From positions 1 through 64,000 of the forward strand of contig NZ_FUYS01000006.1 of NCBI RefSeq assembly GCF_900168055.1: DNA of 64,000 nt, written 5' to 3'. The translations under genes were made by a program, and so were the position numbers. The notes beneath the pieces are model-generated. The model saw only the letters and a list, made by a program, of their open reading frames with translations, searched no databases and was not told where the DNA came from. The stretch comes from Parapedobacter luteus (GTDB lineage: Bacteria > Bacteroidota > Bacteroidia > Sphingobacteriales > Sphingobacteriaceae). Shown here in pieces: positions 1-64,000 of the stretch (its first letter is position 1; each line of letters opens with the position of its first letter).

Positions 1-216
1 ATAAATAACCGATAAGACACAATGGCCTGCCCTCTTGGGTGAACCCATCGGAATAAAGCCATTATCCCCGCCGGATTGATCCTCTTTCCAGCGACTGATC
101 CAATAACCGAACTTACCCACGGTGATGCCATGCTGAAGGCAGAACTCCTGCCGGGTCAAACCACTCTCACGCCACTGACGGACAAGGGTAAACATGTAGT
201 CTCTACGCTCTTTCAT
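1..216 (-). CDS. IS66-family accessory protein TnpA-like, partial (C-terminus off the left edge)
   Basis: An open frame of 72 codons starts at ATG 216 and runs off the left edge with no stop. It begins MKERRDYMFTLVRQWRESG and continues with LTRQEFC and a tryptophan-containing helix (FGYWISRWK). This is the helix-turn-helix layout of the small IS66 accessory protein (often called TnpA or orfA) that precedes tnpB and the large DDE transposase tnpC. Its role in transposition is not well defined. It is the only mobile-element protein in the window. Whether the rest of the element is intact cannot be judged. Confidence 0.7.
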   Translation of the reverse strand, partial: MKERRDYMFTLVRQWRESGLTRQEFCLQHGITVGKFGYWISRWKEDQSGGDNGFIPMGSPKRAGHCVLSVIY

Positions 217-289
217 ATCAATAATATTTAGCCCGTAAAACTACAGCGGATCAATTAATCAATAAAGATGTACTTGGTCGGGCGGATAC
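1..289 (-). mobile_element. End of an IS66-family insertion sequence (rest lies outside the window)
   Basis: The minus strand carries the first gene of an IS66-type element, preceded by a short noncoding end. Read on the minus strand from 289, the sequence begins GTATCCGCCCG, which resembles the GTAnnCG start typical of IS66-family terminal inverted repeats. I therefore place the element boundary near 289, with 290-297 as the presumed 8-bp target duplication. The other end is outside the window, so neither the matching inverted repeat nor the duplication can be checked here. The boundary is an inference; the tnpA-like gene is the solid part. Confidence 0.55.
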
Positions 290-303
290 GTTATTTAAAC
301 TTG
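273..303 (+). promoter_or_regulatory. Candidate promoter for the first susCD pair, -33 box inside the IS end
   Basis: CTTG at 273-276 and TAAACTTG at 296-303 are separated by 19 nt. Each is one mismatch from the Bacteroidota elements TTTG and TAnnTTTG. The expected start of transcription is near 310, giving a leader of about 45 nt before the ATG at 356. The -33 half lies inside the inferred IS66 end and the -7 half lies outside it. Confidence 0.4.
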
Positions 304-355
304 GGAGATAACTTTTCTCTAAATACCATCAATTTTTCACTTAACATTCAATCAC

Positions 356-3300
356 ATGAAAGAAAAACTACTATGTTTTTTTATGCTGGGCATTGCGCTG
401 ATAGGATCAGTCCATGCGCAAGACAGGAGAATTAGCGGTAGCGTCACCGCTTCTGACGACGGCGCTCCGATAGCCGGGGTGTCGGTGCTCGCTGTTGGAA
501 CAAGCGTCGCCACTCAAACTGATGCCTCGGGGACGTACACCATCAATGTCCCATCAACTGTTAAAACCCTGGAATTCCGATTTCTCGGATACATTTCCCG
601 GACCGTGGAGGTGGGGTCAAGCAATGTACTTAATGTGGTAATGACTGTTGATGCGACCGCATTAAGCGAGGTCGTGGTGACTGGTTATGGCACACAAGAA
701 AGACGGGATCTGACCGGCTCAATAGGCACGGTAAAGGGTGAAGCCTTTCAGAATGTCGCGCTACCCAGTTTTGACAAATTCCTTCAAGGACAGGTGTCTG
801 GCGTACAAGCCTCCACACCGAGTGGCATCCTTGGCCAGGCAGCCCGCGTGCGTATACGGGGCACAAACTCCATCTCGAACAGCGCCGAACCTTTATATGT
901 AGTCGATGGCTTGCCTTACGTATCCGGCAACTGGGGTTCGGGGAACGCTGCTTATAATCCGCTCGGAGATATCAACCCCAATGACATTGAGAGCGTAGAA
1001 GTACTCAAAGACGGCTCGGCTACCGCCATCTACGGATCCAGAGCTGCTAATGGGGTCATATTGATAACCACCAAAAAGGGCAAATCAGGCGCAGCCCAAC
1101 TAACGTACGATGGCTGGATTGCCTCTACGCAACCGGCTAAGCGGTTCGACTTACTCAATGCTGACGAGTTTATCGCTGTAAACAACCAAAAAGCCGCAAA
1201 CACTGGGGTAACCTCATCCATGGCCAACCCTACACTTAACCCTGAAACCAATGAGCCATACAACACCGACTGGCAAGACATCGTCTTTAGGACCGGCTTT
1301 CAGCAAAACCATGCGTTGTCATTCAGCGGAGCTACGCCAACGACAAGCTACTACTTCTCATTAGGTTATTCGGATTTGCAAGGGATCACAGTCAACAACG
1401 ACCAAACTCGTTATCAGCTAAGGACAAACCTGGAGCATAAAACGCTAAATAACTACCTCACTTTGGGTGTTACCGGATCATTATCCCACACCACAAACAC
1501 CGGATTAAACACCGGAGCAGGTGCCTTATCCGGCAACGTAAACAGCGCAGTATTACTTCCACCGAATGTTCCGGCCGTGTGGCCCGACGGCACATACAAC
1601 CTTAATCCATCGGGGACCGCATTAGGCAGTGGCGCAAACCTATTCAACACTGTAGACAATCGGACCAACCTCCAATATGTTTTAGACCACAACTGGTTTG
1701 ATACGAAAAGCCTGAACTTTACCGGATCTACGTTTGCAGATGTCAAAATTACCGACGGGCTGAACCTCAGAACGCAGATTAGCCTCATCAACCTAAACAC
1801 CGAGCGTTTCCAATACCAAAATCCTGACCACGGCGACGGTAGAGGCAGCAATGGTGTAGTCTACAACTACTACTCCCGCTTTTTCCGCTACAACTGGCTA
1901 AATACGCTCACTTACAATAAGCAGGTCGGTATCCACAAAATCGGATTCGTCGGCGGCTATGAAGCACAGAAAAGCTTTGACAACAACTTCTTTGGCCAAG
2001 GCATTGACCTCGCGCATACCTTTTTCGGCGAAAAGAACATTATCTCCGGCACGTTCGGAACACAAAATTCTGGCGGCGGCTACGAGGAAAGATCGCTCAC
2101 GTCACTCTTTGGGCGGCTGAATTATTCGGTATTGGACCGGTACCTACTTACAGCAACCCTGAGACATGACAAAATTTCGTCCCTACCATGGGGCAACCAA
2201 GGAGCCACGCTACCCGGTATATCGTTGGGTTGGCGGCTTTCAGAGGAAGGATTCTTTAAAAATGCTGATGGATTAAGCTTCATCGATGACTTAAAAATAC
2301 GGGGAGGTTATGCCGAAGTCGGCAACGTTGAAATCGGCGCGTTTCCTTATGCAGGCGTCTATGCCCCTCGTTTATACGGCGACATCAGCGGATTTTTCTT
2401 TTCGCAGGTCGGCAACCCCGATCTAACATTCGAAACAAGTAAAAAAACCAACGTAGGCTTGGATCTGTCCCTGTTCGCCAGCCGGGTAACACTGACAGCC
2501 GATTGGTTCCAAAATGATGTTGACAACTTGATTTTGGCCGTCCCCGTCCCGCCTTCGCAAGGCATACCCGGCAATGAGATAAACACAAATGTCGGCAGGC
2601 TAAATAACAAAGGATGGGAATTCACCCTAAACACAACGAATATCCACAAGACTAATTTCTCGTGGACTTCTAACCTGAATTTAACCTTCGTCAAAAACGA
2701 AATTACGCAGCTGGCCGGCGCACCCCTGGTAAATACATACCACAGAACTGAAGTCGGACGCTCTATCGCTGAATTTTTCGGCTACGAATATTATGGGGTG
2801 AATCCGGCAAACGGCTACCCTGTTTTCGTCCAATATTTAGATGGAGTTCGGACGTTGGCCCAAATCCACCCTCAAGATGGATCATGGTCGATATTCCATC
2901 CAAACGACCCATCGAACACCTCTCAAACAACGCGCGCCTTAAATGCAGTTGAAGACAAAATCTTTTTAGGCCAGTCAAACCCAACTTGGTATGGTGGATT
3001 CAACAATACCCTCAACTACAAAAACTTTGACTCTAGCTTATTCCTGACATTTGCTGGTGGGCACAAGGTCTACAACCTCACCCGTCAATCGACCCTCACC
3101 ACCCAATCTTACGCAAACAACAGCCGGGAAATGCTCAATGCATGGACACCTGAAAATCCAAACACAGATGTTCCGATCCTGTGGGCCGGACAGACCAACC
3201 GCCTTAATCAAGCCGGCCATTTGAACAGCCGCTTCCTTGAAGATGGAAAGTATTTGCGTTTCCAAAACATCTCCTTGGGGTACCGATTGCCCCAAGCGCT

Positions 3301-3490
3301 GCTAAGTCGGATCAACGTGAACAACGCCCGGATCTATGCCTCGGTACAGAACGCCTTTGTCATCACGGGATATTCAGGTATCGACCCGGAAATTGCAAAC
3401 AGCGTCACAACAAACAGAGCGCCCAGCCTGGACGACAACGTAAACCCAGTCCCCAGAACATTCACGTTTGGCATCAACTTGAGTTTATAA
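356..3490 (+). CDS. SusC/RagA-family TonB-linked outer membrane receptor
   Basis: This is a 1044-residue SusC-type importer, the outer membrane channel of a SusC/SusD nutrient uptake pair powered by TonB. An N-terminal signal peptide ends near VHA-QD (about residue 21). A carboxypeptidase-regulatory-like beta domain (residues 25-100) follows, then the characteristic EVVVTGYGTQ segment. After that comes the plug, with LYVVDGLPY and the SVEVLKDGSATAIYGSRAANGV motif, and a long beta-barrel ending in an aromatic strand (FTFGINLSL). The SusD gene starts 18 nt downstream. No enzyme, regulator or anti-sigma gene is attached, so the substrate cannot be inferred. There is no N-terminal STN signalling domain, so sigma/anti-sigma control is unlikely. 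Confidence 0.93.
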   Translation: MKEKLLCFFMLGIALIGSVHAQDRRISGSVTASDDGAPIAGVSVLAVGTSVATQTDASGTYTINVPSTVKTLEFRFLGYISRTVEVGSSNVLNVVMTVDATALSEVVVTGYGTQERRDLTGSIGTVKGEAFQNVALPSFDKFLQGQVSGVQASTPSGILGQAARVRIRGTNSISNSAEPLYVVDGLPYVSGNWGSGNAAYNPLGDINPNDIESVEVLKDGSATAIYGSRAANGVILITTKKGKSGAAQLTYDGWIASTQPAKRFDLLNADEFIAVNNQKAANTGVTSSMANPTLNPETNEPYNTDWQDIVFRTGFQQNHALSFSGATPTTSYYFSLGYSDLQGITVNNDQTRYQLRTNLEHKTLNNYLTLGVTGSLSHTTNTGLNTGAGALSGNVNSAVLLPPNVPAVWPDGTYNLNPSGTALGSGANLFNTVDNRTNLQYVLDHNWFDTKSLNFTGSTFADVKITDGLNLRTQISLINLNTERFQYQNPDHGDGRGSNGVVYNYYSRFFRYNWLNTLTYNKQVGIHKIGFVGGYEAQKSFDNNFFGQGIDLAHTFFGEKNIISGTFGTQNSGGGYEERSLTSLFGRLNYSVLDRYLLTATLRHDKISSLPWGNQGATLPGISLGWRLSEEGFFKNADGLSFIDDLKIRGGYAEVGNVEIGAFPYAGVYAPRLYGDISGFFFSQVGNPDLTFETSKKTNVGLDLSLFASRVTLTADWFQNDVDNLILAVPVPPSQGIPGNEINTNVGRLNNKGWEFTLNTTNIHKTNFSWTSNLNLTFVKNEITQLAGAPLVNTYHRTEVGRSIAEFFGYEYYGVNPANGYPVFVQYLDGVRTLAQIHPQDGSWSIFHPNDPSNTSQTTRALNAVEDKIFLGQSNPTWYGGFNNTLNYKNFDSSLFLTFAGGHKVYNLTRQSTLTTQSYANNSREMLNAWTPENPNTDVPILWAGQTNRLNQAGHLNSRFLEDGKYLRFQNISLGYRLPQALLSRINVNNARIYASVQNAFVITGYSGIDPEIANSVTTNRAPSLDDNVNPVPRTFTFGINLSL

Positions 3491-3508
3491 TCAAAAATCT
3501 GACACGAA

Positions 3509-5095
3509 ATGAAAAGGATAAACAAGACATTAATACTATTGAGCGGATTGGTCTTTGCCACATCTTCCTGCAAGGATAGTTTTACGGAATTAGGCCCCTA
3601 TAATCGACTATCCGAAGCAGCAATATTTGACACACCTGAAAACGTCGAATTGGCAGCAAACGGAGTATACAGCCAAGCAGCCATCGGTACTTACGCCGGT
3701 GGAGCCGGACGGGGATATCCATTTGGAGCGGCATCTATCCAGCAGGCTGAGGTTCGAGGTGAAGATGTGGTGAATCTGGAGCAGTTTTACCAAATCACCT
3801 ATGAGGCTACCTACTCAACGACCTCGGCAAACAACACCAACCATTGGGATCAGCTCTACAACCTTATTAACCAGGCGAACCTATTCATAGAAGGTGTGCG
3901 CGGAGCGGAATCCGCAGGAATCATCACCCCGGAAGCGGCTAATGTTTATGAAGGCGAGGCTCGGTTCTTAAGAGCTTTATCACATCACGAACTGCTGTTG
4001 CACTTCAGCCTACCTTATGCCGAGGGGGCGAATGCCGGTGCCTATGGTGTGCCCTACCGTGATTTTGGCATTAATTCCACGGAGACAGTTGAACGGGCGA
4101 GCACGGTAGACCGCGGCACGGTTGCCGGCACCTATGAAAAGATCCTTGCCGACCTTGATTATGCAGAAAGTGTGCTACCCGCAAACAGCCCCATCAACAG
4201 AGCAGGAAAGGGTGCCGCAATCGGCTTAAAAACAAGAATCAAACTGCATCTTGGCGATTGGGCAGGTGTAATTGCCGAAGGAACTAAATTGGGCACCGAT
4301 GCCACCGGCGGTACGTTTACCAGCCCGATAGGTAGCTACTCGCTGACAGCAAGTCCTGACGGACCATTCACTAATTACTCAAACAACACCGAATCCATAT
4401 TCTCAATTGCTAACGGACAAAATTCAAACCCAGGCACCAATGGCTCACTCGCCCGCATGCTGGGTCCCGCAGGACCTGGTGGCCGCGGATTGGTATCAAC
4501 CAGTCCTAACCTATATAATGCATCGTTTTGGGTAGCAGGTGATTTACGCCGTGAGCTGCTCCAGGTACAAGACGAGACAGGGACGTACCGTCATTTCTTT
4601 ACCAAGAAATACACAGACTACACCACCCAATCCGATTGGGCTCCAATCCTTCGATATGCAGAGGTATTACTGAATGTCTCGGAAGCGTATGCCAGAACGG
4701 GCAATACGGGGCAGGCACTGTTGCTGCTCAATGCTGTCCGTGATCGCTCCGTGCCAGCCGATGCGCGTTTTACATCAGCTCCTACTGACTTAATCCAGGC
4801 GATTCTAAACGAAAGACGTATTGAATTTGCCGCAGAAGGACGCCGCTGGCCAGACATCCACCGATTGGTGCTGGACCCTGATTACAGCACCGGAGGTATT
4901 CCAGCGAAGATTAAATCGGGCGCTTGGGGCGGTGTATTTCAAAACGACGGATCGGATTACGGGGTCGGAAAACCCGCTATCGCCGCAGAGATTCCAGCCA
5001 TTCCATATAGCGACTACCGCTTCCTATGGCCGATCAATAACACGGAAGTCACAACAAATCCAATTCTGGCTAATCAGCAAAACCCTAATTATTAA
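3509..5095 (+). CDS. SusD/RagB-family nutrient-binding outer membrane lipoprotein
   Basis: This 528-residue lipoprotein is the partner of the receptor gene just upstream. The signal peptide ends in the lipobox-like FATSSC, so the mature protein would start at the cysteine near residue 21 and be displayed on the cell surface. The rest fits the SusD fold: helical TPR-like repeats in the N-terminal half (for example ARFLRALSHHELLLHF) and a C-terminal region with ILNERRIEFAAEGRRWPDIHRL, a strong SusD family signature. It closes the capping lid over SusC and binds the ligand. The gene ends just before a Rho-independent terminator, so this pair forms a two-gene unit. The ligand is unknown. Confidence 0.93.
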   Translation: MKRINKTLILLSGLVFATSSCKDSFTELGPYNRLSEAAIFDTPENVELAANGVYSQAAIGTYAGGAGRGYPFGAASIQQAEVRGEDVVNLEQFYQITYEATYSTTSANNTNHWDQLYNLINQANLFIEGVRGAESAGIITPEAANVYEGEARFLRALSHHELLLHFSLPYAEGANAGAYGVPYRDFGINSTETVERASTVDRGTVAGTYEKILADLDYAESVLPANSPINRAGKGAAIGLKTRIKLHLGDWAGVIAEGTKLGTDATGGTFTSPIGSYSLTASPDGPFTNYSNNTESIFSIANGQNSNPGTNGSLARMLGPAGPGGRGLVSTSPNLYNASFWVAGDLRRELLQVQDETGTYRHFFTKKYTDYTTQSDWAPILRYAEVLLNVSEAYARTGNTGQALLLLNAVRDRSVPADARFTSAPTDLIQAILNERRIEFAAEGRRWPDIHRLVLDPDYSTGGIPAKIKSGAWGGVFQNDGSDYGVGKPAIAAEIPAIPYSDYRFLWPINNTEVTTNPILANQQNPNY

Positions 5096-5147
5096 CACCC
5101 GTTAAATAACTTCTTATGCGGGGATCATTTCGAAACCCGTTAGACCG

Positions 5148-5184
5148 GAGAGGCTTTAGTTATAAGGCCTCTCTTTTTGTTTTT
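5148..5184 (+). terminator. Rho-independent terminator after the first susCD pair
   Basis: GAGAGGC at 5148-5154 pairs with GCCTCTC at 5167-5173 around a 12-nt loop, and a T-rich run follows at 5174-5184. It lies about 50 nt after the SusD stop codon and isolates this pair from the riboswitch-controlled unit downstream. Confidence 0.8.
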
Positions 5185-5269
5185 AATAATCGCTTTACTT
5201 CTGCTGCAAGCATTGTCGCCACAAATAAATATTTCACATAAAATCTATAAACTTAATAGTTTTTATTTT

Positions 5270-5277
5270 TACTTTTG
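5270..5277 (+). promoter_or_regulatory. -7 element of the riboswitch-controlled unit
   Basis: TACTTTTG matches the Bacteroidota -7 element TAnnTTTG and sits 26 nt upstream of the first riboswitch helix. This would put the transcript start near 5284. I see no convincing TTTG about 19 nt further upstream, so only half of the promoter is well supported. Confidence 0.45.
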
Positions 5278-5301
5278 CTCCGCCGAGTTCTTTTTGTTTG
5301 T

Positions 5302-5407
5302 GCTTATCAAGAAAGACCGAGGGAAAGGCCCTGTGACGTCTTAGCAACCTGAAGCTACATTAAGGTGCTAAATCCTGCCTTGGGCGCTGCCAAAGGTGTA
5401 GATAAGT
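5302..5407 (+). promoter_or_regulatory. SAM-I (S-box) riboswitch aptamer
   Basis: The main S-box landmarks are present in order. Helix P1 pairs CTTATC (5303-5308) with GATAAG (5401-5406). The 5' strand continues as CAAGAAAGACCGAGGG, the P2 region. AGCAACCT lies at 5343-5350, GGTGCTAAATCCTGC at 5364-5378 (the highly conserved P3/J region), and the closing AAAGGTG at 5392-5398. This aptamer binds S-adenosylmethionine and normally switches off downstream genes when SAM is plentiful. The first gene downstream is an exported M20 amidohydrolase rather than a met biosynthesis gene. How SAM binding is transmitted is not obvious, because no T-tract terminator is visible before the start codon. Confidence 0.93.
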
Positions 5408-5553
5408 GAAATGCTTGCTATGTACGCGATGCCAAGCATCCAATTATCTCAGCTACTTGAAGACACTTACTTGATTATCAAAACGAGGATGAGCCACGAC
5501 GGGACCGGCAATGATGAAAACGTAGTTATCACAAAACTAACATAGCGACAGAC
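5408..5553 (+). promoter_or_regulatory. Leader between SAM aptamer and first gene (expression platform)
   Basis: These 146 nt hold no open frame that I would call a gene. A 7-bp stem, ATGCTTG (5411-5417) with CAAGCAT (5433-5439), has a 15-nt loop and no T-run. CACTTA at 5464-5469 is complementary to TAAGTG at 5403-5408, the 3' strand of helix P1. It could therefore compete with P1 as an anti-P1 element. That alternative pairing is a suggestion only. Confidence 0.4.
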
Positions 5554-6996
5554 ATGATTAAAAAACAAACATTTATCGTACTCATACTACTTCCCTTCGC
5601 CCTATTTGGTCAAAACACGACGGATATCCCGTTAAGTTATTTAGACCGTTCGTTCCAAACTTACGACCAAATCCAAAAAGCTATCTGGTCAACCCCTGAA
5701 TTGGGCTTTCTGGAAAAGGAAAGTTCAGGAATTCTCCAAAATCATCTTGAAGAACAGGGTTTTGCCGTAGAGGCCGGATTAGCGGGAATGCCCACGTCAT
5801 TCATCGCCACTTATGGCAGTGGCAGTCCTGTCATCGGCATCTTAGCCGAGTTTGATGCATTGCCGGGGATATCCCAGGATACCGTACCTTACCGCAAGCC
5901 GATAACTGAAGGCGGAAACGGCCATGCCTGTGGACACAACGTATTTGGCACCGCCTCGGTAGCGGGGGCCGTCGCCATCAAGGAATGGCTGGCAAGCACC
6001 GGCCACCAGGGTACCATAAAAGTATTTGGCACCCCAGCAGAAGAAGGCGGCGGCGGGAAAGTTTATCTGGTGCGGGATGGTTTCTTCAAGGGAATCGATG
6101 TCGTATTGGATTGGCACCCTGCCACGAGAAATGCCGTGAACGTAGCTACGGGTACGGCTATCCAAATGGTTGATTATACCTTCCACGGCAAGGCGGCACA
6201 CGCGGCAGCCAGTCCCGATAAAGGGCGCTCCGCGTTAGATGGCGTGGAAGCCCTTAACTACATGGTCAACCTGCTCCGCGAGCATATTCCGTCAGAGTCA
6301 CGTATCCATTATGTCATTACTAACGGAGGCGAGGCACCCAACGTAGTACCCGAAGTCGCTAAGGTATCCTATTACATCCGCCATCCTAAGCGGGAGGTAC
6401 TGCAAGACCTCGTCAGTTGGGTAAACGAAGCTGCCGAAGGGGCTGCCAAAGGCACCCAAACCACGGTAAGCAGCGAAATTATTGCAGGATTCTACGAGAA
6501 ACTGCCTAATCGACGACTAGCGGCGATCGTGCAAAAAAATCTTGAAACAGTGGGCGGCATTCACTATGACAGCCGGGAGCGGGCTTTCGCCGAAGCTATC
6601 GTGAAAGATTTGGGCCTTAACAGCGCTGCGTTGGATGACGTTGCGAAAGTCCAGCCGCTGGAGGAAGAAAAACCGTCACAGGGAGGTGGTTCGTCAGACG
6701 TCGGTGACGTAAGCTGGAACGTACCAACCGTATCATTTGGAACCGCTACCTTCGTACCTGGAAGTGCTGGCCACAGCTGGCAGAATGTGGCGTCCGGCGG
6801 AACCACCATCGGCACCAAGTCGCTCATCAATACCGCAAAGGTCTTTGCCCTCACAGCTATAGACCTTTATACCAAGCCAACGTTGATCAATGAAGTAAAA
6901 GAAGAGTTCGAATCCCGCAGGGGTGCCAACTTCCGCTATGAGTCATTACTTGGCGACCGCGCCCCAGCACTGGATTATCGTTTAAAAAACAACTAA
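5554..6996 (+). CDS. Exported M20-family amidohydrolase (AbgB-like)
   Basis: This 480-residue protein has a signal peptide (cleavage near LFGQ, residue 20) and a metal-dependent M20 aminoacylase/carboxypeptidase fold. Visible metal-site motifs are AEFDALPG (98-105), GHACGHN (123-129), PAEEGGGGK (161-169) and DWHPA (186-190). A C-terminal segment GTATFVPGSAGHSWQN supplies the last ligand region. The closest family is AbgB, the catalytic subunit that cleaves p-aminobenzoyl-glutamate, but many relatives cut N-acyl amino acids or dipeptides. Here it would act in the periplasm. It is the first gene after the SAM riboswitch, and a TlpA-like gene follows after 6 nt. This suggests that it releases an amino acid, possibly methionine, from an imported conjugate. 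Family confidence is high; the substrate is inferred. Confidence 0.85.
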   Translation: MIKKQTFIVLILLPFALFGQNTTDIPLSYLDRSFQTYDQIQKAIWSTPELGFLEKESSGILQNHLEEQGFAVEAGLAGMPTSFIATYGSGSPVIGILAEFDALPGISQDTVPYRKPITEGGNGHACGHNVFGTASVAGAVAIKEWLASTGHQGTIKVFGTPAEEGGGGKVYLVRDGFFKGIDVVLDWHPATRNAVNVATGTAIQMVDYTFHGKAAHAAASPDKGRSALDGVEALNYMVNLLREHIPSESRIHYVITNGGEAPNVVPEVAKVSYYIRHPKREVLQDLVSWVNEAAEGAAKGTQTTVSSEIIAGFYEKLPNRRLAAIVQKNLETVGGIHYDSRERAFAEAIVKDLGLNSAALDDVAKVQPLEEEKPSQGGGSSDVGDVSWNVPTVSFGTATFVPGSAGHSWQNVASGGTTIGTKSLINTAKVFALTAIDLYTKPTLINEVKEEFESRRGANFRYESLLGDRAPALDYRLKNN

Positions 6997-7002
6997 CGAA
7001 AT

Positions 7003-7998
7003 ATGAAAACAAGAATAACATTAAGCATACTCTCAACACTTTTGCTCAGTGCTGTATATGCCCAGCAAGCCAAACCGCTACAGCTTAAGGGTACCGTAAA
7101 GGACATGCAAACCGGCACGATATACCTACAGCGGTTTGATAATAAGATTTTCCACACGATTGATTCGGCGGCACTTCAAAACGGCACGTTCAGCTTCAAT
7201 ACGAACGTGCTGCTTCCCGAACTGTACGGGCTTACGCTTGACAAGGATAAAACTCCGTTTTACATCTTCCTGGAAGAGGGGCCGATATCGGTGTCGTTTG
7301 ACGCCAATGAATCCTATCGCAATACCGTGGTATCCGGCTCAAAATCGCATGACCGCTTCGTGGATTACAGCAACCGCCAGCGGAATATACAAATTGCCGA
7401 TTTCATCAAGGAAGACCCTGCCTCGATCACCTCCGCGTATGTTCTATACCGTTACTTTGCCTACAGGCTGAGCCCTTCAGAAATCAGGGATTATGTAAGC
7501 CAACTCGCTCCGTCACTACAGCATACCCAGTACGCAACCGTATTACTCGGGCTCGCCAATACGCTGGAAACCGTATTACCGGGTAATAAAGCCCCTGACT
7601 TTACTTCTAACGCACCGGACGGAAGCACCATTCGCTTTTCTGACCACCTCGGTAAAGGGTACGTACTGCTGGATTTCTGGGCTGCATGGTGCGGCCCCTG
7701 CCGCAGGGAGAACCCCAATGTCGTGGCCGCCTACCAACGGTACAAGGATAAGGGCTTCACTGTCTTCGGCGTCTCACTCGACAAGACAAAAGAGGCCTGG
7801 CTAAAAGCAATCGATGCCGATAAGCTTACCTGGCCGCATGTGTCCGACCTGACATTTTGGGAAAGTGAAGCTGCGGCTATTTATGGAGTACGGGCCATCC
7901 CGGCGAATTTTCTGATTGGACCAGATGGGACTATCGTCGCGCGGAATCTCCGGGGGGAAGAACTGCAGAAAAAATTACAGGAATTGCTAGGCGAATAA
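7003..7998 (+). CDS. TlpA-like periplasmic thioredoxin with N-terminal DUF4369-type domain
   Basis: This 331-residue exported protein has a signal peptide that ends near VYA-QQ (residue 20). The N-terminal half resembles the DUF4369 beta domain common in Bacteroidota TlpA-like proteins (LKGTVKDMQTGTIYLQRFD and following). The C-terminal half is an AhpC/TSA-thioredoxin fold with active site WCGPC at residues 229-233 and the cis-proline segment VRAIPANFLIG. Such proteins reduce periplasmic disulfides or thiol-modified substrates. It follows the amidohydrolase by 6 nt, so it is almost certainly co-transcribed and under the SAM riboswitch. A sulfur-related role (thiol, disulfide or methionine-sulfoxide handling) fits the context, but the sequence alone does not show the substrate. 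Confidence 0.88.
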   Translation: MKTRITLSILSTLLLSAVYAQQAKPLQLKGTVKDMQTGTIYLQRFDNKIFHTIDSAALQNGTFSFNTNVLLPELYGLTLDKDKTPFYIFLEEGPISVSFDANESYRNTVVSGSKSHDRFVDYSNRQRNIQIADFIKEDPASITSAYVLYRYFAYRLSPSEIRDYVSQLAPSLQHTQYATVLLGLANTLETVLPGNKAPDFTSNAPDGSTIRFSDHLGKGYVLLDFWAAWCGPCRRENPNVVAAYQRYKDKGFTVFGVSLDKTKEAWLKAIDADKLTWPHVSDLTFWESEAAAIYGVRAIPANFLIGPDGTIVARNLRGEELQKKLQELLGE

Positions 7999-8021
7999 GC
8001 TAAAAAACGCAAAAAGGCAGC

Positions 8022-8052
8022 CGCAAGGAGGGACGATTATCCCTCCCTTGCG
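8022..8052 (+). other. Strong intercistronic hairpin between tlpA-like gene and susC
   Basis: CGCAAGGAGGGA (from 8022) pairs with TCCCTCCCTTGCG (to 8052) around a 6-nt loop with a single bulge. No T-run follows, so it may set different transcript levels on either side rather than terminate. It lies in the 109-nt gap before the susC start. Confidence 0.6.
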
Positions 8053-8107
8053 TGAGCTTTGCCCAATAAATGCGCTGACCATATTTTAATAAAAATTACA
8101 AATAAAT

Positions 8108-11100
8108 ATGAAACCATTGATTTTTATCCTATCGTGCCTGATCGGGTTAATCGTCAATCCCACGGCTGGGCTGGCCAGGCAGGAGACGGTTCAGGGACAA
8201 GTGCGCGATGCCAACACGAATGAGCCACTGGCTGGTGTCAATATCGTAGTAAAGGGTACGGAAACCACTACGACTACCAACAGTGACGGCCGATATACCA
8301 TTCATGTTGCCGCCAACACCACGTTGGTTTTTAGTTACATCGGCTATGAATCACGTGAACTACCAGCCACGACGGGCACATTGGACGTGTCGCTCAACCC
8401 GGTCAACAGTGCGCTCAGTGAAGTAGTGGTCGTCGCCTATGGCACCGCTACCAAGGCCACCTATACAGGTTCAGCATCTGTGGTCAGCGCCACGGAGATC
8501 AACAAGCAGCAGGTTTCAAGCGTGAGCCGGACGTTGCAGGGGCTTGTACCAGGCTTGCAATCTGTAGCCTCGGCCGGACAACCGGGCAGCGACGCCGAAA
8601 TACGCTTACGCGGCATCGGCTCTGTCAATGCGTCCAGTGCCCCGCTCTACGTGGTGGACGGCGCACCCTACGCCGGCGATATCAACGCAATCAATCCTGC
8701 CGACATCCAATCCATATCGGTATTGAAAGACGCCGCGGCAAGCGCACTTTATGGGTCCAGGGGAGCCAACGGCGTCATCATCATCACCACTAAACAAGGA
8801 AATTTCGACGCCAACCCGACCGTGACACTCAACGCCAATTCGGGTATATCCAACAGGGCTGTAGAAGACTACAGTAAATTGAGCACACAGCATTATTTCG
8901 AATTGCAATGGGAGGCCTTGCGCAACAATCAGTTGGATCAAGGGAAAACCCCGGAAGAAGCGGCGCAATACGCCAGCAATGAACTCGTCAATACACTGAA
9001 GATAAACCCATTCGGACCAAGCTACCCCAATCCAGTGGGAAGTAATGGCCGCCTTTTGGCTGGAGCTACCCCATTATGGAATGATGATTGGGCCGAATCC
9101 CTGGCGCGCAACGGCATGCGCAACCAAATCGATCTCGGCATCAGCGGCGGCGGCAATTCATCCCGCTATTTTGTGTCTGGAGGATACCTCAGGGATCAAG
9201 GCTTCATTATCGGTTCACAATTTACCAGACTCAGTGCCCGGGTAAACTACAACACCAAGGTTAATCGCTGGTTTGAAACGGGCGTCAACATATCCGCGTC
9301 TACGACTAACCAAGATGCACCACCGCAGTCCGACAGCAACACGGGGAATTACGCCAACATCGGTCGGCTAATAGCTAACATCTATCCGCTATACGAACGC
9401 AATCCGGATGGCTCTTACAAACTTGACCATAACGGCAATCGCATCTACGATTTTGGCAATTACCGTCCCAGCACGGCATCGGCAGGAACCAATTTACTTG
9501 GACAGGCTTATCTTAACAAGCACAATAATAAGCGGGATCTCATCACCTTCCGCGGCCACGTCCAGCTTAACCTCGTCCCTGGTTTACATTTTAAAAGCAG
9601 CATCAACGCCGACTACACCAACGCTCTGAACCATTCGTATACCAATCCGGACTTCGGCAGCGGAGTAGCAAACCGGGGTTCCGTCACCAAAAGCGCCTCT
9701 CGGGCGTTGGGTTATACATTCAACAACCTGTTGGATTACACATTTGACTTCGCCGAAAGGCATCATGTCAATATACTGGCCGGGCAGGAGATTTATGTTT
9801 ACAACGTGTCGTCGCTATCCGGTGGGCGCAGTAACTTTGGCTTTTCTGGCAAGCAAGAACCCGCCGCGGCTTCGCTCATCACGGCATTCACCGGTTTGTC
9901 CGACAACTACAAGCTTGCCAGTTTCCTCGGCAAACTGGAATATAATTATGACCAGCGGTACTTCTTTTCGGCCAGCTTCAGGCGAGACGGTTCTTCCCGC
10001 TTCAGCCCTGAGTCGCGCTGGGGCGATTTCTGGTCCTTGGGCGCTTCGTGGAACGCCAAGTCCGAAGCTTTTCTCGCTGACGTGTCGTGGCTCGACAACC
10101 TGACCATACGGACAAGCTATGGCGCACAAGGAAACGACAACTTGGGGGGATACTATGCTTACCAAGACCTTTATTCGATATACAACAGCCTTGGCCAGGC
10201 GGGGCTAATTACTGCCCGTTTGCCCACGCCGGGCTTAAAGTGGGAAACTAACCTCAATTTCAATGCTGCGCTGGACTTTGCAATACTCAACAACCGTTTG
10301 AGCGGGACCTTCGAAGTCTACAAACGCAGCTCTAAAGACTTGTTATTCAGCAGGCCGCTGGCGCCGTCACTTGGGTTCGGTGAAATCGACGACAATATCG
10401 GCTCGCTACAAAACACAGGCTTTGAAGGACAGCTGCAGGGTGTTCTTGTCAATGCCAGCGGATTCCGCTGGAACTTGGGTGTGAACTTTGCTCATTTCAC
10501 CAACAAGATCACCGAATTGCCACAAAACGAAATCATTTCAGGTAACGTTGGCCAGTTAGGAAGCACAAAAAAACTGGTCGTGGGCAGCTCGGTATATGAC
10601 TTTTATATCCGCGAATGGGCGGGTGTGGATCCGGAAAACGGCAAGCCGCTTTGGTATAAAGGCGATGCGTCAAGCGGCCGTTCGACCACCAGTGTCTTTG
10701 CAGACGCCGACCAATATTTTCAGGGCAGTTCGCTGCCTGATTTCTACGGCGGCGTGACAAGCACATTTACGTATAAACGTTTTGAATTATCGGCTTTATT
10801 GGCCTATTCACTCGGCGGCAAGATACTTGACCTGGATCGCGTCATGCTATCCCACAACGGCGAAAACTTTGGCCGTACCTGGAGCAGCGACATGCTCAAC
10901 CGCTGGACCCCTGACAACCCCAACACCGATATACCGCGCCTCACCACGGTAACCACGGGCTGGAATGGCATATCATCGCGTTTTCTTTACGATGCCAGCT
11001 ATGCGCGGTTGCGCAACGTCAACCTGGCCTACACATTCCCTTCTTCGTGGACCAGCCGTATTGGTTTGCAGCACTTACGTGTATATGGACGGGGTGAAAA

Positions 11101-11218
11101 CCTACTAACCTTTTTCGGACCGGATGGCCTCGATCCCGAACAAGCCGTGGATGGGGTAACTTTTTACCGTTATCCGGCGCAAAAAACATTCACTTTTGGT
11201 ATGGATATTTCATTTTAA
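8108..11218 (+). CDS. SusC/RagA-family TonB-linked receptor (riboswitch unit, first pair)
   Basis: This 1036-residue SusC-type receptor has a signal peptide ending near GLA-RQ. The carboxypeptidase-regulatory-like domain occupies about residues 27-100. SEVVVVAYGTATKA follows, then the plug, with LYVVDGAPY and SISVLKDAAASALYGSRGANGV, and a beta-barrel ending KTFTFGMDISF. It is the second transport component of the unit that starts at the SAM riboswitch, 109 nt after the tlpA-like gene. Its SusD partner starts 7 nt downstream. The two are expected to form the SusC2D2 'pedal-bin' importer. Co-transcription with an amidohydrolase suggests an amino-acid-containing ligand rather than a polysaccharide. 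Confidence 0.93.
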   Translation: MKPLIFILSCLIGLIVNPTAGLARQETVQGQVRDANTNEPLAGVNIVVKGTETTTTTNSDGRYTIHVAANTTLVFSYIGYESRELPATTGTLDVSLNPVNSALSEVVVVAYGTATKATYTGSASVVSATEINKQQVSSVSRTLQGLVPGLQSVASAGQPGSDAEIRLRGIGSVNASSAPLYVVDGAPYAGDINAINPADIQSISVLKDAAASALYGSRGANGVIIITTKQGNFDANPTVTLNANSGISNRAVEDYSKLSTQHYFELQWEALRNNQLDQGKTPEEAAQYASNELVNTLKINPFGPSYPNPVGSNGRLLAGATPLWNDDWAESLARNGMRNQIDLGISGGGNSSRYFVSGGYLRDQGFIIGSQFTRLSARVNYNTKVNRWFETGVNISASTTNQDAPPQSDSNTGNYANIGRLIANIYPLYERNPDGSYKLDHNGNRIYDFGNYRPSTASAGTNLLGQAYLNKHNNKRDLITFRGHVQLNLVPGLHFKSSINADYTNALNHSYTNPDFGSGVANRGSVTKSASRALGYTFNNLLDYTFDFAERHHVNILAGQEIYVYNVSSLSGGRSNFGFSGKQEPAAASLITAFTGLSDNYKLASFLGKLEYNYDQRYFFSASFRRDGSSRFSPESRWGDFWSLGASWNAKSEAFLADVSWLDNLTIRTSYGAQGNDNLGGYYAYQDLYSIYNSLGQAGLITARLPTPGLKWETNLNFNAALDFAILNNRLSGTFEVYKRSSKDLLFSRPLAPSLGFGEIDDNIGSLQNTGFEGQLQGVLVNASGFRWNLGVNFAHFTNKITELPQNEIISGNVGQLGSTKKLVVGSSVYDFYIREWAGVDPENGKPLWYKGDASSGRSTTSVFADADQYFQGSSLPDFYGGVTSTFTYKRFELSALLAYSLGGKILDLDRVMLSHNGENFGRTWSSDMLNRWTPDNPNTDIPRLTTVTTGWNGISSRFLYDASYARLRNVNLAYTFPSSWTSRIGLQHLRVYGRGENLLTFFGPDGLDPEQAVDGVTFYRYPAQKTFTFGMDISF

Positions 11219-11225
11219 CAAGACG

Positions 11226-12701
11226 ATGAAACGATTGAACATAACTTTTATAGTATGCGTTTGGCTAGTCTTTTTGACTACCTCATGCAGTGACAGCTTT
11301 TTCGACACGGCTCCTGCCAATAACCTCACAGGCAATGAAGCCTTCTCTTCGACCCAAAACATCGATGCGCTGGTAAATGGCACCATCCGGTATTTGATGG
11401 AAAATGCCACCTCCCAAGACAATCCGGGATTCGCAGCAATCATGCTGACTAACGAGGTGATGGGCGAAGACGCGATCGCCAGGGACGGAGTATACGGATT
11501 CCGAGACTCCTACCCGTTCCGCGACCCTTATGACAACACCACAAGACGGGCGCTGTTCTTCTGGACATTACTTTATAAAGTCATCGACAATGCCAACAAC
11601 ATTCTCGCCAACACGGATCGCGCCGATGGTACGGACGACGAAAAAAAGTGGCTAAAAGGACAAGCCTATGCACTGCGGGCATTTGCCTACCTCAACCTCG
11701 TGCAACAATACCAATTTACGTACGCCAAAGACAAAGACGCGCCAGCTGTACCTATCTATACCGAGCCAACAAGCCCAGCTTCTGAAGGGAAAAGCCGGGC
11801 TACCGTAGAAGCCGTATACAATCAAGTATTTGCTGACTTAGCAAACGCCGAACAACTGCTCGAGACGTATCAACGCACGGTCAAAAACCGGCCCAACTTA
11901 CACGTGGTGAAAGGACTGATGGCTCGCGCTTATCTGGCCACCGAGCAATGGGAGCTGGCAGCGCAGAAAGCACGCGAGGCACGCGAAGGCTTCCCCATTA
12001 TGAGTGCTCAGCAGTACCTCGAAGGTTTCAACGATGCCAGTAACGTTGAATGGATATGGGGGCACCCCCAACAAGCCGACCAGAATCTCGGAGGCGCTTC
12101 GTTTTTCGCTTACATTGACGTCACTCCGCCCACAGGCTACCGGAGCATCATGCCCGACCCCTATTTTTGGCAATTATTCGACGACCAAGACATCCGCAAA
12201 TCGCTGTTTGAATTTGAAGGTGACCCCTCACATCCGATTTACAGGTGGCTTAAGTATAAAAAGTTCATCAACAAGCCCGACCGAGCCGGCCATATTCCTT
12301 TAATGCGTGCATCTGAGCAAGCGCTTATAGAGGCTGAAAGCGAAGCCCGCCTCGGCCATCTGTCAGCCGCCCTCCTCGCACTGAACGAACTCCGCCTGAA
12401 ACGGAACCTGCCCGAGCTCGAAGAAACCGCCTTCAATGCGGCGCAACTCATCGAAGAAATCCTGCTCGAACGCCGCCGCGAATTGTGGGGTGAAGGATTC
12501 CGACTCACCGACATCTTGCGATTGCAACGCGCCGTCGACCGCAGCGAGTCAACACTTACTTATCCGGCCAACGGTCAGCATCTGTTAATAAAAGGCCATT
12601 ACATCCGGGTATTCCCGGACAACAGCCCATTAGTGGCAAACAGTCCCTATTACCTTTTTTCCATTCCCGTGAATGAATGGAACAACAATCCTAACTTATG
12701 A
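11226..12701 (+). CDS. SusD/RagB-family lipoprotein (riboswitch unit, first pair)
   Basis: This 491-residue lipoprotein is the partner of the preceding SusC. I chose ATG 11226 because it gives a clean lipoprotein signal (MKRLNITFIVCVWLVFLTTSC, lipobox cysteine at residue 21). The open frame also has an ATG at 11196 that would overlap the receptor and bury the signal peptide. The C-terminal region LIEEILLERRRELWGEGFRLTDILRL is the SusD family signature. A 12-bp perfect hairpin follows 7 nt after the stop, so this gene probably ends the first segment of the riboswitch unit. Confidence 0.92.
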   Translation: MKRLNITFIVCVWLVFLTTSCSDSFFDTAPANNLTGNEAFSSTQNIDALVNGTIRYLMENATSQDNPGFAAIMLTNEVMGEDAIARDGVYGFRDSYPFRDPYDNTTRRALFFWTLLYKVIDNANNILANTDRADGTDDEKKWLKGQAYALRAFAYLNLVQQYQFTYAKDKDAPAVPIYTEPTSPASEGKSRATVEAVYNQVFADLANAEQLLETYQRTVKNRPNLHVVKGLMARAYLATEQWELAAQKAREAREGFPIMSAQQYLEGFNDASNVEWIWGHPQQADQNLGGASFFAYIDVTPPTGYRSIMPDPYFWQLFDDQDIRKSLFEFEGDPSHPIYRWLKYKKFINKPDRAGHIPLMRASEQALIEAESEARLGHLSAALLALNELRLKRNLPELEETAFNAAQLIEEILLERRRELWGEGFRLTDILRLQRAVDRSESTLTYPANGQHLLIKGHYIRVFPDNSPLVANSPYYLFSIPVNEWNNNPNL

Positions 12702-12707
12702 TGAAGA

Positions 12708-12738
12708 AAGCGGGAAGGGTTGGGATCCCTTCCCGCTT
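12708..12738 (+). terminator. Perfect 12-bp hairpin after the first pair of the riboswitch unit
   Basis: AAGCGGGAAGGG (12708-12719) pairs perfectly with CCCTTCCCGCTT (12727-12738) around a 7-nt loop. No T-run follows, so it may be a weak terminator or a 3'-end stabiliser rather than a full stop. Some transcription from the riboswitch promoter might still enter the next pair. Confidence 0.6.
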
Positions 12739-12765
12739 CCAACCATTTACCGAATGGGCATGAAA

Positions 12766-12784
12766 ACTACCTACGATAGGTAGT
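12766..12784 (+). promoter_or_regulatory. Operator-like palindrome upstream of the second susCD-M14 promoter
   Basis: ACTACCTA (12766-12773) and TAGGTAGT (12777-12784) form perfect 8-bp arms around CGA. The dyad is centred about 56 nt upstream of the predicted transcript start, a typical activator position. Its TACCTA-n3-TAGGTA core resembles sites of LuxR/NarL-type regulators. No such regulator is in the window. Confidence 0.5.
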
Positions 12785-12816
12785 ATTTATAGGTTTATCA
12801 GAAGCAGGTGATCACG

Positions 12817-12824
12817 TACTTTTG
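12817..12824 (+). promoter_or_regulatory. -7 element of the second susCD-M14 unit
   Basis: TACTTTTG matches TAnnTTTG exactly and is identical to the element upstream of the SAM riboswitch. The predicted start is near 12831, leaving a leader of about 330 nt before the susC start. Confidence 0.5.
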
Positions 12825-13161
12825 ACAGCGTGGATTGGGTGCAGGAACAGCGACCATCCATCAAGGAAACACTTAAGTAATTAAATAAATATAAGATGAT
12901 ACGACCTGTTTTTCTTTTGTCCGAATTTGGGCATGGATATCCCTGGAACGGGGCTTTCCAAGCTTCCGCCGCCACCCAACCGCCAACTCCCTCCTTTGCT
13001 ACTTACATGCCCGGCATGTACACGTGCAGTTGTCAATAAGCACTGCTGTTTCTCCCCTATCTTCATCCGGCTTCTTCAAAGGTCCGTTTGGCAGCTGATG
13101 CCAGCGTGAATTACCATTGCCGCATACCGGCTTATTTTCTATGTTAAAAACAGAGACAACG
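12825..13161 (+). promoter_or_regulatory. Long untranslated leader containing a 17-bp perfect palindrome
   Basis: No coding sequence is convincing in this stretch: the short frames on both strands lack family features. A stem TGGAT/ATCCA brackets 12831-12860. A perfect palindrome TACATGCC-C-GGCATGTA occupies 13004-13020. The leader is long for a susC gene, and I could not match it to any riboswitch class. It may hold an operator or an unrecognised structured element. Confidence 0.35.
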
Positions 13162-16100
13162 ATGTTCCTTAAATATAACACAAAACATTTTCCATCCTCG
13201 CCTTTTTTAAGGCGAAAATCATGGCTTGCTATAAGCGTAACAGTCGCCTTATCCCTGAGTCATACATCTCCATGGGCTTGGGCACAACAAACCACACCTT
13301 TAGTTAATTCCGCGTTGAACGGAACGATCATTGACGCATCGACGAAGGAGCCCCTCGCTGGCGCTTCCGTGCAAATTGCCGGTGTCACACATCGCACAAC
13401 GGCAGACGACAAAGGGGCATTTAGGCTCATAACCGGCCAGCCCTTTCCTTATACATTGATTGTCAGCTATATCGGATACAAGTCAGATACCGTCATCGTG
13501 CAGCGAAGCCCCATACAGATAGCGCTTGAGCCGGACGCCACATTGCTGGAGGACGTCGTGGTAACGGGCTACAGTACACAGCAACGGAAATATATCGTTG
13601 GTGCCATCGCCAGTGTCAGGGCCGAGGCACTGAACGAGATCCCTGCAGCTGGCATCAACCAGCTCCTACAGGGCAAGGTCAGCGGTGTGCAAGTCGGTGC
13701 AAACTCCGGTGTGCCGGGAGGCGGAGTGACCTTCCGCATCCGGGGAAACAATTCCATAAATGCATCTGTGGATCCGCTTTATGTCGTAGACGGTGTCTTT
13801 ATCAGCAATAATGACCCGATTACAACCGGCATGGGCAATCAACAGCAGTCCAACCCTCTGGCCGATTTAAACCCTTCGGACATCGAAGATGTACAAATCC
13901 TTAAGGACGCCAACGCCACCGCCATCTATGGATCATTGGGTGCCAACGGCGTAGTCATCATCACCACGAAACGGGGTAAGCAGAATACAAAGGGCAGCAT
14001 CAGCTTCAATACCTACCAAGGGTGGTCCGAAGCGGCAAAACGATTTCGAGTAACCGATGGCGCTACCACGGCGCAGCTTTTCAACGAATCAGCCCTAAAC
14101 ACAGCCATCGACGACGGACGGGACCCCGCTACGGCTACATTGCCGTTCTCCGACGCCGCCAATTTCGCCACTTACAACCGTATCGACGACCTATTTCGTA
14201 CAGCGCGCACGCAAAACTATGAGCTGTCAGCACAGGGAGGAAACGCAAACAGCAATTATTACATCAGCTTCGGTTACCTTGATCAGGAATCCATTGTCAA
14301 ACCTTCCGGCTTCAACCGTTATACCGGCCGGATTAATTACGACAACGCGGTCACCAGCAAGCTTAAAGTAGGCACCAGCATCAATCTTTCGCGTACATAC
14401 CGGAATGTGAGCAGTAGCGACAACAACCCCCGTGGTGTCATCAATTCGGCAATTTTCCCGCGCTCGTTTTTGCCCGTTTACAATGGTGACGGAACATTTG
14501 CGCGCCATGGCAGTTTTGACAATCATATCGCCCTGATAGAAAATCTCGACAATAATGCCGTGGGTTGGCGCACGATTGGCAATGGCTATGCTGAATACAC
14601 CATCCTGCCAGAACTCCGGTTACGCAGTAGCTGGAGTTTAGACAATAACAGCGTTTATGAAAACAACTATGCCAACACCCTAATCATTGCCGGACTGAGT
14701 GTCGGCGGATCCGCATCATCAGTAGAAACAAAAAACTTGGTATTACTCAACGAACAAGTGCTCACCTACATCAAGACCTTTGGCAATAACGGCACGCACC
14801 ATATCAATGCTTTGGTGGGCAACACCTTGCAGAACGTGCTGGATCAAAGCACATCTGCCAGCGGCCAAGGCTTCGCTACCAATAATTTGAAAGACATTTC
14901 GGTTGCAGCCACGCGCTCCGGTTCTTCTTCCCGTGCCCAATCCAAGCTTGTTTCGTTTTTTGGGAAAGCAACGTATACGTATCTCGGCAGATACACGGTG
15001 GACGCCAGTTTACGTGGTGACGCCTCATCCAAATTCGGCGCAAACAGCCGTTGGGGTTATTTTCCGTCGGCAGGACTAACCTGGCGCGCAGGGCAGGAAC
15101 CGTTCGTCCAAAATCTCAATGTCTTCAGCGACTTGATATTTAGAGCGAGCATTGGCCTATCCGGCAATCAAAATGGTATAGGAGCATATGCCGCGCAAGG
15201 ACTTTGGTCTTCAGGAGCAAATTACCTTGAACAACCGGGTACTTCTCCTTCCCAATTGGCTAATCCAAACCTAACATGGGAAACCACTCGTCAAATCAAC
15301 GTAGGCCTTGATCTAAGTTTTTTCCGTAACCGGCTCCATATCACTGCCGATTACTACAACAAATATACCTATGACTTATTGCTGAATGTCCCCGTCCCTT
15401 ACCGCTCGGGTTTTACCTCGTATTTGCAAAACTACGGTGCAGTACGCAATAAGGGCATTGAATTAGCCCTCAATTCTGTAAATGTGGCTAATCGCAATTT
15501 CCGGTGGAGTGCGGATTTCAACATCAGTTTCAACCGGAATAAAATTGAAAAGCTGGCGTCAGATATCACGCAGGGCGCATCTGGGAGAAACACCTCCATC
15601 CTAAGGGCCGGGTATCCTGTCAATTCATTCTACCTGTACCGCCAATTATATGTCGACCCGCAAACCGGCAATGCCGTTTACCAAGACCTGAACAACGATG
15701 GCATCATCACCTCGGCAGACCGCCATATTGTCGGCAATGCGCTGCCCAACTACACCGGTGGGCTGACGAACAACCTCTCCTACAAGGGGTTCGATTTTAG
15801 CTTCTTCTTTTACTTTCAGCAGGGAAACAAAATTTTAAATATGCACGATTTCTTTCTGGTGCATGGAGGCACCCAAGCCAACATCGGATTCATTCCCAGA
15901 CAATTGGAACGTTGGCAGCAATCAGGAGATATCACGGACATACCGCGGCTTACCACCTACCGTGGCGATCCCACTGAAAATAATTCGGCCACCAACAACT
16001 ACGGCGGCAATGTAGCCAGTCTCAGCAGCCGTTATCTCGAAGACGGCTCATTCATCAGGCTCCGCACGGTTTCCCTTGGGTATACCTTACCGCCTACCGT

Positions 16101-16290
16101 TAGTAACAAAATCGGGTTAAGCCGCTTGCGCGCCTACCTGCAAGCCACGAATTTGCTTACCTTCACCAATTATGGGGGACTAGACCCTGAGGTGAGTTCG
16201 CAAAGTGCAAGTCAGAATACAGCAGGTTACGACTGGGCAACCGTGCCGCAACCCAGGACAATCCAATTAGGTTTTAATTTAACTTTGTAA
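13162..16290 (+). CDS. SusC/RagA-family TonB-linked receptor (second pair of the region)
   Basis: This is a SusC-type receptor of 1042 residues when started at ATG 13162. That start is preceded by an A-rich segment and gives an N-terminus with basic residues (RRK) and a hydrophobic stretch ending PWAWA-QQ. ATG 13141 and TTG 13117 are alternatives that only lengthen the N-terminus. The carboxypeptidase-regulatory-like domain is followed by LEDVVVTGYSTQQRK, then the plug motifs LYVVDGVF and VQILKDANATAIYGSLGANGV, and the barrel. The variant GSLGANG has Leu where the other copies have Arg. Its SusD partner and an M14 peptidase gene follow directly, which again points to peptide ligands. Confidence 0.9.
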   Translation: MFLKYNTKHFPSSPFLRRKSWLAISVTVALSLSHTSPWAWAQQTTPLVNSALNGTIIDASTKEPLAGASVQIAGVTHRTTADDKGAFRLITGQPFPYTLIVSYIGYKSDTVIVQRSPIQIALEPDATLLEDVVVTGYSTQQRKYIVGAIASVRAEALNEIPAAGINQLLQGKVSGVQVGANSGVPGGGVTFRIRGNNSINASVDPLYVVDGVFISNNDPITTGMGNQQQSNPLADLNPSDIEDVQILKDANATAIYGSLGANGVVIITTKRGKQNTKGSISFNTYQGWSEAAKRFRVTDGATTAQLFNESALNTAIDDGRDPATATLPFSDAANFATYNRIDDLFRTARTQNYELSAQGGNANSNYYISFGYLDQESIVKPSGFNRYTGRINYDNAVTSKLKVGTSINLSRTYRNVSSSDNNPRGVINSAIFPRSFLPVYNGDGTFARHGSFDNHIALIENLDNNAVGWRTIGNGYAEYTILPELRLRSSWSLDNNSVYENNYANTLIIAGLSVGGSASSVETKNLVLLNEQVLTYIKTFGNNGTHHINALVGNTLQNVLDQSTSASGQGFATNNLKDISVAATRSGSSSRAQSKLVSFFGKATYTYLGRYTVDASLRGDASSKFGANSRWGYFPSAGLTWRAGQEPFVQNLNVFSDLIFRASIGLSGNQNGIGAYAAQGLWSSGANYLEQPGTSPSQLANPNLTWETTRQINVGLDLSFFRNRLHITADYYNKYTYDLLLNVPVPYRSGFTSYLQNYGAVRNKGIELALNSVNVANRNFRWSADFNISFNRNKIEKLASDITQGASGRNTSILRAGYPVNSFYLYRQLYVDPQTGNAVYQDLNNDGIITSADRHIVGNALPNYTGGLTNNLSYKGFDFSFFFYFQQGNKILNMHDFFLVHGGTQANIGFIPRQLERWQQSGDITDIPRLTTYRGDPTENNSATNNYGGNVASLSSRYLEDGSFIRLRTVSLGYTLPPTVSNKIGLSRLRAYLQATNLLTFTNYGGLDPEVSSQSASQNTAGYDWATVPQPRTIQLGFNLTL

Positions 16291-16298
16291 AATACTGT

Positions 16299-17642
16299 AT
16301 GAATCTAACTAACCGCAAATCGATGCTCTCCGGTCTCGTTGCCTTAGTCTTCGGATTTGGTGCCTGCGAGAAACACCTCACTGAACTGCCGGCTAATGCC
16401 CTTGCCTCGTCCGTAGCCATCGTGGATGCAAGTACGGCGAGGGCAGCAATCACAGGTGCTTACCATGAAATACAAAACTATTACGCCTCTTCCTATCCCA
16501 CGTTGGGTACGATGCCTGCAGATTTGATTATTTTCAATGGTACCTTAAGCCAATACTTGCAATTGGATCAAAATGCTATCCCGGCAGATAATGTAACCAC
16601 CGTTTCGGCTTATCAGACCATTTACAGTGCCATCAATACTGCAAATCACATTATCGCCAAAATAGCCACTGTCAATGACCCGCTGCTACCCGAAGCCGAA
16701 AAGAGTAAAATTTTGGGTGAGGCTTATTTCATCCGGGCGCTGGGTTATTTCGACTTGGGACGCGGATGGGGTGGCATACAACTTCAATTGCAGCCAACGG
16801 AAAGTCTCGACGCATTGAAAGGCATCCGAAGGAGTACGCTCGATCAGACATACGACCAAGTGTTGGCCGACCTAATAGAGGCCGAACAACTGTTGCCCGA
16901 AGACAACAGTACACGAAACCGAGCGCAAAAAAGCGTTGCCCGTGCATTGCGGGCTCGGCTTCACCTTTATCGCCGCCAATGGGCAGACGCCGAAAGTTAT
17001 GCTACGCAAGTCATTGACAACACCAAATACCAGCTGGTGAAACCATTCAACCAGTTTTTTGCCGAACCTTTTTTAAGCACGGAATCGGTGTTCGAGCTCT
17101 CGTTTTCCGTCAACGACCGAAACAGCTATTGGAATCTTTGGTACCCCAGTTCCTTTGGCGGGCAATACACACTAAAGCCATCTGACCGGGCTGTTGAATG
17201 GTTAAATAATCCAGCAATTGGTGGCGCCCGCCACGCACTTATCGCCGGTAGCGGTACGGGGGTCTACGGCGTATTGTACAACACGACCTCTTCAAGCGTC
17301 GATCCGGCTTACGTCATCCGGATTGCCGAGTTATACCTCATCCGCGCAGAAGCACGCGCCCACCTCAATAATTTGGAAGGTGCTTTGGCCGATCTGAACA
17401 CCATACGGGCACGCGCGGACGCGGATGACCTAACCTCTGATGACCAGGCGGAAATCCTGCTGGCTATTGAACAAGAACGTGCCGTCGAGTTTGCGTTTGA
17501 AGCCCACCGCTGGTTCGATCTGGTCCGCACCGAGCGTGCCGGTGATGTGCTGGGTTTGGCCAATCGCAATTTTTGGCTTTTTCCTATTCCACTTTCGGAT
17601 ATTCTCTCCGATCCTGATGTCGAACAAAATCCAGGTTATTAA
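16299..17642 (+). CDS. SusD/RagB-family lipoprotein (second pair of the region)
   Basis: This 447-residue lipoprotein starts 8 nt after the receptor gene. The signal peptide ends in LVFGFGAC, with the lipid-modified cysteine near residue 23. The family signature is clear in ILLAIEQERAVEFAFEAHRWFDLVRTERA and in the tail IPLSDILSDPDVEQNPGY. It is the shortest complete SusD of the window; the others have 484 to 528 residues. The M14 peptidase gene starts 31 nt after its stop, so binding protein, channel and peptidase are in one transcript. Confidence 0.92.
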   Translation: MNLTNRKSMLSGLVALVFGFGACEKHLTELPANALASSVAIVDASTARAAITGAYHEIQNYYASSYPTLGTMPADLIIFNGTLSQYLQLDQNAIPADNVTTVSAYQTIYSAINTANHIIAKIATVNDPLLPEAEKSKILGEAYFIRALGYFDLGRGWGGIQLQLQPTESLDALKGIRRSTLDQTYDQVLADLIEAEQLLPEDNSTRNRAQKSVARALRARLHLYRRQWADAESYATQVIDNTKYQLVKPFNQFFAEPFLSTESVFELSFSVNDRNSYWNLWYPSSFGGQYTLKPSDRAVEWLNNPAIGGARHALIAGSGTGVYGVLYNTTSSSVDPAYVIRIAELYLIRAEARAHLNNLEGALADLNTIRARADADDLTSDDQAEILLAIEQERAVEFAFEAHRWFDLVRTERAGDVLGLANRNFWLFPIPLSDILSDPDVEQNPGY

Positions 17643-17673
17643 TATTCACCATTTCAAACCGCTAGAAATCACA

Positions 17674-20253
17674 ATGAAGCAGCTAAAAACCATTTTGGTA
17701 CAATTACTCATCTTTGGCCTCGTTATCGATGGCGCCGTAGCCCAAGACAGCTACTATTTTCCAACCGCACAGTTCGACCCGTCCATCCCCTCGCCTGAGG
17801 CGTTCCTTGGCTATCCTATCGGCTCGCACTACACACGCCACGACCGAATAATCGCCTATTTCCAAGAACTCGACCGGCTTTCAGACAAAATCAGTGTCGA
17901 AATCATTGGCCAATCTTACGAGGGACGTCCGTTGGCAGTTGCAACAATTACGTCTGCCGCCAACCACGGACGTTTGGAAGAAATCCGGCAGGAACATATC
18001 AGACAGGTTGATCCACAAGCGCCGCAACTCGATGCCGGCACGTCCCCGGTGGTGGTGCTGCTAGACTATAGCGTACATGGCGCAGAGACCTCCAGTGGAG
18101 AGGCTTCCTTGCTTACCGCCTACTACCTTGCCGCCAGCCAAAGCGAAGAAACCCAAAAATGGTTGAGTGAAGCAGTGATATTCATTGACATCGCCCAAAA
18201 TCCGGATGGTCGCGACCGCACCGCCAATTGGCACAATGCTTATAAGTCAACCCCACCTGTGGCCGATCCGCTCGATAAGGAACACTTAGAGCAATTTCCC
18301 GGCGGCCGGACAAACCACTATTTTACAGACTTAAACCGAGACTGGTTGAGCATAACCCAGGTAGAAACCAAACCGAAAATCGATTTTTTCCATCAATGGT
18401 ACCCGAATGTACACATCGATTTCCATGAGATGGGCGGTGGCAGCACCTATTATTTTGAGCCTACTCCCAAAAGCTCCGAGAGTCCGCTGATTCCAAAATC
18501 TTCGTATGAATTCAATGCAGTACTAGCGAAATATCACGTTGAAGCATTAGATGGCATTGGCTCCCTTTACTTCACCAAAGAGGTCTTCGATAATTTTTCA
18601 CCCATTTATGGCTCCACTTACCCAGATTTTCATGGGGCCGTTGGTGCAACGTTTGAACAAGGCAGTTCGAGAGGCTTGTTACAGGAAACCCCAAACGGAC
18701 TGCTGGAATTTCGATTTACCGTCCGGAATCAATTGCTTACCGGGCTGGCCACCATCAAAGGAGCTGTCGCTGAAAAAGCCGGATTATTCAAACTGCAAAA
18801 GGATTTTTTTCGAACGGCATTGGACGAAGCCCGCGCGCACAAAACTAAATCATATGTATTCGGAGACGAACATGACAAGTCACTTACGCAAAAATTGGTC
18901 GATCTGCTTTTACGTCATCGGATAGCAGTATTCGAGCTTGGAGGCGACCAAACCATCGACGGCAAACCATTTAAGCAGGGCTCGGCCTACGTGGTGCCCG
19001 CAATGCAGCCACAATTCCGGTTGGTACATTCGATCTTTGAAGAAACTCCGCCAATACAGGACAGTGTTTTTTATGGCAGTACTTCTTATTCCATTATCCA
19101 CGCTTATGGGCTGAAATATGCCAAATCTGCGAGCGAAGTCAAGGCCGGGAATCGCGTAAGTGGCGTTAAAACTATATCGGGATCAATCGTCGGCAACAAG
19201 CCTAGCTATGCCTACTTAATGGGTTGGACGGAATATAACGCCCCGAGGGCGCTATATGCACTGCTCGAAAAAGGGGTATTCGTGAAAGCGGCATTTAAGC
19301 CATTTACGTCCCAAACGGCAGACGGACCTGTAAACTTCGGATACGGCTCGCTGGTTATTCCCGTAGCCGGACAATCCATCGGTGGCGATTCACTGCACCG
19401 AGCCATCACAACAGTTGCCAACGATACCGGCTTGAAATTCTACAGCGTTTCCACCGGGTTTAATGTAGAAGGCATCGACTTGGGAAGCAATAATATTCAG
19501 GCGCTCAATAAACCCACGGTCGCACTGGTGCTTGGCCAAGGCATCAATTCGGCCCAAGCCGGACAGGTGTGGTACCTACTCAACGAGCATCTCAAATTAC
19601 CGGTCGTCAAAATTGACCCAATCAATATCCCTCGAGCAAACCTCACCAGGTATACAACTTTGATTCTGACAGGGGGGTCGTATAACGACCTGTGGGATAA
19701 TGGTACAACCGAGCGCATCAAATCCTGGGTCAACAGTGGCGGTACGCTCATCGCATTTCAATCCGCAGCAGAATGGGCCATCGCCAACGGTATCACACGT
19801 GAAAAAGTATACCGGGATACTACGCGCAAGCGGGAACCAAAGCCCCGGCGGCTTGATTATGTGACGCGTGCAGAAGCGACGGCGCCAGACCGCATAAGTG
19901 GCAATATCTTCTCGGCCGATATCGACGTGACCCACCCCGTGGCATTCGGACTTCAAAACCGCAAGTTGTTTGTCAATATCGACGGCGGCACCATACTGCT
20001 GCCCAGTGCGGATCAGTTCTCGACCGTGGCACAGTTTGACAGTGAACCTTGGGTCAATGGTTATATTTCCAAACATAACCTGGATCGATTTCGGGATAAA
20101 GCCTATATATTGGCCTCTTCCGCCGGTCAAGGAAACGTAATCTTATTTTCAGATGATCCCACATACCGGAAATACTGGCATGGTACAGACCGTTTGGTAA
20201 TCAACAGTATCTTTTTCGGGGGCCACATCACAGGCGGGGGGCGCGGGCGATAA
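17674..20253 (+). CDS. Exported M14-family zinc metallocarboxypeptidase
   Basis: This protein has 859 residues with start ATG 17674, chosen because it gives a signal peptide ending AVA-QD near residue 25. The open frame extends upstream inside the susD gene, which I reject. The M14 catalytic domain shows the zinc motif HGAE (His135, Glu138). The next histidine region is HIDFHEMGGG (His247 or His251), and the candidate catalytic glutamate is GATFEQG (Glu328). A C-terminal portion from about residue 630 resembles a class-I glutamine-amidotransferase-like fold (LILTGGSYNDLW, GGTLIAFQSAAEWAI) without an obvious catalytic triad. This composition is known in Bacteroidota M14 peptidases. Its likely role is trimming peptides for, or after, uptake by the adjacent SusCD. 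Confidence 0.9.
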   Translation: MKQLKTILVQLLIFGLVIDGAVAQDSYYFPTAQFDPSIPSPEAFLGYPIGSHYTRHDRIIAYFQELDRLSDKISVEIIGQSYEGRPLAVATITSAANHGRLEEIRQEHIRQVDPQAPQLDAGTSPVVVLLDYSVHGAETSSGEASLLTAYYLAASQSEETQKWLSEAVIFIDIAQNPDGRDRTANWHNAYKSTPPVADPLDKEHLEQFPGGRTNHYFTDLNRDWLSITQVETKPKIDFFHQWYPNVHIDFHEMGGGSTYYFEPTPKSSESPLIPKSSYEFNAVLAKYHVEALDGIGSLYFTKEVFDNFSPIYGSTYPDFHGAVGATFEQGSSRGLLQETPNGLLEFRFTVRNQLLTGLATIKGAVAEKAGLFKLQKDFFRTALDEARAHKTKSYVFGDEHDKSLTQKLVDLLLRHRIAVFELGGDQTIDGKPFKQGSAYVVPAMQPQFRLVHSIFEETPPIQDSVFYGSTSYSIIHAYGLKYAKSASEVKAGNRVSGVKTISGSIVGNKPSYAYLMGWTEYNAPRALYALLEKGVFVKAAFKPFTSQTADGPVNFGYGSLVIPVAGQSIGGDSLHRAITTVANDTGLKFYSVSTGFNVEGIDLGSNNIQALNKPTVALVLGQGINSAQAGQVWYLLNEHLKLPVVKIDPINIPRANLTRYTTLILTGGSYNDLWDNGTTERIKSWVNSGGTLIAFQSAAEWAIANGITREKVYRDTTRKREPKPRRLDYVTRAEATAPDRISGNIFSADIDVTHPVAFGLQNRKLFVNIDGGTILLPSADQFSTVAQFDSEPWVNGYISKHNLDRFRDKAYILASSAGQGNVILFSDDPTYRKYWHGTDRLVINSIFFGGHITGGGRGR

Positions 20254-20261
20254 CCCAAAAC

Positions 20262-20296
20262 GCGGGCGCATCTTCAAAAATGCGCCCGCATTTGCA
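20262..20296. terminator. Bidirectional terminator between M14 peptidase and TonB receptor genes
   Basis: GCGGGCGCAT (20262-20271) pairs perfectly with ATGCGCCCGC (20280-20289) around an 8-nt loop. Short T-rich tracts flank it on both strands (ATTTG on plus, GTTTTG on minus). It lies between two converging genes and may stop both. Confidence 0.7.
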
Positions 20297-20364
20297 TTGA
20301 GCACCGAATGACAAAAATCCACAAAAAGATCGCGACGAACCAAATCGTCAGCACTTAATTACGC

Positions 20365-22911
20365 CTAAAATGCGTACCGCAACGTAATGCCGTATGTCCG
20401 GGGGTCCCCAAGCACGCCGGCATAATGACCGGCATTGCCGGCTCCAGGCAACAGTTGCTCGAAATAATCCGTATCGAGCAGATTACGAGACCAGAGAAAT
20501 AACGTGACGCCATCCAGGGCCCTAAAACCAATACGCGCGTTCAATAAGGTATAAGCACGCACAATCAGGTAGGTTGATGGCGACGGATTGGAAGAAAAAG
20601 ACGACCGATGAAAACCATCGACACCCAAAAAGAACTGACCGTCATGCCCCAAAAAAGAACCGGCTGCCGTAGCGGCTTCCCCTCCCAACGATACTGCCCA
20701 TTTCGAAATACCGGGGAGTTTACCGCCAGAAATATCCTTGAACGTGGGTCCGCCTGTTTCTTCCAGCGGCGGTGGGGCATTGGTAAACGAGACATATTTG
20801 CCATCCGTATAGGCAAGCGACCCATACAAAGAAACGTAGTTATTGAACCGAATGCTCCCATCAAACTCAACGCCTCTTACTCGTATCTTTTCCGCGTTTG
20901 CCAAATACCCTCTATTTACTGAAAGGTCAGCGGTCTGTACTTGGGCCTGATAATCACGAACGTCCGTTTGGTAGACAACTACGTTCAGTACGGTACCCGC
21001 TGTCGGTTGGGCTTTCATTCCAACCTCATAATGGTTGACACGTTCCGGTTTAATGACGGCCAGTTCCAACATCGGTTGACCATTGGCATTCGGCAAGCCT
21101 CCCAGATTAAGGCCTACGGGTTTAAACCCATTAGCAAACGTAGCAAAGGCGTTGATAGTAGCTGTAGCCTTAAATGCTACTGTAAGTTGCCCCGAGATAT
21201 TGGTATCCTCAACGTCTGCCTCAAAAGCTTGGTTGCTATATACTGCCCGTTTAATAGCAAGCAAATCGGGATCGTCGGTCTGCAAACCGCCATAAGTTTC
21301 CCGCCTGAAATTCACGGATTTGTCGTCGTAGTTCAGCCTGATACCCGGAAGGATACGCAACCGCGACGTCACGGCATAGTCCACTTGAGCGAAAACAGCA
21401 CCACTAAAGGTTTCCAAGCTGGGATAGGTTTTGATGCCATAGCCGTCCAATAAGCCGGGGGTCTTCCAAAGCGGGCTTTCGGTATTCTGCGAAAACCGCC
21501 ATTGATCCCTGCCTGCCTCCTCGGTATGCGCAGGATCAGCCCTTAAGGCCTGACCGAAAGCATACAGGCCAACAACAGCACTCAATCGATTCGAAAATTC
21601 GCCTGCCCACCGGACTTCCTGCGACCATTGATCGTGCCGTGAGGGCGCTTGAGATAAGGCGAGGCCCTGTAGGCCAGTAAAATCGCGGTCATTAGAAGGA
21701 TCCCAATTCCAAAAGCGCCATGCCGTCGTGGTGGTGAGCGTACCCGGCCCAACCGTCACATCCACATTCGCCGAAATGCCGCCCAAATCCTGTCCAGACC
21801 GCCATGGTGTGTCATGATCGATAACCCGATCAAACGGATTTCGACTTGGCAATTCATAATCCAAATCGGCAAGAATCTGCTCGAACTGCTGGTAGGCAGC
21901 CCGCAACGTGGGCGCTACGCCGGCAAACACCTGCGCATAGCCGTCAGGCCGTTGGCGGCTTATATCCCCGGCAAATAAAACGTGTAGGTTTTCAGAAGGA
22001 GCGTATAACAACTGGCCACGCAAGCCAAGGTTATTCAAGTCATTTACCGGCTTTTGTGTAGCTACATTGTAAAGCAAGCCATCCCTTTGGGTACCACTGA
22101 ATGAAACGCGTGCGGCAAGATTTTTACTCAATGGTCCGCTAACGGATGCTTTTGCCTGGATAAAGCCGTAATTTCCGTAGCTCAGCTCAACGTTAGCCTC
22201 AGGCGTGAACGTTGGCCTGCGCGTAGTTACATTGAAAGCCCCCGCCACGGTATTCTTGCCGAATAATGTACCCTGCGGGCCGCGCAATACCTCAATCTGC
22301 TCAACATCAATAAAGTCGAGCGTTGTAGCCGCTGTCCGCGCATAATACACACCATCCACGTAAAAGCCCACGCCCGGATCGATCCCATCGTTGGTGAGAC
22401 CAAATGTGGTACCCAACCCCCGGATACTCAATCCCGTGTTACGGGGGTTAGACGAATACAGCTGAACGGATGGTACCAGCTCTTTCAGCCTATTGACGTT
22501 GAATGCTCCGGCATCGTCCGCCAGCGTTCCACTAATAACCGACACCGGTATCGGAACCTCCTGCAACAGCTCCCTGCGCCGCCGGGAAGTTACCACAACC
22601 TCCGACAACACGTTGTCCGCGGTAAGGGTAATCCGCAACGGTCCTTCCGGCCATTCATGGATACGGATTTCCCTTGACTGGTAGCCAACCGAATTAATTT
22701 GTAACGAAAATGGAGGAGCTACCTGCACCGTAAGGTGAAATTGGCCCTTCTCATCTGCTACGGTATAGGCATTCGTACCCTTCACCACTAATGTGGCATG
22801 TACAACGGGTTCGTCTGCGGTGTTTTTAACGGTGCCGACCAAGATCTGTTGGCCACACGCGACATTTATCCAAAAAAGAATAATTACACTTGGTACGATC
22901 AGCTTATTCAT
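20365..22911 (-). CDS. TonB-dependent outer membrane receptor (classical, not SusC type)
   Basis: This 848-residue TonB-dependent receptor has a signal peptide ending near ACG-QQ and an N-terminal carboxypeptidase-regulatory-like domain (about 25-100). A TonB-box-like SEVVVTSRRRRELLQEVPIPVSVISG segment follows. The plug carries VEQIEVLRGPQGTLFGKNTVAGAFNVTTRRP, a strong signature of siderophore/vitamin-type receptors. It differs from the SusC genes in plug motif and length and has no SusD partner. It lies 110 nt downstream of the symporter gene in the same direction, so it could be the last gene of the MurNAc locus or a separate unit with its own promoter. The ligand is unknown; the long extracellular loops give no clue. 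Confidence 0.9.
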   Translation of the reverse strand: MNKLIVPSVIILFWINVACGQQILVGTVKNTADEPVVHATLVVKGTNAYTVADEKGQFHLTVQVAPPFSLQINSVGYQSREIRIHEWPEGPLRITLTADNVLSEVVVTSRRRRELLQEVPIPVSVISGTLADDAGAFNVNRLKELVPSVQLYSSNPRNTGLSIRGLGTTFGLTNDGIDPGVGFYVDGVYYARTAATTLDFIDVEQIEVLRGPQGTLFGKNTVAGAFNVTTRRPTFTPEANVELSYGNYGFIQAKASVSGPLSKNLAARVSFSGTQRDGLLYNVATQKPVNDLNNLGLRGQLLYAPSENLHVLFAGDISRQRPDGYAQVFAGVAPTLRAAYQQFEQILADLDYELPSRNPFDRVIDHDTPWRSGQDLGGISANVDVTVGPGTLTTTTAWRFWNWDPSNDRDFTGLQGLALSQAPSRHDQWSQEVRWAGEFSNRLSAVVGLYAFGQALRADPAHTEEAGRDQWRFSQNTESPLWKTPGLLDGYGIKTYPSLETFSGAVFAQVDYAVTSRLRILPGIRLNYDDKSVNFRRETYGGLQTDDPDLLAIKRAVYSNQAFEADVEDTNISGQLTVAFKATATINAFATFANGFKPVGLNLGGLPNANGQPMLELAVIKPERVNHYEVGMKAQPTAGTVLNVVVYQTDVRDYQAQVQTADLSVNRGYLANAEKIRVRGVEFDGSIRFNNYVSLYGSLAYTDGKYVSFTNAPPPLEETGGPTFKDISGGKLPGISKWAVSLGGEAATAAGSFLGHDGQFFLGVDGFHRSSFSSNPSPSTYLIVRAYTLLNARIGFRALDGVTLFLWSRNLLDTDYFEQLLPGAGNAGHYAGVLGDPRTYGITLRYAF

Positions 22912-22918
22912 GCTTACA

Positions 22919-22967
22919 TTTATACCAACAAATCTATACTGAATCGATAGACTTTAATAGGTATAAA
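22919..22967 (-). promoter_or_regulatory. Nested inverted repeats over the putative promoter of the TonB receptor
   Basis: Outer arms TTTATACC (22919-22926) and GGTATAAA (22960-22967) are perfect. Inner arms AATCTAT and ATAGACT are nearly so. The minus-strand -7-like element TAGATTTG (22936-22929) sits inside the structure, 18 nt upstream of the start codon. I see no matching -33 box. It could be an operator or an RNA attenuator, and it does not resemble a Fur box. Confidence 0.35.
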
Positions 22968-23021
22968 TCATGCCTAACCCAAGTACATTTAATGCTTATT
23001 GCATACAACCGAAGCCTTTCT

Positions 23022-24503
23022 TTAACTGACCACCGGTTTGCGTTCGGCGGACGAAGTGCCCCAGAGCATCAACCAAGTAAGCGCGCCGTTGTAGATGATC
23101 AATTCGAAACCAACAGCGTAGCTGGTGTGGGGCACAATAACGTACGTGTTGACCAAATAACAGATGAGTGGCGACAGCACACACAAGTAAGGCACCAACC
23201 GATCGGTCACCTGCCGCGTGGTAAAAATCCCGAATGCAAACAACCCCAGCAGCGGACCATAAGTGTACGTCGCCGCCGTGAAAATGGCGTTCACGACCGA
23301 GTCGTCATTGATGACCCTGAACACCATGATGACCAGCAACATGATTACAGAAAAGGCAAAATGTACGCGATTCCGCGTTTTTACTAAATCAGCATCATTT
23401 GGATTAGCCCGTTTGTTGAAATTAAGAAAATCGACGCAAAATGAAGTCGTCAGCGCCGTCAATGCCGAGTCGGTCGTGGCAAACGTAGCGGCCGTAAGCC
23501 CCATCATAAAAATAATACCCGGTACCATGGCCAGGTGATGCAGAGCGATTTCGGGGTACAAGTAGTCCGGTGTAGGCAGGCCGGCCACATCGATGCTGTT
23601 TTTGGCGGCGAAGTTAAACAGCAAAGCGCCCACAGCCAAAAAAAACAAATTGATAATCACAAATATCCCCGTAAAGGTAAGCATGTTCTTTTGTGCTTCC
23701 CCGATGGTCTTCATACTCAGGTTTTTTTGCATAAGGTCTTGATCCAAACCCGTCATTGCCACGGTTACAAATATTCCGCCAAGAAAATGCTTCCAGAAAT
23801 GGATGCGGTTCCCCAGAAAATCTTCCCAAAAAAACACCGTTGAATAACTGCTTGTTTTCACCGTCTCGATGGTCTCCATCAGCCCCAACCCCAGACTATC
23901 GGCCATAAAATAGATGGAAAGGATGACCGCCAACACCAGAAAAAACGTTTGCAACATGTCCGTAATGATGATGGTCTTCAATCCACCCTTATTGGTATAC
24001 AGCCAGATGAGCAGTAAACACAGCGCAATAGTGACGGCAAAAGGAACATTCCAGGCATCGAAGATAAACCATTGGAGGATAATGGCCACCAGATAAAGCC
24101 GGAACGCCGAGCCTATCGTGCGCGATATCAAGAATATCATGGCACCTGTTTTATAACTCCGCTGCCCCAGGCGTTCCTCCAGATAGGTATAAATGGAGGT
24201 AAGATTCATCCGGTAATACAGAGGCAGCAGCACATAGGCAATGATGACAAACCCCACTGCATTACCCAATATGAATTGGAAATAACCAAAGTCGCTACTT
24301 CCCACTGCTCCCGGCACGGATATGAATGTGACCCCTGAAAGTGCCGTACCTATCATACCAAAGGCTACCATGTACCATTTGACATTGCGGTTAGCAACGA
24401 AAAAGGTGGCATTGTCTGCTGATTTCCGCGAAGTAAAATAGGCGATACCAAGCAAGAGGCCAAAGTAGGCCACCAAAAAAAACAGAAGAACAGTCGGCGT
24501 CAT
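23022..24503 (-). CDS. Sodium:solute symporter (SSS family), likely MurNAc importer
   Basis: This 493-residue inner membrane protein has about 13 hydrophobic segments and typical SSS features near the N-terminus (YFTSRKSADNATFFVANRNVKWYMVAFGMIGTALSGVTF). These proteins import sugars, sialic acid or other solutes with sodium. The gene starts 10 nt after murQ in the same direction and lies downstream of three muramidase-like genes. The simplest substrate is therefore free N-acetylmuramic acid; Tannerella forsythia is known to use a dedicated inner membrane MurNAc transporter. Unlike a PTS, a symporter delivers unphosphorylated sugar, so a kinase would be needed before MurQ can act. Family is certain; the substrate is inferred from context. 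Confidence 0.85.
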   Translation of the reverse strand: MTPTVLLFFLVAYFGLLLGIAYFTSRKSADNATFFVANRNVKWYMVAFGMIGTALSGVTFISVPGAVGSSDFGYFQFILGNAVGFVIIAYVLLPLYYRMNLTSIYTYLEERLGQRSYKTGAMIFLISRTIGSAFRLYLVAIILQWFIFDAWNVPFAVTIALCLLLIWLYTNKGGLKTIIITDMLQTFFLVLAVILSIYFMADSLGLGLMETIETVKTSSYSTVFFWEDFLGNRIHFWKHFLGGIFVTVAMTGLDQDLMQKNLSMKTIGEAQKNMLTFTGIFVIINLFFLAVGALLFNFAAKNSIDVAGLPTPDYLYPEIALHHLAMVPGIIFMMGLTAATFATTDSALTALTTSFCVDFLNFNKRANPNDADLVKTRNRVHFAFSVIMLLVIMVFRVINDDSVVNAIFTAATYTYGPLLGLFAFGIFTTRQVTDRLVPYLCVLSPLICYLVNTYVIVPHTSYAVGFELIIYNGALTWLMLWGTSSAERKPVVS

Positions 24504-24513
24504 ACGTTTAGGG

Positions 24514-25335
24514 TTAATGATCCGCTATGCGGGAATGTTCGATAGCTTTGCGAACACTACCATGCTTTTCAAGCAAATCAGAGGCAGTTTGCGCATCAAT
24601 CCCTGTTTCCTCCATAATGATACGGATACCCCGGCTAAACAGCTTATTGTTGGTTAGCTGCATGTCGACCATTTTATTTCCCTTTACCCGGCCCAACCGG
24701 ATCATCACCGCAGTACTAATCATATTGAGTACCAGCTTCTGCGCAGTACCGGCTTTCATACGAGTAGAGCCGGTGACAAATTCCGGCCCAACAATCACTT
24801 CTATGGGATATTGGGCTTCTGCGGCGATGACCGTACGGTCGTTACATACGATACACCCTGTCACCAAGCCCGCGTTGTTGGCTGCCATCAGTGCTCCTTT
24901 TACATAAGGAGTCCCGCCGGAAGCGGCGATTCCCACCACCACATCCTTACTATTGATGCCATATTCCTGTAGGTCCAGCCACGCTTGTTCTTCGTCGTCT
25001 TCGGCAAACTCCACAGCCTTGCGGATAGCGGTATCTCCTCCGGCAATGATGCCGATAATCCAATCATACGGTACACCGAAGGTAGGCGGGCACTCCGAGG
25101 CATCCAGAATCCCCAAACGGCCACTCGTACCTGCACCAACATAAAACAACCGTCCTCCCGCTTTCATTGAAGCTACGGTAGCTTCAATGAGACGCGTTAT
25201 CTGTGGAATAGCCTTTTGTACAGCAATGGCAACTGTCTGATCCTCCTTGTTAATGTTCATCAATAGCTCATCAACAGACATTTTGTCCAAATCCTGGTAA
25301 TTCGATTCTTTCTCGGTAGTGTTCGTCATCTGCAT
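24514..25335 (-). CDS. murQ: N-acetylmuramic acid 6-phosphate etherase
   Basis: The product has 273 residues, close to the family length. It is a SIS-domain lyase that cleaves the D-lactyl ether of MurNAc-6-phosphate to give GlcNAc-6-phosphate and D-lactate in the cytoplasm. Diagnostic motifs are GAGTSGRLGILDASECPPTFG (about 66-86), PEFVTGSTRMKAGTAQKLVLNM and the C-terminal helical region. The start at 25335 (MQMTNTTEK) or 25329 (MTNTTEK) cannot be separated. It follows the last of three GH171 genes by 90 nt and precedes the symporter gene by 10 nt. The neighbourhood gives it a clear role in catabolic MurNAc salvage rather than only wall recycling. Confidence 0.95.
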   Translation of the reverse strand: MQMTNTTEKESNYQDLDKMSVDELLMNINKEDQTVAIAVQKAIPQITRLIEATVASMKAGGRLFYVGAGTSGRLGILDASECPPTFGVPYDWIIGIIAGGDTAIRKAVEFAEDDEEQAWLDLQEYGINSKDVVVGIAASGGTPYVKGALMAANNAGLVTGCIVCNDRTVIAAEAQYPIEVIVGPEFVTGSTRMKAGTAQKLVLNMISTAVMIRLGRVKGNKMVDMQLTNNKLFSRGIRIIMEETGIDAQTASDLLEKHGSVRKAIEHSRIADH

Positions 25336-25425
25336 ATCTAAGTAAAAACAATTTTACGAAATTTTCTTTTTATAGCTCAATTAAAGTACGGATTGGAACA
25401 TTTTGTCACTATCAATTTCCAGTTA

Positions 25426-26691
25426 TCAATACATTAAGTACGGTGTGCGCATTTGCTTAAAATGTGTTACCTCAGCTTCCCAAGATTGATAGATATCTGC
25501 CGGTGTTTTTCCCGCTTTAATCATACTAATCAAGCGATCTGTTCCCGTTAAGCGATATAGTACCTGTTCATTCCAGACTAGTTTATCCGGATGTAGCCGA
25601 TTAATCGCCCAAACCAATGCTATGCCAATTCGATATCCTGCACTGACATTGCGATCCCTGATACGGAGATACACGCCGTTGCAATGCGTTTCATTAAACT
25701 CAGGTGGCCTACTTAAAAATGGCATTTGTGTTGGCTCAAATGTGACGGACTCGAAGTCCACTCCGTCGAAGCCCAAGCTGTCCATCAATCGGACAACTTG
25801 GAAATTGTCCAGCCAAGGCGCGCCAATGTACTCAAAAGGCCTAGCTGTCCCCCGGCCTTCCGAAACATTAAACCCTTCAAACAGGCACGTGCCCTCGTAC
25901 GCCATCACGGCATCGAGCGTCAGCAGATTAGGCGATGGCTTCCGCCAGGGCAAGCCCGTATCGTCAAACCACATTGACCGCCGCCATCCTTTCATCGGCA
26001 CTACATGAAGTTTGGGCGCATCTTCCACTCGAAGCAGCCTTTCCCCGATATAGAGCTTGGCCAGTTCGCCCATGGTCATGCCATGCCGAATGGGAATCTT
26101 TCCATATGCCCCGAATGTGTAGCGGTATTTATCGTCGGTCACAAAACCATCCATATCGATGCCATTCAATGGATTTGGCCGATCCAACACGATGACTTCC
26201 AACCCCTGTTCGGCAGCGGCTTCCATCACGAAACCCAAAATATTGACGTGTTCATAAAATCGAAGGCCTACCTCCTGAATATCGAATACGATGACCTCGG
26301 CCTCGCCCAACATAGCAGCAGTGGGCTTGTGAATATCTCCGTACAGGGAGTATTTTGTCACGCCTGTGGGGGTATCAATCGTTTTCTGCGGATCGCGTGG
26401 TATAGCATAATCATTGGAACGTATATCGAATTCCATTCCAAACAACACCTCCAACTGCACATCGGGATGTGCGTATAGTGCATCCGCCAAATGAGTTCCG
26501 TCTGCCAATCTACCGCTATGATTGGAAACCAACGCAACGCGTTTCCCACTAATAAGATGTATATACTCCCCAAATAAGCGATCTGCGCCACAAAGCACAG
26601 CCGGTTCGGCTGCGCCGGACACGGCGTCAACGGCATCAGCTACCAAAGGCATCCAAGAAAGCCATATACTAACTAGCATTGCAAACATCAC
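25426..26691 (-). CDS. GH171 (NamZ/DUF1343) family protein, divergent third copy
   Basis: This exported protein (421 residues, signal peptide over the first 20) belongs to the DUF1343 family. Members include NamZ, an exo-beta-N-acetylmuramidase that removes non-reducing MurNAc (GH171). Family motifs present are VSNHSG, VIVFDIQEVGLRFYEHV, IVLDRPNPLNG, IPIRHGMTMGELA and GTCLFEGFNVSEGRGT. The segment that reads FGPEHG in its two neighbours is FGMEFDIRS here (84-92): the glutamate is kept, but the proline, histidine and glycine are lost. The following linker is also different. This could mean altered specificity or lost activity. ATG codons two and five residues in are alternative starts. It lies 23 nt after the second copy. 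Confidence 0.88.
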   Translation of the reverse strand: MMFAMLVSIWLSWMPLVADAVDAVSGAAEPAVLCGADRLFGEYIHLISGKRVALVSNHSGRLADGTHLADALYAHPDVQLEVLFGMEFDIRSNDYAIPRDPQKTIDTPTGVTKYSLYGDIHKPTAAMLGEAEVIVFDIQEVGLRFYEHVNILGFVMEAAAEQGLEVIVLDRPNPLNGIDMDGFVTDDKYRYTFGAYGKIPIRHGMTMGELAKLYIGERLLRVEDAPKLHVVPMKGWRRSMWFDDTGLPWRKPSPNLLTLDAVMAYEGTCLFEGFNVSEGRGTARPFEYIGAPWLDNFQVVRLMDSLGFDGVDFESVTFEPTQMPFLSRPPEFNETHCNGVYLRIRDRNVSAGYRIGIALVWAINRLHPDKLVWNEQVLYRLTGTDRLISMIKAGKTPADIYQSWEAEVTHFKQMRTPYLMY

Positions 26692-26714
26692 AGGGCAATT
26701 AATTAGGCAATTAA

Positions 26715-27938
26715 TTAGTTGTACAGGAGATACTTTTTCCGAAGTTCTTTATACGCAGAGAGGCCCGGCTCCCAACTCTGTTGGATATCTTCCACCGATA
26801 CACCGTCCCTAATCTGTTGGGCGAGCTTGTCATTCCCGGCCAATCGTTTGAAGGAATCCCTGAAAAACAAATCTTTATCAGGATACGCTTCATACAATTC
26901 CTTCAGCCACGACAGGTTAATGCGGCCGGTTTCCTTAAACACATCCGTATCATACGATCGCAAATCCAGCCCGTAGCAGGCTTTATCCAGGTGTTTGGGG
27001 TTTTCGCTCATGCCGGGGATAGATTCCGGAGTGAATGAAAAATCATACTTTCCTTTAAGCCTAGGACTTCCCACCATGGAAAACGCATGCATCGTGCCCC
27101 GCCCTTCGCTGATATCGGTCCCCTCAAACAAGCAAGTGGACGGGTAGAGTAGGATCGCTTGCTGGGTATTCAAGTTGGGAGATGGCGGAATGGGCAGCGT
27201 GTAGGGCTTCCCGTGATAGTAATTCAGCATAGGGATCACGTTGATCTTACATGTTATCCCATTGGCCAGCCATCCCTGATCGTTGATCATGGCGGCATAC
27301 TCGCCAAACGTGAGCCCATGCACAATCGGAATCGGATGCATACCGATGAACGACTCGTAGCCCTTTTCCAAAATAGGTCCATCTACATAGCCGTCGTTCG
27401 GATTCGGCCTGTCGAGGATGAGCAACTCGATATCGTTTTCGGCACAGGCCTCCATGATATAATGGAGGGTTGACAGGTAAGTATAAAACCGCACGCCCAC
27501 ATCCTGCATATCGAATATCATGACATCGATACCCGCTAAATCCGCTTTCGTCGGTTTATATTTCTTGCCATACAGGGACACCAGCGGCACCCCGGTCTTC
27601 TCATCAACCTCATCATTAATCTTGGCTCCTGCGCTGGCATCGCCCCGGAAGCCATGCTCCGGCCCGAAGCCCCGCACAATCTGCACACCCAGGGCGAGCA
27701 GGCTATCCATGCTCAATTTGCCCCCGATGGTAGACGTGTGGTTAATGGTCAGCCCTACCCGCTTACCCTGAAGGTAAGGGACATAGGCTTCGGTCTGTGC
27801 CGCACCGGTGATGATGCTGTCTTCAACAGCAAGCACGGATTCGCTACCAGTTTCAGCCTGTTGTTTACTCGTTGAAGAAGAACATGACTGGGCGATAAAA
27901 AACAAGGCCATCACCCATAATAAAACCTGAATTTTCAT
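26715..27938 (-). CDS. GH171 (NamZ/DUF1343) exo-beta-N-acetylmuramidase-like lipoprotein
   Basis: The product has 407 residues from ATG 27938, chosen because it gives a lipoprotein signal with cysteine 19 (FFIAQSC). An upstream extension of the frame to 27992 would place 18 charged residues before the signal. The family motifs are complete: FGPEHGFRG (91-99), PTKADLAGIDVMIFDMQDVGVRFYTY, LILDRPNPNDGYVDGP, IPIVHGLTFGEYAAMI, STCLFEGTDISEGRGT and a C-terminal helical region ending KKYLLYN. By family it should remove MurNAc from the non-reducing end of peptidoglycan fragments, here at the periplasmic side of a membrane or on the cell surface. The spacing (46 nt before it, 23 nt after it) indicates co-transcription with the other two copies. 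Confidence 0.92.
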   Translation of the reverse strand: MKIQVLLWVMALFFIAQSCSSSTSKQQAETGSESVLAVEDSIITGAAQTEAYVPYLQGKRVGLTINHTSTIGGKLSMDSLLALGVQIVRGFGPEHGFRGDASAGAKINDEVDEKTGVPLVSLYGKKYKPTKADLAGIDVMIFDMQDVGVRFYTYLSTLHYIMEACAENDIELLILDRPNPNDGYVDGPILEKGYESFIGMHPIPIVHGLTFGEYAAMINDQGWLANGITCKINVIPMLNYYHGKPYTLPIPPSPNLNTQQAILLYPSTCLFEGTDISEGRGTMHAFSMVGSPRLKGKYDFSFTPESIPGMSENPKHLDKACYGLDLRSYDTDVFKETGRINLSWLKELYEAYPDKDLFFRDSFKRLAGNDKLAQQIRDGVSVEDIQQSWEPGLSAYKELRKKYLLYN

Positions 27939-27984
27939 AATCTGAACATTTATGTTGTTTATTTCACTACGATTTAGTTCCTGC

Positions 27985-29196
27985 TTATTCATAGAGCAGA
28001 TATTTTTTCCGCATACCTCTATACCGGTTAAGCGCTGGTTCCCAGCTTTCCCGGATCTGCGCTTCGGTATACCCGGCTTTCAACTGCTTTCGGAGCGACT
28101 GTGTTCCTGCCTGTTGATCAAAATGCAAAACAGCGTCCTCGCCCAATTCCGCTTCGCGGTTGAAAAAATTTGCTTTATCCGGATAGGCCTCGTACAGTTC
28201 GAGCAGCCACCGCAAGTTCAGCCGTTTAGTCGCCCGGAAAGCTTCCAAATCCAGCCCCCTTAAGTCCAACCCATAGCACGTGTCTCCCGCGTGCATGGGA
28301 TGTTCACTCATTCCATGGATTGCCTGCGGCACAAATGAAAATGCATATTTTCCGCGCAATGCAGGGCTTCCCAGCAATTGGAATGGCGTATACGTACCCC
28401 TCCCGTCGCTGATGGCGGTCCCACCAAACCAGCATAGCGATGGGTAAAGATAGATCGAGCGCTGCGTATTTAAGTTGGGCGAAGGCGGCACGGGAAGCTC
28501 ATAGTCCATCCCGTGGCGGTAGTTTAGCATGGAAATAACCGTAAGTGGGCATTGTAGCCCGCCATGGAGCCAGCCTTGGCCGTTGATCATCCGAGCGTAC
28601 TCGCCCATGGTCATGCCATGTACCACGGGAATAGGATGCATGCCGATAAACGATTGGCATGCGGGCTCCAGTACCGGGCCATCGATATAGCCATCATTCG
28701 GATTTGGACGATCCAGCACAATTATCGCGATATGATTTTCAGCACACGCTTCCATCACGTAATGCAAGGTGGAAATGTACGTATAAAACCGCACACCGAC
28801 GTCTTGCATGTCAAACACCATCACGTCAATACCTTCCAAATCCTGCTTGGTCGGTTTGTAATATGCTCCAAACAAAGACGTCACAGGCACGCCAGTCCGC
28901 TCGTCAGTCCCATGTGCAACAAACCGATTAGCACTTGTTTGACCCGAGACACCATGTTCCGGCCCAAATGCACGCACCACATGCACCCCGCTGCTGAGCA
29001 GCGTATCGATCAGTCGCGTGCCATCAACAAGCGAACTTTGGTTAATGGCAAGCCCGACGCCCTTTCCTTCAAGTAGCGGCAAGTATACATCCATACGGTT
29101 TGCTCCAGGTACCAGCGGCATGTCAGCATGGCGCGCCACGCCGCACACACAGCATACCATCAAGGTCAAAACCAACGATACACGCAATACCCTCAT
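27985..29196 (-). CDS. GH171 (NamZ/DUF1343) exo-beta-N-acetylmuramidase-like protein, first copy
   Basis: The product has 403 residues from ATG 29196. The start overlaps the stop of the preceding hydrolase gene (ATGA arrangement), which suggests translational coupling and fixes the start. A signal peptide with two adjacent cysteines (MVCCVCG) precedes the mature part, so either lipidation or ordinary cleavage is possible. The conserved motifs FGPEHGVSG (77-85), IDVMVFDMQDVGVRFYTY, IVLDRPNPNDGYIDGP, IPVVHGMTMGEYARMI and LCWFGGTAISDGRGT are present. It is closest to the second copy and clearly related to the third by tandem duplication. The presumed function is MurNAc release from peptidoglycan fragments. 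Confidence 0.92.
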   Translation of the reverse strand: MRVLRVSLVLTLMVCCVCGVARHADMPLVPGANRMDVYLPLLEGKGVGLAINQSSLVDGTRLIDTLLSSGVHVVRAFGPEHGVSGQTSANRFVAHGTDERTGVPVTSLFGAYYKPTKQDLEGIDVMVFDMQDVGVRFYTYISTLHYVMEACAENHIAIIVLDRPNPNDGYIDGPVLEPACQSFIGMHPIPVVHGMTMGEYARMINGQGWLHGGLQCPLTVISMLNYRHGMDYELPVPPSPNLNTQRSIYLYPSLCWFGGTAISDGRGTYTPFQLLGSPALRGKYAFSFVPQAIHGMSEHPMHAGDTCYGLDLRGLDLEAFRATKRLNLRWLLELYEAYPDKANFFNREAELGEDAVLHFDQQAGTQSLRKQLKAGYTEAQIRESWEPALNRYRGMRKKYLLYE

Positions 29197-31505
29197 AATG
29201 ACGGAATAAATTCGATAAAACATATTCCCCTTGGCGGCAATGTAAAACGTACCTTGCTCGTCCCGTCTCGGTAGTCACCCAACTTCGTCATGCCCGTTTC
29301 GTCGTACACATAGATTTCACCAGCGCTTTCCAGGCCATAATCTGCCGTATTCATCATAAAATCAACCGGAAGATGTTGTCTGCTGATACTGGCTATGGCA
29401 ACGGCCAATGAGCCATCACGCGATTTCCATGCCGAAGTGTATGCCGTCGGATAGGATTTTTCAAAGCGGGTGACCTTTTCGTTATGACCGGCATAGATGG
29501 AGAGTTTCGAAATCGATATCGTTTCTTCCGGAATCGCGATCATTGGCGGCCGCTTGAATTCGCCATGTACGAAATATTTCAATCCCGCCTGCCGCACTTT
29601 GCCCAAACGCAGGATATAACCGATCTCCGTTTCCCTTGCCGAATCCAACGATGGCTGATAGTTGGCAATCATGGGTTGCATACCCCACGCAAACGACCGT
29701 GCCTGCTCCATTAAAAACTGCCTATTGAATACCGGGTCTAAGGGCGTTTCGGCATCAGCAGGAGCAAATTCCCGGGGCCATAGTTCATCATAGGGAGGAG
29801 TCATCAACGACGAGTAATTACCAAAAGTGATAGCATATTCGTGATACACCGCCTGAAACAGGGGAACCGTCTGCCAGCTGTGTATGCCGGCATACCGCTC
29901 CTTGCTCACTTGCAGTGCCAAGAACACATCCAGGAATGGCAGCCAATTCTCACCGACGCCTTCCCCCGCCAATACCTGGTTGCCTCCTTGAGGGAAGGAT
30001 GCGCGTATCAATTGATCTTTCCGTGCGAAATGCTGAACCCAATAGTTGCCACCACCTATAGGGTGGCCATGAGCAGGGTCATAACACATACGGCTCTGGC
30101 AAGCCTGATCCATGTATACCCCGTCTACACCATACTGGTTCACTGCGGTATCCACCAACGAAGCATATTTGTTTTTCCAAAAGTCCGTAGCCTCACACAT
30201 ATTTGTCAACGCCTTTTTTGTGAAGATGTTGTATACATGGCTCAACGCATGACCATGGATATCCTTGCCAGCATACCGCTCAGCGTGCTCGTCTTTCCAA
30301 CTTTGGGTAGATGGGCCCCATTTCAAGGCATTCATGTATACCAAGGCATGTACTCCCTGCTGTTGAGCATCGCGCAATTCCCTTATAAATTGCTGCTTGC
30401 CGTCCCTAGGCGGAAAATACTCGGGGAAAGAATCGTCATAAGAGCCACCGTGCCACCAATGCCATAGTACGTTCACCGGAAGCCCCAGCCGATGGCTTAA
30501 TGCTACTGCAGGGGGTAGCACATGCGCTCCCCGGCCTCTGTTCCAAACCCAGTAACCCGTGTTTTCCACCCATGCAGGGACCCCACGGTTTTTCAGCCGG
30601 CTGTTGAGACACCATGGCTGCCGCTCCGCCCAGCGTTTATAAAGCTGTGCGGCCGTTAACCAATCCCCCTTGAACGCCCCAATGATAAACCTATAATCCG
30701 GCCGATAGGTTTCCTGCTGATCGTCAAAGGGAGGAAAATGATCGACGCTGTAAGATAACTGCTCGGTACTATCCATGGAAAGCGAAAACTCCTTGTTATA
30801 TGCCGCGGTATCATCACAAGCCAGGTAAAGCCCTGCACGATGCGGATTATATAGCGCCAAGAACTGCATGGACATATGGCCCGGATAAGACCACGCAAAC
30901 CGCTTCTGTGCCCCCCCGGATGCGGATAGTTCCTTGCGAGGCGACTGCAGCAGCGACCCCATCCAATCAGGTGCCACCAGCTCCTCATCTCCCAAGTCAG
31001 CGAGCCCGGCAACCCGAGGGAATGTGACTTTGCTGATACGCTTTCCCTGAATGCCGTCAATCGCAATGCGCCAAGTAGACATTGCGGAGTCCGGAAGCAA
31101 CCCCACGTAGGCCGTCACTGTAAAACCTTTCGGCAATTCGGGGAAATCACTCCATTTCAGCTCAAGCTGATTTTCAGTGTGATGGTACACAAATCGGGTA
31201 GCCGACCGGATATTGACTCGGCTTGGCTGATTTCCCCCAGCTATTGTTATTTCCCATGGCGAGCTTCCCTGCGAAGCGGTTTCCGCTAAAAACGACACTC
31301 GTTCGGGAAGAAATACCATTTCCTTCAGCTCACCCGTAGTACGGTCAAAAGCCACCTGGAAGTGGTCATTTTTTAAGGAGACCAAATTGTCAGGTTCGCC
31401 GGTCTGCGAATAAGCAGCGTTGAATGCGCCAAACGGCAGAAAACAGGTCATCGCCAATAAGCAGATGAACTGCCAAGCAACATATCTTTTAGGTATCATT
31501 GTCAT
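29193..31505 (-). CDS. Exported glycoside hydrolase-like protein (DUF6259-like)
   Basis: The product has 770 residues from ATG 31505. That start overlaps the upstream gene by 17 nt and gives a signal peptide ending AAYSQ near residue 34. A beta-rich N-terminal domain is followed by a TIM-barrel-like region that contains WHWWHGGSYDDSFPEYFPPRDG. It also has YGVDGVYMDQACQSRMCYDPAHGH (Asp near residue 466) and VLAGEGVGENWLPFLDVF. The DG-Y-D and GEG-EN patterns sit where clan-D-type retaining hydrolases have nucleophile and acid/base, so it is probably catalytic. I associate it with the DUF6259 type from memory, without a search. No substrate is established. It lies between a GH42-like gene and the first GH171 gene, with overlaps on both sides. 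Confidence 0.7.
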   Translation of the reverse strand: MTMIPKRYVAWQFICLLAMTCFLPFGAFNAAYSQTGEPDNLVSLKNDHFQVAFDRTTGELKEMVFLPERVSFLAETASQGSSPWEITIAGGNQPSRVNIRSATRFVYHHTENQLELKWSDFPELPKGFTVTAYVGLLPDSAMSTWRIAIDGIQGKRISKVTFPRVAGLADLGDEELVAPDWMGSLLQSPRKELSASGGAQKRFAWSYPGHMSMQFLALYNPHRAGLYLACDDTAAYNKEFSLSMDSTEQLSYSVDHFPPFDDQQETYRPDYRFIIGAFKGDWLTAAQLYKRWAERQPWCLNSRLKNRGVPAWVENTGYWVWNRGRGAHVLPPAVALSHRLGLPVNVLWHWWHGGSYDDSFPEYFPPRDGKQQFIRELRDAQQQGVHALVYMNALKWGPSTQSWKDEHAERYAGKDIHGHALSHVYNIFTKKALTNMCEATDFWKNKYASLVDTAVNQYGVDGVYMDQACQSRMCYDPAHGHPIGGGNYWVQHFARKDQLIRASFPQGGNQVLAGEGVGENWLPFLDVFLALQVSKERYAGIHSWQTVPLFQAVYHEYAITFGNYSSLMTPPYDELWPREFAPADAETPLDPVFNRQFLMEQARSFAWGMQPMIANYQPSLDSARETEIGYILRLGKVRQAGLKYFVHGEFKRPPMIAIPEETISISKLSIYAGHNEKVTRFEKSYPTAYTSAWKSRDGSLAVAIASISRQHLPVDFMMNTADYGLESAGEIYVYDETGMTKLGDYRDGTSKVRFTLPPRGICFIEFIPSL

Positions 31506-33480
31506 GGTTGTTTGATGGTTCAATTCTAAAAATCCTGGTCGTGTTCGGCGGCATGTGCATCGCAAACGTATCAGCCTCGGCCAACACCTGCCCATCTTCC
31601 GGATCGATTACTTTCGCGCGGAAGGGCAACCGTAACGTCTTCTTGCCGCCGTGGAGCGAGTGAATGCATAGCCAACCTCTTCCGGCGTAGACGACATCAT
31701 CGCCGCCATCTACATAGCAATGCACACCAGCCCGGCGTAGCAAGTCGTTGAGTGCCGCAGCTTCCCATTGCAATTTTTCCGTGGTTATCAATGGCGTATC
31801 CCCGGGCTGGAAGACCTCCGAGCGATGGCCGTCTGTCCAAATCACCCAAGCGCCCCGTCCGGTGGCAGCATTAATGAATTTCCGTTCCGCGGCAGTAAGG
31901 GTGAGAACCCCCATCAACCACACCACACGGTAATCGCCGTCAGCCAGCAAGTCCAAATCGTCGCGCAAATACAAATCATACGGTGCCCCCATTCTGCCCA
32001 GTGGATAGCGGTTGCGCAGCACCGATCCGGTTAGTTTGCCGAAAGAAGCATCCATAAAGCCAAGCTGCTCGTCTACGACGACCGCAACCTCTGCCTTCAT
32101 CTGTGGCACTGCTTTGTCTGGATACCGGTTGAAAAATCGTTGCCCGCTTTCGATGACATGCATGAGGCGGGGGTCACTGAACCAGCCTCCCCACATATCA
32201 AACCACCACCCTCCATAACCGTAAGCCAACATACGGCCCAGATTTTTCCAAAGCAAGGACACCGAAACGTCCATGGACTGCGGCCCTACCCATACGCCAT
32301 CCGTATATGCATTTCCCGGCGGGGCCACTTCGGGTGCACGGTCGCGCAACATTGTTGTGATAGCGGTTCGCGTATCATTTTCCGCCAACCAAAGCTTGCC
32401 ATGCAGCTGCACCGATTTGATGGCCGCAAAAGGGGGCCAGTCTTCGCCACTTACGCGGTTGTAATCATTCGGGCTGGACAGGTAATCCAATTCCGGGCAT
32501 CGCAACAATTTTGATAGCGCCCCGTGCCCCCGGCGCAGATCACTCACGAAATAGTGATACCCGTAGAAGGCGCCGGTAAGCAATCTATTCTTGCTGGTTT
32601 CTTTGACGATGCGGCAAAAATAGGCGACATGATCGGCCATCGTTTCGCCATGGAAAGCAAAGGTGTCGAATATCCTTCCTGAAGTGTCCGCATGGCGCCA
32701 CTGCTCCGACTTGGTCCGCCCGCTGATATCCGCGAGCATTGCCGTCTCAAAAGTCACCCTAGGCTCGTTCCAAGCCTGCCGCAGACTGTCCACATTATAC
32801 CGGTAGCGTTCGCGCAGCCATGTTCTAAACCCCTGTAACCGCGCCGGATTATCGTCATAAAACTCATCCTTAAAGTGATACATCCACTCTTCGGTAAACC
32901 CGCCAGCGACATGGATACCCACCAGGTGATCGGCATATTCAGATTCCAGCAACCATCGAACAAAGGTGCTCAGTACCTTTCCGGCTTCTTCTTGCCAAAA
33001 CGGACTGTAAAAACTATTTCGGTAGGTAGTTCCATCCGGCAGCAAGCAAGCACTTTCCGGGTATTTTTGCTCCCACCATACCGGCGGGTCCAAATGAATG
33101 CGGATAATGGCCAGTGCCTGCGTATCCGCAGCTATGATTTCCTCAAAGTCATGGATAACACTTGCATAATCGAAGGTCTCTTCGCCGATCCAAATCGGCT
33201 TGCGGAAGGGCTTAATCCCGCTACTTGAATTAATCCCTCGGTCACCTAAGTAAGCAGGGATATTATATAAATGCACCCCTGCTTGCGCCGCTTCCCGGTA
33301 ATAAGCCGGTTCGCCCAGGTAGGACATATACGCATAAGGGGGGTATGGGCTATCATCCACAAAAAGTGTAGGCACCCCCTGATGCATGCGTACGGATGCA
33401 ACATGCTGCGCGACTCCCACCAGCACATTGCATAGGAGAACTACGCCCCATCCTATCGTTAATCCATACCGCATAACCAT
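31489..33480 (-). CDS. Exported clan GH-A hydrolase, GH42-like
   Basis: The product has 663 residues. The start codon overlaps the susD stop in TGATG (ATG 33480); the TTG one codon earlier is less likely. The signal peptide ends near GVAQ. The TIM barrel shows a likely acid/base in GIHVAGGFTEEWMYH (Glu197 or Glu198) and a likely nucleophile in KLWLAENDTR (Glu367), the spacing expected for GH42-like retaining enzymes. The region after about 450 (AEVAVVVDEQLGFM, VVWLMGVLTLTAAER, GAWVIWTDG) resembles the beta-galactosidase trimerisation domain. The family is therefore GH42-like, but it could belong to a newer clan-A family. In this locus it might cleave a hexose-containing glycan linked to MurNAc, which is conjecture. 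Confidence 0.75.
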   Translation of the reverse strand: MVMRYGLTIGWGVVLLCNVLVGVAQHVASVRMHQGVPTLFVDDSPYPPYAYMSYLGEPAYYREAAQAGVHLYNIPAYLGDRGINSSSGIKPFRKPIWIGEETFDYASVIHDFEEIIAADTQALAIIRIHLDPPVWWEQKYPESACLLPDGTTYRNSFYSPFWQEEAGKVLSTFVRWLLESEYADHLVGIHVAGGFTEEWMYHFKDEFYDDNPARLQGFRTWLRERYRYNVDSLRQAWNEPRVTFETAMLADISGRTKSEQWRHADTSGRIFDTFAFHGETMADHVAYFCRIVKETSKNRLLTGAFYGYHYFVSDLRRGHGALSKLLRCPELDYLSSPNDYNRVSGEDWPPFAAIKSVQLHGKLWLAENDTRTAITTMLRDRAPEVAPPGNAYTDGVWVGPQSMDVSVSLLWKNLGRMLAYGYGGWWFDMWGGWFSDPRLMHVIESGQRFFNRYPDKAVPQMKAEVAVVVDEQLGFMDASFGKLTGSVLRNRYPLGRMGAPYDLYLRDDLDLLADGDYRVVWLMGVLTLTAAERKFINAATGRGAWVIWTDGHRSEVFQPGDTPLITTEKLQWEAAALNDLLRRAGVHCYVDGGDDVVYAGRGWLCIHSLHGGKKTLRLPFRAKVIDPEDGQVLAEADTFAMHMPPNTTRIFRIEPSNNHDNDT

Positions 33481-34934
33481 CAATACCCCGGATTTTGATC
33501 CGCCTGGTTGATTTCCGGATTGGTGTCAATCTCCTGCTGAGGAATCGGCCAGTTGATATGCGCATCGGCCACGGTGATACCGGTGTATTTCAGGATAGAC
33601 GCGTTAATCTTATTTGTACGCTTCAAGTCTAGCCACCTTTTCCCTTCCAGAAAAAGTTCATATGCCCGTTCCTGCAAAACCGAATCCTGAAATGATGAGG
33701 CGGTCCACCCACTTGACGGGTAATCAACCGGCGACGGCGTATCGATTGGGTACCCGTATCCACGCCGTTTGATTCTATTCAGGAGTTCGATGGCCGTAGC
33801 AGATGGCCCACCTTCAGCCATTGCCGAAGCTTCGGCCTGTATCAACAAGACATCGGCATACCGAAGGAACGGATAGTCATTCGCGTGGCCTGAACTGGTC
33901 GGGGCGTTAGGATCCCTGAATTTACTGAACTGCACGGGTGCTAGCCCGGGCAATTGCACGTCCTGCCCCGTAGTCGGGTCGGTATAATGGGTAAATACAC
34001 CCCACTGTTTACGCCAGTCATTATCATTCCATTCATTGAGGAATTTATTATCAAGCGAGGAGGTCATCACATAGTTTCCAAACGGAGAATAGGGGGTTCC
34101 CTGGTAGAGCAGGTTATGAGGCCATTGCGTCCCGTTCAAGTGATTATATTTTAGGTAGAAAATCTCCTCAGAAGTGCCGTTCGCCCCCGCGCCGAAGATC
34201 CGATCCCAATCGTTGAGCTGGGCCACAGTAACCAAGCCAAATTTGTTTGCGCTGATCACTTCTTCCGCCTTTTGTTGGGCCAACGCCCATTCGCCGCGGG
34301 TCAGGTACACATCCGCCAGGAAAGCCTTACTTGCCCACTTTGTCGGCCGCCCAAATTGCGCGGGTACATCAGGCAGCACCGATTCGCCAACTTCCAAATC
34401 GACGATAATCGAGGCGTACACCTCGTCCACAGGCGTTCGGGCAGTGTGCCCCTGTGTGGTCGATAAAATCAACGGTACGGCACCCCAATGTCTTACCAAG
34501 TGATAATAGCTGAATGCCCGCATAAAACGTGCTTCAGCAAGTAACCTTTCTTTGGCCGTTTCGTTGACATCCGTCATTTCGGAAATCCGTTCAATGGCTG
34601 TATTAGCATAGAGGATACTTTGGTAAAGGTATTGCCAGACTAGCCCGACCCGCTGCGCATTGGTCGCATCAAGCCCCTGGTAGGCTCCCACAGCAGCCGT
34701 GGATCCCCTTCCAATGGAAAACTCAGCCATGATTTCCACTTGAAGCAAGTATTGGCCGCCAAAAACCGATACCACGCGTATTGGTTGATAAATTGCATCG
34801 ACTGCGGCTTGCGCGTCTTCGAGCGTCTTGTAAAAGTTCTCCTCTGTGATTCGGTCTTCCGGAATCTCTTCCAGAAAGTCGCTGCAAGCGACTGCCGATA
34901 AAGCCATTAGAGCTATAAAAACAAACTTTTTCAT
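33480..34934 (-). CDS. SusD/RagB-family lipoprotein of the MurNAc locus
   Basis: This 484-residue lipoprotein starts at ATG 34934, which gives MKKFVFIALMALSAVACSDF with the lipid-modified cysteine at residue 17. The open frame begins upstream at 34976 without a signal peptide, so I reject that start. SusD signatures include SVLQERAYELFLEGKRWLDLKRTNKI and the closing segment PQQEIDTNPEINQADQNPGY. It starts 53 nt after its SusC partner. It is translationally linked to the GH42-like gene by a TGATG overlap. It would capture the glycan on the surface for import through the SusC channel. Confidence 0.93.
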   Translation of the reverse strand: MKKFVFIALMALSAVACSDFLEEIPEDRITEENFYKTLEDAQAAVDAIYQPIRVVSVFGGQYLLQVEIMAEFSIGRGSTAAVGAYQGLDATNAQRVGLVWQYLYQSILYANTAIERISEMTDVNETAKERLLAEARFMRAFSYYHLVRHWGAVPLILSTTQGHTARTPVDEVYASIIVDLEVGESVLPDVPAQFGRPTKWASKAFLADVYLTRGEWALAQQKAEEVISANKFGLVTVAQLNDWDRIFGAGANGTSEEIFYLKYNHLNGTQWPHNLLYQGTPYSPFGNYVMTSSLDNKFLNEWNDNDWRKQWGVFTHYTDPTTGQDVQLPGLAPVQFSKFRDPNAPTSSGHANDYPFLRYADVLLIQAEASAMAEGGPSATAIELLNRIKRRGYGYPIDTPSPVDYPSSGWTASSFQDSVLQERAYELFLEGKRWLDLKRTNKINASILKYTGITVADAHINWPIPQQEIDTNPEINQADQNPGY

Positions 34935-34987
34935 CCTTTTTATTGTTCTTGCGTTGACAATTTTCTTAAAATCCACTGCACGGCAGA

Positions 34988-37972
34988 CTAAAACCTTAGC
35001 CTCACACCGAGTAAAAATGTACGAGCGTCCGGATAACCGTATTGATCAATTCCTCGGGAAATCCCGCCGCCAACAGTATTAACCTCGGGTGTATAAAACG
35101 AATAATCCGTGATGGTGAACAAATTTTGTGCAGACAAATACACCTGAGAGTTTTCCAGATTAAGCGCTTTAAGACGCAAATTCTTAAACGTGTACGCCAG
35201 TTGCACGTTCCGCATCCGGATATACGACCCGTCCTCTACATATCGGTCGGATGCCCGGTAAACGGTAGTCGAACTAATTTTTGGATACTTTGCGTTCGGA
35301 TTGGGATTATCTGCGGTCCAATAATTGCCCATAACATCCTGTATTTGGTTGATTCCAAAGCTAAACCCATCAGCTATATTCGTAAAACCATAGTTGAAGA
35401 TGTCGTTGCCTTGTACACAGTTGAGCAAAAATGAGAGTGTCAAATTCTTATAGGTGAGCGATGAATTGATACCCAATATATAGTCAGGGTTGGGGTCACC
35501 GATAATGGTACGATCCGACGCGTTGATGACACCGTTCCCATCTAGGTCAACAAAATTGATTGCCCCGTCGGCGGTTAGTCCGTTTTCCACATACCCGTAA
35601 AACACGCCTACAGGGTGCCCTTCCCGCACTAAGCTGACCGGCAAGCCGACAGGAAGGCCCAAGGTGGCGCCAAAGATATCAGCACCGTCAGCCAATTCAA
35701 GCACCTTATTGCGGTTCATCGAAAGGTTTACACCCACGTTCCATTTAAACCGATCATTATCTACGATTGCACCATTTATCGAAGCATCTATCCCTTTGTT
35801 TTCCACGCTGCCCACATTCCTTGGTACAGACACGTATCCGCTGGACAAAGGAAGCGGAGAAGACGTCAGCAAATCCCGGGTTTTCTTATGGTAGTAATCA
35901 AACACCAGCGATAGCCGATTGTTCCAAAAACCTAGGTCTATGCCCACATCGAACTGTCCGGTGGTTTCCCATTTCAACTCAGGGTTCGGCTGGATACCTC
36001 CCGGCCCGTAGCCCACTGTTAAATTATCATCGAATACCACGGGAAGCCCTAGAAGCACTGCCTGCGATTGATACGGATCGATGGATGTACTACCGGTCTT
36101 TCCCCAGCTGGCCCGCAGCTTGAAATCGTTGATAGTCGTAGATAGATCCCCCCAAAACTCCTCACCGCTAATCCGCCAGGCTCCAGCCACCGAAGGGAAA
36201 TACCCCCATCTGTTCTCCCGGCCGAACCGCGAAGAGCCGTCCGCACGGATGCTAGCAGTCAACAAGTACTTGTCCTGGTAAGAATAATTAACCCGCCCCA
36301 GCCAAGAAAGGATAGAATATTCCGTTCGATACGATTGCGGGATCTTCGGGTCGTTACCAGACTGCAAATTCAGGTTGGTCAGCAAATCCAACGCAAAACC
36401 AGTAGCTCCGGCTGTCACTCCCTGGGTGATTGTGCGTTGGCTGGTCAGCCCCCCTAAAGCTTTTATTTCATGCCCGTTTCCAAACCGTTTTGTGTACGTC
36501 ATGGTGTTTTCATTGACCACATTCATTACTTCACCATAGCTGAGCGTAGCATCGCCATTGGCCGATACCTGAAACATCCTTGGCGAATAAAAATCGGCCC
36601 TATTGTTTTGGTACTCCACACCCACGGAGGTACGCAGCACCAAGTCATCGGTCAGGTTACCGGTCAGCGCTCCATTGGCAAGCAAGCTTTTCCGTGTGGT
36701 CAAATCCGTGCGCTCGAGCGCCGTCATTACCGGGTTCTCCGCAATATCTGGACTGAAAGCATACGCCCGGATGTTGCGGTAGCTGCCGTCTTCGTTATAA
36801 ATTCCGATGGTGGGGGGTGCGATTAGTGCTCCGCTTAGCACGCCGCTGCCCCGTTCGGTGTTGTCACTCTTGAGGATATTGCTTTTCGAACGGTTTACTA
36901 TCGTATTCAACGATATATTCCATCCTTTAAACAGTTCATGGTCTATGGTATTGCGAAGTTGCATCTGTTCATAAAACGAGTTGAGAATAACGCCCTGCTG
37001 ATCAAGGTAGTTGCCTGAGATACTGAATTTCGTCCGTTCACTGCCGCCAGCTATCAGCACCGAGTGATTTTGCATGGGGCTCGTATCGAAGATGGCATCC
37101 TGCCAATCCGTCCCTTCACCAAACGAAGCGATTTCTTCGTCCGTAAAAAAGGGCGCCACACCATCATTGGCCGCTCGCTCGTTGGCAAGGATAGCAAAAT
37201 CACGCGCGCCAAGCATATCCATGGTCTTGTAAACGCTCTGCCAACCGTAATAACCGTTGTATTCGATCTTCGTACCCGTTGCCGTCCCCTTTTTTGTGGT
37301 CACCATCACCACGCCATTTGCACCGCGCGATCCATAAATTGCAGTCGCTGACGCATCCTTCAGCACTTCCATGGAGACGATATCATTTGGATTGATAATT
37401 TCCAGCGAACCTGATATCGGAAACCCGTCCACCACATAAAGCGGTTCGTTGCCCCCCAGGATTGAGTTCCCACCACGCACGCGGACACTCAGTGCGCTAC
37501 CTGGCTGCCCCGAATTCTGCAATACTTCCACCCCCGGTGTAATGCCGGACAAAGCCTGCAAGGGACTTCTTACCGCTTGGGCACTTATCTGTTCGCCCCG
37601 AATCGTGGCAACAGACCCTGTAATCTCCGCACGGCGCTGCGTTCCATAACCTACAACGACGACCTCTTCAAGAGGATTGTCACTGGTCAGCTGTACATCG
37701 ATTATCGTAGATTCAGCTACAGGTATTTCTTGCGTAGCATAGCCCACGTAACTAAATACAAGCGTCTGCCCGTCCAAGGCGGCTATCTGGTAGCGCCCCG
37801 CATCGTCCGTAGAAGAACCGCTCCCCGTTTGCTTCACCTTGACGGACACACCGACCAGGGGCATCCCATTCTCAAAGGCAGTTACCGTGCCTGAAATGGT
37901 TTGCTCCTGCGCTTTGGAAGGCAGGAGGAAGGACATCAATAGTCCTAGCAATAAATAAATTTGTTTTTTCAT
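34988..37972 (-). CDS. SusC/RagA-family TonB-linked receptor of the MurNAc locus
   Basis: This 994-residue SusC-type receptor is the first gene of the minus-strand operon that runs to the symporter. The signal peptide ends PSKA-QE. The regulatory-like domain, LEEVVVVGYGTQRRAEITGS, the plug motifs LYVVDGFPI and SMEVLKDASATAIYGSRGANGVVMVTTKKG, and a barrel ending FLLGVRLRF are all present. No hybrid two-component, AraC or sigma/anti-sigma regulator gene sits beside it, so control must come from elsewhere. Tandem ATGCAT-containing repeats occur upstream of its likely promoter. Downstream genes indicate that the ligand carries N-acetylmuramic acid. Confidence 0.93.
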   Translation of the reverse strand: MKKQIYLLLGLLMSFLLPSKAQEQTISGTVTAFENGMPLVGVSVKVKQTGSGSSTDDAGRYQIAALDGQTLVFSYVGYATQEIPVAESTIIDVQLTSDNPLEEVVVVGYGTQRRAEITGSVATIRGEQISAQAVRSPLQALSGITPGVEVLQNSGQPGSALSVRVRGGNSILGGNEPLYVVDGFPISGSLEIINPNDIVSMEVLKDASATAIYGSRGANGVVMVTTKKGTATGTKIEYNGYYGWQSVYKTMDMLGARDFAILANERAANDGVAPFFTDEEIASFGEGTDWQDAIFDTSPMQNHSVLIAGGSERTKFSISGNYLDQQGVILNSFYEQMQLRNTIDHELFKGWNISLNTIVNRSKSNILKSDNTERGSGVLSGALIAPPTIGIYNEDGSYRNIRAYAFSPDIAENPVMTALERTDLTTRKSLLANGALTGNLTDDLVLRTSVGVEYQNNRADFYSPRMFQVSANGDATLSYGEVMNVVNENTMTYTKRFGNGHEIKALGGLTSQRTITQGVTAGATGFALDLLTNLNLQSGNDPKIPQSYRTEYSILSWLGRVNYSYQDKYLLTASIRADGSSRFGRENRWGYFPSVAGAWRISGEEFWGDLSTTINDFKLRASWGKTGSTSIDPYQSQAVLLGLPVVFDDNLTVGYGPGGIQPNPELKWETTGQFDVGIDLGFWNNRLSLVFDYYHKKTRDLLTSSPLPLSSGYVSVPRNVGSVENKGIDASINGAIVDNDRFKWNVGVNLSMNRNKVLELADGADIFGATLGLPVGLPVSLVREGHPVGVFYGYVENGLTADGAINFVDLDGNGVINASDRTIIGDPNPDYILGINSSLTYKNLTLSFLLNCVQGNDIFNYGFTNIADGFSFGINQIQDVMGNYWTADNPNPNAKYPKISSTTVYRASDRYVEDGSYIRMRNVQLAYTFKNLRLKALNLENSQVYLSAQNLFTITDYSFYTPEVNTVGGGISRGIDQYGYPDARTFLLGVRLRF

Positions 37973-38089
37973 ATCAACTCATTTAGATCATTCGTACTCA
38001 TACCCAAAAAAACGTGTCCTGTTCCAGCAACTTAAGCTGGCTGTAAATCCCGACCCGATCGTTCATTTCGGCATAAGTAATTGGCTCCA

Positions 38090-38133
38090 CAAGTATAGAA
38101 AATATCATTTACATTTATGCATGTTTATGCATG
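38090..38133 (-). promoter_or_regulatory. Promoter region of the MurNAc locus with two tandem 10-bp repeats
   Basis: On the minus strand TATACTTG (38097-38090) is one mismatch from TAnnTTTG and would start a leader of about 110 nt. Directly upstream are two perfect copies of a 10-bp repeat (plus-strand TTTATGCATG at 38114-38123 and 38124-38133). They cover the -33 position, where no TTTG is seen. Two identical sites one helical turn apart at -33 are what an activator that replaces the -33 contact would need. Confidence 0.45.
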
Positions 38134-38449
38134 TTTTTTCATTTTGTTACAAAAACACACCCTATTTAAATCCAAAACACCCTCTTTTGAATGCAAAAAC
38201 AGCTGTACCACTACACAAAATACGCAAGAAAACGCACAAACAATCGTACCTTTCCCAACGTTCATTGACACGCGTTCGCCCTGCCGGTAGTTTTGAACAA
38301 TTCCGATGTTTCCCGCAAAATTTCTGGTCTAGGTGTGCGCGGTGTGAGGCACCCCGAGGCACCCGCTCTGCAACACGTCGCTCCCGATGGTTCAGCGCAG
38401 CAGCACGAAGGCACGCCTGCTGGGGTTCGGTGACCGCACCGCACAGTGT
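38134..38449. other. Intergenic stretch without a recognisable gene
   Basis: No open frame here has family features. A 145-codon frame (38121-38558, plus) is rich in Arg, Cys and Ser, crosses the repeat array and looks noncoding. The first 130 nt are AT-rich and the remainder is GC-rich, an abrupt change at about 38265. I see no tRNA, attachment site or insertion-sequence end. Confidence 0.5.
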
Positions 38450-38566
38450 TACCCCCGTGGTACTTCTTTCCTACCCCTTGCTTACCCATACTTTACTTTT
38501 TACCCGGATTTTATTCGGTGCTTGTTCGGATCATGTTCGGAGTTTGCTCAGTTGTTAACCGAATAA
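38450..38566 (+). repeat. Degenerate 11-bp phased repeat array
   Basis: Consecutive units start at 38450, 38461, 38472, 38483, 38494 (a short 7-bp unit), 38501, 38512, 38523, 38534, 38545 and 38556. Apart from the short one, each is 11 bp. Every unit begins with T, then A or G, and most then have pyrimidines and a C at position 5 (general form T-R-Y-Y-C). TTCGG recurs exactly 11 bp apart at 38514, 38525 and 38536. The array changes gradually from TACCC-type to TGTTCGG-type units. TTATTCGGT (38511-38519) is also an inverted match to ACCGAATAA (38558-38566). Function unknown. Confidence 0.65.
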
Positions 38567-38614
38567 ACTAAAAAGAAAAGGCAACTTATATTCATATTGA
38601 TATACTGTTTTAGG

Positions 38615-38764
38615 TAAATTTGGAGTAAGGTTGACTTAAGTCATCGGTATGGAGAATGTGCCTGAAGTTAGGCTGCCACGGGACATCGCATCGAAGACTT
38701 CAGGATGGCGGAAAGCGCTGCTTTAACGACGCCCGAGGGCGAGCTAATCCGCTGCTGTTTTTTT
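38615..38764 (+). ncRNA. Possible small RNA or galK leader with promoter-like start and T7 end
   Basis: TAAATTTG (38615-38622) matches the -7 element TAnnTTTG. The region downstream is structured: CCTGAAGT (38661-38668) pairs with ACTTCAGG (38697-38704), and a CGCCC-GA-GGGCG hairpin follows. GCGGA and TCCGC bracket that hairpin before a run of seven T at 38758-38764. No clear -33 box lies 19 nt upstream. It could be a small RNA of about 135 nt or part of a galK leader. I could not match it to a known RNA family. Confidence 0.25.
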
Positions 38765-38792
38765 GCGGTTGCCCTGCTTCGCAGGCTTCCAT

Positions 38793-38824
38793 CCTTGACC
38801 CATCCATTTTTTTTCGTACTTTAG
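38793..38824 (+). promoter_or_regulatory. Candidate galK promoter
   Basis: CTTG (38793-38796) and TACTTTAG (38817-38824) are separated by 20 nt and each differs by one base from the Bacteroidota consensus. The predicted start near 38831 leaves a short leader of about 17 nt before the galK ATG. Confidence 0.4.
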
Positions 38825-38847
38825 ACGCTTGATTTTTATAAACGCTA

Positions 38848-40023
38848 ATGAACACCACAGCAGTAACTTCCTTACAAGATTCAGTATATGAGAAATTCCA
38901 AGCGCTCTTTAACGACACGCCACTCATCGTCCGGTCGCCGGGCCGCGTAAATCTCATCGGCGAGCACACCGACTACAACAATGGGTTGGTGCTCCCCGCC
39001 GCTATAGATAAAAACATCATCGTCGCTGTCGGAAAACGGAATGATGGCGCCATACGGCTGCATGCCTTGGATCAGGACCAATCATATTCCTCAACGCTGG
39101 CCACCATTGAACGCTCGCCGCTGCTTTGGCCAGATTATATTTTGGGCGTCGTGCAGCAGTTGCAACAACGCGAGTATCCGTTGCACGGGTTTAACCTCGT
39201 ATTTGGCGGCGATATTCCTCAGGGGGCTGGCCTTTCGTCTTCTGCGGCCTTGGAGTGTGCCACCGCTTTTGCGCTCAATGAACTGTTTGCATTAGGCATC
39301 CAACGGCTGGATATTGCGCTTATCGGGCAAGCTGCCGAAAATGAATTTGTCGGCGTCAAATGCGGATTGATGGATCAATTTGCAAGTGTATTCGGACAAG
39401 AACAACGATTAATCAAATTGGATTGTGCTGACTTCTCCTACGAGTACATTCCGTTTAATAATCCTGATCTGCGGATCGTATTGTTTGACACGCAGGTCAA
39501 ACACTCCCTGGCTTCATCGGCATACAACGAACGCCGGGAACAATGCGAATATGGACTGTCACTTATCCAACAGCACCACCCCGAAGTGAAAAGCCTGCGT
39601 GACGCTACCCTCGCGCAGCTTGACCAATATGTAAAGCCTGTGGACCGGGTGGTGTACAACCGGTGTTATTACGTAGTAACGGAAATACAGCGACTACAAG
39701 ATGGCTGCGAGGACCTGAAGCAGAACGACTTTGAGTCATTTGGCCGGCGTATGTTCGAGACCCACGACGGGCTCCAGCACCTGTATGAAGTGAGCTGTGA
39801 CGAACTGGATATTCTGGTAGACCTTGTGCGGGACAATCCAGCGGTATTGGGCGCCCGGATGATGGGCGGCGGATTCGGCGGCTGCACCATCAACTTGGTG
39901 AGCGCAGACCGGGTTGAGGAGGTGATCGCTGCTGTTACCAATGCTTATACGGCAAAGACCGGATACGCAGCACACGTTTATGTCGCCAATATATCAGCAG
40001 GTACCAGCGTAATAACCGGATAA
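38848..40023 (+). CDS. galK: Galactokinase
   Basis: This 391-residue GHMP-family kinase phosphorylates alpha-D-galactose to galactose-1-phosphate in the cytoplasm, the first committed step of the Leloir pathway. The galactokinase signature GRVNLIGEHTDYNNG (32-46) is complete. The ATP-binding GHMP motif PQGAGLSSSAALE (about 126-138) and the third motif GARMMGGGFGGCTINL near the C-terminus are also present. galM follows after 25 nt. There is no galT, galE or sugar transporter gene nearby. The next three genes are signal-transduction genes in the same direction with 2- to 9-nt gaps. Confidence 0.96.
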   Translation: MNTTAVTSLQDSVYEKFQALFNDTPLIVRSPGRVNLIGEHTDYNNGLVLPAAIDKNIIVAVGKRNDGAIRLHALDQDQSYSSTLATIERSPLLWPDYILGVVQQLQQREYPLHGFNLVFGGDIPQGAGLSSSAALECATAFALNELFALGIQRLDIALIGQAAENEFVGVKCGLMDQFASVFGQEQRLIKLDCADFSYEYIPFNNPDLRIVLFDTQVKHSLASSAYNERREQCEYGLSLIQQHHPEVKSLRDATLAQLDQYVKPVDRVVYNRCYYVVTEIQRLQDGCEDLKQNDFESFGRRMFETHDGLQHLYEVSCDELDILVDLVRDNPAVLGARMMGGGFGGCTINLVSADRVEEVIAAVTNAYTAKTGYAAHVYVANISAGTSVITG

Positions 40024-40048
40024 GCGTTTCAACATAACAGATCAAACC

Positions 40049-41122
40049 ATGACTCATTATACACTGCCCAAAGCACGTAACTTCGAACATCAGATCTCGG
40101 GCAAAAACACGCACCTTATCACGCTGGAAAACAGCCGTGGGATGGCCGTAGCACTTTCTGATTACGGTGCCCGTATCGTGAGCTTGCTTGTACCCGATAA
40201 ACACGGCAATCCCACCGATGTCGTATTGGGTTTTGACAGCATTAAGGGCTACCTTGCAGCAGACGAACAATACCACGGCGTGACGGTGGGCCGATTTGCA
40301 AACCGCATTGCCAACGGGCGCTTTACCATCGACGGTGAAACGTTCTATATCGAACCGAACAATGGCGCAAACGCCCTCCACGGCGGCGCCAACGGATTTC
40401 ACAGCCGAATATGGGACAGGCGCATCGTCTACAAAGAAAAGGCCGATTTCTATTACGTAGCCGCCGATGGCGAAGAGGGGTTCCCGGGCAAACTTTCCGT
40501 CATGGTCAAATACCGATTGACGGACAACAATGAACTCATCATCAGCTATCGGGCGCAGACCGATAAGCCTACCGTCATCAACCTAACCAACCACGCCTAT
40601 TTTAACCTCAACGGAGAAGGAAACGGCGACATACACAATCACATTTTGCAAATACAAGCGGCCAATTACCTTCCGGTAGATGAACATCAAATCCCTACCG
40701 GTGTACCGGCACCCGTGGAAAACACACCCTTTGATTTCCGGACGCCTAAGCTCATCGGGCAAGACATCATGCAGCCCGACGATCAATTAATCAAAGGCAA
40801 CGGAGGGTACGATCATAATTATATCTTGGATACGGAAGCACTGGCTAAAAAGCGCCCGGTAGCTACGGTGCGGTCGCCGGTCACGGGCATCAACCTTGAA
40901 GTACTGACGACCGAACCGGGGCTCCAGTTTTATACCGGCAATTTTCTCACAGGCAAAGACAAAGGAAAACGAGGAAACCCCTATGAAAAACATGGGGCAT
41001 TCTGCTTGGAAACCCAACATTTTCCGGATTCACCCAACCAGTTGGATTTCCCAACCACATTACTTTTACCCGGACACGTATTTGAATCTCAAACGATATA
41101 TCGATTTTCAGTAGTCAAGTAG
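40049..41122 (+). CDS. galM: Aldose 1-epimerase (mutarotase)
   Basis: This 357-residue cytoplasmic enzyme interconverts alpha and beta anomers of galactose and other aldoses, which feeds galactokinase. Motifs are GVTVGRFANRIANGRFTIDG, the substrate-binding NNGANALHGG, the catalytic histidine region NLTNHAYFNLNGEG, and the C-terminal ETQHFPDSPNQLDFPTTLLLPG with the catalytic glutamate. There is no signal peptide, unlike the periplasmic mutarotases of many Bacteroidota. It is 25 nt from galK and 9 nt from the next gene, a receiver-histidine kinase, an unusual co-transcription. Confidence 0.95.
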   Translation: MTHYTLPKARNFEHQISGKNTHLITLENSRGMAVALSDYGARIVSLLVPDKHGNPTDVVLGFDSIKGYLAADEQYHGVTVGRFANRIANGRFTIDGETFYIEPNNGANALHGGANGFHSRIWDRRIVYKEKADFYYVAADGEEGFPGKLSVMVKYRLTDNNELIISYRAQTDKPTVINLTNHAYFNLNGEGNGDIHNHILQIQAANYLPVDEHQIPTGVPAPVENTPFDFRTPKLIGQDIMQPDDQLIKGNGGYDHNYILDTEALAKKRPVATVRSPVTGINLEVLTTEPGLQFYTGNFLTGKDKGKRGNPYEKHGAFCLETQHFPDSPNQLDFPTTLLLPGHVFESQTIYRFSVVK

Positions 41123-41131
41123 CTTTACACG

Positions 41132-42280
41132 ATGATATTAATCGTAGACGACAAAATTGAAAACATTAAAGCACTAAAGAAGATTCTGACAGCGCAGGGC
41201 TTCGAAGTGGATACAGCATCGTCAGGGGAAGAAGCCTTGAAAAAAGTACTAAAAAATGATTATCAGCTCGTAATACTCGATGTGCAGATGCCAGGCATGG
41301 ACGGTTTCGAAGTTGCTGAAGCCATCTCGGGTATTAGTAAAACCAGCGAACTGCCAATCATCTTTCTCTCTGCGGTAAATGTCAGTAAAGCTTTCATCAC
41401 CAAGGGATACACCTCCGGTGGCCATGACTACCTGGTGAAACCGATCGACCCGGACATCCTCGTACTTAAAATAAAAATGTTTATCAAGCTCCAAGAACAA
41501 GCGAAGGAGCTGGCCCGTACGCAGCAGGAATTACGCAACGAAATAGCGCACCGCATCCGGGCGGAAGAGAAGAAAGACGAGTTTATCGGAATGGCAAGCC
41601 ATGAGGTGAAAACCCCGCTGACCTCCGTGAAAGCGTATATCCAACTTGCCGGCGTGGCCATCCATGACAACAAAATCGCCAGAGCGCTACAGTTTATCAA
41701 TAAAGCCAATAACCAGGTGGATAAGCTAAACCACATGATGACCGAGCTGCTTGATATTGCCAAGATGGAATCGGGAAGGTTAGATTTCAACCTCTCCGAA
41801 TTTAACCTCAACCAATTGTTGGATGATGTGCTCGATATTTTCCAACAAAGCAACCCCGAGCGTGAGGTGATTCGAAGCGGAAACGCAGACATCGTGGTCC
41901 GGGGAGATGCACTGCGGCTGGAGCAGGTTATTCTTAATTATCTGTCCAATGCCGCGAAATACTCGCCCGAAACGGAAAAAATACACCTTGATGCCTGCGA
42001 GACCCCAGACAACGAAATCCGAATCAGTGTGAAAGACCATGGGATTGGCATAGACAAGAAAGAACAAGTCAATCTCTTCACGAAATTTTACCGAACCAAA
42101 CAGTCAAGCGCCGAATACCGCGGCTTGGGAATGGGCCTCTATCTCTGTGCGGAGATCGTCAAATTCCATGGCGGAAAATACGGTGTAGAAAGCCAGTTGG
42201 AGAAGGGTTCCACCTTTTATTTCACCTTGCCTGCATCTGCAAGGATAACCGTTAATACACCACCACCCCAAACTTCCTAG
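41132..42280 (+). CDS. Response-regulator/histidine kinase (REC-HisKA-HATPase)
   Basis: This soluble 382-residue protein has an N-terminal receiver domain (1-120; Asp50 in LVILDVQMPGMDG as phosphoacceptor, Lys103 in LVKPID). A coiled-coil linker (about 120-150) leads to a HisKA domain with MASHEVKTPLTS (His157). The C-terminal HATPase has the N box EQVILNYLSNAAKYS, then DHGIGI and GLGMGLYLC. Such proteins take phosphate from a partner kinase on the receiver and use it to control their own kinase domain. It lies 9 nt after galM and 2 nt before the large hybrid kinase gene, so the two probably form one pathway. No DNA-binding output is present. Confidence 0.92.
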   Translation: MILIVDDKIENIKALKKILTAQGFEVDTASSGEEALKKVLKNDYQLVILDVQMPGMDGFEVAEAISGISKTSELPIIFLSAVNVSKAFITKGYTSGGHDYLVKPIDPDILVLKIKMFIKLQEQAKELARTQQELRNEIAHRIRAEEKKDEFIGMASHEVKTPLTSVKAYIQLAGVAIHDNKIARALQFINKANNQVDKLNHMMTELLDIAKMESGRLDFNLSEFNLNQLLDDVLDIFQQSNPEREVIRSGNADIVVRGDALRLEQVILNYLSNAAKYSPETEKIHLDACETPDNEIRISVKDHGIGIDKKEQVNLFTKFYRTKQSSAEYRGLGMGLYLCAEIVKFHGGKYGVESQLEKGSTFYFTLPASARITVNTPPPQTS

Positions 42281-42282
42281 TT

Positions 42283-45200
42283 ATGTATAGTAAAGCAAAC
42301 GCTAATCTAAAAACTGGTTTTGGCTTATCGATTTTGTTACTGATAATCAGTTCCGTAATCTCTTACATCTGTATTGACAGGTTGCTGCATAGTTCGGAAG
42401 AAGTACGCCGGACCCACGAGGTGACCCGGATAATCAGCCAAACGATATCCAGTATACGGGAAGCCGAATCGGCACAACGTGGATATTTGCTTACCGGGAA
42501 TCTGCTCTTTATGGATCCCTATTCCACGGCCTGTCGACAGGCCCATGAATACATCGACCAGGTGCTGCAGCTCACCCGCGACAATCCTGCCCAACAGGAG
42601 ACCGGACGGCAACTGAAAGAAACACTCAGTTTGCGCATTGCCCGCATGAACGCAATGATAGAAACCAAGCAGAAGACCGGTGCAATCAACACGGAAGACA
42701 TGGAGGCGGGCCGGACCTTTATGATAAACATTCATACACTGGCCGATCAAATGATCAGTGAAGAAAACCGCCTGCTTGATACCCGTACCACCGTACAAAA
42801 CCGATTTGCCACATATACACCCGGCGTGATTGTGCTGGCGGCACTACTGGCCATTCTGGTCGCCGTGGTTTTTTACATACGAATCGTGCGCGATATGGCT
42901 GTGCGCAGGGCCATGGCGCTGCAGCTGGAACAAAAAGAATGGGAGATGCAACAACGTATCGATTTGATACAAGGCATTGCGGCTCAAATTTCAGCAGGAG
43001 ATTACACCATCCGGATAAACGACGAGGAAAAAGATGCCCTTGGCAGCTTAGCAGGCTCGCTCAACCGAATGGCCGAATCCCTTGCCCTATCTTTTGAACG
43101 GCTTGAAAATAATGAATGGTTACAAAGCGGCGTGGCGGAGCTAAACGAAAAGATGGTCGGCGAAAAACAGGTGGATACCATCTGCACCGATATCATCAAT
43201 TTCCTGGCTGAATACACGGACAGCAAGGCCGGAGCCCTTTATCTTATCAATGGTGATACGCTCTTCCTTGAAAGTGGGTATGCGCTCCAACCGGACAAGG
43301 TCACCAGCATCGCACCGGGTGAGGGTATTGCTGGGCAGTGCATGCTTAGCCAAAAGGCGATGGTACTGGACGGAATCAATGCGGAGGCGGTGGTCATTTC
43401 GCACGCTACGGGAGCAATTAAGCCGGGCGGTGTGATTGCCTTTCCGATATTCCATGAACGGAAGGTCATCGGCGTAATCGAGCTGGCTGCGCTGGATCCA
43501 TTTACCCCCAACGAGCTGGCATTTTTCAATGCAGCCGCCCAGAACATCGGCACGGCTATCTATGGCGCACAAAGCCGCAAAAAGCTCCAGGAGCTCTTGG
43601 AAGAAACCCAAACGCAGGCAGAGGAACTGCAAGCGCAGCACAGCGAATTGGAGAACTTGAATACAGAGTTGGAGGCCCATGCGCAAAGGTTGCAAGCGTC
43701 GGAAGAAGAGTTGCGGGTGCAGCAGGAAGAATTGCAACAAAACAACCTCGATCTGGAAGAGCGTAACCGCATCATTCGTGAGCGAAATGCGGAAATCATG
43801 AAAAAAGCCAAGGAGCTCGAACTCAGCACGCAATACAAGACCGAGTTCATGGCCAATATGTCGCACGAATTACGTACACCGCTCAACTCCATTTTGCTGC
43901 TCTCTCGCTACCTCGCTGAAAACAGCGAGCAGAACCTGACCGACGACCAAAAGGAATCAGCTTCGGTCATTTACAACTCTGGAAACGGCCTTTTGCAACT
44001 GATTGACGAACTACTTGATCTTTCCAAGATCGAGGCGGGCAAGATGGATGTAGAATACACCACCGTACACGTCGCTGAGGTGCTTGATAACATGGAAAGC
44101 ACTTTCATTCCGGTAGCCAACGACAAAAAGCTCGAATTGCAGGTCATTAACGCAATGCCGCAAGCGTTCACCTTGGAGATTGACAAGATGAAACTGGAGC
44201 AGATATTGAAGAATTTGCTTTCCAACGCATTGAAATTTACCTCCGAAGGCCATGTCAAATTAACCGTAAACACCAAGGCTAAAGACGAAGACTGGCTGGA
44301 GTTTACCGTGGAAGACACCGGGGTGGGCATTCCCAGCGAAAAGCTTTGGCAGGTGTTTGAAGCTTTCACGCAGGCAGATGGCTCAACAAAGCGCAAGTAT
44401 GGCGGCACAGGACTCGGGCTTTCCATCAGCCGCCAACTGGCTCGGCTACTCGGGGGTGATATTGACGTGAGCAGCGAGCTCGGAAAAGGAAGCATCTTCA
44501 CACTGACAGTTCCTGTTGCCAAGCCAATAGCGCAAGAAACAGGTGCGCCCAACCCCGCCGTTGATAGCTACGAAGCTGCACAACCCGCAGACCCGGCTCC
44601 TTTGCGACATATCGAATCGGTCATTCCCCAGCCGATACCGGATGACCGGAGCCGTATAACACCCGTGGATAAGGTCATCCTAATCGTCGAAGACGATACC
44701 GCATTTGCCAAAGAGCTACTCCGCTTTACCCGCAGCCAACATTACCGGGGAATTGTTGCCGTACGAGGAGACGAAGTCATGGAACTGGTCCTTCGGTATA
44801 AACCCCTGGCAATTCTACTCGACATCAAACTGCCCGTGAAAGATGGCTGGCAGGTGATGGAAGAATTGAAATCAAATACCGAAACCCGCCATATACCAGT
44901 ACACATCATGTCTTCGCTGGAAGCAAAGAAAGAAAGCCGCCAACATGGAGCGGTCGAATTTTTCAGCAAACCCATGGCCCTTGAACATATGCAGGAAATG
45001 TTCAGGAAGCTGGAAAAGGCACTGGCAAAGGGTTCGAAAAAAGTACTCATCGTTGAAGAAAACACCAAACATGCCGAAGCATTAGCCTACTTCCTTGAGT
45101 CATTTAAGATCTCGTCTAGTGTGAGACACTCGATAAACGACAGCGTCGACAGCCTTTTAAAGAATGAGGCAGACTGCGTCATTCTGGATATGGGCGTACC

Positions 45201-45846
45201 GGACAAAAATGCCTACGACTTGTTAGAAACCGTGCGGCAAAACCCTGGGCTGGAAGACGTACCCATCATTGTGTTTACCGGCAAAAGCCTATCTCCCGCG
45301 GAAGAATTCCGCATTAAGCAATATGCCGATTCCATCGTCGTCAAAACGGCCTATTCCTATCAACGGATTATCGACGAAGTCGCTATCTTTTTACATTTGG
45401 TAGAATCGCAGAAAGAAAACCTGGCGAAAACCGGCAAACTGCAACTCCAAATGAAAGATGTCTTGCATAAGAAAACCGTACTGATAGCCGATGACGATGT
45501 GCGCAACATTTTTTCATTGACCAAAACGCTCGAAAATTTAGGAATGCATGTGGTAACGGCCACCGATGGGGTAGAAGCATTGGAACAATTGGAAAACCAT
45601 CCCGAGACAGACATTGTGCTGATGGATATGATGATGCCGCACATGGATGGTTATGAAAGCACCACGAAAATACGGCAACACCCGCAATTCAAGGATTTGC
45701 CCGTAATCGCGGTAACGGCCAAAGCGATGCTCGGCGACCGCGAAAAGTGCATTACGGCGGGAGCATCGGACTACATCTCGAAACCGGTAGATATCGACCA
45801 GCTGACTTCCTTACTGAGGGTATGGTTGTATGACAGAACCACATAG
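42283..45846 (+). CDS. Large hybrid histidine kinase: CHASE3-like sensor, HAMP, GAF, HK, three receivers
   Basis: This 1187-residue membrane kinase has TM helices at about 13-32 and 180-200 bracketing a helical periplasmic domain with CHASE3-type sequence (AESAQRGYLLTG). A HAMP region (about 200-275), a GAF domain (about 290-430) and a long coiled coil (about 435-520) follow. HisKA is next, with MSHELRTPLNS (His528), then HATPase (NLLSNALKF, GTGLGLSIS). Three receivers complete it, with phosphoacceptors Asp847, Asp969 and Asp1115. The second receiver has EE in place of the usual DD acidic pair and a weak surround, so its phosphorylation may be altered. This layout matches the multi-receiver kinases of stress or developmental phosphorelays. 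Output must pass to the single receiver encoded next or to unlinked proteins. Confidence 0.92.
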   Translation: MYSKANANLKTGFGLSILLLIISSVISYICIDRLLHSSEEVRRTHEVTRIISQTISSIREAESAQRGYLLTGNLLFMDPYSTACRQAHEYIDQVLQLTRDNPAQQETGRQLKETLSLRIARMNAMIETKQKTGAINTEDMEAGRTFMINIHTLADQMISEENRLLDTRTTVQNRFATYTPGVIVLAALLAILVAVVFYIRIVRDMAVRRAMALQLEQKEWEMQQRIDLIQGIAAQISAGDYTIRINDEEKDALGSLAGSLNRMAESLALSFERLENNEWLQSGVAELNEKMVGEKQVDTICTDIINFLAEYTDSKAGALYLINGDTLFLESGYALQPDKVTSIAPGEGIAGQCMLSQKAMVLDGINAEAVVISHATGAIKPGGVIAFPIFHERKVIGVIELAALDPFTPNELAFFNAAAQNIGTAIYGAQSRKKLQELLEETQTQAEELQAQHSELENLNTELEAHAQRLQASEEELRVQQEELQQNNLDLEERNRIIRERNAEIMKKAKELELSTQYKTEFMANMSHELRTPLNSILLLSRYLAENSEQNLTDDQKESASVIYNSGNGLLQLIDELLDLSKIEAGKMDVEYTTVHVAEVLDNMESTFIPVANDKKLELQVINAMPQAFTLEIDKMKLEQILKNLLSNALKFTSEGHVKLTVNTKAKDEDWLEFTVEDTGVGIPSEKLWQVFEAFTQADGSTKRKYGGTGLGLSISRQLARLLGGDIDVSSELGKGSIFTLTVPVAKPIAQETGAPNPAVDSYEAAQPADPAPLRHIESVIPQPIPDDRSRITPVDKVILIVEDDTAFAKELLRFTRSQHYRGIVAVRGDEVMELVLRYKPLAILLDIKLPVKDGWQVMEELKSNTETRHIPVHIMSSLEAKKESRQHGAVEFFSKPMALEHMQEMFRKLEKALAKGSKKVLIVEENTKHAEALAYFLESFKISSSVRHSINDSVDSLLKNEADCVILDMGVPDKNAYDLLETVRQNPGLEDVPIIVFTGKSLSPAEEFRIKQYADSIVVKTAYSYQRIIDEVAIFLHLVESQKENLAKTGKLQLQMKDVLHKKTVLIADDDVRNIFSLTKTLENLGMHVVTATDGVEALEQLENHPETDIVLMDMMMPHMDGYESTTKIRQHPQFKDLPVIAVTAKAMLGDREKCITAGASDYISKPVDIDQLTSLLRVWLYDRTT

Positions 45847-45854
45847 CGATTGCC

Positions 45855-46241
45855 ATGGAAAAGAAAATTCTTATTATTGATGACGACGCCCGGAATATTT
45901 TTGCGCTGGCACTCACGCTGAAAACAAAAGGCTATCCCTGCTTGTCGGCTACCAGCGCAGCGGAAGGCTTGGAATTATTAAAACATCATCCCCAGATAAA
46001 TTTGGTGCTTTTAGATATGATGATGCCCGACATGGATGGCAATCAAACGCTCACAGCCATCAAGGGCGATAGCCGGTATGCCCATTTAGCCGTGATTGCC
46101 GTCACCGCACAAGCGATGCGCGGCGATAGGGAGAAATGCTTGGAGGCCGGAGCCGATGGCTACATCGCCAAACCAATCGATGTGGACAAACTATTGCAAC
46201 TGCTCAAAGAGCACGGTCTGAATGCACGCGAGCACGGTTGA
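45855..46241 (+). CDS. Single-domain response regulator (CheY-like receiver)
   Basis: This 128-residue receiver has no output domain. The acidic pair is IIDDD (9-11), the phosphoacceptor is Asp54 in LVLLDMMMPDMDG, the conserved Thr is in VIAVTAQAMRGDREK, and the Lys is in YIAKPIDVDKL. It is strikingly similar to the third receiver of the preceding hybrid kinase (same MTGDREKC-like and KPVDID-like segments), which suggests that it arose by duplication of that domain. It starts 8 nt after the kinase gene and is the last gene of the operon. Its stop is 1 nt from the argH stop on the other strand. It probably shuttles phosphate between kinases. Confidence 0.93.
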   Translation: MEKKILIIDDDARNIFALALTLKTKGYPCLSATSAAEGLELLKHHPQINLVLLDMMMPDMDGNQTLTAIKGDSRYAHLAVIAVTAQAMRGDREKCLEAGADGYIAKPIDVDKLLQLLKEHGLNAREHG

Positions 46242-46242
46242 T

Positions 46243-47574
46243 TCAGTCCACCAATTTACGTAGAGCTTCGTTTACCCGCTCGAATCCGAATGCTGTGACC
46301 ACCGCGTCAAAGGCCTGTTGGATTTCAGCATTGCAAAGGTTACCAATACTGCCTTCGTGTGTGTGATTGACGGCTTTTTGCGGTTTAAACGTACCCGCCT
46401 CAATGGCTAATCCAATGTTGCGGTAAGCTTCACGAAACGGAATGCCTTTCCGCACTTCATCGTTTACCACTTCCACGCTGAATAAGTAATCGTACTTGGG
46501 GTCTGCCAGTATATCGTCTTTGATTTGGATATGGTCCAGCATAAACGCCGTAATCTCCAAACACTCATTTAGGGATTTAAAGGCAGGAAAAAGATTTTCT
46601 TTGAGCAATTGCAAATCGCGGTGGTAGCCGGACGGCAAGTTTGTCGTCATCAAGGCTATTTCGTTGGGCAACGCTTGTATCTTATTACACCGGCCCCTTA
46701 CCAATTCGAACACATCTGGATTTTTCTTATGAGGCATGATGCTGGAACCTGTAGTCAGGTGGTCCGGGAAGCCTATAAAACCAAAATTTTGGTTGATGTA
46801 CAGACAGATATCCATAGCCAGTTTGGCCAGGGTGGCCGCTACCGAACTCATCGCTTGTGCCAGTATACGCTCGGTCTTTCCGCGCCCCATCTGCGCATAC
46901 ACCACATTGTAATTGAGGGTTTCAAATCCAAGCAATTCCGTGGTCAGCCTCCGGTTAAGCGGAAACGACGATCCATAGCCAGCGGCAGAGCCGAGGGGGT
47001 TTTTATTGCATACTTTCCAAGCGGCCAGCATCACCTCCATATCGTCTACCAGGCTCTCGGCATAGGCACCAAACCAAAGCCCGAATGAAGACGGCATGGC
47101 TATCTGCAGGTGGGTATAACCCGGCAGCAACACCGATTGGTATTTGTCGCTCAACGAAACAAGCCGGTTAAACAGGTCCCCCGTATTTTTGACCATGCGT
47201 TCGATTTCGGTACGGAAAAAAAGCTTCAGATCCACCAAAACCTGATCGTTGCGGGAGCGGCCACTGTGGATTTTTTTCCCTGCATCGCCGATGCGCTGTG
47301 TGAGCAGCAGCTCCACCTGCGAATGCACATCTTCCACATGTTCGCCAATGGAAAAGTCACCGGCTATGACCTCACGGTACAGCGCCTTGAGTCCATCTTG
47401 CACCGCAGCCAAGTCCCGGCTATCCAGCAACCCAATGGTATGCAGCATGCGGGTATGTGCCAATGATCCCAAGACATCCGCAGCCGCCAATTGCAAATCG
47501 AGTTCGCGGTCATTGCCCACCGTGAATGCCTCTACGAAACGATCTACGTCGGTATTTTTTTGCCAAATCTTCAT
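46243..47574 (-). CDS. argH: Argininosuccinate lyase
   Basis: The product has 443 residues from ATG 47574 (MKIWQKNTDVDRFVEAFTVG). The frame extends 11 codons upstream, but that would run over the promoter-like element. This cytoplasmic enzyme of the fumarase/aspartase superfamily splits argininosuccinate into arginine and fumarate. Motifs are HSGRSRNDQV (103-112), GYTHLQ with His155, and the signature GSSIMPHKKNPD (276-287). It stands alone, with no other arg genes here. It converges on the receiver gene with a 1-nt gap and no visible terminator between them. Confidence 0.95.
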   Translation of the reverse strand: MKIWQKNTDVDRFVEAFTVGNDRELDLQLAAADVLGSLAHTRMLHTIGLLDSRDLAAVQDGLKALYREVIAGDFSIGEHVEDVHSQVELLLTQRIGDAGKKIHSGRSRNDQVLVDLKLFFRTEIERMVKNTGDLFNRLVSLSDKYQSVLLPGYTHLQIAMPSSFGLWFGAYAESLVDDMEVMLAAWKVCNKNPLGSAAGYGSSFPLNRRLTTELLGFETLNYNVVYAQMGRGKTERILAQAMSSVAATLAKLAMDICLYINQNFGFIGFPDHLTTGSSIMPHKKNPDVFELVRGRCNKIQALPNEIALMTTNLPSGYHRDLQLLKENLFPAFKSLNECLEITAFMLDHIQIKDDILADPKYDYLFSVEVVNDEVRKGIPFREAYRNIGLAIEAGTFKPQKAVNHTHEGSIGNLCNAEIQQAFDAVVTAFGFERVNEALRKLVD

Positions 47575-47582
47575 TTCAAGGG

Positions 47583-47612
47583 CAAACTTATGCAAAATGC
47601 TTGGCATTCAAT
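47583..47612 (-). promoter_or_regulatory. Candidate argH promoter giving a near-leaderless transcript
   Basis: On the minus strand ATTG (47612-47609) and TAAGTTTG (47590-47583) are 18 nt apart and fit the Bacteroidota consensus well. The -7 element ends only 8 nt before the ATG at 47574, so transcription would start almost at the start codon. Confidence 0.4.
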
Positions 47613-47723
47613 AAGCGGCCGTAAATAAACGATATCAAAAATTTGCATTTCTTGCAAAAGAACTGGCAAAAAGCGATATTTTAGCCTACACATTACAAGT
47701 AACACCAAATTCACCGTAGCACA

Positions 47724-50624
47724 ATGAAGAAAACACTGCTTTCCCTTTTCCTTTTCGTGGCCGCATTTTCTACTATCGGAATACGTGCCCAAGAAAAACC
47801 CCCATTGACGTGGCAGGATATCGCCGCCTGGCAGTACATACGCCCTTACAACACGGCCCTATCGCCCGATGGCCAGTGGCTGGCATGGGTAGATGGACCT
47901 ACGGAAGGCGATCTAAAACTCGTCTTGCGCCATACCCAGGATACCTTGCGGTATGATTTTGCCATAGGGGGCACCGCAACTACGGCCGTATTTAGCCGCG
48001 ATGGAAAATATGCCGCATTTCGCGAGTCGCCTAAACGCGCCGAAGCCAAGGCAGCGGAAAAAGCACGGAAACCCCTCTACAGCAAACTGCACGTTATTTC
48101 GTTGCCGGATACCCAAAAGGTGGTCTTTGAAAAAATCAAAGACTTCGGTTTTTCCGGCGAGCAGCCGGCCTGGATAGCCGTTAGCTTTGCCGCACCGGAC
48201 GGAGCACCAAAAGGCGATGATGCCCCTAAAGGCACAGACCTACTGTTATATCATCTAGCGACCGAGAAGAGCTTCAACCTGGGCAATGTATCAGCCTATG
48301 CGTTTAATAAAACGGGCAACTACCTCGCGTACACCGTGGATGCCAACGGGCAAAACGGCAACGGCATCTTCTTACGCGATATGGCTACCGGGATTACCAC
48401 AGCTCTTGACAATGACAAGGCCTCCTACAGCCGTATCCGTTGGAACGATGAAGGCACTGCCTTCGCGTTGCTCAAAGCCAAGAAAGACGAAGCTTATAAG
48501 ACTCCTGTATATAGTGTCATTGGCATCAGCCGCATCAACGGCGATCATACCGCAAAGGTCATTTACTCGGGTATCGATGATGAACACTTCCCCAAAGGGA
48601 AAGGCATCAGTGAGCATGGCGATGTGTTTTGGTCTGACGATCTGAGCACGCTTTTCTTCGGCATCGCCAAGCTGGAGAAGAAAGCCGGCAAAGCGGACGG
48701 GCCTGGCAACGCGGATTCGGTAGCCAGCAAAGACAGCATCAAGGCCGACTCCGCAGTAATCGCCAAGGCAGACACTTCCCAAGCGGGCAAAACGGCGACA
48801 GCGGCCAAACCTAAAGACAAAGCGGATGTTGAAAAACCAGACGTGATCATTTGGAATTGGCAGGATAAACGCCTGCAATCAGCCCAGCAGGTACAGCAGC
48901 AACGCGACAAAAATTTCAGCTTTGCCGCCGCATATCGTCTGGCAGACAACCGCTTCATCCAGTTGGCAGACAGCACCATGCGAAACGTCACCATAGGCCC
49001 CAAGCAGCTGTATGCGCTGGGCTACGATTATTCGCCTTACGAATGGAGCAACAGCTTGGATGGACAAAGTTACGTCGACCTCTACCTGATTGACACTAAA
49101 AACGGCGAAAAAACCCTGTTGCTCGAAAAATACTACCAGTCTGCCGCACGAGGGATTCCCTTTGCACCGAACGGTAAGCTGATTAGCTATTATCAAGACG
49201 GCGCATTCTATTCGATTGATCTCACCACCCGGCAGACCTACCCACTCACCGCGCAAGTCGACGCGTCGTTTGTGAATGAAAAGGATGACCATAACGTCAC
49301 CAAACCGGCCACGCCTCATTTCGGATGGTCGGAAGATTCGAAGTTTGTTTTTATTCGCGACAATTATGACCTTTGGCGTATCACCGCCGACGGCAAACAC
49401 GCCCTATCATTGTCTGACAATTGGAAACAGACCAAGACGCAGGTAGCGGGTGCCTATCGCATTTATCCGAATGACAAAGCGATCGACTTAAAAAAACCGC
49501 AGTACTTCGCTGTGTTCAACGATGCCACGAAACAAAGCGGCATCGCACTGCTGGGGGCAGGCAAAACAAGCTTGCAGCTTTTGTTTATGGATGACCACGG
49601 CTACAGCGGCCTACAAAAAGCCGAAGATAAACCGGTATTTACGTTTACAAAAGAAAACAGCGTCAAATCACCAGAATGGCTGGTGAGCTCCGCTCCCGAC
49701 CTCGCCAACGCCACCCAACTGACCGAAAACACCCCTGACCAAAAACACTACGCCTGGTCATCCGGTGTAAGGCTGATTAATTACGTAAGTGATCATGGAG
49801 ACACCCTCCAGGCTGCTTTATACTTGCCCGCAGGCTATGAGGAAGGCAAGCGTTACCCCACCATCACCTATATCTACGAGCGGCTCACCCAGGGCCTCAA
49901 CAGCTATGCCATGCCCGCCTACCCTGGCGGCGGCTTCAATCGGACAGTGTATACCAGCAATGGTTATGCGGTACTGATGCCCGACATCAAATATAAGCTC
50001 AATGACCCGGGTATGTCAGCCGTAGCTTGCGTAATTCCTGCAGTCAAGGCAGCCATCGCTACAGGCATTGTCGATAGTGATAACGTAGCCATACACGGGC
50101 ACTCATGGGGCGGTTATCAAACCTCATTCCTGATCACGCAGACCAACATCTTTAAAGCAGCGGCAGCCGGCGCACCGCTCACCAACATGATTAGCATGTA
50201 CAGCCTCATTTATTGGAACAGCGGCAGCACCAACCAGCCCATATTCGAAGCCAGCCAAGGCAGGCTCACTCCTGGTTACTGGGACAACTGGGAGGCATTC
50301 ACCCGCAATTCGCCTATTTTTCACATCAAACAAGTGCAAACCCCGTTACTGCTGCTCCATAACGATAAAGATGGCGCGGTAGATTACACGCAGGGCATCG
50401 AATATTACAATGGTTTACGCAGGCTTAATAAGCCCGTGGTGATGATTACGTATAAAGGCGAAAATCACGGTATCGCGAAAGATCCCAATAAAAAAGACTA
50501 TGCCGTACGGATGCTTGAATTTTTTGACCATCACCTCAAAGGCAAGCCGGCGCCTGATTGGTGGGAGCGCGGCATCGATTTGCTTGATATGGAAAAACAC
50601 CTTGACGAGCGGGCGTTCCGTTGA
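47724..50624 (+). CDS. Exported S9-family serine peptidase (prolyl oligopeptidase type)
   Basis: This 966-residue protein has a signal peptide ending IRA-QE near residue 23. It then has a long beta-propeller-like region with WD-like repeats (SPDGQWLAWVDG, FSRDGKYAAFRES, FGWSEDSKFVFIRDN). The C-terminal alpha/beta-hydrolase domain carries the nucleophile in IHGHSWGGYQ (Ser794), the acid in LLLHNDKDGAVDY and the histidine in KGENHGIAKDP. Such periplasmic enzymes cleave short peptides, often after proline. A lysine/alanine-rich low-complexity stretch at about 310-370 interrupts the propeller. The gene stands alone, with a strong terminator just downstream. Its substrate range cannot be stated. 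Confidence 0.9.
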   Translation: MKKTLLSLFLFVAAFSTIGIRAQEKPPLTWQDIAAWQYIRPYNTALSPDGQWLAWVDGPTEGDLKLVLRHTQDTLRYDFAIGGTATTAVFSRDGKYAAFRESPKRAEAKAAEKARKPLYSKLHVISLPDTQKVVFEKIKDFGFSGEQPAWIAVSFAAPDGAPKGDDAPKGTDLLLYHLATEKSFNLGNVSAYAFNKTGNYLAYTVDANGQNGNGIFLRDMATGITTALDNDKASYSRIRWNDEGTAFALLKAKKDEAYKTPVYSVIGISRINGDHTAKVIYSGIDDEHFPKGKGISEHGDVFWSDDLSTLFFGIAKLEKKAGKADGPGNADSVASKDSIKADSAVIAKADTSQAGKTATAAKPKDKADVEKPDVIIWNWQDKRLQSAQQVQQQRDKNFSFAAAYRLADNRFIQLADSTMRNVTIGPKQLYALGYDYSPYEWSNSLDGQSYVDLYLIDTKNGEKTLLLEKYYQSAARGIPFAPNGKLISYYQDGAFYSIDLTTRQTYPLTAQVDASFVNEKDDHNVTKPATPHFGWSEDSKFVFIRDNYDLWRITADGKHALSLSDNWKQTKTQVAGAYRIYPNDKAIDLKKPQYFAVFNDATKQSGIALLGAGKTSLQLLFMDDHGYSGLQKAEDKPVFTFTKENSVKSPEWLVSSAPDLANATQLTENTPDQKHYAWSSGVRLINYVSDHGDTLQAALYLPAGYEEGKRYPTITYIYERLTQGLNSYAMPAYPGGGFNRTVYTSNGYAVLMPDIKYKLNDPGMSAVACVIPAVKAAIATGIVDSDNVAIHGHSWGGYQTSFLITQTNIFKAAAAGAPLTNMISMYSLIYWNSGSTNQPIFEASQGRLTPGYWDNWEAFTRNSPIFHIKQVQTPLLLLHNDKDGAVDYTQGIEYYNGLRRLNKPVVMITYKGENHGIAKDPNKKDYAVRMLEFFDHHLKGKPAPDWWERGIDLLDMEKHLDERAFR

Positions 50625-50651
50625 TGGATTAGGAGATATTTCATCCAATAC

Positions 50652-50682
50652 AAAAAAGCGCAGCATAAAACTGCGCTTTTTT
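50652..50682. terminator. Bidirectional terminator after the S9 peptidase gene
   Basis: GCGCAG (50658-50663) pairs with CTGCGC (50671-50676), flanked by six A on the left and six T on the right, giving an extended A-T stem and a U-tract on either strand. It lies 28 nt after the stop codon. Confidence 0.88.
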
Positions 50683-50716
50683 GCAATGCCCTGCTAAAAG
50701 GATAAAGCAAATTATT

Positions 50717-50781
50717 GTGAGTGTTTACTCACTTATTTTTAAAAAAAACCTTTGCGGTAATAATTTATATTCATACGTTTG
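50717..50781 (+). promoter_or_regulatory. Exact-consensus promoter preceded by an operator-like palindrome
   Basis: TTTG (50751-50754) and TACGTTTG (50774-50781) are exactly 19 nt apart, a perfect match to the Bacteroidota consensus and the best promoter in the window. A palindrome GTGAGT-n4-ACTCAC (50717-50732) lies upstream, of the type bound by TetR-like repressors. No recognisable gene follows on this strand before the terminator at 50960. Confidence 0.7.
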
Positions 50782-50787
50782 TAGCCA

Positions 50788-50998
50788 TAACAGGGGAAAA
50801 TGGTATTGATTCAGTTGCTTTTGGGAAAATCAAAAAGGTAAGTGAATCGTGAATTACTCGATATTGTAAACATAAATTGATGATAGACTTCCACGTCTTA
50901 AAACTGGGACAAAAATTTGCTAACCAATTATAAACCTATTTGTTTATTTTTTATTTGACAAAAGCGGTGTAAAGGCTGGGAACTTTTACGCCGCTTTT
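50788..50998 (+). ncRNA. Candidate small RNA or tiny-peptide transcript
   Basis: This segment lies between an exact-consensus promoter (predicted start near 50788) and a Rho-independent terminator ending at 50998, giving a transcript of about 210 nt. The only small frame with a plausible ribosome site is at 50800-50841 (AGGGG three nt upstream), encoding MVLIQLLLGKSKR. This could be a leader or tiny membrane peptide or chance. The sequence is AT-rich and I could not assign it to a known RNA family. Expression is predicted only. Confidence 0.4.
50960..50998. terminator. Bidirectional terminator shared by the small transcript and the Crp/Fnr gene
   Basis: AAAAGCGGTGTAAA (50960-50973) pairs with TTTTACGCCGCTTTT (50984-50998) with one G-T pair and a 10-nt loop. 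It ends in T-runs on both strands. The stop codon of the minus-strand gene (50997-50999) lies in the edge of the stem. Confidence 0.85.
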
Positions 50999-51581
50999 AG
51001 TCTTTACGTGTAGCCAACCGCTTTCTTACCTTACTTAAAAATTCAGGCGTCATCCCCAAGTAAGATGCGATATAATGTTGTGGTACACGCAGCACGATTT
51101 TGGGGTATTGCCGGACAAACTCCAGATACCGCTCTTCTGCCGTTTGGGCAATCGTGCGAATCAGCCGATGCTCCAGAGCAGATAGATGGCGTTGCACCAT
51201 GAGCCGAAAAACCCGCTCAAATTTGGGCACCTTTGCCAATAATTCTTCTTTGCGCGATGGATTAAGCGTCAGTAGCTCGCTATCCTCCATGGCTTCGATA
51301 TACAGGAGGCTGGGTTTATGTTCATGGAAGCTCCCGATGTCACTTACCCACCAATCCTCAACAGCAAACTGCAAAATCACTTCGCTGCCATTTTCGTCGA
51401 TATAATAAGTACGGATGCACCCTTTTACGATGTACGCCTCAAAATCACAAACTTCGCCCTGCCGTAGCAGCAACTGCTTTCGCTTCACTGATTTGGCTTT
51501 TAATAACCTGTTGAATACCGCAAGGTCGTCCGGCGAAAAGTTTGCGCAGCGGCTTACATAATCGTTAATGACAGCAAACAT
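50997..51581 (-). CDS. Crp/Fnr-family transcriptional regulator
   Basis: The product has 194 residues from ATG 51581 (MFAVINDYVSRCANFS). The open frame starts 12 codons earlier, over the promoter element, which I reject. The N-terminal part is a cyclic-nucleotide-binding-type beta barrel (RKQLLLRQGEVCDFEAYIVKGCIRTYYIDENGSEVILQFAVEDWW). The C-terminal part is a short winged helix (VPQHYIASYLGMTPEFLSKVRKRL). No iron-sulfur cysteine cluster is seen, so it is not a canonical oxygen-sensing Fnr. It is divergent from the quinone-detoxification-like genes, with 134 nt between the start codons, and likely regulates them. The effector is unknown. Confidence 0.9.
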   Translation of the reverse strand: MFAVINDYVSRCANFSPDDLAVFNRLLKAKSVKRKQLLLRQGEVCDFEAYIVKGCIRTYYIDENGSEVILQFAVEDWWVSDIGSFHEHKPSLLYIEAMEDSELLTLNPSRKEELLAKVPKFERVFRLMVQRHLSALEHRLIRTIAQTAEERYLEFVRQYPKIVLRVPQHYIASYLGMTPEFLSKVRKRLATRKD

Positions 51582-51605
51582 CGTTAAGTTTATTGTTTGT
51601 TGAAT

Positions 51606-51613
51606 CAAACATA
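51606..51613 (-). promoter_or_regulatory. -7 element of the Crp/Fnr gene
   Basis: On the minus strand TATGTTTG matches TAnnTTTG, with the start codon 25 nt downstream. A possible TTG at 51638-51636 is 22 nt upstream, slightly far for the consensus. Confidence 0.4.
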
Positions 51614-51649
51614 ACAATTATTTGTATTAAATACACAAGGCCATTTCTT

Positions 51650-51691
51650 GTCATAGGTTAATGTGCAGGGGATATGACCTTTCTATTTTTG
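51650..51691 (+). promoter_or_regulatory. Promoter and inverted repeat ahead of the dioxygenase operon
   Basis: TATTTTTG (51684-51691) matches TAnnTTTG and is 24 nt upstream of the ATG at 51716. GTCATA (51650-51655) and TATGAC (51673-51678) form an inverted repeat with a 17-nt spacer that covers the expected -33 region. It is a plausible operator for the divergent Crp/Fnr protein or another repressor. Confidence 0.4.
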
Positions 51692-51715
51692 CATCAACAA
51701 AGAAAGGATAATATC

Positions 51716-52654
51716 ATGGACAACAGCATTTTGGGCATCCACCACATCACCGCCATCGCGGGGGACGCCAAACGTAACTACGATTTTTATACCCGTATAT
51801 TAGGCTTACGGATGGTCAAGAAAACCGTCAATTTCGATGACCCCGAGACGTATCACTTCTATTTCGGTGATGAAGTGGGTACGCCGGGTACCATCCTCAC
51901 TTTTTTCCCGTGGGGTAACCGCGTGCGCCAAGGTCGCCGCGGCACCCAGCAAGTCACCGAAATCGGTTATGCAGTACCCCAAGGAAGCCTTGAGTTTTGG
52001 CGGCAACGGCTTGACGCCAACAACATTATTTATAATAACGTCGCTGAAAAATTCGGCGAACAGTACCTTTCGTTCATCGACCCCGATGGCCTGAAGCTGG
52101 AACTCACCGTTCCCCAAAAAACGGATACCCGTACACCTTGGGAAACTGACGAAGTAAAAGCCGACCACGCCACGCGCGGATTCCACCACATCACCATCAC
52201 CACCACCAAGATGGACGCCACTGCACGTATCTTGACTGAGATATTCGGTTATCGTCTCCTCCAACAGGAGGTAAACCGCTACCGTTTTATTACCGATACG
52301 GTAGCGCATGCGGCGTTGGTGGACATCGTCGAGGCTCCCGGCGAAGCCGTGGGGCTCGTTGCAGGCGGTTCCGTCCATCACGTCGCTTTCCGGGTCAAGG
52401 ATGAAGCTGCATTGATGCACTTCAGGGAAAAGATCATCGCCCAAGGACTCAACATCACGGAGAAAATCGACCGCAATTACTTTTATTCGCTCTACTTCCG
52501 TGAACCGGGCGGCGTATTGTTTGAGATTGCCACGGACAATCCGGGTTTCGCCACGGATGAAACCGTAGCGGAGCTTGGCAGCGGACTCAAATTGCCGTCG
52601 CAATATGAAGGGTACCGCAAGCGGATTGAGCAAGTTTTACCGCAATTAGATTAA
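51716..52654 (+). CDS. Ring-cleaving dioxygenase of the VOC superfamily (MhqO-like)
   Basis: The product has 312 residues from ATG 51716 (MDNSILGIHHITAIAGDAKRNYDFYTRILGLRMVKKTVNFDD). The frame reaches back to 51674 but only adds residues over the promoter. It contains two vicinal-oxygen-chelate modules, about residues 5-125 and 150-275. Metal-binding positions are in GIHHITAI, GFHHITI and FREPGGVLFEIATD. It resembles MhqO of the Bacillus mhq system, an extradiol dioxygenase linked to hydroquinone and quinone resistance. The next gene is an MhqD-like esterase, 6 nt downstream. The function is inferred from family and neighbour. Confidence 0.88.
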   Translation: MDNSILGIHHITAIAGDAKRNYDFYTRILGLRMVKKTVNFDDPETYHFYFGDEVGTPGTILTFFPWGNRVRQGRRGTQQVTEIGYAVPQGSLEFWRQRLDANNIIYNNVAEKFGEQYLSFIDPDGLKLELTVPQKTDTRTPWETDEVKADHATRGFHHITITTTKMDATARILTEIFGYRLLQQEVNRYRFITDTVAHAALVDIVEAPGEAVGLVAGGSVHHVAFRVKDEAALMHFREKIIAQGLNITEKIDRNYFYSLYFREPGGVLFEIATDNPGFATDETVAELGSGLKLPSQYEGYRKRIEQVLPQLD

Positions 52655-52660
52655 TCTGCT

Positions 52661-53284
52661 ATGTACACGCACGAAAAACAAATCATACAAACTGGCAAAT
52701 TGGCTGCACACGCCAAAAAAGCCGTAGTGCTGCTCCACGGACGGGGCAGCACTGCACAAGGCATTCTCTCCCTGCAGCGCCACCTACACGTCGAAGACGC
52801 GCTGTTGTTAGCTCCCCAGGCTACCAACAACTCGTGGTATCCTTATAGCTTTCTGGCACCGGTAGCCAACAACCAACCTGCTTTGGACTCGGGGCTTGCC
52901 CTCTTGGATGAAGTGGTTGCGGAAGCTGCCGGGCACGGCATCACTCCCGATCAGCTTTATTTCGTCGGCTTTTCACAGGGAGCTTGCCTTACATTAGAAT
53001 ACGTGGCACGCCGTGCCAAGCGGTATGGCGGCGTGATAGCGTTTACCGGCGGGCTTATTGGCGAAACACTGAATATGGCCATTTATCAGGGCAATTTCGA
53101 CGGCACCCCCATCCTGATCACCGCCGGGGACAACGACCCGCATGTACCACTGTACCGAATTGGAGAAAGTGTCGTTGTCCTCCGTGAAATGGGGGCCGAT
53201 GTCAAAATGGAAATTTATCCCCAGAAGCCGCATAGTATCAGCGCTGATGAAACATTGCTGGCGAATGAATTTGTTTTGACCTGA
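52661..53284 (+). CDS. Alpha/beta-hydrolase, carboxylesterase/phospholipase family (MhqD-like)
   Basis: This 207-residue cytoplasmic esterase has the nucleophile in VGFSQGACLTLEY, the acid in TAGDNDPHVP and the histidine in PQKPHSIS. The oxyanion segment is VVLLHGRGSTAQG. It belongs to the same family as MhqD and the small carboxylesterases. It starts 6 nt after the ring-cleaving dioxygenase gene, matching the mhqO/mhqD pairing. Together they would open an aromatic ring and hydrolyse the product. The true substrate is unproven. Confidence 0.88.
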   Translation: MYTHEKQIIQTGKLAAHAKKAVVLLHGRGSTAQGILSLQRHLHVEDALLLAPQATNNSWYPYSFLAPVANNQPALDSGLALLDEVVAEAAGHGITPDQLYFVGFSQGACLTLEYVARRAKRYGGVIAFTGGLIGETLNMAIYQGNFDGTPILITAGDNDPHVPLYRIGESVVVLREMGADVKMEIYPQKPHSISADETLLANEFVLT

Positions 53285-53302
53285 CATTTCAACGTTATAT
53301 TT

Positions 53303-53611
53303 ATGGAACTACAACAAATGCCCATCGTAAAAGATGAAACACAACGTCAATACCAGCTAACGATAGACGGCCAAGTGGCTTTCATCGATTATAAACAACA
53401 TGGCAAACGGGTATACCTTGTCCACACGGAGGTGCCCGCAACCTTGGAAGGCCGTGGCGTAGCCGCCTCGCTGGTAAGCAAGGTATTTACCCACATCGAG
53501 CAAAACGGCGAACTATTGATACCGTTGTGCCCTTATGTGCAGGCATACCTGAAGCGGCACCCCGAATGGAATCATTTAATGGAAAAACAGCCCAACGATG
53601 GAAACGTTTGA
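53303..53611 (+). CDS. Small GNAT-like N-acetyltransferase (NATD1/Acetyltransf_CG type)
   Basis: This 102-residue protein has the compact GNAT core: a first strand pair (YQLTIDGQVAFIDYKQHGKRVYLVHTEVP), the acetyl-CoA pyrophosphate loop variant EGRGVAASLV, and LLIPLCPYVQAYLKRHPEW at the end. These match the short COG2388-type acetyltransferases. The acceptor is unknown. It lies 18 nt after the esterase gene and overlaps the following cupin gene by 14 nt, so it belongs to the same operon. Confidence 0.85.
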   Translation: MELQQMPIVKDETQRQYQLTIDGQVAFIDYKQHGKRVYLVHTEVPATLEGRGVAASLVSKVFTHIEQNGELLIPLCPYVQAYLKRHPEWNHLMEKQPNDGNV

Positions 53612-53957
53612 CGTCACTCGCTTATATACGGATGAAAAGGGTGATAGCCGCTTCGAAACCATAAGGTATCCCCTTACCGACGCGGGTCCCATTGGCTACC
53701 TTTCTGAGCGGTATCCGGTCCGGGAAATTATCTTCCGCAAGGTTCCTGCCGGTTACGATTATACATTTCATAACGCGCCACAGCGACAATTCATCGTGAT
53801 GCTGGATATCGGCGTGGAAATCGAAACTTCTACGGGCGAAAAGCGGCAATTCCAACCCGGCGAAATCATCTTGGTTGAAGACACCACCGGAAAAGGGCAC
53901 CGTACCCGTAACCTCGCACCACAGGTCCGGTCTTCGTTATTTATCACTGTAGCGTGA
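53598..53957 (+). CDS. Small cupin-fold protein
   Basis: This 119-residue single-domain cupin has a double-stranded beta-helix pattern with RQFIVMLDIGVEIETSTGEKRQFQPGEIILVEDTTGKGHRTRN, the PGEI turn and GHRTRN segment being typical of motif 2. It has fewer histidines than classical metal cupins, so binding or a sensing role is as likely as catalysis. It overlaps the GNAT gene by 14 nt at its start and the GH3 gene by 14 nt tail to tail at its end. No terminator separates the two strands. Confidence 0.75.
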   Translation: METFDVTRLYTDEKGDSRFETIRYPLTDAGPIGYLSERYPVREIIFRKVPAGYDYTFHNAPQRQFIVMLDIGVEIETSTGEKRQFQPGEIILVEDTTGKGHRTRNLAPQVRSSLFITVA

Positions 53958-56253
53958 AACGTTTTTCCTGCACATCACGGGCATTTGTGCCCACAAACAC
54001 GGCAAATTCCCCCGGTTCGGCAACATATTCCAGTTCGGCGTTGTAAAACTTGAGATCTTCTTCCGTCAAGTCAAAGGTGACCTGTTGCGACTGCCCCGGT
54101 GCCAAGTGCAGCTTACGGAACCCCTTAAGCTCTTTGACCGGACGCGTCACCGACCCAGCCAAATCGCGGATGTACAGCTGCACGACTTCCTCACCGGCAT
54201 AATCACCCGTATTGGCCACATCCACGCTGACCTGGAGCTTACCGTCCCGCTGGAGCTCGGTCGTACTGAGCGTCAACTCACCGTAGGCAAACGTCGTATA
54301 GCTCAGTCCATATCCAAAAGGATAAAGCGGATCGTTGCTCACGTCGAGGTAATTGGAGCGAAATTTTTGAAACCACTGCCCATCTGCCAATGGCCGTCCC
54401 GTGTTTTTATGGCTGTAGTACAAAGGCACTTGTCCCACGTGCTGCGGAAACGTGGCCGGCAATTTTCCCGATGGGTTTACATCCCCAAAGAGCACATCAG
54501 CCACGGCCTTTCCGGTTTCCGTACCCCCGAACCACACATTCAGGATGGCGGGCACATGCTCATTTTCCCAGGTAAGCGTAAGTGGCCGTCCTGTGAACAG
54601 CACCAGCACCACCGGCTTGCCGGTCTCCAGCAACTTGGCCAATAACCGTTGCTGTACAGCAGGAATGCTGATATCGGTACGGCTGGAGCTCTCGCCGCTC
54701 ATCTCCGAACTTTCTCCCAAGGCCGCAATGATCACATCCGCCTGTCCGGCGACTGCCAAAGCCTCGGCGATCACCTCCTGCTCAGGCCGTTCATCGCGGG
54801 GTATGGTACGCCCGAACATCGTGGCCCGCTCTTGATACGCTGCATCCTCCAGCAGGTTCGACCCGTGGTGATGGACAATCTTCACCTGGTTACCCAACGC
54901 ATCACGCATTCCCTCCAGCAGGGAAGGCGTGTTTTCCAGATCAGCGCTCACACTCCACGTGCCCGGCATGTTGGCGCCGGTATTCGTCAGTGGCCCGATC
55001 AGTGCTACCGTCCCCTGCTTTTTAAGAGGCAGTACATGCCCCTCATTTTTCAGCAACACGAACGACTTTCCTGCAGCCGTTCGCGCCTTGGCCAAATGTT
55101 CGGCGTTCAGAATCACTTCCTTTGCCCGGTTATCATCGATATAACGGAACGGATCTTCAAACAGCCCGAGTTTATACTTCGCCTCCAATACGAGCCGGCA
55201 GGCACGATCGATATCGGCCGCGCTTACTTTACCTTCGTCCAACGATTTTTTCAGTGTAGTCAGAAATCCCTCGCCCACCATATCCATTTCCACCCCGGCC
55301 TTCAGCGATAGGGCAGACACTTCCTGTAAGTCGCCTAACCCGTGGTCAATAAGTTCGTTGACTGCCGTATAATCCGTCACGACAAACCCAGTGAACCCCC
55401 ATTGATTGCGCAACACATCCGTCATCAACCATTTATTGGCTGTAGCGGGCACCCCGTTGATGTCATTGAAAGCGGTCATCACACTACCAGCCCCTGCATC
55501 GATAGCCGCTTTGTATGGAGGCAAGTATTCGTTATACATGCGGTGCAGGCTCATATCCGTCGTATTATAGTCGCGCCCTGCCTCAGCAGCCCCATATAGC
55601 GCAAAATGCTTAACACACGCCATCAACGTGTTATGAGCGGCGAGGTCGTCACCCTGATAGCCCCGTACCATCGCCTCAGCAATGCGCGACCCAAGGTAGG
55701 TGTCTTCGCCGCTACCTTCGGATATCCGCCCCCAGCGTGCGTCACGCGAGATATCTACCATGGGTGAGAATGTCCAGTTCAACCCGTCAGCTGAAGCCTC
55801 CATGGCAGCAATGCGTGCAGTCTCCTGGATAAGTTCCATATCCCAGGAAGCCGCAAGGCCCAGCGGAATCGGAAACATCGTTTTATAACCATGAATAACA
55901 TCCATTCCGAAAATGATGGGAATTTTCAGTCTTGAGTGATTGACCGCCAGTTCCTGTGCAGCACGGATACGCTGCGGGGTGCTCATGCTGAAGATCCCGC
56001 CGATCTTTCCTTCTTTGATTTTGGATTCCACGTCGGTACTGACCACTGATCCGGTCACCGCCTCTCCCGCAGTGACCAAATTGAGCTGTCCGATTTTCTC
56101 TTCGATGGTCATCCGGCTCATCAGTTCGCTGACAAAGCGATCCATATCGTTATGAGCTTGTTGGGCGCACACTGGTTTCATAGCCAGCGACAGGCATATC
56201 AGGCCTATACAAAAACGAAACTGTTGACTATATAATATTTTCATGGTTGCCAT
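53944..56253 (-). CDS. bglX: GH3 beta-glucosidase (BglX-like), exported
   Basis: This 769-residue periplasmic exo-glycosidase has a signal peptide ending VCA-QQ. The (beta/alpha)8 domain contains IPIIFGMDVIHGYKTMFPIPLG, ACVKHFALYGAAEAGRDYN and the nucleophile aspartate in GFTGFVVTDYTAV. The sandwich domain (IIAALGESSEMSGESSSRTDI) and a fibronectin-III-like C-terminal domain (LYIRDLAGSVTRPVKELKGFRK) follow. It is the last gene of the minus-strand glycan locus. With the GH144 beta-1,2-glucanase of the same locus, cleavage of sophorose or beta-1,2-gluco-oligosaccharides is a reasonable guess. ATG 56253 and ATG 56244 are both possible starts. Confidence 0.92.
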   Translation of the reverse strand: MATMKILYSQQFRFCIGLICLSLAMKPVCAQQAHNDMDRFVSELMSRMTIEEKIGQLNLVTAGEAVTGSVVSTDVESKIKEGKIGGIFSMSTPQRIRAAQELAVNHSRLKIPIIFGMDVIHGYKTMFPIPLGLAASWDMELIQETARIAAMEASADGLNWTFSPMVDISRDARWGRISEGSGEDTYLGSRIAEAMVRGYQGDDLAAHNTLMACVKHFALYGAAEAGRDYNTTDMSLHRMYNEYLPPYKAAIDAGAGSVMTAFNDINGVPATANKWLMTDVLRNQWGFTGFVVTDYTAVNELIDHGLGDLQEVSALSLKAGVEMDMVGEGFLTTLKKSLDEGKVSAADIDRACRLVLEAKYKLGLFEDPFRYIDDNRAKEVILNAEHLAKARTAAGKSFVLLKNEGHVLPLKKQGTVALIGPLTNTGANMPGTWSVSADLENTPSLLEGMRDALGNQVKIVHHHGSNLLEDAAYQERATMFGRTIPRDERPEQEVIAEALAVAGQADVIIAALGESSEMSGESSSRTDISIPAVQQRLLAKLLETGKPVVLVLFTGRPLTLTWENEHVPAILNVWFGGTETGKAVADVLFGDVNPSGKLPATFPQHVGQVPLYYSHKNTGRPLADGQWFQKFRSNYLDVSNDPLYPFGYGLSYTTFAYGELTLSTTELQRDGKLQVSVDVANTGDYAGEEVVQLYIRDLAGSVTRPVKELKGFRKLHLAPGQSQQVTFDLTEEDLKFYNAELEYVAEPGEFAVFVGTNARDVQEKRFTLQ

Positions 56254-56278
56254 GTATTAACAAATTTTATATTATTCG

Positions 56279-58009
56279 CTACTCTACCGCTTTTACGGCT
56301 GTTTGTCCAGAAATTCCGTTTTCATTAAATGCTTCCACGGTGAAATAATACGGCTGATCCACCGTCAGCCCTTTGATCTCCAAGGCATGCTGCCCGTACA
56401 GCATCCAAGCACTATACAGCTTATCGGGCGCGATACCCCATCTGACCGTGTAGCCCTGCACGTTTTCCTGCGCATCCCAGGTCAGCTGTGCATCCCGCCG
56501 GTCGGTGTCACGCACCACCTCGAGGTTTTTGACGGTGACCGGCTTCTTGCCGCTACCGACGCCGAATATCCGCAGCCCGGAAATGGAAAGGTAAGGCGTA
56601 GGCACATGGATGTTGCGATACCGGATATACCGCAGGTGCGCCGGGTTCTCCAGCTCTACGTAGTCATTCGGTACATCGCGGAAGCTGTTTTGCCGGTCTA
56701 CCAGCAGTCGCCAGTCCTGCCCATTTTCCGATCCTTCAATCGCATAACGGTGAAAAAGCCCTTCGGGCTTCCCGTAAAGGTCCGATTGATAGTCGTTGAA
56801 GTTGACCTGTATGGCATGCACCTCCGCCACGCGCTGGAGATCGATCTGGAGCCATTGCGTATCGCCGTTGTCTTCGGCCACCCAAAATGTTTTCACCTGT
56901 TCGTCGGTGACGTGCTCCGGCCCATAGCTCCCCAGCTGGGAAGATGCCGTTACCGGCTTTTGGTACGACAGCAGCATCCAGCCGGTAAATGTTCCCATCT
57001 TGCCCGGAATATGCGGCGCATAATGCGGATAGTCTCCGTAGGCGGTGTTGGCGTGCATCAACCCATCCGCGTCGAAATAAGTGGGAAACATCCCGATACG
57101 CCGTTCCCAGCCGATATTGACATCCACAGCCATCGTACTGAAATGCCAGTAATGTCCAGCCGGACCTTCCACCGTACTTCCATGGCCGGCCCCGTTGATA
57201 AAGCCGCCCGGTTTATACGAAAAAGGATTGTTGGGCGCATACCTATATGGGCCGAGCGGCGCGTCGGCGATGTATACCCCATCGCCGTACACGTCAAACT
57301 GGGTGCCTGGCGCTGCGTATTGCAAATAATACTTACCGCCCCTTTTCAACATGGACGCTCCTTCTATATAACCCCGGAGCACCGTATCGCTGTGATTGTG
57401 TCCGAAACGTTCCCACCCATGCCGCTCTCCATCCAGGTTGAACAATTCATATACCTCCTTTGACATCGGAATGAAGCGGTTGGTTCGATCGAGCTTCTTA
57501 GCCCGGATCGGAAACTTATTGGATGAACCCCAGAACATGTACGCCTGACCGTCATCATCTATAAACAAGTCAGGGTCCTGCAACTGCGTCAATACGGAAG
57601 GTACAGCCTTCCAGTCGCCCCGCTTGGGGTTATCGGTATACAAGATGGCCATCGCGCCGGCGGGGTTACCCGTCACGTACAAAACCGAGTCTTTATAATT
57701 ATGCGCGGTGGGGGCGTTAGACCCCTCAAAATACCATTTCTCCGGGCGGACAAACGTCCAGTTGTGCAGGTCGGGCGAGTACCAGTAGCCCATGGAGCGG
57801 GTTACAAACATATAGTAATCACCACGGAATTCCACCACGGTGGGATCTGCGCCCGAGCGGTATGACAGACTGTCAAACCGCGTGGCGTATGCATAGTCCA
57901 GATTCAGCGGATTGCAGTACGTCCGCTGCAGCAACGCTTGTGCCAATACGCCGTGAGCGATGCCAGACAAGGCCGCCGCACAGGCCATTATGATGATTGC
58001 CCGTTTCAT
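56279..58009 (-). CDS. Exported GH43-like enzyme with discoidin and Fn3 domains
   Basis: The product has 576 residues with a signal peptide ending VLA-QA. The five-bladed propeller shows the GH43 catalytic pattern: general base in SGADPTVVEF (Asp55), modulator in LQDPDLF (Asp145 or Asp147) and acid in GYIEGASM (Glu216). A discoidin/F5-8C-type module (about 350-480, with TQWLQIDLQRVAEVHAIQVNF and SISGLRIFG) and a C-terminal Fn3 module follow. The start codon overlaps the sulfatase stop codon (TGATG), so the two are coupled. It is a clear paralogue of the gene on the other side of the sulfatase. The substrate is not evident; family members act on arabinosides, xylosides or galactosides. Confidence 0.88.
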   Translation of the reverse strand: MKRAIIIMACAAALSGIAHGVLAQALLQRTYCNPLNLDYAYATRFDSLSYRSGADPTVVEFRGDYYMFVTRSMGYWYSPDLHNWTFVRPEKWYFEGSNAPTAHNYKDSVLYVTGNPAGAMAILYTDNPKRGDWKAVPSVLTQLQDPDLFIDDDGQAYMFWGSSNKFPIRAKKLDRTNRFIPMSKEVYELFNLDGERHGWERFGHNHSDTVLRGYIEGASMLKRGGKYYLQYAAPGTQFDVYGDGVYIADAPLGPYRYAPNNPFSYKPGGFINGAGHGSTVEGPAGHYWHFSTMAVDVNIGWERRIGMFPTYFDADGLMHANTAYGDYPHYAPHIPGKMGTFTGWMLLSYQKPVTASSQLGSYGPEHVTDEQVKTFWVAEDNGDTQWLQIDLQRVAEVHAIQVNFNDYQSDLYGKPEGLFHRYAIEGSENGQDWRLLVDRQNSFRDVPNDYVELENPAHLRYIRYRNIHVPTPYLSISGLRIFGVGSGKKPVTVKNLEVVRDTDRRDAQLTWDAQENVQGYTVRWGIAPDKLYSAWMLYGQHALEIKGLTVDQPYYFTVEAFNENGISGQTAVKAVE

Positions 58010-59502
58010 CAGTAAGTCCCCCTATACAGGTGATCGATGCGCTTCTGATAAATTTTTTTCAGCGGAATCTGCATCCCGCCGGTTGATTCCAGCCAGTCCC
58101 AAAGCTCTTTCTTCAACTGACCGGCAATCTCCTGCGACTGGGGATCGCGGATCAGGTTGTTCATTTCATACGGATCATTATCCAGGTCATACAGCTCATT
58201 GGCATCCCATAGCCCGTGGTTAAAAATGTATTTGTATCGGTCGGTGCGTACGGCAAAGATAGTGGGCGTTTGCGGGAATGCCCATTCCCAATAATATTCG
58301 TAATACACCTTATCGCGCCACCCTTCGATAGACTTACCCTGCAGTAACGGCAGGAAAGAGTAGCCCTGCATCTGCTCCGGTTTTTCCATACCGATCAAGT
58401 CGAGGACGGTAGGACCGATATCGACATTCATCACCATCTGGCTGATTTTCGTTTGCGGCTTGACCAATTTCGGCGACCAGGCCAGCAGCGGTACCCGCAT
58501 AGATGCCTCGTACGCGTTCCGCTTGTCTATCAGGCCATGTTCACCGAAAAGGAACCCATTGTCACCCATGTAAACCACCAGTGTATTTTCGGCGAGGCCC
58601 CGCTCCTCAAGCCAGGCGATAACAGCGCCGATGCTCTCATCAACGCTGCGGAGCGTCTCGCAGTACTGGCGATAGAAATCCTCAAATACGATCGCTCCAT
58701 CGTACATATAATCCACGCCATGCCAGCTGTATCGTTGTTTGCGCACCCATTCCGGTATATCTTCCCGGTTCACCGGGCCATCGTAAGGCGTTTCGGTACC
58801 CACCCGCATGCTACTGTCTGTCGCGGTCAGGTACATGGAAGGCGGGGTCACAACCGGCATGTCTTTATAAGTCCCCCGGTGCCTTTCGGCAGGCTCGAAC
58901 TCAGCATGCACGCCCTTGTGAGATAGGTACAGGAAAAACGGCTGCTCGCTGTCTAAGCTGTTAAGCCAGTCGATGGCATATTCGGTCAGCAGATCGGTCG
59001 TGTAGCTTCCTTCGGGCTGCTTCACTTCCTCCCCGTTGATATTGAACGTCGGCGAATAGTACACCCCCTGCCCCCTGAAGCTCACCCACTGGTCGAACCC
59101 GGGCTGTTTACCCGCACCTTCATTACCCATATGCCACTTGCCGAAAAACCCAGTTTTATACCCCTTTTGCTGCATATACTGCGGAAAGAAGGTGAGCCCT
59201 TCGGGCATGGGCGCATTGTTATCTACAATGGTATGCGTATGCGCATATTGACCGGTAAGAATAGACGCCCGGCTGGGCGAACAGAGGGAAGTAGAAACAA
59301 AAGCATTCTCCAGGTGCGCCCCTTCCCGCGCCATGCGGTCCATATGGGGTGTTTCCAGATGGGGTACCTTGTCCATGAATCCCATGAAGTCATACCGGTG
59401 GTCATCGCTCAAGATGAACACCACATTATACGGTTTGCCGGGCTGGGCATATCCTAAAACCACCGCCCCCCAAATACCCAAAAACAAAAAAATCCTTTTC
59501 AT
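58009..59502 (-). CDS. Exported type I sulfatase (S1 family)
   Basis: This 497-residue protein has a signal peptide ending near YAQ. The sulfatase core is clear: metal site VVFILSDDHRYD (Asp33, Asp34) and the formylglycine motif CSPSRASILTG with Cys74, which needs activation by a formylglycine-generating enzyme encoded elsewhere. FFGKWHMGNEG and VVYMGDNGFLFGEHGLIDKRN complete the metal-binding set. It removes sulfate esters from a glycan. It is sandwiched between two paralogous GH43-like genes and overlaps one of them by 1 nt. This indicates that the target of the locus is a sulfated or partly sulfated glycan, or that the enzymes handle a decoration. The sugar specificity cannot be told from the motif. 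Confidence 0.92.
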   Translation of the reverse strand: MKRIFLFLGIWGAVVLGYAQPGKPYNVVFILSDDHRYDFMGFMDKVPHLETPHMDRMAREGAHLENAFVSTSLCSPSRASILTGQYAHTHTIVDNNAPMPEGLTFFPQYMQQKGYKTGFFGKWHMGNEGAGKQPGFDQWVSFRGQGVYYSPTFNINGEEVKQPEGSYTTDLLTEYAIDWLNSLDSEQPFFLYLSHKGVHAEFEPAERHRGTYKDMPVVTPPSMYLTATDSSMRVGTETPYDGPVNREDIPEWVRKQRYSWHGVDYMYDGAIVFEDFYRQYCETLRSVDESIGAVIAWLEERGLAENTLVVYMGDNGFLFGEHGLIDKRNAYEASMRVPLLAWSPKLVKPQTKISQMVMNVDIGPTVLDLIGMEKPEQMQGYSFLPLLQGKSIEGWRDKVYYEYYWEWAFPQTPTIFAVRTDRYKYIFNHGLWDANELYDLDNDPYEMNNLIRDPQSQEIAGQLKKELWDWLESTGGMQIPLKKIYQKRIDHLYRGTY

Positions 59503-59514
59503 CAGTCGTTTGTT

Positions 59515-61281
59515 CTATTCAACCCGTTTTACTTCACTCCTCGCGGACACCCCGTTTTCATTGATCGCCTCGATGGCAAAGTAGTAAGGCTTTTGGCTGT
59601 CCATCGCCTTGTAATAATACTCGTTGGCACCATGCACCATGATGCAGTTGTACAGCTTATCCGGTGCCAGGCCGGTATAGATGTTGTACGCATACGCGTC
59701 GTCTACGGGGCTCCACTTGATCCACGCACTACGCTTATCTTTTTCCGTGCGCATGACGATAAAATCCTCCACCGAATCAGGCTTGCGGCCCTGCCCCCTC
59801 CCAAACACGCGAAGGCCGCTGATGGCAAATTTTCCGGTAGGCATGTGTATGTTTTCCAGCCGGATATACCGCGCTTGTACCGGAGCCTCAAGTTCCACGT
59901 AATCATGCGGGACATCGGTATCATTTTGGCTCTTATCTACCAGTATCTTCCAGCGTTTGCCGTCCTCCGAGTAAGATAGGATGTATTGGTGATATATGCC
60001 CTGCATTTTACCTAAATAGGCACTATCTGCATCCTGATCGGCATAATTAATCTGGACGGCGTGTACGGTACTGACGGCTCCAAGATCACTTTGTATCCAT
60101 TCGCCCTTATCGCCGCTGGCGGCGCTCCAATAGGTCTTCATGCTCTCATCCACGGCATGGTTTGCCGGATACGCCGCGCCAAGGGTGGAAGACACTTGCA
60201 CCGGCTTGTTGTAATTGAGCAGCATCCAGCCCGTAAACCTGCTCCGCAGATGATCAGTAGGTCCGTCGGGCAGATAATGCGGATAATCCCCAAATGCGGT
60301 GTTACAATACATCACACCGTCAGCATCGAACCCCGCGGGCCACATGCCCAGCCTCCGTTCGAAATTATTTTTTACGCCTAAGACAACGGTTGCCACATGC
60401 CAATAGTTGCCATCGTTATCCTGGAATGTCGCCCCATGTCCCGCGCCCCGCGAAAAGCCACCAGGTTTATAGCTCAGTGGGTCAGACTGTGTTGCAAACG
60501 GACCCAGGGGGCTGTCACCAACAGCCACCCCATCGGCATACCCGCTGAACTCAGTGCCCGGGGCTGCATATTGCAGGTAATACTTACCGTTGTGCTTGGT
60601 CATGTGGGCCCCCTCGATAAACGGGTCGAGAAAGGTATTATCCATGTATTCGCCGAAGCGCTGCCAACCGTAGCGCCAGTCTTCCAGCAGATATAGCTCC
60701 TTACGGGTGCCTATCGGTTCCATGGTCTGCCGGTTCAATTCGATGCCGTAAAGTGGATAACGGTTGCTGCTACCATTATACATGTAGAAGCGGCCATCAT
60801 CATCTGTAAAAAAATCCGGGTCCCAGCCGCCTATGGCGAACGAGTCGACCAGCGGCTGCCACTCGTTGGCCTTGGGGTTGGTACTCATCCAGATGGTAAA
60901 CTTGTCCGTATAGGTAGAGCCGAATACAAGCATGGTATCGCCCACGATTCCCACAGCCGGTGCACAGAGCTCATCATACACATCCCCGTTCCACGGACGC
61001 AAAAATTTCTTGGACACAAAGTTCCATTTCGACAAGTCGCTGCTCCACCAATAGCCCCACTGATTGGTGCTAAAGAGATAGTAGTCGCCCTTGTAGTTCA
61101 CAATGACGGGATCAGCCGTGGCGCGATGCCGCCCCCATTCCGAAAAATTAGGAATCGGTGTATAACCATAGTCGATATTTATCGGATTGCAGTACGTGCG
61201 CGGTACCTGGGCGCGGATGGTTCCGCTGCATAGCAACCAAGCTCCAATAACCAACCAACCATATTTCCAATGATGTTTCAT
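59515..61281 (-). CDS. Exported GH43-like enzyme with discoidin and Fn3 domains, second paralogue
   Basis: The product has 588 residues from ATG 61281 (MKHHWKYGWLVIGAWLL), chosen for its signal peptide. The frame extends 19 codons upstream into a repeat tract and is probably not translated there. The domain order is the same as in the gene after the sulfatase: GH43 propeller (base in ATADPVIVNY, Asp57; modulator in GGWDPDFF, Asp154 or Asp156; acid in PFIEGAHM, Glu223), discoidin-type module and Fn3 module. The two differ throughout but share the layout and the phrase GKYYLQYAAPGT. They have probably diverged to act on two linkages of one glycan. Confidence 0.87.
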   Translation of the reverse strand: MKHHWKYGWLVIGAWLLCSGTIRAQVPRTYCNPINIDYGYTPIPNFSEWGRHRATADPVIVNYKGDYYLFSTNQWGYWWSSDLSKWNFVSKKFLRPWNGDVYDELCAPAVGIVGDTMLVFGSTYTDKFTIWMSTNPKANEWQPLVDSFAIGGWDPDFFTDDDGRFYMYNGSSNRYPLYGIELNRQTMEPIGTRKELYLLEDWRYGWQRFGEYMDNTFLDPFIEGAHMTKHNGKYYLQYAAPGTEFSGYADGVAVGDSPLGPFATQSDPLSYKPGGFSRGAGHGATFQDNDGNYWHVATVVLGVKNNFERRLGMWPAGFDADGVMYCNTAFGDYPHYLPDGPTDHLRSRFTGWMLLNYNKPVQVSSTLGAAYPANHAVDESMKTYWSAASGDKGEWIQSDLGAVSTVHAVQINYADQDADSAYLGKMQGIYHQYILSYSEDGKRWKILVDKSQNDTDVPHDYVELEAPVQARYIRLENIHMPTGKFAISGLRVFGRGQGRKPDSVEDFIVMRTEKDKRSAWIKWSPVDDAYAYNIYTGLAPDKLYNCIMVHGANEYYYKAMDSQKPYYFAIEAINENGVSARSEVKRVE

Positions 61282-61376
61282 GCTTTTTATGCTGTATGCG
61301 TTATGCCTATAGCTTACGGTGTTCTGACCACTCATCACTGCTCACCGACCATTCACCACCGATCACGGATCACCAA
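61279..61376 (-). repeat. Degenerate 7-bp repeat tract before the GH43 start codon
   Basis: Read on the minus strand from 61376 to 61279, the sequence splits without gaps into 14 heptads. The first seven mostly follow the pattern N-N-N-G-T-G-A/G (for example TTGGTGA, TCGGTGA). Then come a transition around ACCGTAA and units of the form GCATAAN (GCATAAC, GCATACA, GCATAAA). The last heptad contains the start codon of the GH43 gene. The drift from one unit type to another inside a fixed 7-bp phase is unusual. No protein coding is suggested. Confidence 0.65.
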
Positions 61377-61383
61377 CTACCCA

Positions 61384-62724
61384 TTAAATCTCCGGGCTTT
61401 CGAATCCCAGCTTTTTCAATCCTTCTTTAATTTCTGGTGCCCCCATAAACAGTTTCCAGAGCAACCCACTGCGGTAGTTTTCAATCATCACAGGTATCGG
61501 CCCCTGGTCGATTGCGAGGTAACGTTGGGGGAACCAATCGGCTGTTTCGCTGTACGCATCATAAAATCCGTATTTGCCCCACACCTTATCCCCCAAGTGC
61601 TCATACAAGTAGCGTATTACCTCCATACTGTATTCGGGCGTGTACGGAAAAGAAGACAGCGCCGCCGTAGGCGCAATGACACCCAAGTCTTCGTCGGGAT
61701 TGTGAGCTGCGTACCCCTTTATGGAATAGCTTGCCGTGAGCCCCCAGGCATTGGGCCCATACCCTTTGAAACCCTTCGGGTTTTCGATACAATACTCACG
61801 ATGGATAAGCGCATGACTCGTGTTGAGCTGCCAATAGTCGGCGTACCGGTCTTTCAATCCCTTGGGATTGAGGCCGAGGTACGAATAGTGCGACCAAAAC
61901 AGCGGCCCTACTCCCGTGCTGTCCCTGACGTTGTGGCGCAACTCAATCGGGTGGCCATAACGTTCGGCATTTGACTTAATAGCGCCTCCACGGGCCCACC
62001 CTTCATGGTACACTTCAGCAGGGACGCCGTGGGTCGGCGAAGAGGCGGCCAATATATAGGTAATGAGGCATTCATCATAGCCCCTTATGGGATGGTTGGC
62101 GGCCCAGCCCGCCGTGGGGCTCCAGTGCCAGTACAGCACGTTTTGTCCGCCTTGGCGATACCAGTCCCATTCAATAGCTTTCCAGAGGGCATCGGCGCGT
62201 GCAGCCAATTGCTTTTCGTATTCATCGCCCTGCTGGAAATATTCCCTCACGCAGATCAGCGCCTGCGCCATGAAAGCGGTTTCTACCAAATCACCGCCAT
62301 TGTCATTTTTGCTGAAAGGCTTTGCCTTACCCGTTGGGCCTTCAAGCCAATGTGGCCAAGCGCCATGGAAGCGGTCGGCTTTTTCGAGGTAACCAATGAC
62401 CCGCTCAAATCGCTCGACACCTTCCTGCCGCGTGATGAATTCGCGCTCGATACCCACCAATAGTGCCATCAGGCCAAAGCCACTGCCACCGATGGTAACG
62501 ACATCCTCGTCATTCTGCGGATATTCACCATCGATATGGATACGCTCTCGCGCCATACCCGACACCGGCTCGGCACCTTCCCAAAAGTATTGGAAAGTTT
62601 GGCGTTGCACCAGGGTAAGCAGGGAATCGTCGGATAGTGAAGTCGGTTGCCCTTCATTATTTGTAGGTGTTGTATGACAGGCGAGAAACAGCCCAAACAA
62701 CGCAATTGATAACAAAACTCTCAT
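61384..62724 (-). CDS. GH144 beta-1,2-glucanase-like lipoprotein
   Basis: The product has 446 residues from ATG 62724 (MRVLLSIALFGLFLAC, lipobox cysteine at residue 16). The frame extends 20 codons upstream, past the terminator-like hairpin, which I reject. It belongs to the family often labelled 'glucoamylase-like', whose characterised Chitinophaga member is an endo-beta-1,2-glucanase (GH144). Motifs include LVQRQTFQYFWEGAEPVSGMARER, DNGGDLVETAFMAQALI, RGYDECLITYILAASSPTHGVP, GPLFWSHYSYLGLNP and WGLTASYSIKGY. It follows the SusD gene by 63 nt. A surface or periplasmic role in cutting beta-1,2-glucan is likely, with the GH3 enzyme finishing the oligosaccharides. Confidence 0.85.
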   Translation of the reverse strand: MRVLLSIALFGLFLACHTTPTNNEGQPTSLSDDSLLTLVQRQTFQYFWEGAEPVSGMARERIHIDGEYPQNDEDVVTIGGSGFGLMALLVGIEREFITRQEGVERFERVIGYLEKADRFHGAWPHWLEGPTGKAKPFSKNDNGGDLVETAFMAQALICVREYFQQGDEYEKQLAARADALWKAIEWDWYRQGGQNVLYWHWSPTAGWAANHPIRGYDECLITYILAASSPTHGVPAEVYHEGWARGGAIKSNAERYGHPIELRHNVRDSTGVGPLFWSHYSYLGLNPKGLKDRYADYWQLNTSHALIHREYCIENPKGFKGYGPNAWGLTASYSIKGYAAHNPDEDLGVIAPTAALSSFPYTPEYSMEVIRYLYEHLGDKVWGKYGFYDAYSETADWFPQRYLAIDQGPIPVMIENYRSGLLWKLFMGAPEIKEGLKKLGFESPEI

Positions 62725-62743
62725 TCGGATTAAGAAAATTAAA

Positions 62744-62779
62744 TAAAAAGGACAGATGGATGTTACCAACACCGTCCTT
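62744..62779 (-). terminator. Hairpin with T-run between susD and the GH144 gene
   Basis: On the minus strand AAGGAC (62779-62774) pairs with GTCCTT (62753-62748), with additional weak pairing inside and a TTTTTATTT tail. It lies inside the gene series, so it may partly attenuate enzyme genes relative to susCD. Confidence 0.55.
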
Positions 62780-62787
62780 GTCAAGGA

Positions 62788-64000
62788 TTACCGGTAGTCC
62801 GGATTCTGCTCAAGTACTCCACCGGAACGGTCGATTTCGACCTGCGGAATTGGGATGAACCGATGCCGCGGTTGATAGCTCGTCTTACCCGCCGCGTGGA
62901 ACGTCTCCACGTCTATACCCCATCTGACCAGATCATAGAAGCGTTCGTTTTCCATACCCAGTTCTACCTGTCGCTCATGCCGAATGGCTTGGCGAAGCTC
63001 CTCTTGATCGCGTGTAGTCACCGGCGGCAATATATCAACATTCGCTCCCCTGGCACGGGCCCGCACCTGTTCGAGGTATTCCAAAGCCAAATCCGTATTC
63101 CCCATTTCGTTTGCGGCCTCCGCAGCCATGAGCACCACATCAGCATACCGTATCACCCGAAAATTAAACCATTGCCCTTGGCGACTGCCGGTGGATCTCC
63201 GGATCGATGGATTTGTATACACCTTTTTGTTCCAGTAATCTCGTTCAAGTCCGCCGGGAATACGTTCGCCGTACGGCGCGTTCACACTGTCGGAATAAAG
63301 TACCGTGACATCCTTCCGCGGGTCGCCCTCTTCGAATGCGCTCAATAAGATTTCATTGGGCACATTCCAACCCCACCCCAGATCGAACTCGCCTGCTCCC
63401 CGAACACCCTGCCTGCTAGCCAATGTGATGCCTAGGCCCGTATTATTTTGCGTATAATGGGCCTGAATTTCAAAAACAGACTCCCTGCTGTTTTCGCTTT
63501 CCTCCCGGAATATCATATCGTAAGGGACACTTAAGTCGTATTCGCCAGATGAGATAACCGCTTCAGCCGCAGCTAATGCAGCGCCCCAACTCCCCCTCGC
63601 TAAATGCGTTTTTGCCTGCAAAGCCAACGCCGCGCCGCGTGTAATCCGTCCGCTGAACCGTTCTTCCCACCGATTGGGCAGTACGGCAACGGCAGCGTTC
63701 AGGTCTTCATCAATCAACGCGTAAATCTCCGCAATGCTCGATTTGGGTACGATGGCTTGATCTTGTGTATAGATCCTGAAATCTATCTTCGGCACTTCAC
63801 CAAATGTGCGGACCAAATTGAAATAGGCAAACGCCCGGACAAACCTTGCCTCACCGACATTGACAGCAGTCAATTCCGTTGGGTTTTCCAGACTATCTGC
63901 ATCATTGATCAGGTTGTTGGTCAGCGCAATCAAGCTGTAATGATTGGTCCAATAATTATTGATCAACCAGTAATCCAGCGGATAGCCAAAGTCATCAAAT
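62788..64000 (-). CDS. SusD/RagB-family lipoprotein, partial (N-terminus off the right edge)
   Basis: The frame is open to the edge of the window: codons upstream of 63966 read FDDFGYPLDYW, so the gene continues beyond 64000 and its signal peptide is missing. The visible 403 residues are the C-terminal part of a SusD protein. They include VRAFAYFNLVRTFGEVP, AVAVLPNRWEERFSGRITRGAALALQAKTHLARGSW and the signature AIRHERQVELGMENERFYDLVRWGID, ending VEIDRSGGVLEQNPDYR. Its SusC partner is expected just beyond the right edge. It heads the GH144-GH43-sulfatase-GH43-GH3 series and would bind the target glycan. Confidence 0.92.
   Translation of the reverse strand, partial: FDDFGYPLDYWLINNYWTNHYSLIALTNNLINDADSLENPTELTAVNVGEARFVRAFAYFNLVRTFGEVPKIDFRIYTQDQAIVPKSSIAEIYALIDEDLNAAVAVLPNRWEERFSGRITRGAALALQAKTHLARGSWGAALAAAEAVISSGEYDLSVPYDMIFREESENSRESVFEIQAHYTQNNTGLGITLASRQGVRGAGEFDLGWGWNVPNEILLSAFEEGDPRKDVTVLYSDSVNAPYGERIPGGLERDYWNKKVYTNPSIRRSTGSRQGQWFNFRVIRYADVVLMAAEAANEMGNTDLALEYLEQVRARARGANVDILPPVTTRDQEELRQAIRHERQVELGMENERFYDLVRWGIDVETFHAAGKTSYQPRHRFIPIPQVEIDRSGGVLEQNPDYR

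Follow-up and report, generated by a model that had tools for sequence, protein, structure and literature searches.

A candidate PUL for MurNAc-containing glycans in Parapedobacter luteus joins a SusCD pair and two hydrolases of unstudied activity to NamZ, MurQ and a sodium symporter

Introduction

What does a SusCD pair bring into the cell when the genes that follow it end in a MurNAc-6-phosphate etherase and a sodium/solute symporter? The question is raised by nine genes in a stretch of 64,000 nucleotides from Parapedobacter luteus (contig NZ_FUYS01000006.1, positions 1 to 64,000), here called the window; an earlier note, made from the letters alone, had read them as a locus for the use of MurNAc glycans.

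In SusCD-type PULs, SusC and SusD are followed by hydrolases on the same strand, as in the window; the window run differs from them in its MurNAc-related genes, in two hydrolases of unstudied activity, and in showing no recognised regulator. For Tannerella forsythia, a murTKQ operon and a nine-gene peptidoglycan salvage cluster have been described (PMC5790795, PMC7670621, PMC10465942). As far as the available text of these papers goes, murTKQ serves MurNAc salvage in a member of the Bacteroidota with a transporter of the sodium symporter superfamily and MurQ, as found in the window (PMC5790795 assigns MurT both to this superfamily and to MFS), and a title cited in PMC10465942 refers to two known NamZ enzymes of the species. 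In contrast, the kinase lies inside the T. forsythia operon and outside the window locus, and the available descriptions of the cluster mention no SusCD, GH42-like or DUF6259 protein, all of which the window has. Three further papers (PMC11748540, PMC13228077, PMC11382707) mention GH171 or peptidoglycan turnover, and a SusCD-MurNAc locus does not appear in the available parts of their text; there, PMC13228077 discusses secreted enzymes of sediments, with the wall polymers of dead bacteria as a prime target. Among the literature matches listed, no title or abstract opening describes a SusCD locus for MurNAc glycans, and the literature search found no paper naming DUF6259.

Results

Gene content and layout

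The nine genes lie at 23022-37972 on the minus strand and run from 37972 towards 23022 (Table 1). ORF calls and family profiles bear out the names and the common strand given in the earlier note, in the order SusC, SusD, GH42-like, DUF6259, NamZa, NamZb, NamZc, MurQ, SSS. With the DUF6259 start corrected (see below), the intergenic gaps are 11, -4, -17, -31, -8, 23, 90 and 10 bp, the first of them separating the adjacent susC and susD homologues; five carbohydrate-active-type proteins, namely the GH42-like protein, DUF6259 and the three GH171 proteins, are co-directional with SusCD. Among the nine genes there is no endo-acting peptidoglycan enzyme or peptidase, and no regulator was recognised. 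The promoter motif of the Bacteroidota type has two matches in the window, at chance level, and none upstream of SusC. A TonB-dependent receptor gene directly downstream of SSS is a tenth on the same strand; its membership in the operon is uncertain, and a neighbour 90% identical to it stands beside SSS-MurQ in a congener (L116).

Table 1. Genes of the locus and the receptor gene that follows it
Feature	Position	Strand	Evidence or comment
SusC-type TonB-dependent transporter, 994 aa	34988..37972	-	TIGR04056 E 1.5e-256
SusD-type surface glycan-binding protein, 498 aa	33480..34976	-	SusD-like_3 + SusD_RagB
GH42-like hydrolase	31489..33483	-	PF02449 E 2.6e-5
DUF6259 hydrolase-like protein	29193..31505 (ORF to 31595)	-	PF19773 E 2.5e-128
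NamZa, GH171	27985..29223	-	NamZ_N E 3.5e-76; 4jja E 1.3e-88
NamZb, GH171	26715..27992	-	NamZ_N + NamZ_C
NamZc, divergent GH171	25426..26691	-	NamZ_N + NamZ_C; GMEFD replaces GPEHG
MurQ, MurNAc-6-phosphate etherase	24514..25335	-	TIGR00274 equivalog
SSS sodium/solute symporter, candidate inner-membrane MurNAc importer	23022..24503	-	PF00474 E 1.4e-21
TonB-dependent receptor, directly downstream of SSS	20365..22911	-	uncertain operon member

Around the locus, a 145-residue ORF with no Pfam match (38121-38558) lies between SusC and a divergent galactokinase gene, and a second TonB-dependent receptor/SusD pair (13117-17642, plus strand) lies to the left, beside an M14 peptidase (17440-20253).

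SusCD and the two hydrolases

Loci with GH42-like and DUF6259 genes in Kriegella (L132), a Bacteroidales MAG (L133), Arenibacter (L138 and L142), Chitinophaga (L130) and Dyadobacter (L154) hold SusCD pairs to which the window SusC is 55-58% and the window SusD 55-60% identical; against the pairs of P. indicus and P. defluvii, the values are 28-29% for SusC and 26-27% for SusD. As judged by eye, the N-terminus of SusD is lipoprotein-like and that of the GH42-like protein signal-peptide-like; the true start of SusD is probably a later ATG than the one called.

The family name of the GH42-like protein comes from PF02449 (Glyco_hydro_42), which scores 24.2 bits against a cut-off of 21 and covers only model positions 72-240 (169 of 376); a profile of 27 GH42-like sequences matches solved GH42 beta-galactosidases, best 6lvw with E 2.5e-6. 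The DUF6259 profile (10 rows) matches 5opq, a 3,6-anhydro-D-galactosidase which we take to be a GH129 enzyme, with E 3.4e-8; the best stretch is N-terminal (profile positions 8-174), so that the match says little about the catalytic domain of DUF6259. For both proteins the likeness is weak, and the similarity to GH42 beta-galactosidases and 5opq is too low to assign an activity. E198/E199 and E368 are near-invariant among 33 GH42-like sequences, and D496 and E545/E549 are invariant in the DUF6259 alignment; these residues are candidates for the catalytic ones. Predicted structures, calculated from input alignments of only four and three sequences, were poor (mean pLDDT 50.6 for the GH42-like protein, 34.7 for DUF6259). 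As called, the two ORFs overlap by 107 bp, which is probably a start artefact: the first invariant Met in the 10-row alignment is residue 31, placing the DUF6259 start near 31505.

In a MAG of Tannerella, a single frame of 1389 residues (L151:1489-5658, plus strand) is DUF6259-like in one part (29%) and GH42-like in another (52%). This natural fusion suggests that the two parts act jointly.

Three NamZ copies in two clades

All three NamZ matches of the genome fall inside the locus, and in each of them NamZ_N and NamZ_C score above their cut-offs, both domains being those of the GH171/NamZ exo-beta-N-acetylmuramidases (4jja, 4k05). The earlier note had treated the copies as alike, which they are not. 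NamZa and NamZb keep the GPEHG motif, whose Glu we take to be the catalytic residue; at this site NamZc has GMEFD and its two clade mates GMHFN, where most other sequences in the alignment carry GPEHG. Relative to enzymes of the 4jja/4k05 type, the window copies thus span two separate clades, one of them without GPEHG. In a 58-row NamZ tree (L142, a near-copy of L138, omitted), NamZa and NamZb group with NamZb of P. defluvii with support 99/95, NamZa forming a long branch sister to the NamZb pair, and NamZc clusters with copies from Kriegella and Bacteroidales with support 100/100; deep placement in this tree is unsure, given its long branches. By eye, NamZb has a lipoprotein-like N-terminus; it is 80% identical to the NamZ of the P. 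defluvii locus.

A third type of NamZ, with GPQHG and no signal peptide evident by eye, is found in Kriegella, Arenibacter, G462 and G665. Its copies (L132:14308-15519, L138:14306-15517, L191:5467-6651, L188:6669-7856, L199:9456-10700) recur in loci of Flavobacteriaceae, and they may be cytoplasmic or non-hydrolytic relatives of NamZ.

The galactosidase-like profiles of the GH42-like and DUF6259 proteins, the altered GH171 motifs, and a set of nine genes that is free of endo-peptidoglycan enzymes would all agree with a sugar that is not the MurNAc of peptidoglycan, be it another lactyl-ether sugar or the MurNAc of a different glycan. We consider this somewhat unlikely, with regard to the gene content of relatives described below.

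MurQ, the symporter and the steps encoded elsewhere

MurQ scores 324.3 bits against the TIGR00274 equivalog cut-off of 302 and is the only copy in the genome above the family cut-off, two weaker matches falling below it; the SSS protein (PF00474), which adjoins it, is of the sodium-symporter type. The phosphorylation step is missing from the locus, as had been stated before: Pfam and TIGR profiles find no MurNAc kinase among the nine genes, and three MurK-family kinases are encoded elsewhere in the genome. The lactyl-pocket triad of MurK, given as S133-P134-L135 in the available text of PMC10465942, is in none of these three, which by eye carry D-S-A, Q-G-I and F-G-L at its positions (the kinase of the Mariniphaga locus described below has P-P-L). 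Outside the locus the genome likewise encodes a protein like D-lactate dehydrogenase (51%) and one like NagB (60%), and with the kinases these are candidates for the D-lactate, NagB and phosphorylation steps.

The above-cut-off MurQ and all NamZ genes of the genome being located here, any recycling of wall material by this route must use them. The locus could accordingly be one for recovering the cell's own wall turnover products, rather than for feeding on foreign walls, as would also fit genes that are near universal in the family. Three observations make us regard recycling as unlikely to be what the locus is for. SusCD and additional hydrolases with signal-peptide-like starts exceed its apparent need; Kriegella and Mariniphaga, which have related loci, each have a second MurQ elsewhere in the genome; and the outer-membrane and hydrolase part varies among close relatives, with MurQ-SSS constant, as shown in the following two sections.

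The site in Parapedobacter and the family background

NamZ and MurQ are each present in 148 of the 151 sampled genomes of the family, so that the presence of MurQ is not special in itself. GH42-like matches occur in 11 of the 151 (four close, with at least 58% identity and the window included; the other seven at 22-31%), and DUF6259 matches in 12, four of them above cut-off. The close GH42-like gene of another genus (G007) has no DUF6259, MurQ or NamZ nearby; distant DUF6259 genes (a pair in G111, a second one in G045) are near SusCD, with MurQ and NamZ absent from the 20-kb stretch.

At the matching site, the congener G078 has an M14 peptidase, a TonB receptor, SSS, MurQ and one NamZ, followed by galactokinase and epimerase genes and by genes of the response regulator/kinase type; its flanks are 85-92% identical, gene by gene, to those of the window. 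Its one NamZ corresponds in place to seven window genes (NamZc, NamZb, NamZa, DUF6259, GH42-like, SusD and SusC). That the window NamZ genes are the NamZ of this site was considered and is rejected by the NamZ tree, in which the G078 copy falls into another supported clade.

GH42-like (66-67%) and DUF6259 (64%) genes also stand ahead of MurQ-SSS in P. indicus and P. defluvii, behind a different SusCD pair and between different flanks, the downstream one of which is common with G068. NamZ was not found at the P. indicus locus; at that of P. defluvii there is NamZb (80%), and a further 48 residues match the end of NamZc. The MurQs of the two species are 89-91% identical to that of the window; since their GH42-like and DUF6259 proteins diverge more, the comparison suggests that these were acquired separately or are changing fast. 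Four Parapedobacter genomes (G045, G068, G087, G093) contain three to five MurQ-like genes each, some only about 50% identical to that of the window.

The site comparison raises the possibility that a PUL whose substrate is an unrelated glycan, such as one with galactose, inserted by chance beside resident NamZ-MurQ-SSS recycling genes, the two halves being independent. A core MurQ and NamZ, a congener with the same flanks around a simple NamZ-MurQ-SSS, and the galactosidase-like profiles of both hydrolases are all compatible with such an insertion, as are two related loci with full flanks in which MurNAc genes are missing (see below). Against it stand the three NamZ genes within the module itself and, as detailed below, the recurrence of MurNAc genes at related loci in other genera; we consider it very unlikely.

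Other MurQ-SSS operons of the family

Ten MurQ loci without the module were fetched from relatives; they were taken from among the best MurQ matches and are not a random choice. SSS follows MurQ in all ten, and in six a same-strand SusC and SusD lie upstream (L113, L114, L115, L119, L120, L121); L112 has NamZ and no SusC upstream, L116-L118 have NamZ alone. Between SusCD and MurQ lie a metallophosphoesterase/PQQ protein, a GH9 and a polysaccharide deacetylase (L112, L113, L119 and L121 were scanned, L120 partly; L114 was matched through homologues), the first two forming one fused gene in L112. Operons of this kind, in which SusCD and/or NamZ accompany metallophosphoesterase/PQQ, GH9, deacetylase, MurQ and SSS, are found at L112:4344-12367, L114:13-11890 and L119-L121. 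Those with SusCD share with the window the same-strand run of SusCD, MurQ and SSS, several also NamZ, and differ from it in having another SusD, and GH9 and deacetylase in place of the GH42-like and DUF6259 proteins. The survey of the ten loci shows a stable MurQ-SSS end with variable genes in front of it. It also qualifies the statement in the earlier note that no PUL of this content has been described: none appears among the literature matches listed, but SusCD-MurQ-SSS operons as such occupy six of these ten loci.

Related loci in other taxa

A scan of the genome collection for GH42-like genes yielded 37 loci from 138 stretches matching two 7-residue patterns, an incomplete set, and DUF6259 is present in 11 of them. 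Counting the window, MurQ or NamZ occurs in 8 of 12 loci with both genes and in 0 of 26 without DUF6259 (Fisher p 1e-5), and with the genus Parapedobacter excluded in 5 of 9 against 0 of 26 (p 4e-4), both p-values being overstated as related loci are counted as independent; several of the 26 are on short contigs (including L124, L126, L127, L144, L150 and L153), and 14 include 9 kb or more of sequence on each side. The locus of Kriegella (L132) reads SusC-SusD-GH42-like-DUF6259-NamZ-SSS-MurQ-NamZ, with a DeoR-type regulator and NamZc on the opposite strand, and that of Mariniphaga (L149) GH42-like-DUF6259-SSS-kinase-MurQ, where the kinase matches MurK of T. forsythia (8ow9) with E 4.9e-67. No MurNAc gene lies within 10 kb of the GH42-like, DUF6259 and SusCD genes in Chitinophaga (L130) and Dyadobacter (L154), two loci whose flanks are complete; L136 and L151 show no MurQ or NamZ, but each is short on one side.

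At the locus end, Kriegella and Arenibacter encode a protein of 313-315 residues with no Pfam match (L132:19264-20211, L138:15544-16485; 55% identical to each other), which is also matched in Arenibacter L142 and Mariniphaga L149. A Pfam survey of 108 neighbours of GH42-like genes (54 + 54, with 66 and 51 families, of which the 25 most frequent were considered each time; loci L125-L152, which mostly lack DUF6259, although L151 has a DUF6259-like part) gave no consistent substrate theme.

With DUF6259 as bait, close matches (E <=1e-60) were found in 3 of 395 genomes of the class sample (the window's, G462 and G485) and in 4 of 149 genomes of the family of G462 (G462, G561, G665 and G662, the latter being Kriegella). 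Four of the five non-window genomes have MurQ adjacent or within about 3 kb, together with SSS and NamZ; in the stretch from G485, MurQ, SSS and NamZ are absent. G462, G561 and G665, which represent three further genera of Flavobacteriaceae, have in common SusC, a SusD of the SusD-like_2 type (a different Pfam type from the window SusD), SSS, DUF6259, MurQ, a DeoR-type regulator, a GH3 with the KHFPGH motif and a D-lactate-dehydrogenase-like FAD/Fe-S protein; G462 and G561 additionally encode a NagB-like protein and a GH18 that bears a secretion tail. Some of these proteins were assigned through their 76-90% identity to another member of the set that had itself been scanned. By family, the added genes encode the kind of enzymes one would expect to handle GlcNAc-MurNAc chains and the D-lactate released by MurQ, and the GH3 in three relatives and GH18 in two of them speak against a sugar other than the MurNAc of peptidoglycan; a GH42-like gene is absent from the stretch examined in all three.

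A search for related gene sets, named in the earlier note as a check, thus finds MurQ, NamZ and SSS beside DUF6259 in other families, some of the loci adding a MurK-family kinase, GH3 or GH18, and so supports the reading as a MurNAc-glycan locus. The loci L130 and L154 and the DUF6259 genome G485, which lack such genes, weigh against it. The recurrence of MurQ, NamZ and SSS beside DUF6259 in Kriegella and three other Flavobacteriaceae genera, and of MurQ and SSS in Mariniphaga, is also what a chance insertion would not lead one to expect; neither is the finding that the NamZc and GPQHG clades occur, within a limited sampling, only in or beside MurNAc-type DUF6259 loci.

Inheritance of MurQ

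In a 48-row MurQ tree (duplicate rows collapsed; G462, G561 and G665 excluded), the five locus MurQs, from the window, P. indicus, P. defluvii, Kriegella and Mariniphaga, need five label changes, at least four of them forced by well-supported branches, and the Mariniphaga locus MurQ is the sister of that genome's own second copy. All 500 of 500 label shuffles gave a number as low, so the locus label is unclustered, the pattern to be expected from a MurQ that moved independently of the module. Joint travel of MurQ and module among Parapedobacter, Kriegella and Mariniphaga is rejected on this basis, the exact place of the long-branched Kriegella row being unsure. Three of the five are Parapedobacter sequences with one resident MurQ-SSS pair, which leaves two independent cases outside the genus in the tree. 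MurQs not inherited with the locus, found beside it nonetheless, again argue against association by chance. The MurQ and SSS proteins of G462, G561 and G665 are nearest to Kriegella's in the compared set (72% and 67% for G462), so that in Flavobacteriaceae the two genes may have descended along with the locus.

Discussion

Taken together, we judge from the gene content that the locus joins a SusCD PUL to MurNAc salvage of the murTKQ type, and we think it likely that it is a PUL for a MurNAc-containing glycan, most simply fragments of foreign peptidoglycan. In the pathway that we propose, SusCD would capture an oligosaccharide and pass it to the periplasm, where it is probably trimmed by the GH42-like protein and by DUF6259; NamZa and NamZb would then free MurNAc from the non-reducing end, whereas the role of NamZc would be altered or non-catalytic. 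Import of MurNAc into the cytoplasm would fall to the SSS symporter, and its phosphorylation to one of the MurK-family kinases from elsewhere in the genome; MurQ would then split the lactyl ether, and the products, GlcNAc-6-P and D-lactate, would enter central metabolism.

The locus and its relatives make up a testable gene set, and they point to two unstudied hydrolase families. Modules appear to have been exchanged ahead of a fixed sugar-salvage pair. Going further, we tentatively raise the idea, which we hold to be possible rather than probable, that the GH42-like and DUF6259 proteins represent two new families of carbohydrate-active enzymes, which act jointly on a decorated MurNAc glycan, with substituents of the galactose or galactosamine type, and that Bacteroidota swap capture and hydrolase modules in front of a stable MurQ-SSS. 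If this is true, the specificity for wall glycans would be switched while the intracellular end stays the same.
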